DNA from: Helianthus annuus
Taxonomy: Eukaryota; Streptophyta; Magnoliopsida; Asterales; Asteraceae
DNA: 64,000 nucleotides
NCBI RefSeq assembly: GCF_002127325.2
Contig: NC_035448.2
Span: 117,445,426 to 117,509,425, forward strand
Direction: 5' to 3'
Shown: in pieces, positions 1 to 64,000 of the stretch
How the letters are laid out: the number at the start of each line of letters is the position of its first letter
Numbering within the stretch: position 1 is the first letter of the stretch
The notes under the pieces: model-generated
Told to the model about the DNA's origin: nothing
The model's input: only the letters and a program-made list of their open reading frames with translations
Databases searched by the model: none
Position numbers and translations under genes: made by a program

Positions 1-800
1 AGGATGCTTATCTTAATGTTAATTAATTGATCAAAGAGAGCGTTTTGGCATGACCGTACACTGATATGATTCTCTTACCCTCGAAACTCACAAAAAGAAT
101 GTCTGTAAATATTTATTTACTGCTTTCAGTCTTTAAATTTCGAAATACTCAAAAATACCAAAAAGATTTTAGGTGTGTTTTAATATAAACTTTCTAAAAG
201 CCAAAAAGGTTTTATTTCTATCTTATTTTCGATCGTACGATGTTGGATCTCGAGTCTTCGTTACCTGAAACCTGAACGAAAACCAAACTGACTAAATCTT
301 CATAAACGGTCGAAATTTCCAAGTTTTGAAAGTTAAAATCTGAAATTGATAAATTTATTAAACTTTCAAGCTGTCGGACGGTAGTTGATTGAAACATGGT
401 CATACGTGTGTCAATTGTTTATGCTAACTATATTCCAAGCAGTTGTTCTCATTACACGTTTAGATTTCTTGCATGTGCAGATTCTAAAGGCAAGGAGAAC
501 ATGGTCGATGACAAGCTTCGGAATGAAGACACGACGTGAAGGCACACAAATGATGAAGATGATCGAGTTGCCGCTGACCATCATCAACACCACAAGGATC
601 TCAAGTTATAAAGATCAAGTCGTTCACGAGCATAACTCAAGGGGGAGCTTATGTTAAGGGGGAGTTTGTCAACACACTTCCTATATGAAACTGGGAGTTT
701 GTTGATACACTTTCTGCTTTCAAGACGTGAAGACATTGAAGATCCTCCGACATAGAAGACATGAAAGGCGAATCTCGCGAGTAGCGTCCAAGGGGGAGTT
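1..800 (+). mobile_element. Copia element C, non-coding tail between pol and 3' LTR (partial)
   Basis: This stretch matches the post-pol tails of Copia A (about 44598-45396), D (about 25746-26677) and, reversed, E (about 53388-54252). Shared landmarks are the AGGATGCTTATC start, the CGATCGTACGATGTTGGA segment and several AAGGGGGAG purine tracts before the LTR. The element enters from the left, so gag, pol and the 5' LTR lie outside the window. Short ORFs here are not conserved and are not called as genes. Confidence 0.85.
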
Positions 801-1441
801 TGTTGATACATTATTTGTGGACGTGACTCGCGCAACGAGACTTGGTTGATGACACGACTTTCCTCCAACATATACATCAAAATCAAGAACAGGCCAAACC
901 ATCAAAAGATCATGAAAACTAGTCCATGGGCTGAATGCAAGACAATGAAACAAGATATCAATCAGTGGGCTTACAATGTTTTGGCGAAACACTCTTTGGG
1001 CCCAAGCCCAACATTGGCGAAACATGTGTATAGTTGACGAAACAAGTCTGTTTCGTCAACCACAACTCTGTTTCGTCGATATCAAATGTGATTCGTTGAG
1101 TTTGGTCTTGATTCGCCATGTATTATTCAGTTTCGTGGTGCTGTGACTATATATAGTCAGTCTGTGGATAAGAAAAGCAGACACACCGAACAAAAAAAGA
1201 GCACACAGTTGAGATTACAGAACACACACACACTGTGAGAGAGTTTGCAAAGTGAATTTGTAAACATTGAGCTTGTAACTGAACCTTTCATACGTATTAA
1301 TACAGAGGTGTTAATCGGTGAATATTGTGTGTCGTGTATTTGCGTGTTCTATCTCGGTTTGCCTTTCTGGTTGGATTCCGCACAACCGGGTTGGTTTGTA
1401 CACAAGGATTAGGCGACTAGATCCTCCTAGCCGGACCTACA
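801..1441 (+). repeat. 3' LTR of Copia element C
   Basis: The LTR starts TGTTGATACATT directly after the purine tract CAAGGGGGAGTT and ends CCGGACCTACA, so it has TG...CA termini. It is 641 bp long and clearly homologous to the LTRs of element A (36905-37531 and 45397-46030). It contains a TATATATAG-type promoter stretch near 1149 and several TTTCGTC / GACGAAA motifs typical of this LTR family. The following bases AAAGA would be the target duplication, but the 5' partner is outside the window. Confidence 0.88.
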
Positions 1442-2447
1442 AAAGATATTAAAAAACCTCATATCACTTAATATATTAACTATCTACATCCCCTAATCAA
1501 CAAGTAAAATTCTAACCAACACAATTTATGAATTAACAAAGATACATATAATTGTTTGCTATACTAATCAATAATTTAAGGTCCAATAAGTCACACTTAC
1601 TAATATTAATCTAAATTTTCCACTTCATCCCTTAGATTATAAGTACTTCACAATATGTGCACTAAGGTTTGAATTAATTTTGATAAAGCCCCAAACGTTA
1701 ATAATCAAATTAATCTAATTAGTATAATTATTTTATCATTTATTTGAATTATAATTTGGTTTTCTTTAAATTATTAGAACATTTACATTGGAGCATCTAT
1801 TCTATATAATATAGAAACAATAACAGAGGAAACAATAAAAACACCACAACATTGGAATCTCAATAATAGAGAAAAATATATAGAAAGTAAAGTATATAGA
1901 AAGTAAAGTATACCTCTATATTTAGAGGTTTATATTTAACCTTCGATATTTATATTATGGGTGTCTGTAGAAAAGAGAAAAAATAATTGTTTGTGAGTAA
2001 GAAATAGATACAAAAATAGAGTTGGGTGTGAGATGTTTTTTAAAAAATTAACAAAATATAGAGAAAGGTGTGTTTTTATATAGAAGGAGATTGTAGGATA
2101 TAGTCCAATGGGAATGCCCTTATAAAATTCTAATGAGTGGGCGCCCTATTTAGCTCCTCTCTCCTATAGTGCATTTGAATATTTACCTACTATACTGTTA
2201 ATATATATTAGCATGCCTTAAATTAATAATAATGGGTTCTTCTTCTTAAATACTTCAACTCAAGTTAAATTTTTGGTTATTAATCGAAAATCGATTAGAC
2301 ATCAGTTTTTTAAATACCTTAATCAAAAGTTTTAGTTATGGTTGTGCTTGTGGCTCAAAACTAAACTGAACAACAACTTGTGCACATCCTTAAAATCACC
2401 AACCGAAGTGTTGTGATTCCCGCTGCAACGCGCGGGCACCCCAGTAG
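1442..2447 (+). mobile_element. Helitron-like 3' portion, non-coding
   Basis: About 1 kb of AT-rich non-coding sequence ends in a GC-rich hairpin (stem CCCGC/GCGGG, 2419-2436), then eight bases, then GTAG followed by T. Plant Helitrons end in a short GC hairpin a few bases before CTRR and insert between A and T; here the last four bases are GTAG, one off CTAG. The flanking TATATATTAATGAACA matches the R-unit sequence at about 27901, which supports a real junction. The 5' end is not visible because Copia C lies to the left. No gene is seen in this stretch. Confidence 0.45.
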
Positions 2448-2466
2448 TATATATTAATGAACAAGA
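2448..2466 (+). repeat. R-unit left stub
   Basis: TATATATTAATGAACAAGA matches the R-unit copies near 27901 and 27948, with an internal deletion between two ATGAACA repeats. It is the left half of the R unit that continues at 11116, split by the large MULE-like insertion. Confidence 0.6.
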
Positions 2467-2475
2467 CTAAAATAA

Positions 2476-2545
2476 GAGTGTGCCTATTGGCACACCAAAC
2501 CCTAGCAAAAGTTAGGGTTTATCTACGCTGCGTTACGCAGCCTAT
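2476..2545 (+). repeat. Left terminal inverted repeat of the large MULE-like element
   Basis: It starts GAGTGTGCC just inside the left target duplication. GCACACCAA, TTAGGGTTTA and CTACGCTGCG occur here in the same order as in the reverse complement of 11040-11106. The repeat is imperfect, with short indels. Confidence 0.65.
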
Positions 2546-3251
2546 AAGGTAAACCCTAGACGCTGCGTATTGACCAATACGCAGCGTAGATAAACCATAG
2601 ATCTCAGTGCCTGATTACCAATCATTGCACAGAAAACAAGGTCCCTATACGCTGCGTATTGACCAATACGCAGCGTATACAAAACTGATGCTCATTTGGG
2701 GTCATTTTGGTAGGTTTGAAGTGTCAAATTTTTGCCAGGTTTCTATACGCTGCGTATTGACCAATACGCAGCGTATATAAACTTGGTAAAATTTGACACT
2801 TCATACCTGGAAACATTTTGTGTCAATTTCAGAAACATAAGGGACCATTATTGTAAATCCTGGAAACATCAGGGACCATTTATCTAAATTATCAAACATC
2901 AGGGACCATTTTTGTAATTTTATGAAACTTCAGGGACCATTTTTGTAATTTTATGAAACTTCAGGGACCATTTTTATAAAAAATGAAACACCAGGGACCA
3001 AAGTGTAAATATATATAAAATCAGAATAAAAGGGGGTCTTCTTTAAAGAACCGGCCCTTAGCATGAATCGAACTCGTGACCTTTCATTTAGAACCGTAAC
3101 GCCTTAACCAGTTTATCCTCCGTTCCGGAGCTGTTAGAACATGGAACTTAATTCTTATATGCAGTGACTACTAATACGCTGCGTATTGACCTATACGCAG
3201 CGTATACTGACAGTTAGTATACGCTGCGTATTGGTCAATACGCAGCGTATA
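2520..3251. repeat. Dispersed perfect palindromes (TACGCTGCGTATTG family), left group
   Basis: At least five palindromes built from TACGCTGCGTATTG and its complement, separated by only a few bases (ACCA or GGTC), occur at about 2560, 2648, 2743, 3174 and 3219. Each can form a hairpin of about 13 bp. The same motif returns at 5428-6032 and near the right end at 10885-11056, so it is a subterminal signature of this element. Confidence 0.85.
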
Positions 3252-4550
3252 AAGCCTTCTGAACTTTAAATTCACACAGAACCTGGAACTTAATTCTTAT
3301 ATTTTTTTTATTATTTAGTCGACGTCGTCCGTAAGGCGCGTACGGGCCTAACGAGCGTCGAAACTAAGCCCGTCGTTAAACGGACTTAGTTTCGACGCTC
3401 GTTAGGCCCGTACGCGCCTTACGGACGACGTCGACTAAATAATATTTTTTTTATTATTTAGTCGACGTCGTCCGTAAGGCGCGTACGGGCTTAACGAGCG
3501 TCGAAACTAAGCCCGTCGTTGCCCGTTAGGCCCGTACGCGCCTTACGGATGATAAATTTACAAAAATGGTCCCTGAGGTTTGATGTGTTTACAAAATTGG
3601 TCCCTGAGGTTTGATGAATTTACAAAAATGGTCCCTGGTGTTTCCAGGATTTAATAAAATGGTCCCTTGTGTTTCAGAAATTGACCAGGGACCATTTTTG
3701 TAAATCCTGGAAACACCAGGGACCATTTTTGTAAATTCATCAAACCTCAGGGACTAATTTTGTAAACACATCAAACCTCAGGGACCATTTTTGTAAATTT
3801 ATCATCCGTAAGGCGCGTACGGGCCTAACGGGCAACGACGGACTTAGTTTCGACGCTCGTTAGGCCCGTACGCGCCTTACGGACGACGTCGACTAAATAA
3901 TATTTTTTTTATTATTTAGTCGACGTCGTCCGTAAGGCGCGTACGGGCCTAACGAGCGTCGAAACTAAGCCCGTCGTTAAACGGACTTAGTTTCGACGCT
4001 CGTTAGGCCCGTACGCGCCTTACGGACGACGTCGACTAAATAATATTTTTTTTTATTATTTAGTCGACGTCGTCCGTAAGGCGCGTACGGGCCTAACGAG
4101 CGTCGAAACTAAGTCCGTCGTTGCCCGTTAGGCCCGTACGCGCCTTACGGATGATAAATTTACAAAAATGGTCCCTGAGGTTTGATGAATTTACAAAAAT
4201 GGTCCCTGGTGTTTCCAGGATTTAATAAAATGGTCCCTTGTGTTTCAGAAATTGACCAGGGACCATTTTTGTAAATCCTGGAAACACCAGGGACCATTTT
4301 TGTAAATTCATCAAACCTCAGGGACTAATTTTGTAAACACATCAAACCTCAGGGACCATTTTTGTAAATTTATCATCCGTAAGGCGCGTACGGGCCTAAC
4401 GGGCAACGACGGACTTAGTTTCGACGCTCGTTAGGCCCGTACGCGCCTTACGGACGACGTCGACTAAATAATATTTTTTTTTATTATTTAGTCGACGTCG
4501 TCCGTAAGGCGCGTACGGGCCTAACGAGCGTCGAAACTAAGCCCGTCGTT
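2645..4550 (+). repeat. Higher-order direct repeat, copy 1
   Basis: This segment recurs at about 5427-7335 with a constant offset of about 2,782 bp. It includes two TACGCTGCG palindromes, the tRNA-like stretch and the first part of the palindrome array. The copies differ by scattered single bases, for example CGCAGCGTA against CGCAACGTA near 5990. Confidence 0.8.
3055..3125 (-). other. tRNA-like / SINE-head-like segment, copy 1
   Basis: Read on the minus strand, the segment has an A-box-like TGGTTAAGGCG (3100-3110) and, about 24 bases further, a B-box-like GAGTTCGATTC (3065-3075). Order and spacing suit an internal RNA polymerase III promoter. The acceptor and anticodon stems do not pair well, so it is not a functional tRNA. 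It may be a tRNA-derived SINE head or a decayed tRNA copy captured by the element. Confidence 0.4.
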
Positions 4551-5426
4551 AAACGGACTTGGTTTCGACGCTCGTTAGGCCCGTACGCGCCTTACGGACG
4601 ACGTCGACTAAATAATATTTTTTTTTATTATTTAGTCGACGTCGTCCGTAAGGCGCGTACGGGCCTAACGAGCGTCGAAACTAAGTCCGTCGTTGCCCGT
4701 TAGGCCCGTACGCGCCTTACGGATGATAAATTTACAAAAATGGTCCCTGAGGTTTGATGAATTTACAAAAATGGTCCCTGGTGTTTCCAGGATTTAATAA
4801 AATGGTCCCTTGTGTTTCAGAAATTGACCAGGGACCATTTTTGTAAATCCTGGAAACACCAGGGACCATTTTTGTAAATTCATCAAACCTCAGGGACTAA
4901 TTTTGTAAACACATCAAACCTCCGGGACCATTTTTGTAAATTTATCATCCGTAAGGCGCGTACGGGCCTAACGGGCAACGACGGACTTAGTTTCGACGCT
5001 CGTTAGGCCCGTACGCGCCTTACGGACGACGTCGACTAAATAATATTTTTTTTATTATTTAGTCGACGTCGTCCGTAAGGCGCGTACGGGCCTAACGAGC
5101 GTCGAAACTAAGCCCGTCGTTAAACGGACTTAGTTTCGACGCTCGTTAGGCCCGTACGCGCCTTACGGTCGACTAAATAATATTTTTTTTATTATTTAGT
5201 CGACGTCGTCCGTAAGGCGCGTACGGGCCTAACGAGCGTCGAAACTAAGTCCGTCGTTGCCCGTTAGGCCCGTACGCGCCTTACGGATGATAAATTTACA
5301 AAAATGGTCCCTGAGGTTTGATGAATTTACAAAAATGGTCCCTGGTGTTTCCAGGATTTAATAAAATGGTCCCTTGTGTTTCAGAAGAAATTGACCAGGG
5401 ACCATTTTTGTAAATCCTGGAAACAC

Positions 5427-7335
5427 CTATACGCTGCGTATTGACCAATACGCAGCGTATACAAAACTGATGCTCATTTGGGGTCATTTTGGTAGGTTTG
5501 AAGTGTCAAATTTTTGCCAGGTTTCTATACGCTGCGTATTGACCAATACGCAGCGTATATAAACTTGGTAAAATTTGACACTTCATACCTGGAAACATTT
5601 TGTGTCAATTTCAGAAACATAAGGGACCATTATTGTAAATCCTGGAAACATCAGGGACCATTTATCTAAATTATCAAACATCAGGGACCATTTTTGTAAT
5701 TTTATGAAACTTCAGGGACCATTTTTGTAATTTTATGAAACTTCAGGGACCATTTTTATAAAAAATGAAACACCAGGGACCAAAGTGTAAATATATATAA
5801 AATCAGAATAAAAGGGGGTCTTCTTTAAAGAACCGGCCCTTAGCATGAATCGAACTCGTGACCTTTCATTTAGAACCGTAACGCCTTAACCAGTTTATCC
5901 TCCGTTCCGGAGCTGTTAGAACATGGAACTTAATTCTTATATGCAGTGACTACTAATACGCTGCGTATTGACCTATACGCAACGTATACTGACAGTTAGT
6001 ATACGCTGCGTATTGGTCAATACGCAGCGTATAAAGCCTTCTGAACTTTAAATTCACACAGAACCTGGAACTTAATTCTTATATTTTTTTTATTATTTAG
6101 TCGACGTCGTCCGTAAGGCGCGTACGGGCCTAACGAGCGTCGAAACTAAGCCCGTCGTTAAACGGACTTAGTTTCGACGCTCGTTAGGCCCGTACGCGCC
6201 TTACGGACGACGTCGACTAAATAATATTTTTTTTATTATTTAGTCGACGTCGTCCGTAAGGCGCGTACGGGCTTAACGAGCGTCGAAACTAAGCCCGTCG
6301 TTGCCCGTTAGGCCCGTACGCGCCTTACGGATGATAAATTTACAAAAATGGTCCCTGAGGTTTGATGTGTTTACAAAATTGGTCCCTGAGGTTTGATGAA
6401 TTTACAAAAATGGTCCCTGGTGTTTCCAGGATTTAATAAAATGGTCCCTTGTGTTTCAGAAATTGACCAGGGACCATTTTTGTAAATCCTGGAAACACCA
6501 GGGACCATTTTTGTAAATTCATCAAACCTCAGGGACTAATTTTGTAAACACATCAAACCTCAGGGACCATTTTTGTAAATTTATCATCCGTAAGGCGCGT
6601 ACGGGCCTAACGGGCAACGACGGACTTAGTTTCGACGCTCGTTAGGCCCGTACGCGCCTTACGGACGACGTCGACTAAATAATATTTTTTTTATTATTTA
6701 GTCGACGTCGTCCGTAAGGCGCGTACGGGCCTAACGAGCGTCGAAACTAAGCCCGTCGTTAAACGGACTTAGTTTCGACGCTCGTTAGGCCCGTACGCGC
6801 CTTACGGACGACGTCGACTAAATAATATTTTTTTTTATTATTTAGTCGACGTCGTCCGTAAGGCGCGTACGGGCCTAACGAGCGTCGAAACTAAGTCCGT
6901 CGTTGCCCGTTAGGCCCGTACGCGCCTTACGGATGATAAATTTACAAAAATGGTCCCTGAGGTTTGATGAATTTACAAAAATGGTCCCTGGTGTTTCCAG
7001 GATTTAATAAAATGGTCCCTTGTGTTTCAGAAATTGACCAGGGACCATTTTTGTAAATCCTGGAAACACCAGGGACCATTTTTGTAAATTCATCAAACCT
7101 CAGGGACTAATTTTGTAAACACATCAAACCTCAGGGACCATTTTAGTAAATTTATCATCCGTAAGGCGCGTACGGGCCTAAAGGGCAACGACGGACTTAG
7201 TTTCGACGCTCGTTAGGCCCGTACGCGCCTTACGGACGACGTCGACTAAATAATATTTTTTTTATTATTTAGTCGACGTCGTCCGTAAGGCGCGTACGGG
7301 CCTAACGAGCGTCGAAACTAAGCCCGTCGTTAAAA
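5427..7335 (+). repeat. Higher-order direct repeat, copy 2
   Basis: Second copy of the 2645-4550 segment, offset by about 2,782 bp. It again includes the two leading palindromes, the tRNA-like segment and the array. Homology ends near 7335, where the array centre changes to a TTAAAATTTTAA core. Confidence 0.8.
5837..5907 (-). other. tRNA-like / SINE-head-like segment, copy 2
   Basis: Copy of the segment at 3055-3125, with the same A-box-like (5882-5892) and B-box-like (5847-5857) motifs. It was duplicated together with the surrounding 1.9 kb, so it is not an independent insertion. Confidence 0.4.
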
Positions 7336-8014
7336 TTTTAACGACGGGCTTAGTTTCGACGCTCGTTAGGCCCGTACGCGCCTTACGGACGACGTCGACT
7401 AAATAATATTTTTTTTATTATTTAGTCGACGTCATCCGTAAGGCGCGTACGGGCCTAACGGGCAACGACGGACTTAGTTTCTACGCTCGTTAGGCCCGTA
7501 CGCGCCTTACGGACGACGTCGACTAAATAATATTTTTTTTATTATTTAGTCGACGTCATCCGTAAGGCGCGTACGGGCCTAACGGGCAACGACGGACTTA
7601 GTTTCGACGCTCGTTAGGCCCGTACGCGCCTTACGGACGACGTCGACTAAATAATATTTTTTTTATTATTTAGTCTACGTCGTCCGTAAGGCGCGTACGG
7701 GCCTAACGGGCAACGACGGACCTAGTTTCGACGCTCGTTAGGCCCGTACGCGCCTTACGGTCGACGTCGACTAAATAATATTTTTTTTATTATTTAGTCG
7801 ACGTCGTCCGTAAGGCGCGTACGGGCCTAACGAGCGTCGAAACTAAGTCCGTAACGACAAAACACTTTAAATAACCTGCCAGAATTTTTTATAACCTGCC
7901 TGAATTTCAAAATATAACATTTCAAAATATGTGAAACTGTTTACACCGAAGTTTGATATATACATAACAAAATACATTACAAAGTTTGTACATACATAAC
8001 AAAATGATAAAATA

Positions 8015-8671
8015 CTACTGCTGCTGCTCCTGATGCTGCTGCTGCTGCTCCTGATGCTGCTGCTCCTGATGCTGCTGCTGCTGCCGCTGATGCTGATCCC
8101 AGTCCGCATCCGCAATGAAGGGTAGTGGAGGTAACCCGTCATGCTGTCGCTGCTGCTGCAGCGCCGCAGCCACCCACTCTAACAAATAATTGTTTCTCTC
8201 AACGTTTCGAAGCAGCCGCTCATGTGACGGGTCAGGACCGGGCATAACATGGCGTGGGAACTGGGGCGCCCCGGGTGGTCCACGCGGCTGTGGTGGCCGC
8301 GGAAGAACGGCGGCCGGGTCATGCGGCTCCGGCGGCTCCGGATCCCGCGGGGGATAAATCAGAGGGAACTCTTCTGGCAGTTCCTTAAGCTGGTATTGCG
8401 TGCCGTCCAGATTCTTTAACCGCTTCCCGCATGGAAAGTCTTTGGTAATATGCATCCCGTTTATTGTGTTCATCCCCATCCGCTTTGGCTGTGCCGCCGG
8501 GCCTACACGGCCGCGGTCGTTCTCCGGATGATAGCCCAACGAATGGGCTATCTTGGTCACGTAAGCGCCGCCGAATAGCATTCCGCGCTCCTGTCGATGA
8601 TGCGCGGAGGCGAAATACTGCGCCAACCCGTAGGCGAGAGCGCACGGCCTCTTGTATAAGAGGCAATACAA
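8015..8671 (-). CDS. Transposon-associated protein, C-terminal part, with Gln/His-rich tail
   Basis: A 218-codon ORF; the same frame stays open upstream to about 8732, so an upstream exon or lost N terminus is likely. The first 60 residues carry YCLLYKRPCALAYGLAQYF and RGMLFGGAYVTKIAHSLG, which resemble uncharacterised transposon-associated proteins common in plants (family recalled, not searched). The middle is rich in proline with PEPPEPHDP and PRPPQPRGPPG. The end is a Q/H-rich repeat made by a CTG/CTC microsatellite at 8015-8095. The segment is GC-rich compared with its surroundings, which may mean a different origin. It lies in the large MULE-like element on the same strand as the ORF at 9992-10654; the two may be exons of one transcript. 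Function unknown. Confidence 0.5.
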   Translation of the reverse strand: MYCLLYKRPCALAYGLAQYFASAHHRQERGMLFGGAYVTKIAHSLGYHPENDRGRVGPAAQPKRMGMNTINGMHITKDFPCGKRLKNLDGTQYQLKELPEEFPLIYPPRDPEPPEPHDPAAVLPRPPQPRGPPGAPQFPRHVMPGPDPSHERLLRNVERNNYLLEWVAAALQQQRQHDGLPPLPFIADADWDQHQRQQQQHQEQQHQEQQQQHQEQQQ

Positions 8672-8819
8672 AAAGAATAAGTCACCACTCGTACACCACT
8701 CCCGGCTTTTGTTTCGAGCAGTGATCGAAGTGGAAATCAGTTAGAGACATGAAACGCTAAAAAAGGTTACGTTAATAATAATATAATCGAAACTTCAGGG
8801 ACCATTTGTGTCAAAAAGA

Positions 8820-9017
<198 letters not shown>

Positions 9018-9035
9018 AATCGAAACTCATACTTC

Positions 9036-9480
9036 AGGTACTAAATTTTGTCAATTTTCGAAACTTTAGGGACCATTTTTTTCAATTTTAGAAACTTTAG
9101 GGACCATTTTTTTCAATTTTAGAAACTTTAGGGACCATTTTTTTCAATTTTAGAAACTTTAGGGACCATTTTTTTCAATTTTAGAAACTTTAGGGACCAT
9201 TTTTGTCAATTTTAGAAACTTTAGGGACCATTTTTTTCAATTTTAGAAACTTCAGGGACCATTTTTGTCAATTTTCGAAAGTTCAGGGACCATTTTTGCA
9301 ATTTTCGAAAGTTCAGGGACCATTTTTGTCAATTTTTGAAAGTTTAGGGACCATTTTTGTCCATTTTCGAAAGTTCAGGGACCATTTTGTCAATTTTTCA
9401 AAACTTCAGGGACTGTTTTGTCAATTTTTGGAAACTTCAGGGACTATTTTCGTAAAATTTGAAACTTCAGGGACTTTTTT
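9036..9480 (+). repeat. Tandem array of a 32-bp unit (GGGACCATTTTT family)
   Basis: About 14 head-to-tail units built around GAAACTTTAGGGACCATTTT, TCAATTTT and a spacer. Units drift from left to right (TTTAGG to TTCAGG). GGGACCATTTTTGTAA also occurs in the foldback array and at 2838-3000, so one motif family has been amplified in several ways inside this element. Confidence 0.92.
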
Positions 9481-9565
9481 TTGTTTTTGGCACTTAACTG
9501 GACTAACTGAGTTCTCTAACTCAGTTAGTGGTCCCTTGTATTAAATGCTAACCTAGTTAGGATAT

Positions 9566-9653
9566 AACTATGATTTAACTAACTAAGTTAGGTTTAAACT
9601 AACCATTTTAACTATGATTTAACTAACTAAGTTAGGTTTAAACTAACCATTTT
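9566..9653 (+). repeat. Tandem duplication of a 44-bp unit
   Basis: Two direct copies of a unit beginning AACTATGATTTAACTAACTA, at 9566 and 9610. A related inverted motif, AACTGAGTT/AACTCAGTT, lies just upstream near 9500-9530. Confidence 0.85.
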
Positions 9654-9831
9654 AACTAAAAATCAATTTCATGATTCTTTTATTTATTTACAATACTAAT
9701 TTATTTAAAATATTTTTTATTAATTTATTTATTTAGAAAAGAAAAATAAATTGTTTATTAACTTAACTTTCTTAACTTGTTTATTTACTAAATCTTATAA
9801 TTATTTTGTTAATTAATTATAATATTTTTAA

Positions 9832-9841
9832 CAACAACAAC

Positions 9842-9878
<37 letters not shown>

Positions 9879-9988
9879 TTTATAATTAAAGTATTTTAAC
9901 AATAATAATAATTATTATAATTATATTATTTTTAACTATAATAATAATAATAATAACAATTATAATTATAATAATAATAACAATAATT
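9832..9988. repeat. AAT/AAC-rich microsatellite
   Basis: Interrupted AAC and AAT trinucleotides, with ATT in the middle. The stretch directly follows the ORF at 9992-10654 on the minus strand and could be intron sequence there. No gene is seen in 9654-9831 either; that part is plain AT-rich DNA. Confidence 0.85.
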
Positions 9989-9991
9989 ATT

Positions 9992-10654
9992 TTAATGTGA
10001 TACCTCATTTACTTGAAATGGATTGCTCGGGGTAGATGGTTCATAAAGTGATGTGTTACGGGACTCATAACCATATCCAACTTCATCCCTAGATCTGTCG
10101 TATACACTGTAACCACCGTCACCCCCATATCTATCGTATCCACCGTAGCCCCCATATCCACTGTAACCACCTTCACCCCCGTATCCACCATCACCACCGT
10201 ATCCACTGTAACTTCCGTATCCACCTTCGTCCCCGTATACCCCATAACCCGGATACGATGGCTGCGACGGGTAATATGGTTCATCAACAGGTGCATTCTC
10301 AGCACCGTATCCACTTTGTTGCACGTACAGAGATTCATACCCGTATCCGTAATCTGGACACACTTGATGCACCGGATAATTTGGTTCATCAACAGGTGCA
10401 TTCTCAGCACCGTATCCACTTTGTTGCACGTACGGAGATTCATACCCGTATCCGTAATCTGGACACACTTGATGCACCGGGTAATTTGGTTCATCAACAG
10501 GTGGAGTGAGAGTCTTGTTCAAGTCTGGCAACTGTGTTTCTTGATCAACAGGGACTCCAGACACAACCTCCTCCTCCTCATTGACAGCATTTGATCCCCA
10601 TGTGTTGTTAGAATAGCGATTACCGAAATAATTATCCTTCCAAAATGATGACAT
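9992..10654 (-). CDS. Gly/Tyr-rich repetitive protein of the MULE-like element
   Basis: A 220-codon ORF with a clear ATG at 10654. The N terminus (MSSFWKDNYFGNRYSNN) is followed by two nearly identical 35-residue tandem units (APVDEPNYPVHQVCPDYGYG and onward) at about residues 50-125, then a long low-complexity part with repeated GGYGGYGGYG-type steps. There is no membrane segment or known catalytic motif. The last codons AATGAG are followed by GTATCAC, a possible splice donor, so the stop at 9992 may lie in an intron and the real transcript could continue towards 8671. Extended Gly/Tyr repeats suggest a disordered protein. Function unknown. Confidence 0.5.
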   Translation of the reverse strand: MSSFWKDNYFGNRYSNNTWGSNAVNEEEEVVSGVPVDQETQLPDLNKTLTPPVDEPNYPVHQVCPDYGYGYESPYVQQSGYGAENAPVDEPNYPVHQVCPDYGYGYESLYVQQSGYGAENAPVDEPYYPSQPSYPGYGVYGDEGGYGSYSGYGGDGGYGGEGGYSGYGGYGGYDRYGGDGGYSVYDRSRDEVGYGYESRNTSLYEPSTPSNPFQVNEVSH

Positions 10655-10884
10655 TTTAACAAGGTTGAACCAAAAACAAACAATTTACTTAAGAAGAAGA
10701 TGAAAAGGAAAGCAAAGTATATGAAAAGGAAAGCAAAGTATATGTCGGATGATGGGTAACAGACATGAATGGAGGGATAAATAGACTTTCATCTGGCATG
10801 TCAATACGCACCGTATTGATCCCTACTCACCGTATTACTTTATTCACGTGCCCTGGACAACATCGTATCAGGTCAAATCAGTCT

Positions 10885-11056
10885 GCCAATACGCAGCGTA
10901 TTGATCAATACGCACCCTATGTAAGACTGATTTGACATGGTACGAGGTTTGACTGTCTGGTCGTGTACCTACCACTTATATACGCTGCGTATTGGTCAAT
11001 ACGCAGCGTATTCAGGTAACCCTATACGCTGCGTATTGACCAATACGCAGCGTATG
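10885..11056. repeat. TACGCTGCG palindromes, right group
   Basis: Three palindromes lie at about 10890, 10980 and 11022. The first is degenerate (one arm reads CAATACGCACCCTA); the others are perfect. Their position mirrors the left group at 2520-3251, giving the element symmetrical subterminal palindromes. Confidence 0.85.
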
Positions 11057-11106
11057 TAAACCCTAAGTGTGCAGATAGCCTGGCTTGGTGTGCAGATAGT
11101 GAGAGC
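11040..11106 (-). repeat. Right terminal inverted repeat of the large MULE-like element
   Basis: The reverse complement carries GCACACCAA, TTAGGGTTTA and TACGCTGCG in the order of the left end. It stops directly at the right CTAAAATAA target duplication (11107-11115). Confidence 0.65.
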
Positions 11107-11115
11107 CTAAAATAA

Positions 11116-11760
11116 ATGTAAAATGGAGGGGGTAGAATAGTAAATTTCACACCTTACCCATACCCACGCACAACCATAAAAACCTATTTTTCAACAATTC
11201 GACAGACGTATGTTTTTCAGCCAGTGCCGCCGTACAGAACCCTAGCTGGTAACGATCATTAACAATGTTAGAGGAAAAGAGGCGACGTGATCTCAGGGTA
11301 AACCTTCAATCTCGTTTGCTATTATTATTGTGACGAGATTTCCAGTTCTGTTTTTTCATGAGCTTTCGGTTTTCTTACTTGTATTCGGTTTAATCATGCA
11401 GGGAACTGAAGAACGTACATGTTACTCGATCATAACATGTTGAGAATTCATAGGTACAACTACCTTTTAGATCTGTTGCAAATGACTATAGATTTTGTTG
11501 AGATGTTGTTGATCTTCCTGTTGATTTTGCTGGTGCTTAATTTAATCCAAACAGACCACCATTAGAGATCGTTTTGTTTTCAGTAATATTATAGGTTTTA
11601 CTTGTGTTTCTCTGCTGCTTTCAGAGTTTCGATTAATCACCATTACCGTCCATTTAAGATCTTCACCACCATTTCACAGTATAATATATCTTAGTTTCGG
11701 TAGATGGTAGGTTTCTCTTGCTTGAATGCAGTGTTGGTTTTCTATGTTTGAATCCATAGA
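11116..11760 (+). repeat. R unit, copy 1 (5' flank, first exon, intron)
   Basis: The copy carries GGAGGGGGTAGAATAGTAAA, then an ATG at 11265 opening MLEEKRRRDLR. A donor-like GGTAAAC follows and an acceptor-like CATGCAG ends at 11401. The same order recurs at 27426, 28110 and 30548 (ATG positions). If spliced, the reading frame continues only about 12 more residues to a TGA, so it may be the 5' end of a decayed gene or of a non-coding RNA. It was originally continuous with 2448-2466. Confidence 0.7.
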
Positions 11761-11861
11761 TAGCTAAGTCGAAAGGGCTCGATCTTCCAGAGGGATTTTA
11801 ATTGATTGTTAAATACAACAGTGATTGATTTTCGACAAAAAAAGTTAATTTACTATTGATA

Positions 11862-12305
11862 TATGCTATGTGTGTTGTATGATGTGTACATTAATCATCT
11901 GATGTTTGATGATATAATTCTGTTTTTAGTGTATTGATGGCCATTTATTGGAAATCCTTTTTTTGATAAGTAATTCTGTATATATCTCTTGTAGTTTATT
12001 AATCTTAAACATTGTGATATATATTATTAGTATATGTTATGTGTGTTGTATGATGTACGCATCAATCATCTGATGTCTGATAATATAATTCTGTTTTTAG
12101 ATTATTAATGGTTATTAAATAGTATTTTTTTTTTATATTTTTTTAGTAATTCTGTATATGTATCTTGTGATTCATTAGTTTTAAAGATTATTTTATATAT
12201 TATTCATATATGTTATGGATGTTGTGTGATGTTGATATATACATTAATCATCTGATGTTAGATAATATTTTTCTGTTTATGTCAATGGTTATTAATTAGT
12301 AACTT
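11862..12305 (+). repeat. Three imperfect tandem repeats of about 172 bp
   Basis: Units begin near 11862, 12034 and 12210 with ATATGYTATG and share AATCATCTGATG and TTCTGTTTTTA. They are AT-rich and non-coding and lie between the R-unit start and the exon-like stretch at 12443, so they could be intron sequence. Confidence 0.75.
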
Positions 12306-12442
12306 TTCCCTTTTTAATTAATTCTTACAAGTGTTTGTGTAAACTGCATATATCTCTTGTGATAAATTAGCTTTAAAAATTATTTTATATAATACAAATA
12401 ACGGTGGATTTTGTTAATGGGAGATTGTTTTTGTTTGTTGTA

Positions 12443-13206
12443 GTAATCATAATGGTAAGGGGGCGACTGAAGGTTCCAGTGGAGAGGAAAGTCCTGAGCC
12501 CGGGGAGGTTGGTTCCGGTCAAGGTAGCCGTGGTCAAAGGCGGCATGATGGTTACCCGGGTGGTGGACAGTCATGTATAAGTTGTCGCTGGGATCGAAGG
12601 GGTGATGATTGTGGTCGCTCCTGGCAGTATCGTTGCGGATCTCCTGAACGACCCCGGCAGAAAAGGAGTGAAGGTTCCAGTGGCGAGGAAAGTCCTGAGC
12701 CCCATGAGGCTGGTTTCGGTCAAGGTAGCCGCGGTCAAAGAAGACGCTTGGAAGATCGGGGTGGTTCTCAGCAGTATCATAGTGAATCTCCCGAACAACC
12801 CCAGCAGAAACTTCGAAGAGGAACTGATCCACGTCAGCATCATGGTGAGTCCGGGTCGTCTTATGCTGATGGACCTTCATGGTCATCGGTTCCAGACCTG
12901 TACCAAGCCACACGGGCGCCTCTGCAGCCTGTGACCACATCGCAGCCTATGTTATGTATATTGTATGTATTTGTGCATATATTATGTAGGCTCAAGCTGA
13001 TTTTCAGGGCCTGTCTCAAGCCCATGCCCAGACTGAGATTCTGGCTCATGCGTGGACTTTAGCCAACAATGGGATGTTAGGTTTTAATCCTTATGCTGGT
13101 GCATTGGGACCAATATGGTACAACAATACTATGCTAACAATGTGAACATGCTGAGTGAGCCTATCCTGACTTCTACATGGAAAGATGATCAGTTTGCTGG
13201 AAAAGG
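12443..13206 (+). pseudogene. Broken multi-exon gene of unknown function with an internal duplication
   Basis: After an acceptor-like TTTGTTTGTTGTAG the plus-strand frame is open to about 12950. It contains two hydrophilic direct repeats of about 65 residues, both starting EGSSGEESPEP, followed by GQGSRGQRR and ending in SPERPRQK / SPEQPQQK; both are rich in Arg, Gly, Gln and Glu. After a second acceptor-like TTATGTAG (about 12988) the frame reads AQADFQGLSQAHAQTEILAH, then GFNPYAGALGPIWY. A frameshift near 13120 moves the reading to NNVNMLSEPILTSTWKDDQF. The minus-strand ORF over 12380-12940 is the shadow of the repeats. The family is not recognised. The frameshift and missing start argue for a pseudogene. 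Confidence 0.45.
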
Positions 13207-14720
13207 AGGTCCCTGAAGGTCTAATCACAGGTGGCAGTAGAAAACAAAGTCAATGGTGGCTTTTACTGACACTAGTTAGCTGGAAAAGGAGCTCCCTGAA
13301 GGTCTAATCACTCTTGAAGATAATCCTTTCTTCTATCTCAATATGGTGTGATTGGTTCTTGTCATTAAAACTAGAAACAAGTGTAGACCGTGTTTGTTTT
13401 TACCGCGAATACAATTGGCAAACTTAATTTTTCACCTCCTTGAAGGGACTACAAGTCCAAGAAATTCCGGAGTCATTTGGTACTATGATATTACTAGGAA
13501 AATTGGAGATGAAGCATGCTTTACTTTATCTAGTGAAATGCCCCAGTCATTTGGTATTTTGATACTCTCCCTAATTTGTAATGCCTCTTTTTAGCTCTTG
13601 TTTCCTTATTTCTATTTTATTCGATCTTCTTTTGAGTTTATTATTGTAACCAAAATTCCATATTGGCTTACTTGTAATAGGTTTGGTCATGAGAACGCAT
13701 ATAGTAATCGTTTATAACATGTTGATTTTTCACAGCGTTAGTACAAGAATCCGGTGCTATTTGACTGCACATGGCAATGTTAAACTTTAAAATACTGAAA
13801 TTTCAATTCAACTATACCTCTTATATCATTTGTAAATGAATGACGCTTTTACTGTAAACTTTTTTGAGATATTGTTGATCTATCATCTGATTTCGCTTGT
13901 ACTTTATTAACGGATTGTTGATTCTGGAATATAGACCGTATTACTATTCGTATTCCTATTCCTATTCCTGTACACAATGGTGTGTATGAGCTGAATCCAA
14001 AACCCAACATTTTCAATGCATACGAGCTGATACGGTCCGTATTGTCCTAAAACTAATAATATGTGGTGACCTCACTATGCGAATCGTATGGTCTGCTGAC
14101 CAAAAGTATTATTGTCCGTATTGCAGTGAAATTTAGAATATGTGATAATGTCATAATACAGATCATATGTCCAGATGATCAAACTTGATAGAGTCTATAT
14201 TATGCTTCTGGCATAAACCAGTCTTGCTAGGATAAGCATTTTAAATATGTTTTAAACCCGCAAGAAGACTTAAAATAAAGTTGTAAATCAGAGACATAAA
14301 ACACAAGGTTAAGAGGATCAAGGAACCTAAGGAAACACCACACTTGTTTTACTCAATGCCGTTTACAAAAATTAATTAATAAAATGTGATTTGTCAAAAG
14401 TTTGGAAAATAAGCCGGCACAAAATGGTAGTCGGTATGGACCTAAACAACATGGAGGTGTTTCTGTTTTTAAACAATCACAGGTGAAGTGATATTCGAGA
14501 TCTTTGGTCTGCTGCTTCATTTGGTCTGGGGTGTGACGTGTGAATGGAAATTACTCGTGTATGAAGAAAATTGTCAATTAGATTTCATCATATGTGCTCT
14601 AATACAAATCTTTGATATGCACACGAGTGACAAACAAATCTAACTCTTTAAGATGACAAACTAGTAATCGGATTTTCATTTCTATAAAATGAGTTAGTAA
14701 ATTAATCAAACTCATAATTT
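13207..14720. other. No gene seen; R-unit intron remnant and degenerate repeats
   Basis: 13700-13930 is a diverged copy of the R-unit segment around GACTGCACATGG also found at 28300 and 30750. At 13200-13310 a GGAGGTCCCTGAAGGTCTAA motif is present twice. The rest is AT-rich without a convincing reading frame. Confidence 0.6.
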
Positions 14721-15372
14721 TAACGGGAGGTCCGGATTCGGATCTTGAACACAAGAACGTGATTTCTTGTTTCGGATGCGGTAGCGAGTGCGGAATCCAA
14801 GCTACAACACAAACCGAGTGAGAGAATGTAATGCACAATAAGATTCACCCTTAAACAATTCCGTGTATTGATTTCTATAGAGTTTCGGTACAATATTCGA
14901 ACAATACAAAGCTCCGATCATTCTCACACTCTCAGTTTTTGAATGAATCCTATCCTGTTGTATTTATAGGCGATACATCACGTTACACGCGAAACAAAAT
15001 ACTACGTATGAAACAAGACGAAGCAGGCACTAAATATTTGCTATATGTTACACGAACTAGACCATGTTCACACATATATTTTGTGTGTCTCATGTATTTC
15101 GTGTGTGCATGCATGTTTACATATATTTCATGCGATTCATACAATTCATGCACTACTGTTTTGTGTGTATTTATAAAGATACATGCATGTGTTCAATAAT
15201 CATGACATCATCATCATGATGTCATGATGATGTCAGTCTCGTTTCGTATCGTTGTCTTCGTCACTTGTATCTCATATGCCGAGTCAAACCGACGGAGGAA
15301 CGCCGTCGCCTTCGGTCGCGACTTTAACAGTCTCGAACGTCACTAGCGGCATCCACACTAATTGCATCAACA
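14721..15372 (-). repeat. Minus-strand Copia LTR H
   Basis: The reverse complement starts TGTTGATGCAATTAGTG next to the purine tract AATGGGGAATT and ends near CCGGACCTCC. The size is about 650 bp. The inner end lacks a clear CA and no primer-binding site follows, so the LTR is either a 3' LTR of an otherwise lost element or slightly truncated. It contains the ATGATGTCATGATGATGTCA palindromic stretch (15205-15238) also found in LTR B and LTR E. Confidence 0.7.
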
Positions 15373-16009
15373 AATTCCCCATTGGATGATGCTCATGATG
15401 TTCGACTTCACACACACTGACGGATCTTGAGAACATCTTCACTTGTCACAGACAGTAGGTGCATCAACAAGCTCCCCCTTGAATGTGGCTTGTGAATCTG
15501 TTGATCTTCAAAGCTTCAGATCCTCGTGGTGTTGATGAATGGTCAACTGCAACTTGATTATCTTCATCCTCTTGATCCACTGATTGCATCCATGTTGTGT
15601 CATCAATTCATAGCTTGTCCTTTGACACATTCTATTTGCCTATAGCTTGCTTGAATGCTACATCTGCACACACGAGAAAGCTAAACGCGTAATGAGAACA
15701 ACCGCTAGGGTTGTAATCAATCTTAGAGAATTTTCAACTGAAAACCTCACTAAGGATTGATATTAAACAGTATTAACTGACCACACACATGGGAGACCAA
15801 CTTTTATTCAACTACCAACCGTCAATATTTTGAAAGTTTCAAAATTGTTCAATTTTAGATCTTTAACTTTCAAAATTTGTCAACTTCGACCATTTATGAA
15901 GATTCGATTGTTTTCCGGCTTACAAACAGGTTTTAGATGGATATGATTCGAGTCAACATCGGTCAATAAATATAAGGTAGAAACAAAATGGCTGAGTTAG
16001 TGAGATACG
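15373..16009 (-). mobile_element. Copia tail fragment, minus strand
   Basis: This is the reverse complement of the stretch just upstream of a Copia 3' LTR: a purine tract, GCATCAACAAGCTCCCCCTT (15462-15481 region), then the segment with GGTTTTAGATGGATATGATT. It is paralogous to 51776-52426. No coding part of the element remains. Confidence 0.8.
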
Positions 16010-16158
16010 TGATCTGATAACTATTTGGGTATGGAAATATTGCGCTCTCCTCAATATATTCCTTTTTATGTGAGGTGGCATCATCTTTCTATGTAAGGGG
16101 TAATTGATAACAAGACTAAAACAAAATGTAAAACAGAGGGGGTAGAATAGTAAATTTC
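16010..16158 (+). repeat. R unit, copy 2, left half
   Basis: The half runs from CTATTTGGGTATGG through GAGGTGGCATCATC to GGTAGAATAGTAAATTTC, where Copia D begins. The right half resumes at 27305 after the element, with ATTTC repeated. Confidence 0.85.
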
Positions 16159-16785
16159 TTTTGGTGCACTTGTGTCTGTACTTTGTCTGTATTCGGTCTA
16201 TATGTAAACAATGTCCTAGTTAGTCTGTAAGTTGACCGAGTCAACCATCCTCCGGATTGACTTGGTAAATAGTTAGATATATGGTTGTTTGTCTCGAAGG
16301 ATAAGAGATCGAAGGATGATGTGGATCCTTCGATCTCCTCGAAAGATATGCTTCGATTGATGGACCTCGAAAGATCATCTTTCGAGGTCCCTGTGAATCC
16401 TTCGATAACATTGTAATCGATAGATGATCCTTCGACCATCTATCGAATCCTTCGGACATGTCAACCTGGGCTGGGTATATATATACCCATGCAGTGTATG
16501 TGAGAAGATAGATGCACACAGACAGAAAGATAGAGAGTTTCTTTGAGAGCATTCTGTCCGAAACACACACACACATAGTGAGAGTTTGCAAGTTAGATTT
16601 GTAAACATTGTGCTTGTAACCGAAACCTTCATACGTATTAATACAGTGGTGTTAATCGGTGAACCCTTGTGTGTTTGTGTTTATACTTGTCTCATCCCGG
16701 TTTGCTTGCTAGCTTGGATTCCGCACTCGCTAGTGGGTTAGTATAACAAGGTTTAGGTTCGTCATCCTCCGGAAAGGGACCTATA
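16159..16785 (+). repeat. 5' LTR of Copia D
   Basis: It starts TTTTGGTGCAC (the 3' LTR has TGTTGGTGCAC) and ends GGGACCTATA, not CA as in LTRs A-C. It contains a dense series of CTTTCGA/TCGAAAG motifs, a near-perfect 14-bp hairpin at 16362-16390 and a TATATATATA promoter stretch near 16479. Confidence 0.93.
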
Positions 16786-16787
16786 AG

Positions 16788-16799
16788 TGGTATCAGAGC
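16788..16799 (+). promoter_or_regulatory. Primer-binding site (initiator tRNA-Met), element D
   Basis: TGGTATCAGAGC, two bases after the LTR, complements the 3' end of plant initiator tRNA-Met, the usual Copia primer. The same sequence follows the 5' LTRs of A and B. Confidence 0.93.
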
Positions 16800-17615
16800 C
16801 GTGGCTCTTTACCTTGTTTAAAACCGGGTTTGTTCAAGTTCTTGGTGTGTTTGGACACTAGGTTTAGCACCCGTTTTGGTGGTTTTTCTTGCATCTTAAA
16901 ACTGAAAAACGAGTTCTAAACCTTCGGGAGTGTTCTAGGTTGGGTTGGGTAACTTGAAAACTTGTTTTTAAGTGACTTTGAATTTTCCGGCCATATTTCC
17001 GGTTATCTCCGGTGACTGGACTTGTTGGATAAGATTTGCCTTTTTGGGAAATCTTGTTTGAAAGTCAAAAAGTTGGTGAAAAATCGTGTGCAGAACATCC
17101 CTTCTGCCGAAAGTTGGTACACCAACCTGTCACCTTTTTCACCAACCTGTCACCTTTTCAGTTGTGTCAGAGCTCTTCGAAAGATATCCTTCGACATCGA
17201 AAGATAATCTTTCGATCAAGGAGGCTCGACAGATATCCATCCTTCGAATATCCTTCGAAGCCTGTGTTCTATCTTTCGAGCCAAGGAATCTTGTCGTAGG
17301 ATACATCTTTCGAGCTACTGTTACTCTACGAAAGATAAGGATCCTTCGTATTGGTGAATCTTTCGAGATCTGTGTTCGAAATATAAGGAGAATCTTTTGA
17401 AATCATCTTTCGAAAGATAAGGATCCTTCGTGTGGTCAATCCTTCGAAGTCAATCTTTCGAAGTCTTTGCTCGAAACTCAACAGTGATCGTTCGAACACT
17501 GTTGATCATTCGAACAAGTATTGATCTTTCGAACCAGGTTGTATCTTTCATTTCGGGTCTGTTTGCATTTAACAGTTTGTGTTTGTGTAGGTTTTTCTAT
17601 TAATATTTGATCAAA
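16800..17615 (+). promoter_or_regulatory. Leader of Copia D with TTCGA motif cluster
   Basis: An 816-base leader before the gag ATG. Between 17165 and 17560 about 18 copies of TTTCGA/TTCGAA-type motifs occur, often as ATCTTTCGA and its complement. The same motif fills the LTR. Short ORFs at 17022-17400 are not conserved and look like chance. Possible roles are enhancer, packaging signal or RNA structure; none is proven. Confidence 0.6.
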
Positions 17616-20600
17616 ATGAGTTGTACAAGTCCTTGGGATTGGAGTTTGAACTCACAATCTAATCAAGAACTAACTTCTGCTGATGCTTGGGCAAAAAGTA
17701 TGTTTCCACCGCCATCAATCAGTCCAAGTCAATAGGCGTTGGTCTCCAATCAAAGTCAAAGCATTCAAAACCTTTTGATTAGTGAAAGTGAAACGGGAAG
17801 CAACAATCGTCCACCGAAGTTGAATCACATGAACGATTTTCCATCATGGAAAAACCGTTTTCACACGTATGTTCAAGGGCAAAGCACCGATCTTTGGACG
17901 TGTTTCATCAATGCGTTCAATACTAATCTTGAAACTGCTGCGTCCACTTCAGAAGGTTATGCCAACATGCTGGAAAATGACAAGAAGGCTTATGAATTGG
18001 AGAAAAAGGCCTTTGCTACACTTACACAAGCACTCAGCAAAGATATCTATCATCAGTTCTCATACTGCAAAACCACGAAAACGTTGTGGGATGCCTTAGT
18101 AGCTAGAGGAGAAGGCAATGCAGCAGCTCGAAAGTCTCGTCATGATTTGTTGAAGAAAGAGTTTAAATCGTTTCAGTTTTTGGAAAACGAAACTCTAAAT
18201 GATATGACAACCCGTTTCTATCATCTGATCAGTGAAATGTGTGCTTATGGGGTTGTTTCTACTCAACTAGACATGGTGAATAGGTTTGCTGACGCTTTGC
18301 CTCCAAAATGGAGTTCATTTATTGAGTTGTTGAAGCACACTGGAACTCTAGACACGGTTAACATCTACGAGTTCATTCAGAAGCTGGAACATAAAAATGA
18401 TGAAGAAATCAGGAAAGCAAGGCGTGCTCCAGCTCCTCAGAATACAGAAATGTACCTTCCAGGCTTCGATGTTTTGGCAAGATCTGCTGCAGCTCAGCAA
18501 CAGCAACCTAAGCTGCAAACTGCATTTGTGTCCAACACAAGTTCCTTTCCGTTTCCTCAGTCAACGCCTGCTCCACCACAACCTCAATTCGATCCGAGGT
18601 CTTACATTCCTGTTCCAACACAGCCACAAGTCCAACCTCCACAACAACAACAGCAGGCTCATTATACAAACAATCCTCAACCTCAAAATCCTCACACAAT
18701 CCGAGTCGACAATTCAAACCTTTCACACCTTAGCATTGAAGTTGCTAAGGAGCACATGGAAATTATTAATACAATGGTCAGTGCTTATTGTGGTTTGGTA
18801 GCAGGTCAGCTTGGAAACATCAACATGACCAATGAAGATTATCAACAGATCGACAAGGAAGAAATGGAGTTGATGGATATTAAGTGGGCTTTTGCAAGTG
18901 CGGTTAGAAGGGCCAAAGACTTCATGGCTCGTACTGGTAGAACTTCGTTGGAAGGAAAGAAAGATACGAAGTATGGGTTTGATATCAACGCCGTGACATG
19001 CTTCAACTGTGGTAACAAAGGGCACTTCAAACGTGAGTGCACTCTACCAACAAAACATGGCAATCACAACCCCTTCAGAAACCAGACGAGTACGACAAAT
19101 GTGAATGCCCAACAAGAAAACCGTGAGAGGAGGATGGTGGCAGTTAATAACAATCAGGGCCAGCCTGGAACTTCAAATCCCAATCGGGCCTTGGCTGTTC
19201 AAGCAGATGAGGGATGTGACTGGTCAGTGCAGTTTGGTGATGATGATCAGAGAAGTGGAACAGCTTGTTATGCAAAGATCATCGAGCCTGTTCATAAAGA
19301 AGAATCTTCTGGAAGTGATGACAGTTCTGGTTATTCTGGAAGTTCGGATGAAGAAGGCTCTGTTTCTGGGGATAATCACTCAGAGTCTGATGAGAAGGAG
19401 GAAGAAGGTGAAGATATTCAGGATCTTCTGAATGAAGCTGATGAGCTTAAATGTCAGAAATCGATTCTGATTAGGAAGGCGGATACTGCATCAAAGGAAA
19501 TGGAAAAGTTGTTTTCTGAAGATGGAGCTTTTTCTTCTCAAACTGCCTTTATGGCAAACGGTTCAGCCTCTTCTAGTCAGGTAAATTCTGAACCTCCTGC
19601 TCCTAGTGTTTGTAAATCATGTGCTGATATGAAGCTTGAATCAGAAAAGCTTCATAGTCATAATCAGAATTTGGTTATTGAACTGTCGAAATGCAAAGAG
19701 GCAAACATGGCTTTAACTCGGAATGAAAAAGAATTTAAATCTGTAATAGAAACATTAAAGAAAAATGTGTCCGAGGTTAACAAAGTAGTTTACCACAAGC
19801 AAGTAAGTATAAATGAATATATTAACATTGTGGAAGAAACTAAAAAGCAATTAGCCATTGCCCAATGCGAGCATGATGCGATCAAACAGAAATTGGATAG
19901 TTATTCTAACTCCCAATTTGTACTTGATCACATCATCGATGTTCAACAACCGAAGGGAAATCAGAAAGGCATAGGGTACAAGAAATGTCCGCCCCCTTTG
20001 ATGAACAATTATACCAAGATGCCTGATGAGGAGGAAATGCCTCGGTATGAACCCAGTGTGCCTCTAGATGTTGAGGAATTTGCTACTGGCCTAGGGTTCA
20101 AACCGGAAAATTCATCCTCTAAGCAACAAGAAACGTCATCATCCGTGAAGCAAAGTCCTCCAACCATTGAGGACTATGATTCTTCAGATGATGAATCAGA
20201 TGTGAATGACAAGGATGAATCACTTGATGAAACGAGAGGAGTAGAAATTCCAATTGAGAATCATATTCTTTGTGATCCTCCTACTCCTGTCGTGCAACCT
20301 GTTGCCAAGCAAGTGATAGATCCTGTCAAAGCTGTCAAAGATGTCGGGAATGACAAGGAAAGTATGTTTGCTGTTAAAGGTGATAATGTGTTGTATACTT
20401 TGGTCGGTGATAGTAAAATTTATTCAAACAAAGATTTTCCAATCAAAAATGTCAATCAATCCTTGATTGACAAAGTGTTTGAAGATACTACTAATAAATT
20501 TTTGGGAAAGACCATTCCAGGAGTTGTGGTAACACAATGTGATCCTGTTCCAAAATCAGAAATTAGAAAACAATTTGGAAACCAAAAGTCACCGACAAAG

Positions 20601-21350
20601 CAACAACCAATTGCTTTTAAGGGTAAACAACAACAACGAGCTCCAAAGCCAAAGGCTAAGGTTGAATCAAAAGGAGCTCGTTACAAGAAGAAAGAAAAAG
20701 ATGTTAAATTTGTAGCTTCAAAGGGTACAGATAAAATTGAGACTTTTGAAAACAAATCAAACACTGATTATGTACAACAAGTCAAGATTTTGAAACGTAA
20801 CAGTGATAACAATTACACCCAACACACAAACGGGTGTGATGAAAGAGCAAGTACCTCAGGTTCTACAGGTTCGACATCTGCTAGTCGATCAAGTTCTCCT
20901 AAGTTTGTTGAAAGGAGAACTTGTTTCAAATGTGGGAAGGTTGGGCACATCATTAAAGACTGCACAAACTTGCCCAAACCAAATTTTGTTGAAAGAACCC
21001 CTTCTGAACAAGGTCACTCACAACGTCGTTCTGTTTCTCCAAAACATGATAAAAGAACTGTTAAGGAACAAGAAACGAAACAACGACGTCATAACATCAA
21101 AGCTGTTGAAAAGGCTTTAAAATCTGAAGTCAAAACAGTTAAAAGAAAACCTAGTTTGTCACAACCATTAAAGTCAGAAACTGTACATAATACACAATCT
21201 GGTAAACAAAGACAAACTTGGAGATCTAAAAAGAGTGATAGTTCAGGGGGAGTTAATGTGTTTGAAAACCATCAACAGATCGAGCTCACGTTTCGTGATG
21301 CTCAGGGACGACCCAAGACCACTAAGGCTTGGGTCCCCATTCTCAACTGA
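17616..21350 (+). pseudogene. gag: Long Gag of Copia D (two zinc knuckles, premature TAG)
   Basis: Gag packages the element RNA into virus-like particles. ATG 17616 is chosen because element E starts with the same residues (MSCTSPWDW). The frame runs 1,244 codons to TGA, with a TAG at codon 40 (17733); element A has Trp at the matching place, so TGG to TAG is likely. The capsid-type region spans about residues 50-250. The first CCHC knuckle, CFNCGNKGHFKREC, starts near residue 462; an acidic Ser/Glu-rich stretch and a coiled coil (about 660-780) follow. A second knuckle, CFKCGKVGHIIKDC, starts near residue 1103, then a basic tail. At 1,244 residues it is far longer than common Copia Gag. Residues 656 onward lie in the proposed intron (19581-21372). 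Confidence 0.88.
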
Positions 21351-21372
21351 TGTTTTTAAATGACATGTGCAG
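19581..21372 (+). other. Candidate retained intron encoding the Gag C-terminal extension (element D)
   Basis: The donor-like CAG|GTAAAT lies at 19578-19586, in phase 0 of gag. The acceptor-like ACATGTGCAG|GATG ends at 21372, in phase 0 of pol. Removing these 1,792 bases joins 655 Gag codons in frame to the protease start. Without splicing, pol sits one frame off gag, behind a TGA at 21361, with no ATG. Elements A and E have equivalent sites at equivalent positions. Known comparison: Drosophila copia and several Arabidopsis Copia elements use alternative splicing to separate Gag from Gag-Pol. Splicing here is inferred from sequence only. Confidence 0.6.
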
Positions 21373-24300
21373 GATGTTCTAGGAGGAACTATTAATAGTC
21401 ATTGGATTGTTGATAGTGGAGCATCCAGGCACATGACTGGCGACTTACGGCTCCTATACGACGTGAGAAATATTAGAGGAGGGTATGTTGCTTTTGCGGG
21501 TGACAAAGGCGGTTTTATCACTGGAGAGGGAAGTATCTCCAACGGCATCGTGTGCTTTGATAAGATCAATTATGTTAAGCAAATTGATCACAATCTTCTC
21601 AGTGTGTCGCAAATCTGCGATAAGAAATTCACCGTGCATTTTGATGATGCCGGCTGTTATGTGCTGAAACCTGGATTCAAAATTCCACAAGAATGGATTC
21701 TCTTATCGGCTCCGAGAGTTAATGATCTTTATATTCTCGACATGAGCCAAGCAATTACAACATCTGCACAAGTCACTTGTTTTGTCTCAAAAGCCACGGA
21801 AAAGGAGTCTATATCTTGGCACAGAAGAATGGGACACATTCACTTGAGGAAGATGAATCATTTGGTGAAAAATAATCTTGTGAATGGTGTGCCTGTTCGA
21901 AGTTTTCATTTGCAAGATATCTGTGTCTCGTGCCAAAAAGGGAAGCAAACAAAGAAGTCTCACCCGTTGAAGAAAATCAACACTGTCAGCATGCCTCTCG
22001 AACGTCTTCATATGGATCTTTTTGGACCTATGAAACACAAGACAACGTTCGGTGATGCTTATTGTCTAGTTGTTACTGATGATTATTCTAGATTTTCTTA
22101 GGTATCCTTCATGGCACACAAGAGTGCAACTCCTGGCATCCTCAAGGATCTGCTTACAATGTTGGAGAATCTCTATTCGTTGAAAGTGAAGAGGATCCGA
22201 AGCGACAATGGAACCGAATTCAAGAATCAAGTTATGGATGAGTTTTGTACTTCTAAAGGCATTCTTCATGAGTACAGTTCTCGTTATACTCCACAACAAA
22301 ATGGTGTCGCAGAGAGGAAGAATCGAACAATTATAGAAACTGCAAGAACAATGTTAGTAGAGTCGGAACTCCCTATTCAATTCTGGGGGGAAGCTGTATC
22401 GGCTGCATGTTACACGTTAAACAGAGTTCTTACAGTAAAGAGACATGGCAAGACTTGCTTCGAACTCCTTCAGAAAAGGAAACCGGATCTTTCTTACCTT
22501 GAACCGTTTGGTGCTCCTTGTACTATGATTGAGCCGGATGGAAAGTTTGGTGCAAAAGCTATCGAGGGTTTCTTCCTTGGATATGCTACTCCGAATTTTC
22601 GCGTTTGGAATCTAGCTACCAAAAAGATTGAGCTTTGGAGTGAAGTTAGGGTTCAAAGGTACACGAGTCCTGTTAGGGCTCCGGGTGATCCGTGGATGTT
22701 CGATTATGATGGGCTATTTGACTCCTTTAATCTGCCAACCTTTGATGAAGAGTCAGCAGCGGCTAGGATGTTGTTGGAAAGTGACAACGCTACTGTCTCT
22801 CCTTTGGTTAGACCTATTGTTGTTGATCCTCAAGTTTCCTCGTCTGTCAACAATATGGTTCAAAATGAGGTTTATGAAGATGCTGCTGATTATAATGATT
22901 CTTCTGAAGATGATGAATATCATGATGCAGCTGAAGGATCTTCAGCTCCAGCTGCTCCTGTTCAAGGTGCCTCTGGTGATACACCTCATATGTAGAATGT
23001 AGACACTGCTGAAGGGAATGCATCCACCTCTACTCACATTCCTGGTGTGGAGTTGGTTGTTGATCTTAATCTTACCAATTTGGGTATCAATGCTCGTGTG
23101 CCAGATAATCCTGAAATGAGGATTCACGATACCCACCCCCAGCAGAATATCATAGGAGATGTCCATCGCGGTGTGCAGATGCGTAATCAGCTGAGAAACA
23201 ACCGGAATGCTGGTTTGTATTCAGCTATAAGAGAATCTGGTCAACAAAATGACTGGTCCTTCGCATGTTATGTGTCACAAGAAGAACCAAAATCGTGGAA
23301 AGAAGCATTGAAAGACAGTGCTTGGGTTGAAGCCATGCAGGAAGAATTACAGCAATTTCAAAAGCTTGGTGTTTGGAAGCTTGTTGAAAAACCTGAGAAC
23401 TACAAGAAGATTGGCACTCGATGGGTCTTCAAATGCAAGAAAGACGACCGTGGAGTGGTTATTCGGAATAAAGCTCGTTTAGTCGTTCAAGGTTTTCGTC
23501 AGATAGAAGGGATCGACTACAACGAAGTCTATGCACTTGTTGCACGTCTGGAAGCCATTCGGATCTTTCTGGCTTATGCTTCATTCAAAGGATTCAAGGT
23601 TTATCAGATGGACGTCAAAAGTGCATTTCTACATGGTGTGGTTGACGAAGAGGTATATGTCGAACAGCCTCCAGGTTTTGAAGATCCTGTCCATCCCGAT
23701 CGGGTTTGGTTGCTCAACAAAGCTCTCTATGGTCTTCATCAAGCGCCACGAGCTTGGTATGCAACCTTATCTACATATCTGCTGGAGAATGGTTTTCGAA
23801 GAGGTCTTATCGATTGTACTCTCTTCATCAAAGAACAAGATGGAGATCTTCTTCTGGTACAGGTATATGTTGATGATATTATTTTTGGTTCTACTAATGA
23901 TGCTTTGTGTAGGAATTTCGAGCGCATTATGCAGGATAAGTTCGAGATGAGTGCTATGGGGGAAATGAATTTCTTCTTGGGCCTACAAGTGCAACAAATG
24001 GAGTCTGGGATATTCATCCATCAGACTAAATATGTTGGAGACATCTTGAGCCGGTTCCAGATGTCCGATGCAACGCCCATTGGCACCCCATTGCCAACTA
24101 ATCACGGAATTACTCCTGACTTGAAGGGTGAAGCTGTTAGTCCTTCATACTACCGCGCAATGATCGGATCTCTTATGTACCTCACAGCATCAAGGCCAGA
24201 TATAATGTACCCAACGTGTCTGCTTGCCAGATATCAAGTTAACCCGAAGGCCTCACATCTTGCAGCTGTCAAAAGGATTTTTCGTTATTTGAAGGCGTAC

Positions 24301-24813
24301 CCTGACATCGGTCTGTGGTACCCTAGGGATAATAACTTTGAATTGGTAGCTTTCAGTGATTCTGATTTTGGCGGATGCAAAATCGACGGCAAATCCACAA
24401 CGGCTGGATGTCAGTTTTTAGGAAATCGCCTAGTCACATGGCAGTGCAAGAAGCAGACATGCGTCGCTACATCAACATGCGAAGTTGAATACATTGTTGC
24501 CTCAAGTTGTTGCTCCCAAGTTCTTTGGATCCAACAACAATTGCGGGACTACGGTTTTGAATTCCTAACTACTCCTATTTACGTTGATAATTCTGCTGCT
24601 TTAGATATCACTAAAAATCCTGTGCAGCATTCAAAGACCAAACACATCGAAATCAAATATCACTTCATACGTGATTGCTTTGAGAAAAGGCTAATCGATG
24701 TTGTTAAGGTCCACACCGATGACCAACGTGCCGACTTATTTACCAAAGCTTTTGACAAATCTAGATTTGACTTCTTATTATTGGTAAACGGCATTAAGGT
24801 CAAGCAAGAGTAA
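21373..24813 (+). pseudogene. pol: Copia D Pol: protease, integrase, reverse transcriptase, RNase H
   Basis: One frame of 1,147 codons, broken by TAG at 22099 (codon 243) and 22993 (codon 541). The protease motif WIVDSGAS lies near residue 14. The integrase zinc region has WHRRMGH (149) and CVSC (about 187); core residues are seen in HMDLFGP, SDNGTEF and PQQNGVAERKN (about 215-315). The first TAG replaces an expected Trp after DDYSRFS in the integrase core. The reverse transcriptase runs from about 640, with QMDVKSAFLHG and the catalytic YVDDIIFGS near 832. RNase H shows FSDSDFGG near 996 and HSKTKHIEIKYHF near the end. RT and RNase H look intact. There is no ATG at the start; expression probably needs the splice described at 19581-21372. 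Confidence 0.9.
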
Positions 24814-25338
24814 AACCAACATCGGAAAATCATTTTTGTAAATACCTTTGTGTTTTTAAATTTATCTTAGTTTATTGATTTTAGGGGGAGTAAATCCAAA
24901 AATCGGAAAATCCAAAAACATCGAAAAATTCAAAAACACAAAAACAATAGAAAAACAAAAATGAGTTTCCTGGCGAGCAAAAGAGAAAATGATAGTACAT
25001 CAGTGGTCTATCCAAACCTCTTTAAACCTTAAATGAAAAACGATAAGCAGCTCTATATAAGATGTATCGGTAGGCTCACAATCATTTTAAAGTGTGCAGG
25101 GTGATATAAATCTTAAATCGACTGAAGACCAGGTGGGAACCATTCATTGGCATATGGTCTTAGTACCGAAATTTCGTTTGATAGATTGCCGAGGTTCTGA
25201 GATATTCGGTCTTTATGCTGCTTATCATCTGGGTATCATGGTTGTATCTTTTACCGAAAAAATAACGGGGACGCAAGTCTAGATCTTCCATGATACTATA
25301 CATACGTGTACATATTACATACTGCATTCGACCTCAAT

Positions 25339-25549
25339 AAGTGATAAACAATCACATGTCCAATCAAATAAGTGATAAAATATCACATCTATCCGGGTGT
25401 CAAGTTCGTCTCTCTGCTGTACGGAAGTACTGACCTGTTCACGGACTTGCACCTGTGCCCTCATGCATATGAAAATCAAGTTCCTCATAAATAAGTGATT
25501 ATATCACATAGGGCTTGTTTTCAAATCAAAATAAGTGAGAATCTCACAT
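25339..25549. promoter_or_regulatory. Four conserved short dyads in the Copia tail
   Basis: GTGAT/ATCAC pairs lie at 25341-25355, 25372-25386 and 25495-25507; the fourth (25535-25547) has GTGAG/CTCAC, a paired change that keeps complementarity. Loops are 3-5 bases and variable. Equivalent dyads are in A (about 44192-44400), its duplicate (about 60334-60542) and E (about 54445-54655). They could be protein-binding sites or RNA hairpins. Confidence 0.55.
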
Positions 25550-26666
25550 TTTTATACGGTCAAACAGATGATAATCGGTATACTCACCAGTAAGATGAAT
25601 TCTCGTGCATACCTTGATACGGGAATGTGTCGTGATGTGGATGAACACCGGTCGGTAAGTATAAATCATACCTTAACGTATCCCTTCGCCATGATTACAT
25701 CTGATAAGTTGAGCTTAAGTGGACAACAATACCGATAATTGTTATAGGATGCCTATCTTAATGTTAACTAACTGAACAACAAGAGTGTTTTGGCATGACC
25801 GTATACTGATATGATTCTCTTACCCTCGAAACTCGCAAAAAGAATGTCTGTATATATTTATTTACTGCTTAACTTTTATTGTTTTCTTTTAAACAGTTTC
25901 GTCGTTTGGTGCATATCAGCACGACATTAGCGGTGATGTCGTTTGATAACACTCAAAAGATATTAAAATTGTTGCCTTTTAATTTATTCAAAAATACCAA
26001 AAAGATTTTAGGTGAGTTTTAATATAAACTTTATAAAAGCCAAAAAGATTTTATTTCTACTTTATTTTCGATCGTACGATGTTGGAGCTCGAGTCTTCGT
26101 TACCTGAAACCTGAACGAAAACCGAATTGACTAAATCTTCATAAACGGTCGAAATTTGCAAGTTTTGAAAGTTAAGTCTAAAATTGAGAAATTTATTAAA
26201 CTTTCAAACTGTCGGACGGTGTTTGATTATGACATGGTCATTCGTGTGTCATTTGGTTATACTAACTATTCCAAGCAGTTGTTCTCATTACGCGTTTAGA
26301 TTTCTTGCATGTGCAGATTCTAAAGGCTAGGAGAACATGGTCGATGACAAGCTTTGGAATGAAGACACGACGTGAAGGCGCTCAAAAGATGAAGATGATC
26401 GAGTAGCCGCTGGCCATAGTCAACACCACAAGGATCTCACTTCATAAAGATCAAGTCATTCACGAGCATAACTCGAGGGGGAGCTTATGTTAAGGGGGAG
26501 TTTGTCAACACACTTCCTACACGATACGGGTAGTTTGTTGATACACTTTCTGCTTTCAAGACGTGAAGACTTTGAAGATCCTCCGACCTTGAAGACTTGA
26601 AAGGACATCAGAGTTTTGAGAACTCGAAGACCAAAGACCATCGAAGTTCGAGACAAAGCTACAGCC

Positions 26667-26677
26667 AAGGGGGAGTT
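26667..26677 (+). promoter_or_regulatory. Polypurine tract of Copia D
   Basis: AAGGGGGAGTT lies directly before the 3' LTR. It is the standard plus-strand primer position. Confidence 0.9.
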
Positions 26678-27304
26678 TGTTGGTGCACTTGTGTCTGTAC
26701 TTTGTCTGTATTCGGTCTATATGTAAACAATGTCCTAGTTAGTCTGTAAGTTGACCGAGTCAACCATCCTCCGGATTGACTTGGTAAACAGTTAGATATA
26801 TGGTTGTTTGTCTCGAAGGATAAGAGATCGAAGGATGATGTGGATCCTTCGATCTCCTCGAAAGATATGCTTCGATTGATGGACCTCGAAAGATCATCTT
26901 TCGAGGTCCCTGTGAATCCTTCGATAACATTGTAATCGATAGATGATCCTTCGACCATCTATCGAATCCTTCGGACATGTCAACCTGGGCTGGGTATATA
27001 TATACCCATGCAGTGTATGTGAGAAGATAGATGCACACAGACAGAAAGATAGAGAGTTTCTTTGAGAGCATTCTGTCCGAAACACACACACACATAGTGA
27101 GAGTTTGCAAGTTAGATTTGTAAACATTGTGCTTGTAACCGAAACCTTCATACGTATTAATACAGTGGTGTTAATCGGTGAACCCTTGTGTGTTTGTGTT
27201 TATACTTGTCTCATCCCGGTTTGCTTGCTAGCTTGGATTCCGCACTCGCTAGTGGGTTAGTATAACAAGGTTTAGGTTCGTCATCCTCCGGAAAGGGACC
27301 TATA
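26678..27304 (+). repeat. 3' LTR of Copia D
   Basis: 627 bp, collinear with the 5' LTR without indels at a constant offset of 10,519. It ends GACCTATA and is followed directly by ATTTC, the target duplication. Confidence 0.95.
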
Positions 27305-27560
27305 ATTTCACACCTTACCCATACCCACGCACAACCATAAAAACCTAGTTTTCAACAATTCGACAGACGTATCTTTTTCAGCCATTGCCGCCGTACACAA
27401 CCCTAACTGGTAACGATCATTAACAATGTTAGAGGAAAAGAGGCGACGTGATCTCAGGGTAAACCTTCAATCTTGTTTTCTATTATTATTGTGACGAGAT
27501 TTCCAGTTTTGTATTTTCATAAGCTTTCGGTTTTCTTACTTGTATTTTCATAAGCTTTTG
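27305..27560 (+). repeat. R unit, copy 2, right half (ATG 27426)
   Basis: It continues 16158 after Copia D: CACACCTTACCCATACCCAC, then the first-exon ATG at 27426 (MLEEKRRRDLR) and a donor-like GGTAAAC. It is truncated after about 130 bp of intron and joined to another part of the unit near 27560. Confidence 0.8.
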
Positions 27561-27838
27561 GTTGAACATTCGCGGCATGTAATAGTGGTGACATCATTAG
27601 CGGCCACATATGTCGCCAACATTGCTCTAAATCCGAGTAGTGTATTGCACAATCGTAAGTACTTACTTCTCTTTTGGTTAAATCAGTTATGTCTTTTCTA
27701 GCCCTCTTTAATTCCTACGGTTGACAACCCTTATTGGTAAGCTTCATTGCTAGTGTTATATTATAGGAAACATACAACGCAGTGGCGATGGGATCTCAGG
27801 CAAAGCTTTCTTTATTTCTTGTTTGATTGCTTCTATTT
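27561..27838. repeat. R-unit internal segment with truncated signal-peptide exon
   Basis: 27575-27650 is a short copy of the minus-strand ORF at 29456-29671. An ATG at 27788 opens MGSQAKLSLFLV and then stops, a broken copy of the exon at 29810 and 33886. Confidence 0.6.
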
Positions 27839-28816
27839 TCTTTATGTGAGGTGCATCATCTTTCTATTAAAATCAGAAAGCATATAAGTTATCCACACTT
27901 ATATATATTAATGAACATCCACAAATTTAAGGGGTAAGTGATGAACAAGACTAAAACAAAATGTAAAATGGAGGGGGTAGAATAGTAAATGTCACACCTT
28001 ACCCATACCCACGCACAACCATAAAAACCTAGTTTTCAACAATTCGACAGACGTATCTTTATCAGCCAGTGCCGCCGTACACAACCCTAATTTGTAACGA
28101 TCATCAACAATGTTAGAGGAAAAGAGGCGACGTGATCTCAGGGTAAACCTTCAATCTTGTTTTCTATTATTATTGTGACGAGATTTCCAGTTCTGTTTTT
28201 TTCATAAGCTTTTGGTTTTCTTACTTGTATTCGGTTTAATCATGCAGGGAACTGAAGAACGTACGTGTTACTCGATCATAACATGTTGAGAATTCATAGG
28301 TTATAACAGGTATCCCGTGCAATCTGACTGCACATGGTAATGTTAAACTCCACATTTCTGAAATTTCAGTTCAACTACCTTTTAGATCTGTTGCAAATGA
28401 CTATAGATTTTGCTGAGATGTTGTTGATCTTCCTTCTGATTTTGCTGGTGCTTAATTTATTCCAAACAGACCACATTAGAGAACGTTTTGTCTTCAGTAA
28501 TATTATAGGTTTTACATGTTTTTCTCTGCTGCTTTCAGAGTTTCGATTAATCACCATTACCGTCCATTTAAGATCTTCACCACCATTTCACAGTATAATA
28601 TATCTTAGTTTCGGTAGATGGTAGGTTTCTCTTGCTTGAATGCAGTGTTGGTTTTCTATGTTTGAATCCATAGATAGTTAAGTCGAAAAGGCTTGATTTT
28701 CGGGAGGGATTTTAATTGATTGTTAAATACATCAGTGATGGATTTTCTAAAGATATGAAGATTGTTAAATACAACAGTGATTGATTTTAAGTTAGTGATT
28801 TATGTGTTGGTGTAGG
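27839..28816 (+). repeat. R unit, copy 3 (ATG 28110)
   Basis: This is the best uninterrupted copy and the reference for the others. It runs from GTGAGGTGCATCATC through GAACAAGACTAAAACAAAAT and CATACCCACGCACAACC to ATG 28110, the donor-like GGTAAAC, the acceptor-like CATGCAG (about 28246) and the GACTGCACATGG segment. A hydrophobic ORF at 28334-28624 overlaps intron-like sequence and is not called as a gene. Confidence 0.8.
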
Positions 28817-29231
28817 GTGTGACGCAGCTGATGGATTTTTAAGTGATTGGTGGGGGCAAGACCCAAATTCCCCGGAGAATCTATTGGATGAAGATTATGA
28901 TCCGTCTCCATCTACATCCCAACTGACCCACAGGAAAGATCGCAGGAGATCAGTTTCAAGAACCAAAGATACGGTTGTGGTCCCCGAAAAGCGTTCTAAA
29001 TTCAAGATTGGACAACATGTTATACTTACAGATGATAAGGGACAAGAGGTTGGAAAAGGAACCATACATCTAGTCAAAGGTGTATGGTCTGGAAAAAAAT
29101 TGGTGGAATCAAGTTCGTACGTGGTAGATGTTGAAGAACTCATGAAATCGGCTGCTCAATCGGTTTCTTGTGAAATAAAAATGTTGTGGAATTCCAGCCA
29201 ACTTGTCTTGATCCAGCAGCAGTTGCCTTGA
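28817..29231 (+). pseudogene. Exon-like ORF with a small charged domain, family unknown
   Basis: An acceptor-like GTGTTGGTGTAG precedes an open frame of about 138 codons to TGA 29229-29231. The first part is acidic (GFLSDWWGQDPNSPENLLDE), then Ser/Arg-rich. The second part reads KFKIGQHVILTDDKGQEVG and GVWSGKKLVESSSYVVDVEE, a small beta-rich-looking domain. It faintly resembles C-terminal domains of transposon-associated plant proteins; no search was possible. The same acceptor is followed by a truncated copy at 33283. No start codon lies in the exon, so it is a captured or orphan exon. Confidence 0.45.
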
Positions 29232-29455
29232 TGACAGATTAACCTTTTTATGCATGTATGTGTGCATATATTGTAGAGGTGGTAATCTTACATGTTTACC
29301 TATGAATGTGTGGATTCAGGTTTTTTTTCCTAATGGGTAAACCATATTGTAGATGTGGTAATCTTACATGTTGATTGCTCATAGCGTTAATGGATTTTGA
29401 AAATAGCTAGTTAGATAATTTTATTTAGAAATTTTGTAACGTAAATTAATGGTTT
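29232..29455. other. No gene seen; R-unit spacer
   Basis: AT-rich spacer in which ATTGTAGA(G/T)GTGGTAATC is repeated (29270 and 29348). GATTGCTCATAGCGTTAATG is shared with about 33450. Confidence 0.6.
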
Positions 29456-29671
29456 TTATTTCATTTTGGTGTTCAATTTGATTAGTAACAACCTCCACCC
29501 AATTATGTTTTGTTCCATCTTTGGCAAATTTTTCACAAAGGCTCCGGCATAGGCATTAGAGACAATCAATGTTGCCGCTATTGAACATTCACGGCATGTA
29601 ATAGTGGTGACATCATTAGCGGCTACATATGTCGCCAACATTGCTCTAAATCCAAGTAGTGACATGTACAA
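29456..29671 (-). CDS. Conserved small minus-strand ORF, copy 1
   Basis: 71 codons with FRAMLATYVAANDVTTITCR and NAYAGAFVKNLPKMEQNIIG. A second open copy lies at 33487-33747 and a truncated one near 27575-27650. Several residues differ (CREC/FDEC, VSNAYAG/AANAYAG) while the frame stays open, which suggests former coding constraint, probably one exon of a larger gene. No membrane segment or catalytic motif is evident. The family is not recognised. Confidence 0.45.
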   Translation of the reverse strand: MYMSLLGFRAMLATYVAANDVTTITCRECSIAATLIVSNAYAGAFVKNLPKMEQNIIGWRLLLIKLNTKMK

Positions 29672-29809
29672 TCGTAAATACTTATTTCTCTTTTGGTTAT
29701 TTAATCCGTTGTGTCTTTTCTAGACCTCTTGAATTCCCACGGTCGACAACCCTTATTGGTAAGCTTCATTGCAAGTGTTATATTATAGGAAACATACAAT
29801 GCACTGGCG

Positions 29810-29998
29810 ATGGGATCTCAGGCAAAGCTTTCTTTAATTCTTGTTTCTTTGTTCCTATTTTCTTTATCTTTTTTCAGAGTTATAGTTATCGGTTTTGGCT
29901 TTAGCTTACGCTTCCGAGATTTGGGTATGGAGTGTATTGTGCTCTCCTCAATATATTCTTTTTTTTTTTTTTTTTTTTCTTTTTTTTTTTTTTTGTGA
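29810..29998 (+). pseudogene. Signal-peptide-like exon, copy 2
   Basis: ATG 29810 opens MGSQAKLSLILVSLFLF, a basic start followed by a hydrophobic stretch of about 15 residues, as in secretory signal peptides. Beyond residue 22 the frame runs into poly-T sequence (29959-29995), so the ORF end is not real. Copies lie at 27788 (broken) and 33886. Confidence 0.4.
29959..29995. repeat. Poly(T) tract
   Basis: Thirty-seven bases, nearly all T. It produces a spurious Lys-rich minus-strand ORF. Confidence 0.95.
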
Positions 29999-30053
29999 GG
30001 TGGCATCATCTTTCTATTAAAATCAGAGAATGCATATAAGTTATCCGGACTTA

Positions 30054-30340
30054 TCTATATCTATACTTCTATACTTACTATACTATATTATAAAGCATTT
30101 CCCCAAGGACTTCTTAAAAATTAAGAGGTACAAGAAGAAATGCTTAGTATACAACACACAATGCATAGATTAGTTAAGTGTGGGGGGTAAAGTTGTCTTT
30201 TTTCCATAGGGACTTCTTAAAAATTATAAGGTACAAGTACAAATGTTTAGTATACAACATATTAATGCATATATTAATTTCATTTTGGGGGTGAATTTCT
30301 CTTTCTAACACCATCATGAATTTATTACAGAGGAAGCTAA
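30054..30340 (+). mobile_element. Short Helitron-like insert in an R unit
   Basis: It begins TCTATATCTATACTTCTATA after an A, at the place where copy 3 reads CACTTATATATATT, so the start fits a Helitron 5' TC end inserted at A|T. The inside carries two diverged repeats around GGACTTCTTAAAAATTA. A plausible CTAA|T end lies near 30340, but no GC hairpin precedes it, so the 3' end is uncertain. Confidence 0.35.
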
Positions 30341-30364
30341 TCCATACCCAATTTATACAAAGGA

Positions 30365-31241
30365 AGTCAAGGGGTAAGTGATGAACAAGACAAACAAAAT
30401 GTAAAATGGAGGGGGTAGAGTAGTAAATTTCACACCTTACCCATACCCACGCACAACCATAAAAACCTAGTTTTCAACAATTCGACAGACGTATCTTTTT
30501 AAGCCTGTGCCGCCGTTCACAACCCTAATTGGTAACGATCGTTAACAATGTTAGAGGAAAAGAGGCGACGTGATCTCAGCGTAAACCTTCAATCTTGTTT
30601 TCTATTATTATTGTGACGAGATTTCCAGTTCTGTTTTTTTCATAAGCTTTTGGTTTTCTTACTTGTATTCGGTTTAATCATACAGGGAACTGAAGAACGT
30701 AGATGTTACTCGATCATAACATGTTGAGAATTCATAGGTTATAACAAGTATCCCGTGCAATCTGACTGCACATGGTAATGTTAAACTCCACATTTCTGAA
30801 ATTTCAGTTCAACTACCTTTTAGATCTGTTGCAAATGACTATAGATTTTGTTGAGATGTTGTTGATCTTCCTTCTGATTTTGCTGGTGCTTAATTTATTC
30901 CAAACAGACCACATTAGAGAACGTTTTGTCTTCAGTAATATTATAGGTTTTACTTGTTTTTCTCTGCTGCTTTCAGAGTTTCGATTAATCACCTTTGCCG
31001 TCCATTTAAGATCTTCACCACCATTTCACAGTAGAACATATGTTAGCTTCTGCAGATGGTTGGTTTCTCTTGCGTGAATGCAGTGTTGGTTTTCTATGTT
31101 TGAATCCATAGATAGTTAAGTCGAAAGGGCTTGATTTTCCGGTGGGATTTTAGTTGATTGTTGAATACAACAGTGATTGATTTTCTAAAGATATGAAGAT
31201 AGTTTGATAATTTTTGTATTGATTTTCTAAAGAAATGAGGA
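30365..31241 (+). repeat. R unit, copy 4 (ATG 30548)
   Basis: It runs from AAGGGGTAAGTGATGAAC to the place where the small MULE inserts. ATG 30548, the donor-like GTAAACC and the acceptor-like CATACAG (about 30685) follow the copy-3 order. Compared with copy 3 it differs by scattered bases only. Confidence 0.8.
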
Positions 31242-31251
31242 TAGTTAGATA

Positions 31252-32071
31252 GGGGATGGTTCAAATGAAAACCACTTTTATTGTGAAAACTTGAAAACTA
31301 ACTAAAAAAGCCTAAAAAAACCTAAAAAACATACAATTTTTTTTTTTTTTTTACAATTTTTTTTAGAAAAATCGCTACCTTTTATATATGGAAAAATTTC
31401 AAAAAAAAAAAAAAAAAATTTGGTTGTACTGCACATGTGCACTAATACGGAAAGCCTAAACCACTTAACCCACCCCTCACCGACACCCCCCAAAAACCTA
31501 AACCCCCCCCCCCCCCCCACAAAACCTAAACCCCCCCACCCCCCACCCTCCCGAAACCCTAAAACTAAACCCTAAACATAAACCCGAAAAAAACCTAACC
31601 CCCCTACCCCCACCCCCAAAAACCTAAACCCCCCTCCCCCCCCCCCCCCCCCCCCAACCCAAAAACCTAATCCTAAACCTCCAAAAAAACTAACCCTAAA
31701 AGCTAAACTAGAATCAAAAAGCTAATTTTAAGCATGTAATTAATGCACATTGTAGTACATGTTATATTGCACATGTGCACTACTATAATAATAGTATTGA
31801 AAACAAGACGACACCATAAATCTTTTTTTATGTCATAAAAAATATGCTCGAATATACTTGAATGAAAGAGAAGAAAATTTGTGATCTTATGGTGCCATTT
31901 TTGTTTTAAAATGATAAAGTATGGAGAAATGGGAAATATTTGAAAAGTTATATATTTTTTGTTCCAATTTTACCCCTCCTTCATAAAAGTCTTCCCCCCC
32001 TCCTTTTTAGTGGGTTTTAGTTAGTTTTCTAGTTTTCACAATAAATAGTGGTTTTCATTTGAACCTTCCCC
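31252..32071. mobile_element. Small MULE (non-autonomous) with telomere-like interior
   Basis: Inverted ends of about 50 bp: the left begins GGGGATGGTTCAAATGAAAA and the reverse complement of the right begins GGGGAAGGTTCAAATGAAAA. The 10-bp duplication TAGTTAGATA stands at 31242-31251 and 32072-32081. Ends of this kind with 9-10 bp duplications are typical of Mutator-like MITEs. The interior holds poly-A/poly-C tracts and AAACCTAAACCCC / CCCTAAA-like steps (31300-31720) and no ORF of note. Confidence 0.85.
31310..31720. repeat. Degenerate CCTAAACCC-rich low-complexity tract
   Basis: Irregular AAACCTAAACCCC steps with runs of up to about 20 C. It resembles a degenerate plant telomere motif (CCCTAAA) but is never a clean array, and it sits inside a transposon, so it is not a telomere. 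Confidence 0.8.
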
Positions 32072-32398
32072 TAGTTAGATAATCTTTATAAGTAAATCAG
32101 CAGTGTCAAAATATTTCATATCATGTCATAAGCAAATCAGTTGTCCTTAAAATAGTACATAAACATTTCATAGGTTTAACTCTAATACTGGTCTCTTATT
32201 TCATGTTTCCAATGCATTACCTGTATTTTAATTGCATGTAGATCTAACCAGTATTATGTCCAGCTATGCGTGTACGAAAAATTTGGTGCTTTATACATCT
32301 TTCTGTGTGTACAGGGGATATTCAACCTTTGCAATCGTAAACCTTTGTTCAAGGTATCATGAGGCTGAAATGCTCGATAGTCTTCCTGGGAAAGATTC

Positions 32399-33161
32399 TT
32401 GGAAAGCAAGCATGGGATACTTGATCCGCAAGACACAGTCTCCAGATTGCCTGAAAACGTACTTCAACATATCATGTCTTTTCTTCCGCCATTAGATCAA
32501 GATAATGTTCGTTTTTTATCGAGAGAATGGCGCCGACTAAATGCGCAAAACCAAACAGTGCTCTGGCTGACTAAGCAGCGGTTAAACAAGTTGGAATTTC
32601 CAAAGGTTTTGAATGATGAGTTCCACTCAGTAGATGATTAAATGCCTGGGGATGAGAAACCTGAAGCTTGTGAATTTTAAGCTATTAATTGTTCACTTGA
32701 ACCGCTGTGGAAGCTTGAAGAATTTGTACCTCAACACACCAAATCTTACAACTTTATACTTCCATGGACCGCGTGGCAGACCATGCACGATTGAGCTTAT
32801 TAATTGCAAAGATTTAATGAATTTGCATTTAGTTGGGGTTGCTATGAACACTACGATGTTCGTAAACTGCAACGAAAGTTTTCCACTTCTTCAGATGTTG
32901 ACACTTGCTGGCTGTGCTATGAGTGGATGTATTAACATCTCAAGTAATTCTCTCCACGAATTATGGTTTATTGGAATCAATAAGCCCGTGGGTCTCACCA
33001 TTGATGCCCCAAACGTATCTTCTTTCAAGTACAATGGCCGTACAATAGCTCCGTATCAAAACATCAACTTACCCCGTGTTGCTATAGCTTATGTTGAGCT
33101 ATATCCTAATCTGAACCAAAAGGGTGAATGTGATTTTAGAATGTGGCCCAATCAGTTATAA
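32399..33161 (+). pseudogene. F-box/LRR protein pseudogene
   Basis: The first part (32399-32641; the frame opens with TTG at 32399) contains an F-box: SRLPENVLQHIMSFLPPLDQ, then RFLSREWRR. F-box proteins recruit targets to SCF ubiquitin ligases through Skp1. The frame stops at 32639, and a second frame from about 32634 to 33161 reads as leucine-rich repeats: LKNLYLNTPNLTTLYFHG, LMNLHLVGV, LQMLTLAGCAMSG, then DAPNVSSFKYNG. The junction lacks the linker expected between F-box and LRRs, and total length (about 255 residues) is well under the usual 400-500, so an internal deletion plus frameshift is likely. It lies inside the R-unit cluster and may be the parent or a captured fragment. Confidence 0.75.
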
Positions 33162-33486
33162 TTCAAGATTCTAAAAGAAAAGATTGGGCATTTGATTTTA
33201 GAATGTGGCCCAATAAGTAGTACAATTTCCCGATATGAACATAGGGTTTTTTTAAGTTAGTGATTTATGTGTTGGTGTAGGGTGTGATGCAGCTAGTGGG
33301 TTTTTAAACCTTCAATCTCGTTTGCTATTATTGTTGTTACGAGATTTCCATTTTGGTATTATCATAAGCTTTCCATTTTCTTACTTGTATTTGGTTCAAT
33401 CATGCAGGGAACTGAAAAAACGTACATGTTAACTAATCATAACATGTTGATTGCTCATAGGGTTAATGGTTTTTGAAAATAGCTAG
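33162..33486. repeat. R-unit fragments, no gene
   Basis: GTGTTGGTGTAGGGTGTGA (about 33270) matches the acceptor before 28817. The sequence then jumps to first-intron sequence and CATGCAGGGAACTG (about 33403), so pieces of the unit are joined out of order. Confidence 0.65.
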
Positions 33487-33747
33487 TTAGATAATTTTAT
33501 GTAGAAATTTTGTAATGTAAATTAATGGTTTTTGTTTCATTTTCGTGTTCAATTTGATTAGTAACAACCTCCACCCAATTATGTTTTGTTCCGTCTTTGG
33601 CAAATTTTTCACAAAGGCTCCTGCATAGGCATTAGCGGCGATCAATGTTGCCGCTATTGAACATTCGTCGAATGTAATAGTGGTGACATCATTAGCGGCC
33701 ACATATGTCGCCAACATTGCTCTAAATCCGATTAGTGACATGCACAA
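33487..33747 (-). CDS. Conserved small minus-strand ORF, copy 2
   Basis: 86 codons; the first 70 align with the ORF at 29456-29671 and the frame is also intact here (NAYAGAFVKNLPKTEQNIIG). The extra C-terminal residues are not shared. Function unknown; probably an exon remnant. Confidence 0.45.
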   Translation of the reverse strand: MCMSLIGFRAMLATYVAANDVTTITFDECSIAATLIAANAYAGAFVKNLPKTEQNIIGWRLLLIKLNTKMKQKPLIYITKFLHKII

Positions 33748-33885
33748 TCGTAAATACTTATTTCTCTTTTGGTTATTTAATCAGTTGTGTCTTTTCTAGA
33801 CCTCTTTAATTCCCACGGTCGACAACCCTTATTGGTAAGCTTCATTGCCAGTGTTATATTATAGGAAACATACAACACACTGGCG

Positions 33886-33960
33886 ATGGGATCTCAGGCA
33901 AAGCTTTCTTTAATTCTTGTTTCTTTGCTTCTATTTTCTTTATCTTTTTCAGAGTTATAG
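33886..33960 (+). CDS. Signal-peptide exon, copy 3
   Basis: ATG 33886 opens a 24-residue frame (MGSQAKLSLILVSLLLF and onward) ending TCAGAG TTA TAG. Lys at residue 6 followed by about 15 hydrophobic residues fits a secretory signal peptide. TTTTTCAGAG could instead be a splice acceptor. In this copy no mature protein follows, because Copia G is inserted at 33985. Confidence 0.4.
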   Translation: MGSQAKLSLILVSLLLFSLSFSEL

Positions 33961-33984
33961 TTACTCGGTTTTGGCTTTAGCTTA

Positions 33985-34561
33985 TGTAAGGTCGTCTTCC
34001 TTCAACGAACATACGAACCGGATCGATCGAACACACACGCGATGTGCGGAAACTACCGCACGCTTCGTACCGCAACGTAGAGCTTGTACAGAAGATGTAG
34101 AAGATGAGAGAATCGTGAATACACAAACTATGCACAATCAAGAATCACACAGAGATTGAATGAAGAACACAAAGCTAGGGTTTGTTTGCACAAGAAGTTT
34201 TCTCCAAAATATTCACTGTTTCATTAAATGGTCTTGGTTCGCGTACAAGACACTAAGAATATATACACACCTAAGTTCGCACAACATTACAATGAAACTC
34301 TCAGTAGTTAACAAATAAGTGCTCACCACTAAAAGGAAAACCACAAGTTCTCACAGTAAGGTCTCACCATATAAAACCACAAGTTCTCACCACTAAGGTC
34401 TCACCATATAAACCACAAGTTCTCAACATATAAACTACACGTTCTGATGAGACATAAATGAACAAGTTCTCATGAGACACTTTCACATAATTGCAAGATT
34501 AGTCCTTCAATGTTGAAACTTCAGCAGTATCCAACATTTGTGAAACTTTGGTGCACTTACA
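33985..34561 (-). repeat. Minus-strand Copia LTR G
   Basis: 577 bp. The reverse complement starts TGTAAGTGCACCAAAG after the purine tract AAGGGGGAGTC and ends GACCTTACA. The R-unit sequence GGCTTTAGCTTA is interrupted here (uninterrupted at about 29898), so GCTTA is the likely target duplication; the partner is not seen on the right. Direct repeats of AAGTTCTCACCA-type sequence lie at 34340-34430. Confidence 0.75.
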
Positions 34562-35735
34562 GACTCCCCCTTGATATATGCCGGATCTGCAAATCTTCAC
34601 GAGAAGCCGTTTCCCGCATTTATCATCCTGAAGTGCATTTACAGACTCCCCCTTGATATATTCGGGTTCTACAGATCTTCATCAAATCTTCGAGAAACCG
34701 CTTCCTGCTCCAGTCTTGTTCTTCACACAGCATCGAACAGCTTAAGCACACCGAAAAGCAAGTAGCCTGTCTTCTTTCAGTTAATCTAAAATAGCTTGTC
34801 AAGCTCAAAACTTCATTAGAAACCGTTAAAGCCTAAATGAATTTCAAAACCAAGAATGTTAACATATTTAAGCTCAAAGAAATTTTTAAGTAACACATAC
34901 GTAAAAATATTTCTACTAATTTGGAACACGGTTTCCCACATGGACAACACACACTTAGACCAACTTAGCAAGACTAAAAGTTTTTATTAAAAGACTTATT
35001 TTAAATTACCTCACCGGATTGATTTTAATCCATTTTCAAAATTGTAAAACCCCTTTTGAGTATCGTTAAAAATATAAAGCCCACACATGGAAACGAGAAA
35101 CAAAATCTTTTTGTATTTTTTTCGAACTTTATATTAAAACACACCGAAAATCTTTTTGTAATTTTTTTTTGTAACCGAAATGAAACGTACATATTTACAA
35201 ACTTTATCTTTTTGTGAAAACGCGGACAAGAAGATCATATCGGCTTATCTATCAAAATCAATCACAGTTAGTATCCATTTGACGAATTTAAGCACAAAGA
35301 ATGATAATGACAGTTCAAGATGTTTAACGATATACTTGTCCACTTAAGCTTTAGCACGTGTTCGAACACTGTTTTCGAGATATGCAATTAAGTGTCTTAT
35401 TAACTGATATAACTGTGTTCCCCACCTCAGAATATACTCCCGTATCAAGACTACCAAAAATTACATCTTATAGGTGAATATATCCAACTATTATCTGTAT
35501 CCGGCTAAAATTGCGAAACCCTGAGAGCTCAGGTTAGTGCCACCGCACCGATAGAGAGATGAGGCTCGACTTTAGGTGGTGTACCAACGTTTTGGTATCT
35601 TTTACTGCACTTTGGCATTTTTTTATGTACCTGGTGGTAACAAGCTTTTAACATATCATCCGGTGATGACTGTTAGGCAGAAAAGAAATCCACCTGGAGG
35701 GTTTGCGCACAAACGAAGCGCTTGGCAAAGCGTTA
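34562..35735 (-). mobile_element. Copia G tail remnant and unassigned sequence, no gene
   Basis: The first part mirrors Copia tails, with purine tracts CTCCCCCTTGATATAT repeated twice (34564 and 34648). Later parts (34850-35480) are diverged tail sequence. 35500-35735 does not match anything else in the window. Gag and pol are missing; the remainder was probably cut by later insertions. Confidence 0.55.
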
Positions 35736-36376
35736 TGTTGATACACTTTGTGTGGACGCGACTCGGTTTGGTTCGACTCGGTTAAGTGCGGCTCAAGACC
35801 GATGCCGCGACATTCCTCCGTCGTGCGCCCCAGAGTTCGACACGCGAAGCACGAAGAGCCGCGAACTTTCCCGACGCCACATCACCATGACATCACCATG
35901 ATGATGTAATGGGAAGACTTCTTCATGTGAAGATTACACATATCCACGTGAATTCAGAAATTTGTTGTCTTTTGTCTTATACATGACCAAAAAACTGATT
36001 TTTCATGGGCATTGGTCTTTCGTCGAGGTTCTTTGTGGAATGAAGACTTTCATCGGCTCCATGATCTTTCGTCAACGTGTTTCGTCGCTGCAGGTCTTTC
36101 GTCGACCTGCAGCCTATATAAGCAGCAGACTGAAGACAGAAAGGAAAGAGAGCACATAGATAGAACCCCGAGAGCATACTAGTAGAGTTTAGTGAGTTTC
36201 TTGTAATATCTTTGTAACTTTTACTCTGCTGAATCAATATATTGAGCATTAAACGTTGTATCTTTGTTTTGTGTTTGCTCTCTCGCTCGGTTTGTGTCGC
36301 AACGAGGATTCTGCACTCGTTACGGCACCCGAAACAAGAAGTCATCGTAGTCCAACGATCCCTATCGGGACCTACA
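35736..36376 (+). repeat. 5' LTR of Copia B
   Basis: It starts TGTTGATACACTTTGTGTGG, ends CGGGACCTACA and is 641 bp long. It contains the ATGACATCACCATGATGATG palindromic stretch (35888-35907) and a TATATAAG promoter box (36114). CGTTA directly before it would be the target duplication; the right partner is lost. Confidence 0.88.
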
Positions 36377-36378
36377 AG

Positions 36379-36390
36379 TGGTATCAGAGC
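36379..36390 (+). promoter_or_regulatory. Primer-binding site, element B
   Basis: TGGTATCAGAGC, two bases after LTR B, complementary to initiator tRNA-Met. Confidence 0.92.
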
Positions 36391-36899
36391 GTACGGCTCG
36401 ATTTCTTGTTGATAACCGAGTTGTGTGTGACGTTTTTAAATGATATTTGAAGCTTTATTGAACAAAAATTCGAAACCCAGTTTTATCCGAAAAAATACGG
36501 TCTAAATCTCATAATTTTGCGGTTATCGGTTGACGTTTTTCGGTTAAAACTTGTGAAAAAGGGTGGAGATAATAAAAAACGTGAAAAGTTTTGAGTTTTG
36601 AAGTGAAAATTATAACTCACCATTTTTTCGGGCGAGCAAGGTCACCGGAAAAGTCACCGGAAGTGATAACCAGATTTGGAAAACCTGCTTTCAACTTTCC
36701 ATAATTCAGAGATAAGATTCTGCTTAAAAAGGAAATGTCTCACCAATCATTTAGCAAAGAACCTGTTTTGGCCAATTAACCTTGTTGTTTTTTTTGTCTC
36801 ATTCCCCCAAACATATAATCAACGAATTAAACTTTTCATAGACATAATCTTTTTATTGGGCCAATTTCTTTTAAATCAATAGTCTTCCTGGTGGACATC
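36391..36899 (+). mobile_element. Leader of Copia B, left part
   Basis: Non-coding leader between the primer-binding site and the insertion point of Copia A. It resumes at 46036 after the ACATG duplication. ORFs here are short and unconserved. Confidence 0.75.
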
Positions 36900-36904
36900 A
36901 CATG

Positions 36905-37531
36905 TGTTGATACATATTTGTGGACACGACTCGCGCAACGAGACTTGGCTATGACACGACATTCCTCCTTCGTGTACATCGAGATTACAAGCAGGCCAAG
37001 ACTTCAAGGACTGTGAACATATAGTCCCTTGGGCTGAAGCAAAGAAGAAACATGTCTTGGGCTTATGATTTTGGCGAAACACCTACTGGGCCATGTTTGG
37101 CGAAACACAAACAGTGTTGATGAAACACATGTGTTTCATCAAGCTTTTCCTTTTTTCGTCGACTCAATTGTGTTTCATCAAAAAGGTGTTTCATCAAAAA
37201 GGTGTTTCATCAAAAGTGTTTCGCCAAGAGTCTGTTTCGTTGTGTCTGTGTGTATAAATAGACTGTCACTAGTCTTAGAAAATAAGAGAACACATAGAGA
37301 ACAGAGAGCACACACACACGAGAGTTTTAGAGAGTTTGCAAAAACATATTTGTAAAAATTGCTTTGTAACCGAATCTTTCATACGTATTAATACAGAGGT
37401 GTTAATCGGTGAATATTGCGTGTCGTGTATTTGCTTGTTCTATCTGGGTTTGCCTTTCCGGTTGGATTTCGACAACCGGGTTGGTTCGTACACAAGGATT
37501 AGGCGACTAGATCCTCCTAGCCGGACCTACA
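36905..37531 (+). repeat. 5' LTR of Copia A
   Basis: TGTTGATACATATTTGTGG to CCGGACCTACA. It contains repeated GTTTCATCAAAAAGGT and TTTCGTC motifs (37130-37230) and TATAAATAG at 37252. Confidence 0.95.
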
Positions 37532-37533
37532 AG

Positions 37534-37545
37534 TGGTATCAGAGC
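37534..37545 (+). promoter_or_regulatory. Primer-binding site, element A
   Basis: TGGTATCAGAGC, two bases after the 5' LTR. Confidence 0.93.
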
Positions 37546-38805
37546 CTTGGCTCTTCTCCTTGTTAAAACCGAGGTGTTCTTGTTGTTTTTCGGGTTTATA
37601 AAGTTTATATTTTTCTGAAAAACATGGTTATTTTGTTTTAAATCTTGTTGTTTGCTGGAAGTTCTTATAAAAACCACTTTATTTTTCATGATTCACATAT
37701 TAAAAGTTGGTTTTTTAGTGAAGTTTCAAGCAAAAACGGGCTTCGGAGGTTGTGGGTTTCCCGGAAAACTCATAGGTTCACCGGAAAAATTATTTGTGTT
37801 CTTCACAATCTTCAAGTTTTCTTCATAAAAAAAATCACTTTTTGATCTTGATAATTGAAACCTGAAAGTTGTTTGTGTGTTGGAAGGTGTAACAAAGATT
37901 AAAATATTCAAACCTTACCTTACCTGGTTGGTGAAACTAGCCGAAAGTAGTGTCTGTGTGTCAGGATAAGGTCAATCTGAAAAGTCTACCAACCTCTGAC
38001 ATCTTTTTCGACGAAACAAACTCTCAACGAAACAAGATTCAAATCCCACTAGTGTTTCGTCGATGATGTTTGGCGAAATGGAAATCCTGTTTCGTTGAGC
38101 CCATAAGGAGCCCTTTTGTTTCGTCAAAACTAATAGCAAAAAGTCTTACTGTTTTGTTTCGTCAACTTGTGGGCTTGTCAGTTTAGTTTACATAGTGGTG
38201 AAGTGGGCTTATTTTAAAAGCCCACAAAGGACCTTGCTTCGTTGACTAAAAGCCCAAGGAAAAAATTCTATTTCGTCAACATTGGTTGTGGCCTTCCTAT
38301 TTGGTCATATTAAAAGGATCCAATAGCTGATTTTTTTTTCGTCAACTATATAAAAAAAAAAATCATTTCGTCAACTACCATTTTCGTCAAAGTCCATCTT
38401 CTTAAAATCTGTTTCGTTGACTTTAAATTGTAAAGCCCAAGAGAAATTAATTAATTTGATTTCATTTTCTTGTTTCGTCAAAGTTGATCTTGGACTTTAC
38501 ATTATTGGGCTTTCATTTGACCCTTGTTTCGTCAACTGGGCCTCTCTTTTAAAAAGGAAATTCTATTTTGTCAATTAAGAGGGCCATATATAACAAAATT
38601 CTGTTTCGCTGATTTTCAAAAGATTGGACCTTTGTTTCGTCGTTGACCATACATAAATCAGTTTCGTCAAGTTTAAAATTACTAAGTCTGTTTCGTAGAA
38701 ACAGTTTCGTCGAAACACTTGGAATTTTAAACAGAAGGTTTGTGTTTGTGATTTAACAGTTTGTTTTGAGTGTGTTTTTCAGGTATTCATTTTATCACAT
38801 CAACG
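37546..38805 (+). promoter_or_regulatory. Leader of Copia A with TTTCGTC motif cluster
   Basis: A 1.26 kb leader. Between 38005 and 38720 about 18-20 copies of TTTCGTCAAC-like motifs occur, with few inverted ones. The LTR has the same motif. D has a parallel cluster of a different motif (TTTCGA). A TTTTTCAG|GT near 38782 could be a leader acceptor. Confidence 0.6.
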
Positions 38806-41800
38806 ATGAATCCAAGTTGGTGGGGTACTCCGGCTCCGGATGAGGGAAAGTATAGAAATACAAGTTCATCTCCCTCATGGTGGGGTACTCCAGCTCCAGA
38901 TGGGGGAAAGTATAGAAATACAAGTTTATCTCCCTCATGGGCCGAATCTCCCGTATCGACATCTTCACAAGCCAATGCCATATCAACCGGTCAATGGGCA
39001 TTCGTATCAAATCAAACTCCGAGCATTCAAAGTATCTTATTGAGCGAGAGTGAAACCGGAAGTTTGAATCGACCTCCAAAGATGATGCACTTAAATGAAT
39101 ATCCAGGATGGGCAGAGAGGTTCAACACATACGTGCTTGGGCAAAATACAGAATTGTGGTTACGTTTCACCACAGATTTCGATCAAGCGATAGAGGTTGC
39201 CGCTTCATCTGCTGCTACGTTTGCCGATCTTCCAGAAGATCAAAAAAAGACGTATGATCTGGAAAAGAAGGCTTATGCCATTCTTACTCAGGCGTTAAGC
39301 AAAGATATTTACCATAAGTTTGTCAGTTTCAAGACAACGAAGAAACTGTGGGATGCGTTGAAGACCAGAGGGGTAGGAAATGAAGCAACACGTCAACTGC
39401 GACATGATCTACTCAAGAAAGAATTCGATGGCTTCACATGTATGGATAAGGAATCGTTGGGAGACATGACAAGTCGGTTTAATCATTTGCTTACTGAGTT
39501 GGGTAATTTTGGGGTAGTAACAACTCCAGCAGAGGTGGTGAATAAGTTTGCTGATGCGTTGCCTCCCCAATGGAATAGTTTCTTGGAGATTTTGAAGTAT
39601 AACGGGGTTTTGGCTACTACATACATCAACGACTTCGTGCAGCTTTTAGAGAACAAGGATCAGGAGGAAACCTTAAAAGCAAAAAGAGTTCCAGTGCCAC
39701 AAAATCCTGAAATGTATTATGGAACTTCCAGTACTTCTTCTGCAAGACCTATTGTGCCACACAATCCTGAAATGTATTTTGGAACTTCGAGTACTTCTTC
39801 TGCAAAATCCATTGTGCCATGCAATCCTGAGATGTATTATGGAACTTCCAATTCTTCGTCTGCAAGACCCGGTTCACATGCTCCACTTCAAACGGCGTTT
39901 GTCACAAGCACCGATTTGTATGGCAATCAGATACAAGTTCCTGTTAAGCCAGCTCCCACCACAGACTTGTGTGGGAATCCACTTCCTGCTCAACAACAGG
40001 CATGTTATGGTAGTACATCATCTGCTGGTCAGCAATCTAAGCCAAATACAGTACGGCTCGACACGTCAAGCTTTTCAAAGGTCAGTGTGGAAGTAGCAAA
40101 GGAACACATGGAGCTACTTAACACTTTAGTGAGTGCGTACTGTGGGTTAGTGGAAGGTAAGATTGGCAACATTAATCTGACACAAGAAGACTATCAGCAG
40201 ATTAACAAGGAAGAGATGGATTTGATGGATATCAAATGGGCGTTTGCAAGTGCTGTGAGGAGAGCAAAGGATTTCATGGAAAGAACCGGCAGAACCGACT
40301 TGGAAAGCAAGAAAGACACCAAGTATAGGTTCGATAAGCAGGCAGTGAAATGCTTTAATTGTGATGAACGGGGTCACTTCAAAAGGGAATGTACAAGGCC
40401 AGCACAGCATGGGAACCAGAATCCCTTCAGAAATCAAGGCAACCAACAGAACCAGAACAGGAACAATGAGCGTACATTGATACCTGTCAACAACCAGAGT
40501 CAAGCAGGACTATCAAATGCCAACGAGGCACTTGTGATTCAAGTAGATGAAGGTTGTGACTGGTCAATCCAGCTGAGTGGTGATGCTCCAGATGGAACAG
40601 CCTATTTTGCTGAAGTTGTGAAGGATTTAGTTCACACCAGTGGTGGAGAATCTTCCACCAATGGTGGTGAATCTTCTGAGGATGAAGACTCTTCGGGTTA
40701 CAGCAGGAGTTCAGATGAAGAATCCTCAAGTTCAGGCGATGATCATGTGGATGAGACATCAAGTGCGTCAGTTGATGAAGATATTGATGAGCTTTTGGAG
40801 GAAGCTGCAGCAGGAACTGATAGAAGATCTATTTTGGTGGATCAAACTGCTTATTCTTCGTCTTCTCTCCATTCAGCCTTTATGGCTAACGTCGACAGTT
40901 CATCAAGTCAGGTATGTGTCGATGAACCCACTGCTGTTAATTGTGATAATTGTGAGAGTTTGAGTGTTAAATGTGCTGAGTTGGAAGCAAACATGTCTGA
41001 GTTGCAAGGCAAACATGATGCTTTACAAGCTAGTTTGTTTGACTTGCAAGACAAACATGTTACACTGAATGATAAGTGGTGTGAGTTGCAAAGCAAACAC
41101 GAGGCTTTGCAAGAGAAATATGATGTGACGTTTATCCACAACCAGAAGTTGACCGTCGATCTTTCCAAGTGCACTGAAGCCAACATGTTTTATGAAAACC
41201 ATGAGAAAGAGTTTAAATCGGTAATTGAGAAACTAAAGAAAGATAAAACCGAGCTAACTAAAATGGTTTCCAGAAAACAAACTGACATTAATTTGTATAT
41301 ATCTCGCCTTGAGATTATGCAAAAGGAAATGGCTTGTGTTAAAACCGAAAGTGAGGCGATCCAACTTAAGCTAGACAGTTATTTGAGCTCTAGCTATGTG
41401 TTGGATCACATCATTGACGTTCAGAAAGAGAAACGGGATGTCACATGCATAGGCTACAAGAAATGTCCACCACCTGTGAGACACAATTATGATGCAATGC
41501 CTGACGAGGAGGATAGAACTTTCTTTGAACCATCTGTTCCTCTAGACGTTAAAGAATTTGCAACAGGAGTCGGATACAAGAAAGAAGCATCATCATATTC
41601 AGATGTATCAGCAGATACATGTGTGTCTTCTGCTGAACAGAATCTGGATCGTCCAGTCATTATTGAGGATGCTGATTCTTCTGATGATGAATCCGATGAT
41701 ACTGATGTAGCAAAGTCTGATGCGGAAATCAAAGAAGAGGACATACCTCTTGAGAATCATATTCTATGTGATCCTCCTGCAAAACCCGCTAAGACTGTTG

Positions 41801-42777
41801 CAATCAAGTCCTCATCTGCAGAAGAGTCGGAGAGTGTGAATTTGCTGTACACTCTTGTTGGTGATGATAAAATTTATTCAGAGAAAGATTTTCCTATTAA
41901 GAATGTTAATCAATCCTTAATCAGTAAAGTCTTTGAAAATTCGACAAGTAAGTTTTTGGGAAAGACAGGATCACGTGTTACAGTAACACAATGTCCTCCT
42001 ATTCCAAAGGCCGAAATTCGAAAACAATTTGGCAATAAGAAATTACCAACAGTGCAAAAACAGCAAAATCATGCCAAACCCAAAGGAAAACTAACGACTC
42101 AAGCTCAAAAGAAGTCGAATCAAAAGAAGAACAAAAATGTAAACTTTGTGAAATCTAAGGGAACGGACAAAATTGAAACGTTTGAAAACAAATCTAACTT
42201 AGATTTTGTTAAGAAAGCAACTATGTTAAAAAGAAATGAACCAAGCAATTCAAAACCTAGTACCTCGGGATCACAAAGTTCATCATCATCGGCAAGACGA
42301 TCACATGATACTTCGGGGTTTGTTGAACGAAGATCATGTTTTGATTGTGGAACAATTGGACATGTAATTCGAAAATGTCCATATCTTCATAAACAAAAAG
42401 GCAAAGTTGATGATCCCCGTGACCAAACTGACCGTAAGCGATCTGTTTCTGTAAGACAAGATCCCCGCCTTGTAAAAGAAAGGGAAAAGAAACAGAAACG
42501 CCAACAGGTCAAGAAAATTGAAAAGGCGATTAAGACCGATGTGGTTAACAAAACATCTGTTTCTGTAAAACCAGACAATTCAAAAACTTCAGACAACCAT
42601 GAAGTTAAGATTTTAAAGAATAACACTGGTAAAACAAAACAGACCTGGGAACCAAAAACGGTTATTGAATCAGGGGGGCCATCACAATTTACGAATCATC
42701 AAAGAATAGAAATTATTGTTGTCGATGAAAATGGAAGACCCAAGAACACAATGGCTTGGGTCCCCCTCTCCAACTAA
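38806..42777 (+). CDS. gag: Long Gag of Copia A (intact)
   Basis: ATG 38806 to TAA 42777, 1,323 residues without interruption. The N terminus holds two tandem units with SWWGTPAPD. The capsid-type region spans about residues 80-300, followed by three NPEMYYGTS-type repeats (about 300-360). The first CCHC knuckle, CFNCDERGHFKREC, is near residue 516; then come an acidic Ser-rich part, a coiled coil (about 720-865, with LQ.KH heptad-like repeats), a second knuckle, CFDCGTIGHVIRKC, near 1178, and a basic tail. The frame is open upstream to 38770 but only 38806 is ATG. The upstream 702 codons equal a normal Copia Gag; the rest is the proposed intron-encoded extension. An intact frame in an element that has lost pol suggests Gag is under selection or was lost late. 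Confidence 0.92.
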   Translation: MNPSWWGTPAPDEGKYRNTSSSPSWWGTPAPDGGKYRNTSLSPSWAESPVSTSSQANAISTGQWAFVSNQTPSIQSILLSESETGSLNRPPKMMHLNEYPGWAERFNTYVLGQNTELWLRFTTDFDQAIEVAASSAATFADLPEDQKKTYDLEKKAYAILTQALSKDIYHKFVSFKTTKKLWDALKTRGVGNEATRQLRHDLLKKEFDGFTCMDKESLGDMTSRFNHLLTELGNFGVVTTPAEVVNKFADALPPQWNSFLEILKYNGVLATTYINDFVQLLENKDQEETLKAKRVPVPQNPEMYYGTSSTSSARPIVPHNPEMYFGTSSTSSAKSIVPCNPEMYYGTSNSSSARPGSHAPLQTAFVTSTDLYGNQIQVPVKPAPTTDLCGNPLPAQQQACYGSTSSAGQQSKPNTVRLDTSSFSKVSVEVAKEHMELLNTLVSAYCGLVEGKIGNINLTQEDYQQINKEEMDLMDIKWAFASAVRRAKDFMERTGRTDLESKKDTKYRFDKQAVKCFNCDERGHFKRECTRPAQHGNQNPFRNQGNQQNQNRNNERTLIPVNNQSQAGLSNANEALVIQVDEGCDWSIQLSGDAPDGTAYFAEVVKDLVHTSGGESSTNGGESSEDEDSSGYSRSSDEESSSSGDDHVDETSSASVDEDIDELLEEAAAGTDRRSILVDQTAYSSSSLHSAFMANVDSSSSQVCVDEPTAVNCDNCESLSVKCAELEANMSELQGKHDALQASLFDLQDKHVTLNDKWCELQSKHEALQEKYDVTFIHNQKLTVDLSKCTEANMFYENHEKEFKSVIEKLKKDKTELTKMVSRKQTDINLYISRLEIMQKEMACVKTESEAIQLKLDSYLSSSYVLDHIIDVQKEKRDVTCIGYKKCPPPVRHNYDAMPDEEDRTFFEPSVPLDVKEFATGVGYKKEASSYSDVSADTCVSSAEQNLDRPVIIEDADSSDDESDDTDVAKSDAEIKEEDIPLENHILCDPPAKPAKTVAIKSSSAEESESVNLLYTLVGDDKIYSEKDFPIKNVNQSLISKVFENSTSKFLGKTGSRVTVTQCPPIPKAEIRKQFGNKKLPTVQKQQNHAKPKGKLTTQAQKKSNQKKNKNVNFVKSKGTDKIETFENKSNLDFVKKATMLKRNEPSNSKPSTSGSQSSSSSARRSHDTSGFVERRSCFDCGTIGHVIRKCPYLHKQKGKVDDPRDQTDRKRSVSVRQDPRLVKEREKKQKRQQVKKIEKAIKTDVVNKTSVSVKPDNSKTSDNHEVKILKNNTGKTKQTWEPKTVIESGGPSQFTNHQRIEIIVVDENGRPKNTMAWVPLSN

Positions 42778-42796
42778 TCTCTGAGTGAGTGTGCAG
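40912..42796 (+). other. Candidate retained intron encoding the Gag extension (element A)
   Basis: The donor-like CAG|GTATGT has GTATGT at 40912, phase 0 of gag. The acceptor-like GTGTGCAG|GATA ends at 42796, phase 0 of the pol frame. The length is 1,885 bases. The pol frame is blocked upstream by TGA at 42782 and shifted one base relative to gag, exactly as in D. The donor differs from D in the last bases (TGT against AAT), but both are good plant donors. Confidence 0.6.
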
Positions 42797-43452
42797 GATA
42801 TTCCAGGAGGAACTTTTGATAGTCGTAGGATTGTTGATAGTGGAGCGTCCATGCACAAGTTCGGCGACATAAGGCTCCGAAATATTGTTACATCTAGGAG
42901 AATAGTGTTGCCATTGATGGAGAGAAAGGAAGAAGAAAAGAAGACAAAAATGTCTGATGAAAGAATGTGGTTGAAAGAAGTTGCAAAATTCGGCCAGATG
43001 AAGAATGTGCCAAAATTTGGTTGTTATGGTTTTTGATCAGGTCCTCAGGAAAGATTCCAATGAAATGTACGCACCTGCAGAACGCCTGAAGTTCAAAATC
43101 AACAAAATGGACGTGTAGTGTACATTTCTTCGCGGTGTGATTGAAGAAAATGTGTTTGTTGAACGAACTACACCGGATGTGCAAATGTCTTGGCGTGGAT
43201 TGAACAACCACACACTACTTCTCAAGAGGAAGACAAAGACCTTCGCTGGTGCAATGTGGAAGACCAGCCGGAACCAAAGGTTTTTGATCGTATTGCTGTG
43301 AAGAGATTTTTCAGTAGCTACAAAATCGACTTTGAAGTCCACACCGGGTGGATATCCAGTTTGGGAGAGTGCTCAGATTCCTTGCAATGCACGAAGCAGT
43401 TGCAGGATACGGTTTTTAAATTTCTAATCTCTCCTATACTTGTCGATATTTA
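42797..43452 (+). pseudogene. Collapsed pol of Copia A
   Basis: The protease start remains (RRIVDSGASMHK, about 42827-42862), then a charged stretch to TGA 43034-43036. After that come RT-like remnants (MYAPAERLKF, about 43062-43091) with stops, and a last open part (43190-43452) ending QLQDTVFKFLISPILVD, which matches the RT/RNase H boundary of D (QLRDYGFEFLTTPIYVD). Integrase and the YVDD region are missing. Element E has the same collapsed structure, so the deletion is shared by descent. Confidence 0.75.
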
Positions 43453-45396
43453 AGCTGCTTTATGAATTATATCATCTGGTACAGCACTCTTTAATCTGAC
43501 ACGTTGAACTCGAATATCACCTCACACGTGATTCTTTCTCTATGAAACTCGTCAATGTTGTCATGGTCCGCACCGCTTACCGACGTGCCAACTCATTTTT
43601 CCAAAATTCGATAAATCATTTCTGATTAAAATTAATTTTGGTAAACGGCATTGAGGTAAAACACGAGTTAACCAACATCGAAAAATCATTTTTGTAAATA
43701 TCTTTGTGTCTTTTAAATTTATCTTAGTTTATTGATTTTAGGGGGAGTAAATCCAAAAATCTAAAAATCCAAAAACATCGAAAAATTTAAAAAACACAAA
43801 AACAATAGAAAAACAAAAATGAGTTTCCTGGTGAGCAAAAGAGAAAATGATAGTACATCAGTGGTCTATCCAAACCTCTTTAAACCTTAAATGAAATACG
43901 ATAAGCAGCTCTATATAAGATGTATCGGTAGGCTCACAATCATTTGAAAGTGTGCAGGGTGATATAAACCTTAATTGACTGAAGACCAGGTGGGAACCAT
44001 TCATTGGCATATGGTCTTAGTACCGAAATTTCGTTTGATAGATTGCCGAGGAGGTTCTGAGATATTCGGTCTTTATGCTGCTTATCATCTGGGTATCATG
44101 GTTGTATCTTTTACCGAAAAATAACGGGGACGCAAGTCTAGATCTTCCATGATACTATACATACGTGTACATACTGCATTCGACCTCAATAAGTGATCAA
44201 CAATCACATGTCCAAACAAATAAGTGATAAAATATCACATCTATCCGGGAGTCAAGTTCGTCTCTCTGCTGTACGAAAGTACTGACCTGTTCACGGACTT
44301 GCTCCTGTGCCCTCATGCATCGAAAATCAAGTTCCTCGTCAATAAGTGATTTTATCACATAGGGCTTGGTTTTCAAATCTAAATAAGTGAGTATCTCACA
44401 TCATATACGGTCAAACAAATGATAATCGGTATACTCACCGGTAAGATGAACCCTCGTGCATACCTTGATACGGGAATGTGTCGTAAGGTGGATGAACACC
44501 GGTCGGTAAGTATAAATCTTACCTTAACGTATCCCCTCGCCATGATTACATCTGATAAGCTGAGCTTATGTGGACAACAATACTGATAATTGTTATAGGA
44601 TGCTTATCTAAATGTTAACTAACTGAACAACAAGAGCGTTTTGGCATGACCGTACACTCACATGATTCTCTTACCCTCGAAACTCGCAAAAAGAATGTCT
44701 GTAAATATTTATTTACTGCTTTCAGTGTTTACATTTGAAATATTCAAAAATACCAAAAAGATTTTAGGTGTGTTTTAATATAAACTTTATAAAAGCCAAA
44801 AAGATTTTATTTCTATCTTATTTTCGATCGTACGACGTTGGAACTCGAGTCTTCGTTACCTGAAACCTGACTGAAAACCGAATTGACTAAATCCTCATAA
44901 ACGGTCGAAATTTGCAAGTTTTGAAAGTTAGAAACTGAAATTGATAAATTTTATTAAACTTTCAAACTGTCGGACGGTGTTTAATTTATACATGGTCTTA
45001 CGTGTGTCATTTGTTTATACTAACTATATTCCAAGCAGTTGTTCTCATTACGCGTTTAGATTTCTTGCATGTGAAGATTCTAAAGGCAAGGAGAACATGG
45101 TCGATGACAAGCTTCGGAATGAAGACACGACGTGAAGGCACTCAAATGATGAAGATGATCGAGTTGCCGCTGACCATCATCAACACCACAAGGATCTCAA
45201 GCGCTAATGTTCAAGTCATTCACGAGCATAACTCAAGGGGGAGCTTATGTTAAGGGGGAGTTTGTCAACACACTTCCTACATGATACGGGGAGTTTGTTG
45301 ATACACTTTCTGCTTTCAAGACGTGAATACTTTCAAGATCCTCCGACATAGAAGACATCAAAGGCGAATCTCGCGAGTAGCGTCCAAGGGGGAGTT
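43453..45396 (+). mobile_element. Copia A tail
   Basis: Collinear with the D tail: RNase H remnant to about 43660, then AGGGGGAGTAAATCC (43740), four dyads (about 44192-44400), the AGGATGCTTATC segment and purine tracts at about 45235, 45251, 45288 and 45386. No conserved ORF. Confidence 0.8.
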
Positions 45397-46030
45397 TGTT
45401 GATACATATTTGTGGACACGACTCGCGCAACGAGACTTGGCTATGACACGACATTCCTCCTTCGTGTACATCGAGATTACAAGCAGGCCAAGACTTCAAG
45501 GACTGTGAACATATAGTCCCTTGGGCTGAAGCAAAGAAGAAACATGTCTTGGGCTTATGATTTTGGCGAAACAGCTACTGGGCCCAAGCCCATGTTTGGC
45601 GAAACACAAACAGTGTTGATGAAACACATGTGTTTCATCAACCTTTTCCTTGTTTCGTCGACTCAATTGTGTTTCATCAAAAAGGTGTTTCATCAAAAAG
45701 GTGTTTCATCAAAAGTGTTTCGCCAATTGTCTGTTTCGTTGTGTCTGTGTGTATAAATAGACTGTCACTAGTCTTAGAACATAAGAGAACACAGAGAGAA
45801 TAGAGAGCACACACACACGAGAGTTTTAGAGAGTTTGCAAAACATATTTGTAAAAATTGCTTTGTAACCGAATCTTTCATACATATTAATACAGAGGTGT
45901 TAATCGGTGAATATTGCGTGTCGTGTATTTGCTTGTTCTATCTCGGTTTGCCTTTCCGGTTGGATTCCGCACAACCGGGTTGGTTCGTACACAAGGATTA
46001 GGCGACTAGATCCTCCTACCCGGACCTACA
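45397..46030 (+). repeat. 3' LTR of Copia A
   Basis: 634 bp, TGTTGATACATAT to CCGGACCTACA, directly after CAAGGGGGAGTT and directly before ACATG. It is 7 bp longer than the 5' LTR because of CCCAAGCCC at about 45590. Confidence 0.95.
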
Positions 46031-46035
46031 ACATG

Positions 46036-46380
46036 GTCTTCGTAGGTTACAACATTTTTTTGGGAATTATAAATTGAAAATATTTATTGTAAATGTTGGG
46101 CCTAATTAATTTTCATTGGGCAGAAAATCAAGTCTTCGCAGTGAATCAGTCTTTGTGGGTTATATTTCATGTTCTGGGCCTAGTAACTATTTTGAGAATT
46201 GGGCCGGATTTTTATTCTTCACGAAAGTTGTTCTTAGTAGGCTTTAACTCTTGGGCTAAGGAAAGTTATAAATGGTTATATTGTTAGTGAATAATTATTC
46301 TTGAAAACCATCTTTCTTGAATATCATCTTTCGTGGACTTTGTTCATTCACAGAAGGTTCAAAATTGTTTTTAAGCTGGT
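46036..46380 (+). mobile_element. Leader of Copia B, right part
   Basis: It continues 36904 after element A. It carries ATCTTTC / CATCTTTCG motifs near 46308-46332 like other Copia leaders. TTATTTTCAG at 46382-46391 directly precedes gag-like codons. Confidence 0.6.
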
Positions 46381-47762
46381 TATTTTCAGTATAGTACGGA
46401 CTGGTGGGGTTGGAAACCTGTTCCTGATACGGATAATATGTATACGGGAAAGGGTTTAGCGCCAGTAAATATGTATGGTGAACCAATTGCCTCAGCTATA
46501 AGACCTGCTCAACATGCTCAGCTACAAACAACTTTTGTCTCAAGCACCAATATGTATGGTGAACCACAACCAGTTGCCTCAGAATAAAAACTATCGGTCT
46601 ACTACTCGAGTACCATCATTTCTTGATCCAAACTACAATGGTCAAACAAGAACTGCGTTTTATGCCAGAATTGTCAAGGATGTCAGCAATGGTGAGTCCT
46701 CGGGAAATAATGACAGTTCTGAACATGGCGGTAGCTCAGTTGAAGATGGTACAAGTTCAAGTTCAAGCGAGGATGGATCAGAATATGAATCAACAAGGGA
46801 GATTGTTGATTCTGAGGCAAATGAGTCAATATCTGAGAGTAAATCCAGTCAGGTATGTGTCGATGAACCAAGTTCGGATAGGTGTGATAGTTGTGTTGAG
46901 TTAGCTAAATTGTCTGATTTGCAAAGCAAATTGTCGGATTTGAAAAGCAAATACGAAGATTTGCAAAGCAAGTACGACGTGACATTTATCCATGATCAAA
47001 GTTTGATCGTGGATCTTTCAAAGTGCACAGAGGCCAATATGTTTCACAAAAATCATGAACATGAATTTATAAAGATAATTGACACATTAAAGGAAGATAA
47101 GTCCGAGCTAACAAAAATGGTTTCAAGAAAACAAACTGCGATAAACAATTACATCACTAGGCTTGAGGAAGCACAAAAAGAGTTGGCCTGTGTCAAGTGT
47201 GAAAATGAGGCGATCCAGCTTAGATTAGATAGTTACTCAAACTCTAGGTATGTGCTGGATCACATCATTGACATATAGAAAAAGAAAGATGATGTCACGT
47301 GCATTGGATATAAGAAGTGCCCTCCACCTGTTAGACACAATTATTCCGCGATGCCTGATGAGGAAGATAAACCTCACTTTGAGCCATCTGTTCCTTTAGA
47401 TGTTGAGGAATTCGCAGCTGGACTTGGTTACAAAAAGAAAGTATCATCATACTCGGATGTGTCAGCAGCTTCGAAAGTATCAACTGCTGAACAACATCAG
47501 GATCCTCCAGTCATTGTTGAGGATGCTGATTCTTCAGATGATGAATCCGAGAATACTAACTCAGCACAGTCTGATGCAGAGGACATACCTTTTGAGAATC
47601 ATACTCTATGTGATCCTCCAGCAAAACCTGCTAAGACTGTCCTGGTTGAGTCCACGTCTGCGCAAGAGTCTGAGAGTTGTGAAAGCGTAAATTTGCTTTA
47701 CACATTGATTGGATCTGATAAAATATATTCAGACACGGATTTCCCAATCAAGAATGTCAATC
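46381..47762 (+). pseudogene. Gag remnant of Copia B lacking the capsid and first zinc knuckle
   Basis: The start reads TDWWGWKPVPDTDNMYTGKG with two NMYGEP repeats, stops at TAA about 46585, and is followed by a long frame (46514-47762) with TAG at 47276 where the other elements have Gln. Residues such as QTRTAFYARIVKD lead straight into the acidic/Ser part, the coiled coil and the YTLIGSDKIYSDTDFPIKNV region. The capsid part and the first CCHC knuckle are absent. A donor-like CAG|GTATGT is present at 46853. The end is cut by the Gypsy junction at 47763, so the second knuckle, the acceptor and pol are lost. Confidence 0.8.
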
Positions 47763-47843
47763 ACGTGGGAACGTGAGGATCGTATGAAGGCCAAGTACCC
47801 GCATTTATTCCCCAAGACCCCTGTAACTAGAAGCAGAACTTAA
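47763..47843 (+). pseudogene. Last 26 codons of a chromovirus Gypsy Pol (integrase/chromodomain end)
   Basis: The frame reads TWEREDRMKAKYPHLF and ends TAA at 47841-47843. The motif (T)WE.E..M...YP.LF is the typical C-terminal chromodomain end of plant chromovirus integrases. It is fused directly to Copia B gag at 47762/47763. Everything upstream in the Gypsy element is missing. Confidence 0.8.
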
Positions 47844-47878
47844 AATTTCGGGACGAAATTTTCTTAACAGGGGGAGAA
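47844..47878 (+). promoter_or_regulatory. Gypsy 3' non-coding end with polypurine tract
   Basis: TTCGGGACGAAATTTTCTTA, then the purine tract AGGGGGAGAA, directly before the LTR. This string is a hallmark of plant chromovirus 3' ends. Confidence 0.8.
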
Positions 47879-50800
47879 TGTGACAACCCTCACAATTACA
47901 GATACTGTACAATTAATTAATTTTAATTATGTGCTTAATGACTGTGCTTGATTACAACTGACAATTTAAACTGCTTTATGATTTTTGTATTATACATACG
48001 TGTGCATCATATTTCATACAGTCACTCCATTTATTTCACACAAACATTAGTGATAAACTTGATGCACAAAAGCATGGTTAGCACAGTGAGCGGATAACCC
48101 AGAGACATGCTGACAATGCCAGCACCTAGACAGACAATGTTTTTTAGGCCAGTATGAGCCAGAAATAGAATACTACACTAGTAGGGAGTGTAGGGAAGTG
48201 AGGACCATAAAACTGTGCCACTAGGTGATAGTTATAGTGCCGGGAAGTGCCTAAAACACTCTAAATGCAGAATTCTGCACTTAGTAGCAAAAATTCAGCA
48301 TTTAACTATGCTAGTAAGGTGCAAAAATATGTAAGAATGGTCCTGTATACTTTCCTAAGTGCCGGGAATTAATTGTGTTGCAAAAATATATATATATAAG
48401 TCACTTTAAGGAATAATTAAACACTTTAACGGAACGGTATCCAACCGAATAACCGGACATTACCCGAAACACCAAATTTTTGCCAAACACATTGTTTTGC
48501 TATTTCTTGGCTTGTCTTGATCCCCGAACACCCTAACACCCACTAAAAATCAATAAACTAACATATATAAGTTCAAAACTTGAATTCTAACTACCATTTA
48601 CACTTTAGTTACAAAATGTTCCCCTTCCCCCCCCCCCCCACAGCCGAAATCGGTCCCAAGTGGACCCACCATATCATCTTCACCATGCTTCATATCATCC
48701 TACAAGATTTAATACCAATTGTTTAATGGATGATTGCTTGTGGGACTTGCTAAAAGATGAGAAGTAATCCTTATAAGTAAGGAGCTCAAGATCACAACCA
48801 TACCTCATTTAACACACCCTCACTCACTTCACTCTCTCTCTCATTTTCGGTCACCCCAAACCGCCACCCTCACCACCACTCAACATCATCATCTTCATCA
48901 ATATCAAGTTCCATTCAAATATTTGAAGGTGATCCATGGAGGTTGCAAGTTGAAGGGCATTCAAAGGAGCTTTGTTCTAGTCTTTTTCATCATCATTTTC
49001 TCATCATCTTGCACTAGAATTTCTACCCTAGCCTTGTGCTAGTAGTAAGTCTCTTTACACCTTGTTTCATCTTGTTCTTAGTCAAAAAATATGTAGTATG
49101 ATGTTATTGTCTAAATCACTAAAGAACAAGAATACTAAAAGATGTTAAACAAGAATAATGAACATAAAAGTTTACTTGATGATAAAATGCTACTAGTATG
49201 ATGTTGGTCATGAGTATGTTGTTAGTCTTATGATGATTTTTGGTTTTGTGATGATAATCACCATATGATCTTGTTAAATAATGTTGGGAAACATGATTTA
49301 ACAAGAAAAGAAAATGGTTATATGTTAAGTAAAATAACCACTTTCTAGTTAGTCATGAACTTGAAAAGAATGATTTTCTAAATATGAGTGAACTAGTAGA
49401 TTGGTGATCATGTTGATTCAAGTCTTACTAGAATTTTCTTTTTTTAAGTAAACCAAGTTAAAGAATCGGGTTTTACAAAATCATGACTTTACATATACTT
49501 ACATTATTTTTAGAAATACAATAAGTGTAAGAACATTTATTTACAAGAAGAGTTCAAGAAGTTAATTTTTGTAAATACTGCTCACAAGTTGTGAAAACGT
49601 AACTCGTTTAAGAAAATGATTTTTGATGGAATAACTACACTTCGGAAGGTAACTAAGTCTACTAAAAGCTTTACTAAGTTACTACGCTTTTTCGAAACAC
49701 ATCAAGTTCATGACTAGGGTGTGAAACATATATTTTTGCACTTGGTATTATAAAGAATGATTGTTGATGATTGTTGATTGATTTCGAAAAGAAAACGATA
49801 TGCTTATAAGCATGGACACTCCCATTTTTAGGGGAAACTCTGGCGAAATTTTCTAAAAGTCCCAAGACTTAGAAAATTATTTTCTAACAAGTATTTGCAA
49901 ACTGTGTTAACATTGTTTTTCGGAAGTAAACTTCGCCATAAGTTTTATTACAAAACTCCAAAAAATATCAGAGGTGAGTTTTCGAAAATAAAAGCGAATA
50001 AATATATATTTTAAATATATATTTCATGTTAACACGCTTGTGTGATTATTTGTATTTTTGGGAAAAATATATATATTTTGGAAATTAAAGTACTTTAGAC
50101 AAGGGATAAAAATATATTTTCTAAGTGAGACTTAAAAATATATTTTCGAAATTATAAAGCATACATGTATTATTACCCCATCCTTGGGAAGGAATATACT
50201 TATAAAATAAATAAGAAGTGTGAATACGGAATAGTTACCTAACTATTTCTCCAAAAACGTTAAACCCTAAGACAAGGCACGACCATCCTTCTAATAGGCA
50301 TTAGTACGTGTAGATCGTCACGCAGCAGGTTGACTTGGGATCGACTATTTCACGAGACGCACTTCTGTGAGTTCATGTCCCCCCCCCTTTTTCTCTTTAC
50401 TGTTTTCAGTTTTATTCTTCGGGGGTGAAATACATGCGACAATTATTACAAACATTTATTACATGGTATGGTTAGCGTAGGGAGGGCTTATACTACTAGA
50501 TCATGTGAGGGGTGGGTACAACACTCGAGGCCATTAATCCTCGTTGTAGGACTGAGGGACACAAGAGTGATAGATCTATTTGGGTGTAGCGAGCCCACAC
50601 CCGTGAGGCCGGGGAGGCCCATAGAGGTGACTGTGTCTTACAGCCGAAGCCCGGTAACAAATTTGCTAGGTTTGAGTTTCCCTGCACTTTCTCACACATA
50701 CCAGTGGATTTGCAACCCATTGGTGATCTCTTTTTCATTATTGCTACATACCAGGGACTTTTACACATACTTTGAAGGTTTATACGTACTCACTTTCACA

Positions 50801-51200
50801 TGAACTCGCTCAACTGTTTGTTGATTTTTCAAACTACATGTATTTCAGGAAATTAAGGGATCTGACAAGGTATGAATTTTCGTCAAGCTGTGTAAGGAAA
50901 ATGATGTCATCCGAGTTTAGGGATTGTGACTTTTGCCTAGACGAGTCACAAGTCTTAAACTGTATTTTATTCATGTCTTTTGGTCGTGTCGTATGAACAA
51001 GATTTTTAATTATGTCATGTTGTAATCCGTTGCATGTGTCGACTCTTTAAATAATGTTGTTGTGTAAATTTTTTTTATTTAACCTGTTTAATGGATGAAC
51101 ATCATATGTTTTAACTCATATAGCATTGTTGTGATTATGCTATGGTATTAAGAAGTCACACCAAATAAACCCACGCTTCCGCAAAAGCCAGGGTGTGACA
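47879..51200 (+). repeat. Gypsy (chromovirus-type) 3' LTR, 3.3 kb
   Basis: It starts TGTGACAACCCTCAC after the purine tract and ends CCAGGGTGTGACA. TGTGACA stands at both ends, as in Tekay/Del-like LTRs, and the length (about 3.3 kb) fits that group. The inside is AT-rich with a C-run near 48630. ORFs at 49119, 49674, 50468 and 50772 are short and read as chance. No host gene is seen in this 3.3 kb. Confidence 0.8.
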
Positions 51201-51304
51201 ATCGGTCAAGGGGGAATTTGTTAATACAGAGAAGATGAATACTTGACTGAAGATTGATTGTAGTTGCATTTTCAGCATTCGACAGCAACGGACAAGGGGG
51301 GATT
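51201..51304 (+). mobile_element. Copia F tail remnant
   Basis: Two purine tracts, TCAAGGGGGAATTTGTTAAT and CAAGGGGGGATTTG, typical of the last 100 bp before a Copia 3' LTR. Confidence 0.7.
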
Positions 51305-51775
51305 TGTTGATGCAGATTTTGTGTCCGATGCTTGTGGAATAGATTAGATTTATTTTATGTTGAGTATGTAATAGTTAGTGAAACGGTCAAACAAATGTGT
51401 ATTGACCCACTCGTTTGAAGTGGTCAAACGAGAGGGTTATGGGTTTGACTGTGTGTGTGTGCAAGTGAAGTGGGTGTGGCTATAAATACCACCCCTTGTC
51501 TTTCATTTGCACGAGAGAGAGTTAGAGAGTGTGGGTGAGCTGATTTGAGAGTTCACAGTGAGTTCTATTGTGTGTGTGGGGGGGGGGGGGAGATCACCAC
51601 CTGGTCTCTCCCCGGATGTATACTCCTTTGGTATTAGTTCGGTTATATTGTAATCAGGCCGATTCGTAATGTTATACTACCATACGAAGAAGTTGTGTTT
51701 ATCCATCTCTAATCTCTCCCGTCTTGAACTAATCTCACACTAATCACGGTTTCGGGCTCGAAACACTATCCTACA
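51305..51775 (+). repeat. 3' LTR of Copia F
   Basis: It starts TGTTGATGCAGATTTTGTG after a purine tract and ends ACTATCCTACA; 471 bp. A TATAAATACC promoter box lies at 51481, and a run of 12 G near 51580. The rest of element F is absent. Confidence 0.75.
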
Positions 51776-52426
51776 ATCAACAAACTCCCCCTTGGATGAT
51801 GCTGATGATGTTCAACTTCACACTGATGGATCTTGAGAACATCTTCACTTGTCACAGACAGTAGGTGCATCAACAAGCTCCCCCTAATTGAATGTAGCTT
51901 GTGAATCTGTTGATCTTCAAAGCTTTAGATCCTCATTGTTGATGAGTGGTCAACCGAAACTTGACTATCTTGATCATCTTGATCCACTGATTGCATCCAA
52001 GTTGTGTCGCCAATTCATAGCTTGTCCTCTGACATGTTCTATTTGCCTATAGCTTGCTTGAATGCTACATCTGCACACACGAGAAAGCTAAACACGTAAT
52101 GAGAACAACCGCTAGGGTTTTAATCAATCTTGCAGAATTTTCAACTAAAAACCTCACTAAGGATTGATTTATACATATTAACTGACGACACACATGGGAG
52201 CCAACTTTCATTCAACTACCAATCGTCAAAATTTTGAAAGTTTCAAAATTGTTCAATTTTAGATCTTTAACTTTCAAAATTTGTCATGTTCGACCATTTA
52301 TGAAGATTCGATTGTTTTCCGGCTTACAAACAGGTTTTAGATGGATATGATTCAAGCTCCAACATCGGTCAATAAAAAATAAGGTAGAAACAAAATGGTC
52401 GAGTTAGTGAGATACGTGATCTCATA
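51776..52426 (-). mobile_element. Copia tail fragment, minus strand (paralogue of 15373-16009)
   Basis: The reverse complement of a Copia tail, starting at the purine tract ACTCCCCCTTGG and containing GCATCAACAAGCTCCCCCTA. It aligns along its length with 15373-16009, including the following R-unit half, so both loci derive from one duplicated segment. Confidence 0.8.
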
Positions 52427-52527
52427 ATGATTTGGGTATGGAAATATTGCGCTCTCCTCAATATATTCTTTTTTATGTGAGGTGGCATCATCTTTCTATT
52501 AAAATCAGAATGCACACAAGTTATCCG

Positions 52528-52621
<94 letters not shown>

Positions 52622-52726
52622 AAAATCCACAAATTTAAGGGGAAAGTGATGAACAAGACTAAAACAAAACAAAATGTAAAATGGAGGGGGTAGAATAGTA
52701 AATTTCACACCTTACCCATACCCACG
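52427..52726 (+). repeat. R unit, copy 5, left half
   Basis: It runs from ATTTGGGTATGG to CATACCCACG, where Copia E inserts. It has an (AT)n expansion at 52530-52617 that the other copies lack. Confidence 0.85.
52530..52617. repeat. (AT)n microsatellite
   Basis: About 88 bp of pure AT dinucleotides. It gives false Ile/Tyr-repeat ORFs on both strands. Confidence 0.97.
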
Positions 52727-53387
52727 TGTAGGTCCCGTTTTTCCGGTGGATCGATAACGTAAACCTATCCTTGTTTATCACAAACACGGTAACGGGTGCG
52801 GAATCCCCGTGACGGTGCAAACCAAACAAAGTGTAAAATAAGAACATGTAACCAAAAGATTCAATATCTATTGATTAGGGATGAGTACAACCCGAAACAT
52901 ATACAAACAATGTTTACAGAGTTTCACTAAGTCTCACAGGTCTCTCATACGTTTCACACAGAAACTGTGAGGGGTATTTATACTAGACAGACACAGATCT
53001 TGACGAAACACAAACATAACTCGGCGAAACAAACTAAGTGACGAAACAGGGGAGGCCTACTACATAGTCGACGAAACGCAAATCTGTTTCGTCGTCATGG
53101 GATCAGGCCCAAATTAGGCCCAATATGTGTGTTTGTTTCGTCAGGGGAGGAATTTGGCAAATACAACATAAGATAAATTAGTGACATCATCATGACATCA
53201 CTAAGGTGATGTCATGGTGATGTGTTTGGTGATGTTGTTCGCGGCTCTCCGTGCTTGGCGTGTCGAACTCTGGGGCGCACGACGGAGGAATGTCGTGTCG
53301 TCGGGCTTGAGCCGGACCTAACTGAGTCAACACGAACTGAATCGAACCGAGTCGAGTCGAGTCGCGTCCACATAAAATGTACCAACA
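52727..53387 (-). repeat. 3' LTR of Copia E
   Basis: 661 bp. The reverse complement starts TGTTGGTACATTTTATG after the purine tract CCAAGGGGGAGTT and ends AACGGGACCTACA. It contains TTTCGTC/GACGAAA motifs and a TGACATCA...TGATGTCA palindromic stretch (53180-53220). Confidence 0.88.
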
Positions 53388-55381
53388 AACTCCCCCTTGG
53401 ATGCTACTCGTGATGGTTCGTCTTCTGAGATTGTTCGTCTTCTGTGTCTTTCATGTCGGAGGATCTTCAAAGTCTTCACGCGTCGTAAGAAGAAAGTGTA
53501 TCAACAAACTCCCCTTTTCATTTAAGAAGTGTGTTAACAAACTCCCCCTTAGAATGAACTCTCCATTGAGTTATGCTCGTGAATCTTTTTGATCTTCAAT
53601 TCTTTAGATCCTTGTGGTGTTGATGAAGGGTCAGCGGCAACTCGATCATCTTTATCCTTTGAGTGCCTTCACGTCGTGTCTTCATTCCGAAGCTTGTCAT
53701 CGAACATGTTCTCCTTGCCTTTAGCATCTGCACATGCAAGAAATCTAAACGCATAATGAGAAAAACCGCTTGGAATACAGTTTCCATAAAGAAACGACAC
53801 ATGTGTGACCATATTTAAATCAACTACCGACCGACAAAAGTTTGCAAGTTTAAAAATTGATCAATTTTAATCCTTTAACTTTCAAAACTTGTTAACTTCG
53901 ACTGTTTCTGAAGGTGCAATTGTTTTCCGGCTTACGATCAGGATTTTGGGTAGGATAGACTCGAGTTCCAACATCGGTCAATCAAAAAATAAACAAGAAG
54001 CAAAATCTTTTTGGCTTTTATAAAGTTTATGTTAAAACACACCTAAAATCTTTTTGGAATTTTCATTTTTCAAAAGTAATGACGGAAAACAATAAATTAA
54101 TATATACAAAGATGCAGAAACCGAAAACAGTAAATAAATATTTACAGACATTCTTTTTGCGAGTTTCGAGGGTAAGAGAATTATATCAGTGTACGGTCAT
54201 GCCAAAACGCTCTTGTTGTTCAATTAGTTAACATTAAGATAAGCATCCTATAACGATTATCGGTATTGTTGTCCACATAAGCTCAACTTATCAGATGTAA
54301 TCATGGCGAAGGGATATGTTAAGGTATGATTTATACTTACCGACCGGTGTTCATCCACACACGACACATTCCCGTATCAAGGTATGCACGAGGGTTCATC
54401 TTACCGGTGAGTATACCGATTATCATCTGTTTGACCGTATATGATGTGAGATTCTCACTTATTTTGATTTGAAAACAAGCCCTATGTGATAGAATCACTT
54501 ATTGATGAGGAACTTGATTTTCGATGCATGAGGGCACAGGAGCAAGTCCGTGAACAGGTCAGTACTTTCGTACAGCAGAGAGACGAACTTGACTCCCGGA
54601 TAAATGTGATATATTATCACTTATTTGAGGGACATGTGATTGTTTATCACTTATTGAGGTCGAATGCAATATGTACACGTATATATGGTATCATGGAAGA
54701 TCTAGACTTGCGTCCCCGTTATTTTTCGGTAAAAGATACAACCATGATACCCAGATGATAAGCAGCATAAAGACCGAATATCTCAGAACCTCGGCAATCT
54801 ATCAAACGAATTTTCGGTACCAAGACCATATGCCAATGAATGGTTCCCACCTGGTCTTCAGTCGATTTAAGATTTACATCACCCTGCACACTTTAAAATG
54901 ATTATGAGCCTACCGATACATCTTATATAGAGCTGCTTATCGTTTTTCATTTTAGGTTCATTTCAAATAGGTTTAGACAGACCACTAACGTACTATCATT
55001 TTCTCTTTTTCTCTCCAGGAAACTCATTTTTGTTTTTCTATTGTTTTTGTGTTTTTAAAATTTTCGATGTTTTGGGATTTTTCAAAATTTGGATTTACTC
55101 CCCCTAAAATCAACAAACTAAGATAAAATTTAAAAGACACAAAGATATTAACAAAAACGATTTCCCGATGTCAGATTAACTCATGTTTTACCTCAATGCC
55201 GTTTACCAAATTTAATTTTAATCAGAAATGATTTTATCGAATTGGAAAAATCAATTGGCATGTCGGTAAGCGGTGCGAACCAAGACAACATTGACTAGTT
55301 TCATAGTGAAACAATCACGTGTGAGGTGATATTTGAGATCAACGTGTCACGTCAAAGAGTGTTGTACAAGATAATAATTGT
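53388..55381 (-). mobile_element. Copia E tail
   Basis: The reverse complement is collinear with the D and A tails, with three purine tracts near 53391, 53510 and 53545, the AGGATGCTTATC segment (about 54240), four dyads (about 54445-54655) and TTTAGGGGGAGTAAATCC (about 55092). The plus-strand ORF at 54486-54758 is not kept as a frame elsewhere. Confidence 0.8.
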
Positions 55382-56007
55382 TCATAAAGTAGCTTAAAAA
55401 TCGACAAGTATAGGAGAGATTAGAAATTCAAAACCGTAATCCTGCAACTTCTTCGTGCATTGCCAGGAATTTGAGTGCTCTCCCAAACTGGATATCCACC
55501 CGGTGTGGATTTCAAAATCGATTTTGTAGCTACTGAGAAATCTCTTGACAGCAACAAGATCATAAACCTCCGGGTCCGGCTGGTCTTCCACATTGCACCA
55601 GCGAAGGTCTTTATCTTTCTCTTTGAAAAGTAGTAGTGTGCGGTTGTTCAATCCACGCCAAGGCATCCACACACCCGGTTGGTTTATTCAACAAACACAT
55701 TTTCTTTAATCACATCGCGAAGAAATGTACACTACACGTTCATTTTGTCGATTGTGAACTTCAGACGTGCTGCAGGTGCGTACATTTTGATTAAATCTAT
55801 CCTGGGGACCCGATCAAAGCCATTAACAATCAAACTTTGGAATGATTTTCATTTTGTCGAGGCTTTTCAATCTCTTCAACAGACAACTCTGTTTCCCTTT
55901 TCTCTTTCTCTCCATCAAAGGCAACAATTTCTTCTGTCGCCTATCTTGTGCAAGGACGTTCCACTATCAACAATCCTATGACTATCGATAGTTCCTTCTG
56001 GAACTTC
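55382..56007 (-). pseudogene. Collapsed pol of Copia E
   Basis: Protease start remnant (HRIVDSGTS, about 55960-55990), RT remnant (KMYAPAARLKF, about 55770), and a last part with WCNVEDQPDPEVYDLVAVKR and KLQDYGFEFLISPILVD. It has the same order and break points as the A remnant, including the conserved WISSLGE region. No catalytic YVDD and no integrase core. Confidence 0.75.
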
Positions 56008-57816
56008 CTGCACACTCACTCAAAGATTAGTTGGAGAGGGGGACCCAAGCCTTCATAGACTTGGGTTGCCCCTGAGAATCAAGAAATGTAATTTCAATTT
56101 CTTGAAGGTTTTCAAACACAGCACCTCCCCCTGAACTTTCACCCGTCTTAGGTTTCCAAGTTTGTTTTTGTTTACCAGTTTGATTCTTATAAAAGGATTT
56201 TGAAATTTCTGGTTTTGAAGATTGTGATGAACTTGGTTCCCTGTTAACAAATTTGACTTCAGATTTTAAAGCTTTTTCAACAGCTTTGATGTTTTGACGT
56301 CGTTGTTTCGTTTCTTGTTCCTTAACAGTTCTTTTATCATGTTTTGGTGAAACAGGACGACGTTGTGGGTGAACCTTTTCAGGTGGTGCTCTTTCAACAA
56401 CATTTGGTTTGGGCGAGTTTGTGCAGTCTTTAATGATGTGACCAAACTTCCCACATTTAAAACACGTTCTCCTTTCAACAAACTTAGGAGAATCTGATCG
56501 ACGACCTGACGTAGAAGTTGTAGACCCAGAGGTACTAGCTTCACACCCGTTTGTGTGTTGGGTGTAATTGTTATCACTGTTATGTTTCAAAATGTTGACT
56601 TTTTGTACAAAATCGGTATTTGATTTATTTTCAAAAGTCTCCACTTTATCAGTACCTTTGGAGGCCACAAACTTAACGTCTTTTGCTTTCTTCTTGTAAC
56701 GAGCTCCTTTTGAATCAACCTTAGCCTTTGGCTTTAGAGCTCGTTGTTTTTGTTTACCCTTAAGAGCAATTGGTTGTTGCTTTGTCGGTGATTTCTGTTT
56801 TCCAAATTGTTTTCTGATTTCAGCTTTTGGAATTGGGTCACATTGAGTTACAATGACTCCTGGAATTGTCTTTCCCAAAAACTAGTTTGTAGTGTCTTCA
56901 AAAACTTTGTCAATCAAAGATTGATTGACGTTTTTTATTGGAGAATCTTTGTCTGAATAAATTTTACTATCACCGACTAAAGTATACAACAAGTTATTGC
57001 TCTTAACAGCAGACATACATTCCTTGTCATCTTTGACATCCTTGACAAGATTTATCACTTGCTTGGCAACAGGTTGCACGGCAGGAGTAGGAGGATCACA
57101 AAGAATATGATTCTCAATTGGAATTTCTACTCCTTTCGTCTCATCAAGTGATTCATCCTGGTCACTCACATCTGATTCATCATCTGAAGAATCATAGTCC
57201 TCAATGGTTGGAGGACTTTGATTTGAAGCGCATGATGACTTTTCTTTGTTATCAGATGAGCCCTCCAATGAATTGTCCGGTTTGAACCCTAGGCGAGTAG
57301 TAACTTCCTCATAATCAAGAGGCACACTGGGTTCATACCGAGGCATATCCTCTTCATCGGGCATCTTGGTATAGTTGTGTCTCAAAGGGGGTGGACACGC
57401 CTTATACCCAACGCCTTTCACATTGCCTTTCAGTTTTTGAATGTCTATGATATAATCGAGCACAAATCGGGAGTTAAAATAACTCTCCAACTTTTGCTTG
57501 ATAGCATCATGCTCGCATTTGACAATGGCTAACTCTTTTTGGTTTCCTCAACAATGTTAATGTAATCGTTAATACTAACTTGTTTATGATAAACAACTTT
57601 GTTCAATTCGGAAACACTTTTCTTTAGGGTTTCAATTACAGATTTAAAATCCTTTTCGTTTCGAGTTAACGCCATGTTTGCCTCTTTGCACTTAGACAAT
57701 TCAATAACCAATCTTTGATTGTGACTATAAACCGTTTCAGATTCACGTTTCAATTTAGCACATTCATGTTTCATATCAGCACAATCACTACAGATGTTAG
57801 GAGTTTCAGATTTTAC
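56008..57816 (-). other. Candidate retained intron encoding the Gag extension (element E)
   Basis: On the minus strand, the donor-like CAG|GTAAAA begins at 57816, exactly 186 codons (phase 0) after ATG 58374. The acceptor-like GTGTGCAG|GAAG ends at 56008. The length is 1,809 bases. gag ends TAA, and the pol frame is again blocked by a TGA just upstream of the acceptor. Confidence 0.55.
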
Positions 57817-58374
57817 CTGACTTGTAGAAGTTGTGATATTAGCCATAAAGGCAGTCTGAGAAGAGAAAGATCCATCTTCAGTGAGAATCTTCTCCGTTTC
57901 TTCTGATGTAGCATCAGCTTTCTTGATCAAGTCAGATTTCTTGTTAGCATCATTCGACAAATTATCAGCTTCAGAATCCATTCCCTCCTTGACGTCCGAT
58001 TCTGAACTGCAATCACTCACACCTAAGCCATCTTCATCAGTACTGCCACTATATCCTGAAGTGTCATCATTTCCCGAAGATTCACCATCATTGACATTCT
58101 TGACAATTTCAGCGTAAAACGCAGTTCTTGTTTGATCACCGTTTCCCAACTGTATGGCCGGACCACAATCGACACTTGGATTGAATTGAGGTTGTGTTGT
58201 GGAAGCTTGAGGTTGAGGTTGGGCTTGAGGAATGGAATTCATTAAATATGCGGCCATCGAAGTCTGATGTGGAGGGGGTCGAGGTATGGAATTCGCTAAA
58301 TATTCGGCCATCGAAGTCTGATTTTGAGCTGGTCGTGGGTCCGTACTCCAATCCCACGGACTTGTGCAACTCAT
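56027..58374 (-). pseudogene. Gag of Copia E without capsid and first zinc knuckle
   Basis: ATG 58374 opens MSCTSPWDWST, shared with D. After Gln/Pro-rich repeats (two QTSMA.YL units) the frame passes directly to QTRTAFYAEIVKN; the capsid and first CCHC knuckle are absent, as in B. The acidic part, coiled coil, SKIYSDKDSPIKNVNQSLID and the second knuckle CFKCGKFGHIIKDC follow. A frameshift near 57529 and a TAG near 56881 (where D has Lys) break the frame. The end PLSN then TAA matches A. Confidence 0.82.
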
Positions 58375-58393
58375 GATTGGTGTATAGAAGTGA

Positions 58394-58871
58394 AAAACCT
58401 AGTACCTCGGGATCACAAAGTTCATCATCATCGGCAAGACGATCACATGATACTTCGGGGTTTGTTGAACGAAGATCATGTTTTGATTGTGGAATAATTG
58501 GACATGTAATTCGAAAATGTCCATATCTTCATAAACAAAAAGGCAAAGTTGATGATCCCCATGACCAAACTGACCGTAAGCGATCTGTTTCTGTAAGACA
58601 AGATCCCCGCCTTGTAAAAGAAAGGGAAAAGAAACAGAAACGCCAACAGGTCAAGAAAATTGAAAAGGCGATTAAGACCGATGTGGTTAACAAAACATCT
58701 GTTTCTGTAAAACCAGACAATTCAAAAACTTCAGACAACCATGAAGTTAAGATTTTAAAGAATAACACTGGTAAAACAAAACAGACCTGGGAACCAAAAA
58801 CGGTTATTGAATCAGGGGGGCCATCACAATTTACGAATCATCAAAGAATAGAAATTATTGTTGTCGACTAA
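58394..58871 (+). pseudogene. Gag A' C-terminal fragment (second zinc knuckle)
   Basis: It carries CFDCGIIGHVIRKC and the basic tail and ends early at TAA 58869-58871 (copy 1: GAA further on). The upstream 1,150 codons are missing because of the junction; the ORF start at 58377 is chimeric. Confidence 0.85.
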
Positions 58872-58938
58872 AATGGAAGACCCAAGACCACAATGGCTTG
58901 GGTCCCCCTCTCCAACTAATCTCTGAGTGAGTGTGCAG

Positions 58939-59594
58939 GATGTTCCAGGAGGAACTTTTGATAGTCTTAGGATTGTTGATAGTGGAGCGTCCATGCACAA
59001 GTTCGGCGACATAAGGCTCCGAAATATTGTTACATCTAGGAGAATAGTGTTGCCATTGATGGAGAGAAAGGAAGAAGAAAAGAAGACAAAAATGTCTGAT
59101 GAAAGAATGTGGTTGAATGAAGTTGCAAAATTCGGCCAGATGAAGAATGTGCCAAAATTTGGTTGTTATGGTTTTTGATCAGGTCCTCAGGAAAGATTCC
59201 AATGAAATGTACGCACCTGCAGAACGCCTGAAGTTCAAAATCAACAAAATGGACGTGTAGTGTACATTTCTTCGCGGTGTGATTGAAGAAAATGTGTTTG
59301 TTGAACGAACTACACCGGATGTGCAAATGTCTTGGCGTGGATTGAACAACCACACACTACTTCTCAAGAGGAAGACAAAGACCTTCGCTGGTGCAATGTG
59401 GAAGACCAGCCGGAACCAAAGGTTTTTGATCGTATTGCTGTGAAGAGATTTTTCAGTAGCTACAAAATCGACTTTGAAGTCCACACCGGGTGGATATCCA
59501 GTTTGGGAGAGTGCTCAGATTCCTTGCAATGCACGAAGCAGTTGCAGGATACGGTTTTTAAATTTCTAATCTCTCCTATACTTGTCGATATTTA
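58939..59594 (+). pseudogene. Collapsed pol A' (copy 2)
   Basis: Same remnants as 42797-43452, with a few substitutions (LRIVDSGASMHK; MWLNEV in place of MWLKEV). The acceptor-like GTGTGCAG|GATG before it is preserved. Confidence 0.75.
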
Positions 59595-61538
59595 AGCTGC
59601 TTTATGAATTATATCATCTGGTACAACACTCTTTAATCTGACACGTTGAACTCGAATATCACCTCACACGTGATTCTTTCTCTATGAAACTCGTCAATGT
59701 TGTCATGGTCCGCACCGCTTACCGACGTGCCAACTCATTTTTCCAAAATTCGATAAATCATTTCTGATTAAAATTAATTTTGGTAAACGGCATTGAGGTA
59801 AAACACGAGTTAACCAACAACGAAAAATCATTTTTGTAAATATCTTTGTGTCTTTTAAATTTATCTTAGTTTATTGATTTTAGGGGGAGTAAATCCAAAA
59901 ATCTGAAAATCCAAAAACATCGAAAAATTTAAAAAACACAAAAACAATAGAAAAACAAAAATGAGTTTCCTGGCGAGCAAAAGAGAAAATGATAGTACAT
60001 CAGTGGTCTATCCAAACCTCTTTAAACCTTAAATGAAATACGATAAGCAGCTCTATATAAGATGTATCGGTAGGCTCACAATCATTTGAAAGTGTGCAGG
60101 GTGATATAAACCTTAATTGACTGAAGACCAGGTGGGAACCATTCATTGGCATATGGTCTTAGTACCGAAATTTCGTTTGATAGATTGCCGAGGAGGTTCT
60201 GAGATATTCGGTCTTTATGCTGCTTATCATCTGGGTATCATGGTTGTATCTTTTACCGAAAAATAACGGGGACGCAAGTCTAGATCTTCCATGATACTAT
60301 ACATACGTGTACATACTGCATTCGACCTCAATAAGTGATCAACAATCACATGTCCAAACAAATAAGTGATAAAATATCACATCTATCCGGGAGTCAAGTT
60401 CGTCTCTCTGCTGTACGAAAGTACTGACCTGTTCACGGACTTGCTCCTGTGCCCTCATGCATCGAAAATCAAGTTCCTCGTCAATAAGTGATTTTATCAC
60501 ATAGGGCTTGGTTTTCAAATCTAAATAAGTGAGTATCTCACATCATATACGGTCAAACAGATGATAATCGGTATACTCACCGGTAAGATGAACCCTCGTG
60601 CATACCTTGATACGGGAATGTGTCGTGAGGTGGATGAACACCGGTCGGTAAGTATAAATCTTACCTTAACGTATCCCCTCGCCATGATTACATCTGATAA
60701 GCTGAGCTTATGTGGACAACAATACTGATAATTGTTATAGGATGCTTATCTAAATGTTAACTAACTGAACAACAAGAGCGTTTTGGCATGACCGTACACT
60801 CACATGATTCTCTTACCCTCGAAACTCGCAAAAAGAATGTCTGTAAATATTTATTTACTGCTTTCAGTGTTTACATTTGAAATATTCAAAAATACCAAAA
60901 AGATTTTAGGTGTGTTTTAATATAAACTTTATAAAAGCCAAAAAGATTTTATTTCTATCTTATTTTCGATCGTACGACGTTGGAACTCGAGTCTTCGTTA
61001 CCTGAAACCTGACTGAAAACCGAATTGACTAAATCCTCATAAACGGTCGAAATTTGCAAGTTTTGAAAGTTAGAAACTGAAATTGATAAATTTTATTAAA
61101 CTTTCAAACTGTCGGACGGTGTTTAATTGATACATGGTCTTACGTGTGTCATTTGTTTATACTAACTATATTCCAAGCAGTTGTTCTCATTACGCGTTTA
61201 GATTTCTTGCATGTGAAGATTCTAAAGGCAAGGAGAACATGGTCGATGACAAGCTTCGGAATGAAGACACGACGTGAAGGCACTCAAATGATGAAGATGA
61301 TCGAGTTGCCGCTGACCATCATCAACACCACAAGGATCTCAAGCGCTAATGTTCAAGTCATTCACGAGCATAACTCAAGGGGGAGCTTATGTTAAGGGGG
61401 AGTTTGTCAACACACTTCCTACATGATACGGGGAGTTTGTTGATACACTTTCTGCTTTCAAGACGTGAATACTTTCAAGATCCTCCGACATAGAAGACAT
61501 CAAAGGCGAATCTCGCGAGTAGCGTCCAAGGGGGAGTT
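59595..61538 (+). mobile_element. Copia A' tail (copy 2)
   Basis: Equivalent of 43453-45396 with the same dyads and purine tracts. No gene. Confidence 0.8.
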
Positions 61539-62172
61539 TGTTGATACATATTTGTGGACACGACTCGCGCAACGAGACTTGGCTATGACACGACATTCCT
61601 CCTTCGTGTACATCGAGATTACAAGCAGGCCAAGACTTCAAGGACTGTGAACATATAGTCCCTTGGGCTGAAGCAAAGAAGAAACATGTCTTGGGCTTAT
61701 GATTTTGGCGAAACAGCTACTGGGCCCAAGCCCATGTTTGGCGAAACACAAACAGTGTTGATGAAACACATGTGTTTCATCAACCTTTTCCTTGTTTCGT
61801 CGACTCAATTGTGTTTCATCAAAAAGGTGTTTCATCAAAAAGGTGTTTCATCAAAAGTGTTTCGCCAATTGTCTGTTTCGTTGTGTCTGTGTGTATAAAT
61901 AGACTGTCACTAGTCTTAGAACATAAGAGAACACAGAGAGAATAGAGAGCACACACACACGAGAGTTTTAGAGAGTTTGCAAAACATATTTGTAAAAATT
62001 GCTTTGTAACCGAATCTTTCATACATATTAATACAGAGGTGTTAATCGGTGAATATTGCGTGTCGCGTATTTGCTTGTTCTATCTCGGTTTGCCTTTCCG
62101 GTTGGATTCCGCACAACCGGGTTGGTTCGTACACAAGGATTAGGCGACTAGATCCTCCTACCCGGACCTACA
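61539..62172 (+). repeat. 3' LTR of Copia A' (copy 2)
   Basis: 634 bp, almost identical to 45397-46030 (one change seen: TGTCGCGTAT against TGTCGTGTAT). It is followed by ACATG as in copy 1. Confidence 0.93.
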
Positions 62173-62522
62173 ACATGGTCTTCGTAGGTTACAACATTTT
62201 TTTGGGAATTATAAATTGAAAATATTTATTGTAAATGTTGGGCCTAATTAATTTTCATTGGGCAGAAAATCAAGTCTTCGCAGTGAATCAGTCTTTGTGG
62301 GTTATATTTCATGTTCTGGGCCTAGTAACTATTTTGAGAATTGGGCCGGATTTTTATTCTTCACGAAAGTTGTTCTTAGTAGGCTTTAACTCTTGGGCTA
62401 AGGAAAGTTATAAATGGTTATATTGTTAGTGAATAATTATTCTTGAAAACCATCTTTCTTGAATATCATCTTTCGTGGACTTTGTTCATTCACAGAAGGT
62501 TCAAAATTGTTTTTAAGCTGGT

Positions 62523-63904
62523 TATTTTCAGTATAGTACGGACTGGTGGGGTTGGAAACCTGTTCCTGATACGGATAATATGTATACGGGAAAGGGTTTA
62601 GCGCCAGTAAATATGTATGGTGAACCAATTGCCTCAGCTATAAGACCTGCTCAACATGCTCAGCTACAAACAACTTTTGTCTCAAGCACCAATATGTATG
62701 GTGAACCACAACCAGTTGCCTCAGAATAAAAACTATCGGTCTACTACTCGAGTACCATCATTTCTTGATCCAAACTACAATGGTCAAACAAGAACTGCGT
62801 TTTATGCCAGAATTGTCAAGGATGTCAGCAATGGTGAGTCCTCGGGAAATAATGACAGTTCTGAACATGGCGGTAGCTCAGTTGAAGATGGTACAAGTTC
62901 AAGTTCAAGCGAGGATGGATCAGAATATGAATCAACAAGGGAGATTGTTGATTCTGAGGCAAATGAGTCAATATCTGAGAGTAAATCCAGTCAGGTATGT
63001 GTCGATGAACCAAGTTCGGATAGGTGTGATAGTTGTGTTGAGTTAGCTAAATTGTCTGATTTGCAAAGCAAATTGTCGGATTTGAAAAGCAAATACGATG
63101 ATTTGCAAAGCAAGTACGACGTGACATTTATCCATGATCAAAGTTTGATCGTGGATCTTTCAAAGTGCACAGAGGCCAATATGTTTCACAAAAATCATGA
63201 ACATGAATTTATAAAGATAATTGACACATTAAAGGAAGATAAGTCTGAGCTAACAAAAATGGTTTCAAGAAAACAAACTGCGATAAACAATTACATCACT
63301 AGGCTTGAGGAAGCACAAAAAGAGTTGGCCTGTGTCAAGTGTGAAAATGAGGCGATCCAGCTTAGATTAGATAGTTACTCAAACTCTAGGTATGTGCTGG
63401 ATCACATCATTGACATATAGAAAAAGAAAGATGATGTCACGTGCATTGGATATAAGAAGTGCCCTCCACCTGTTAGACACAATTATTCCGCGATGCCTGA
63501 TGAGGAAGATAAACCTCACTTTGAGCCATCTGTTCCTTTAGATGTTGAGGAATTCGCAGCTGGACTTGGTTACAAAAAGAAAGTATCATCATACTCGGAT
63601 GTGTCAGCAGCTTCGAAAGTATCAACTGCTGAACAACATCAGGATCCTCCAGTCATTGTTGAGGATGCTGATTCTTCAGATGATGAATCCGAGGATACTA
63701 ACTCAGCACAGTCTGATGCAGAGGACATACCTTTTGAGAATCATACTCTATGTGATCCTCCAGCAAAACCTGCTAAGACTGTCCTGGTTGAGTCCACGTC
63801 TGCGCAAGAGTCTGAGAGTTGTGAAAGCGTAAATTTGCTTTACACATTGATTGGATCTGATAAAATATATTCAGACACGGATTTCCCAATCAAGAATGTC
63901 AATC
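62523..63904 (+). pseudogene. Gag B' remnant (copy 2)
   Basis: Equivalent of 46381-47762, with the same TAG (63418), the same missing capsid and the same Gypsy junction. Small coding changes include KYDDL against KYEDL. Because both copies share all breaks, the decay predates the duplication. Confidence 0.8.
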
Positions 63905-64000
63905 ACGTGGGAACGTGAGGATCGTATGAAGGCCAAGTACCCGCATTTATTCCCCAAGACCCCTGCAACTAGAAGCAGAACTTAAAATTTCGGGACGAAA
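63905..64000 (+). mobile_element. Gypsy pol end, copy 2 (cut by window end)
   Basis: TWEREDRMKAKYPHLF and TTCGGGACGAAA as at 47763. The LTR should follow outside the window. Confidence 0.8.

What the first reader, a model, noticed from the sequence alone, without database searches (positions are those of the whole stretch)
19581..21372. Possible splice switch between long Gag and Gag-Pol in Copia D, with a coding intron
Seen: gag is open for 1,244 codons (one TAG at codon 40) and ends in TGA; pol lies one frame off, has its own upstream TGA (21361) and no ATG. A donor-like CAG|GTAAAT (19581) and an acceptor-like GTGCAG|GA (21372) are both phase 0, so removal of exactly 1,792 bases joins a normal-length Gag in frame to protease. 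The 'intron' is itself coding (coiled coil, second CCHC knuckle). Known: other Copia elements use splicing to set the Gag to Gag-Pol ratio. Inference: here unspliced RNA would make an extended Gag and spliced RNA Gag-Pol, an arrangement I do not know as described.
Basis: partly seen in the sequence, partly recalled or inferred. Interest (0 to 1): 0.92.

Follow-up and report, generated by a model that had tools for sequence, protein, structure and literature searches.

The report
Coding intron sets Gag versus Gag-Pol
A sunflower retrotransposon of the Sirevirus type appears to use RNA splicing, across an intron that is itself protein-coding, to choose between making its long structural protein (Gag) and its enzyme polyprotein (Gag-Pol), which would explain an expression puzzle in these elements that dates from 2003.

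Summary
Element D is a sunflower (Helianthus) Sirevirus-type Ty1/copia element: long gag ending in TGA, pol in another frame behind its own TGA, and phase-0 sites CAG|GTAAAT (19581) and GTGCAG|GA (21372) bracketing 1,792 coding bases. The frame layout and a hairpin at the end of gag were already known in Sireviruses and ascribed to ribosome bypass or internal entry. Comparative evidence favours splicing instead. By an approximate matrix the donor is the best GT of gag in D (1 of 209), family E (1 of 225) and distant relative L024 (1 of 120), always phase 0 and at the homologous place; 121 of 130 distinct gag linkers carry [Q/E/K]-V there, the footprint of NAG|GT. The acceptor TGTGCAG|GA is kept, with a branch-like CTRAY at the gag stop. 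Pol's frame differs (+1 in D, -1 in L024), yet splicing joins both in frame. The intron is under protein-level purifying selection. Against: no RNA reads could be examined; of 15 Helianthus gag-pol models five join exactly there, but six, standing for many more records, use an implausible 40-base intron; and the intron is not U-rich.

The parts
16161..16786 (+). 5' LTR (aligned part)
   Evidence: 626 bases at 99.84% identity to 26680-27305
16788..16799 (+). primer-binding site TGGTATCAGAGC (initiator tRNA-Met type; label recalled)
   Evidence: sequence read
17616..21350 (+). long gag frame, ATG to TGA, with one TAG at 17733-17735
   Evidence: PF14223 and two zf-CCHC stretches
18996..19043 (+). 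first CCHC knuckle, in predicted exon 1
   Evidence: Pfam PF00098 at P0001 residues 421-436
19578..19586 (+). 5' splice site CAG|GTAAAT, phase 0
   Evidence: rank 1 of 209 GTs in gag; homologous sites in E, R, G and L024
19581..21372 (+). proposed intron of 1,792 bases, itself coding for the C-terminal half of the long Gag
   Evidence: bracketed by the two sites; Ka/Ks 0.31 against R and 0.26 against E
20922..20963 (+). second CCHC knuckle, inside the intron
   Evidence: two PF00098 stretches in gag
21310..21335 (+). hairpin at the end of gag (GACCCAAG/CTTGGGTC plus inner pairs)
   Evidence: folds; equivalents in E, F, R and L024; fits the motif described in PMC5009743
21347..21351 (+). branch-point-like CTGAT overlapping the gag TGA, 22 bases before the acceptor
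   Evidence: only YTNAY in the last 50 bases; same in E, R and L024 at 19-21 bases
21361..21363 (+). TGA in the pol frame, ten bases after the gag stop
21370..21373 (+). 3' splice site CAG|G, phase 0 to pol
   Evidence: TGTGCAG|GA at the four junctions found in the window and in L024; rank 2 of 141 AGs
21373..24813 (+). pol (protease region, integrase, reverse transcriptase-RNase H), with premature stops at 22099 and 22993 and natural stop at 24811
26668..26675 (+). polypurine tract AGGGGGAG next to the 3' LTR; further copies at 24883, 26476 and 26493
   Evidence: multiple identical PPTs are a Sirevirus trait (PMC2829016 passage)
26680..27305 (+). 3' LTR (aligned part)
40909..42796 (+). family E comparison: donor CAG|GTATGT (GT at 40912), gag stop 42775-42777, acceptor TGTGCAG|GA ending at 42796; intron 1,885 bases
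56008..57819 (-). relative R (80% identical to D): donor CAG|GTAAAA (GT at 57816), acceptor ending at 56008
46850..46858 (+). relative G: donor CAG|GTATGT (GT at 46853), with a copy at 62995
58899..58938 (+). relative F: end of gag and acceptor TGTGCAG|GA ending at 58938

Best explanation
D is a Sirevirus-type Ty1/copia element whose single transcript has two uses. Unspliced RNA, which is also the genome, is translated to a long Gag (nominally 1,244 codons) with two CCHC knuckles, stopping at 21348. A minor share of the RNA is spliced by the host spliceosome from CAG|GTAAAT (19581) to GTGCAG|GA (21372). The branch point is probably the CTRAY that overlaps the gag stop codon. Removing the 1,792-base coding intron joins the first 655 codons of Gag in frame to the protease, so spliced RNA makes Gag-Pol. 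The ratio of Gag to Gag-Pol is then set by splicing efficiency, possibly restrained by the hairpin just upstream of the branch point. Shown: both sites, their phases, conservation of position and phase in relatives, non-conservation of the pol frame, and purifying selection on the intron. Inferred: that splicing occurs, that it is the minor form, the branch point, and the role of the hairpin.
For: Sites and phases are exact. The donor ranks first among all GTs of gag in D (1 of 209), E (1 of 225), L024 (1 of 120) and the first ORF of R (1 of 43), phase 0 each time. Matches to MAG|GTRAGT are 8, 8 and 7 of 9 for D, E and L024. With codons shuffled but the protein kept, the observed donor score is reached in 52, 107 and 40 of 2,000 shuffles. 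[QEK]V occurs in 121 of 130 distinct linkers, against a shuffle mean of 38.7 and maximum of 55 in 500; in a thinned set 26 of 30, against 9.2 and a maximum of 17 in 2,000. The acceptor TGTGCAG|GA is at the four window junctions and in L024, ranking 2 of 141 (D), 2 of 156 (E), 2 of 144 (R) and 1 of 101 (L024). Intron lengths are 1,792 and 1,885 (remainder 1 mod 3) and 1,430 (remainder 2), yet L024 still joins in frame. Models P0036, P0038, P0039, P0048 and P0113 join exactly at Q|D or Q|G; pieces of P0038 cut at that junction align end to end to 17616-19580 and 21373-24810. P0273 of Centaurea joins at the homologous E|. Ka/Ks in the intron is 0.31 and 0.26.
Against: No RNA read was examined. 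Of 15 gag-pol models from the first search, 5 join at the proposed donor, 6 use a 40-base intron (TGG|GTCCCC) and 4 use other donors; the 40-base type stands for far more records (P0008 223, P0009 85). Of all 145 database proteins with a protease-like DSG motif, only P0273 adds a clear join at the homologous donor (P0143 perhaps); many of the rest lack gag. With only the protein kept, the site is still the top GT in 134, 265 and 92 of 2,000 codon shuffles, so the top rank alone is not decisive. Counting all of gag, the D acceptor is 4th of 283. The D intron is not U-rich (25.3% T against 25.5% and 29.2% in the exons). E and R have two extra AGs between branch signal and acceptor. The matrices are recalled approximations. 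E, F and R copies lack most of pol. Named protein relatives are all Asteraceae. D itself is a disabled copy.
Confidence: 0.82

Rival explanations
1. Translational recoding: ribosomes bypass the gap between the gag stop and pol, or enter internally, guided by the hairpin at the end of gag. This is the published suggestion for Sireviruses.
For: A hairpin sits at 21310-21335 with equivalents in E, F, R and L024. The published motif and the pol-frame stop ten bases after the gag stop fit D (PMC5009743 and PMC2829016 passages).
Against: It does not predict a conserved donor 1.4-1.9 kb upstream, a conserved AG|G acceptor, or donor-like codon choice. The pol frame is +1 in D but -1 in L024 with practically no overlap. 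The frames in D do not overlap, and a second stop lies in the pol frame. The hairpin is equally compatible with control of splicing; its folding z-scores range from -0.23 (E) to -2.51 (R).
Confidence: 0.1
2. The residue pair Q-V is kept for the protein, for example as part of a dynein-light-chain-8 docking motif (GIQVD-like); its likeness to a splice donor is incidental.
For: Binding of Sirevirus Gag to LC8 proteins is mentioned in a PMC2829016 passage. Some linkers read GIQVN or IQVN (P0106, P0152). The motif shape is recalled.
Against: Q is replaced by E and K, the other NAG residues, which a Q-centred docking motif would not allow (recalled). Codons are NAG GTA in 5 of 5 DNA sequences (D, R, E, G, L024) although CAG, GAG and GTA are minority codons; L024 also has a neighbouring CAG GTG. 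The acceptor is conserved too.
Confidence: 0.04
3. A short intron near the end of gag (TGG|GTCCCC to CAG|GA, 40 bases in D) joins the full long Gag to Pol, as many database models have it.
For: Six of 15 junction models from the first search use it, including the clusters with most members, and P0117 of the second search too.
Against: 40 bases is below the usual plant intron minimum (recalled), and the donor scores -1.5, rank 175 of 209. Other models pick other donors. It looks like a predictor bridging two frames.
Confidence: 0.03
4. D is only a decayed copy; the frame gap is an accidental indel.
For: Three premature stops in D.
Against: The same gag ending, stop and acceptor are found in E, F and R and in L024, and 34 of 339 proteins in hand end in WVPxxN like D.
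Confidence: 0.01

Closest known systems
Sirevirus (SIRE/Maximus) gag-pol organisation, Gao et al. 2003, as cited in PMC5009743 and PMC2829016
   Same: Long gag, pol in another frame, a pol-frame stop ten bases after the gag stop, and a hairpin at the end of gag.
   Different: Explained there by bypass or internal ribosome entry; no intron or donor in the passages seen. Gao 2003 itself was not held.
BARE1 of barley (Copia), PMC3735527 (passages)
   Same: Facultative intron at the gag-pol boundary with CAG/GT and CAG/GA borders that sets Gag against Pol.
   Different: The intron is 104 bases, and the spliced RNA makes Gag only; unspliced makes Gag-Pol. Polarity is opposite.
EVD (Arabidopsis) and copia (Drosophila) short-GAG RNAs, as described in PMC12786077 and PMC3735527 (passages)
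   Same: Alternative splicing of a Copia transcript sets the Gag excess.
   Different: The spliced form is Gag; in D the spliced form would be Gag-Pol.
Ogre (Ty3/gypsy) and Bianca (Copia), as described in PMC6317226 (passages)
   Same: Two ORFs; in Ogre the region between them is spliced out of a subset of transcripts so that the whole polyprotein is translated, the same polarity as in D.
   Different: The ORFs are separated by on average 274 (Ogre) and 172 (Bianca) bases, not by a coding intron; Ogre is of the other superfamily; for Bianca no splicing is stated in the passages seen.
Sunflower Tyran and Varan RNAs, PMC7730604, and triticale GAG-RNAs, PMC7765848 (passages)
   Same: Spliced isoforms of Copia elements seen by nanopore sequencing.
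   Different: Short isoforms encode Gag or truncated Gag; the word SIRE occurs in neither main text.

Membership tests
Sirevirus (SIRE/Maximus lineage of Ty1/copia) | Copia domain order: gag, protease region, integrase, reverse transcriptase | tested here: met
   Pfam order PF14223, PF00098, PF22936, PF13976, PF00665/PF25597, PF07727 (PF00665 in D below its cut-off)
Sirevirus (SIRE/Maximus lineage of Ty1/copia) | Much enlarged gag with central CCHC knuckle and downstream coiled coil | tested here: inconclusive
   1,244 codons and two knuckles; coiled coil judged by eye only, no coil predictor run
Sirevirus (SIRE/Maximus lineage of Ty1/copia) | Multiple identical polypurine tracts | tested here: met
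   AGGGGGAG at 24883, 26476, 26493 and 26668
Sirevirus (SIRE/Maximus lineage of Ty1/copia) | gag and pol in different frames with an inverted repeat at the boundary (in many members) | tested here: met
Sirevirus (SIRE/Maximus lineage of Ty1/copia) | Reverse-transcriptase phylogeny places it in the SIRE clade | not tested
   no tree was built
Sirevirus (SIRE/Maximus lineage of Ty1/copia) | Envelope-like extra ORF downstream of pol (not in all members) | tested here: not met
   no ORF of 100 aa or more between 24813 and 26680; PMC6317226 reports such ORFs in 74% of SIRE elements, so not defining
Splice-controlled Copia expression (BARE1/EVD type) | Spliced RNA encodes Gag only | tested here: not met
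   the D junction opens pol in frame
Spliceosomal intron | GT-AG borders with consensus flanks and branch signal at a usual distance | tested here: met
Spliceosomal intron | U-rich relative to flanking exons, as usual in plants | tested here: not met
   25.3% T in the D intron against 25.5% and 29.2%
Spliceosomal intron | Removed from RNA in vivo | not testable with these tools
   no transcript data available

The most novel reading that the evidence does not exclude
[quoted passage not shown] This replaces the bypass or internal-entry models, leaves the pol frame free to drift, and runs with the opposite polarity to the Copia splice switches that I found described. Some genomic copies (candidates: loci of P0036, P0038, P0039, P0048) may even be reverse-transcribed spliced RNAs.
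Probability: 0.55. Interest if true: 0.86.

Novelty: new variant of a known kind. Interest (0 to 1): 0.78.

Why it matters
[quoted passage not shown] A conserved splice donor and acceptor give an ordinary and directly testable answer. [quoted passage not shown] It would also explain why gene predictors make conflicting models of these elements.

Tried and rejected
Viral-contig scans for relatives gave nothing useful: the hairpin pattern matched 23 stretches, taken as chance and not read, and of 33 stretches matching the pol alignment's patterns none was a relative by tblastn. The bacterial-genome scan gave one locus of 12 matching stretches, L024, a 3.5 kb plant-like contig in a Labilibacter assembly, taken as contamination; its plant is unknown (nearest named gag hits Taraxacum and Cichorium at about 50%). 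A single alignment of the linkers split the conserved V into two columns, so a rule-based count with shuffles was used. Donor alternatives in D were ranked; the next best phase-0 site, CAA|GTAAGT at 19803, reads CAA|GTTAGT in R. One search ended with a formatting error after its main results; the composition part was redone. Ka/Ks for exon 1 of D against E could not be computed (synonymous sites saturated). My notes give the short intron as 41 bases; the recount gives 40, and adds P0011, which the pattern had missed. Rejected: an accidental frameshift, and the 40-base intron. Not resolved: whether P0036, P0038, P0039 and P0048 are annotated introns or intronless loci.
Full report
What is there. 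Element D lies between near-identical LTR copies (16161-16786 and 26680-27305, one mismatch in 626), with a primer-binding site at 16788 and several identical polypurine tracts. Its closest protein relatives are Helianthus annuus retrotransposon proteins (87% identity over the whole query). Pfam domains run in the Copia order. The long gag, the repeated polypurine tracts and the gag-pol boundary fit the Sirevirus (SIRE/Maximus) lineage, though no tree was built. Gag is open from 17616 to a TGA at 21348 apart from one TAG at codon 40. Pol lies one frame off and is closed upstream by TGA at 21361. Pol carries two further premature stops (22099, 22993), so this copy is disabled. All coordinates in the finding are right.

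What was already known. A review passage (PMC5009743) says that one set of sireviruses has pol in the +1 frame, that a subset has a conserved stop in the pol frame ten bases after the gag stop, and that both subsets have a 27-base motif that can form an 11-bp stem with a four-base loop; it says that puzzles abound. A passage of PMC2829016 says internal ribosomal entry or bypass had been suggested, with an inverted repeat at the gag/pol boundary. Both cite Gao et al. 2003, which was not held. D fits this description: ten bases between the two stops and a hairpin at 21310-21335. So the layout is known; the splice reading is the new part.

The donor. With an approximate recalled matrix for plant 5' splice sites, GT 19581 is the best of 209 GTs in the D gag in any phase. 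In family E, about 50% identical at protein level, the homologous site CAG|GTATGT is best of 225. In L024, a plant-like contig inside a bacterial assembly with a much diverged gag, GAG|GTATGT is best of 120. In the first ORF of relative R the site is best of 43. All are phase 0. Keeping the protein but shuffling synonymous codons reaches the observed scores in 52, 107 and 40 of 2,000 shuffles for D, E and L024, and makes the site the top GT in 134, 265 and 92; so codon choice adds moderate evidence beyond the protein. D and E share ancestry, so the three are not fully independent.

The footprint in proteins. I took 341 proteins: 338 from three database searches, D's own gag, L024 and E. Of these, 170 had the locus as I defined it by pattern (a CCHC knuckle, then A[FL]MA or similar, then CxxC); the other 171 did not match and were not examined further. 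The 170 gave 130 distinct linkers, of which 121 contain [QEK]V; residue shuffles gave a mean of 38.7 and a maximum of 55 in 500. Of the nine lacking it, four (P0085, P0090, P0096, P0098) look like models that leave gag at that very point. In a set thinned to 60% similarity, 26 of 30 have it, against 9.2 expected and a maximum of 17 in 2,000. Q, E and K are the residues written by NAG codons and V by GTN, so this is what a phase-0 NAG|GT donor leaves in a protein. The linkers come from Helianthus, Smallanthus, Mikania, Deinandra, Tagetes, Tanacetum, Taraxacum, Arctium, Centaurea and a few unnamed sources; the named ones are all Asteraceae.

The acceptor and branch signal. At the four junctions found in the window by pattern, the gag stop is followed by TGTGCAG|GA, and L024 has the same TGTGCAG|GA. 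By an approximate matrix it ranks 2 of 141 (D), 2 of 156 (E), 2 of 144 (R) and 1 of 101 (L024) among AGs from the donor to 300 bases past the acceptor; counting all of gag it is 4 of 283 in D, 2 of 326 in E and 1 of 145 in L024. The only YTNAY in the last 50 bases is CTGAT, CTAAT or CTAAC, 19-22 bases upstream; it overlaps the gag stop in D, E and R and adjoins it in L024. In E and R two further AGs lie between it and the acceptor, a weak point.

Frame logic. The intron would be 1,792 bases in D, 1,885 in E and 1,430 in L024. The first two leave remainder 1 on division by three, the third remainder 2; pol is +1 of gag in D and -1 in L024. A translational shift would need two different mechanisms; splicing at phase-0 sites joins both in frame (in L024, MVTNNPQVTE to ERLRRNISRPWYVDS).

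The intron is coding. Between D and R the part inside the intron has Ka/Ks 0.31 (498 codons), and between D and E 0.26 (559 codons, synonymous sites near saturation). It contains a second CCHC knuckle. Selection on it as protein fits unspliced RNA as the source of a functional long Gag. It is not U-rich in D (25.3% T against 25.5% in exon 1 and 29.2% in exon 2), unlike many plant introns.

Database gene models. Of 15 models from the first search that hold a recognisable gag-pol junction (14, P0011 added), five (P0036, P0038, P0039, P0048, P0113) join exactly at Q|D or Q|G. Six (P0003, P0006, P0008, P0009, P0011, P0103) use TGG|GTCCCC, a 40-base intron in D whose donor ranks 175 of 209. Four use other donors (P0010, P0017, P0018, P0040). 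Fourteen of 15 begin pol right after the CAG|G acceptor; P0010 does not. Counted by member sequences the 40-base type dominates (P0008 223, P0009 85). Among all 145 of 339 proteins with a protease-like DSG motif, the only further clear join at the homologous donor is P0273 of Centaurea, with P0143 as a possible one; many of the others lack gag or join elsewhere. These are predictions and weak evidence either way. Pieces of P0038, cut by me at its junction, align end to end to 17616-19580 and 21373-24810. P0038 and P0039 are 99.6% identical and listed with contigs of different length. They and P0048 read through pol to its natural end without gaps, and P0036 nearly so, whereas seven of the nine models with other junctions (P0003, P0006, P0008, P0009, P0010, P0017, P0018) leave pol at LLLVQ; P0103 and P0117 reach the natural end but skip parts of pol, and P0118 reaches it with a 20-residue gap.

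Literature. Splicing that sets Gag against Pol is known in Copia: BARE1 (PMC3735527, passages) and EVD as described in PMC12786077 (passages), with spliced RNA giving Gag. Ogre (PMC6317226, passages) has the same polarity as proposed here, in another superfamily. Sunflower Copia elements have spliced short isoforms (PMC7730604, passages).

Verdict. The splice switch is the best-supported reading (0.82; lowered by 0.01 after the recount of gene models). Splicing itself, its efficiency, the branch point and the hairpin's role remain inferred. One read set across 19580/21373 would settle it.

Noticed in passing
38770-42777 (E) and 55936-58398 minus strand (R): E has an intact 1,335-aa gag frame but almost no pol, and R lacks the capsid part and most of pol: gag-only, apparently non-autonomous Sirevirus derivatives that still keep the donor and acceptor.
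   Followed up: partly
42252-47858 and 58394-64000: A 5.6 kb stretch is repeated at 99.6% identity in the same orientation.
   Followed up: no
2644-7858 and 8823-9481: Dense direct and inverted repeats, with arrays of related units, in the self-comparison.
   Followed up: no
16161-27305: D has LTR copies with one mismatch in 626 bases yet three premature stops in gag and pol, as if a defective copy had been mobilised by proteins supplied in trans.
   Followed up: no
L024:1-3498: A contig in the Labilibacter sediminis CG51 assembly (NZ_VCHY01000052.1) is a plant-like Sirevirus fragment, evidently contamination.
   Followed up: yes
16154-16158 and 27305-27309: A possible 5-base target-site duplication ATTTC flanks the element, read by eye.
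   Followed up: no
database models P0085, P0090, P0096, P0098: Gag models of the family-E kind leave the frame exactly at the proposed donor but continue at other acceptors, so the donor may be used with more than one acceptor.
   Followed up: no
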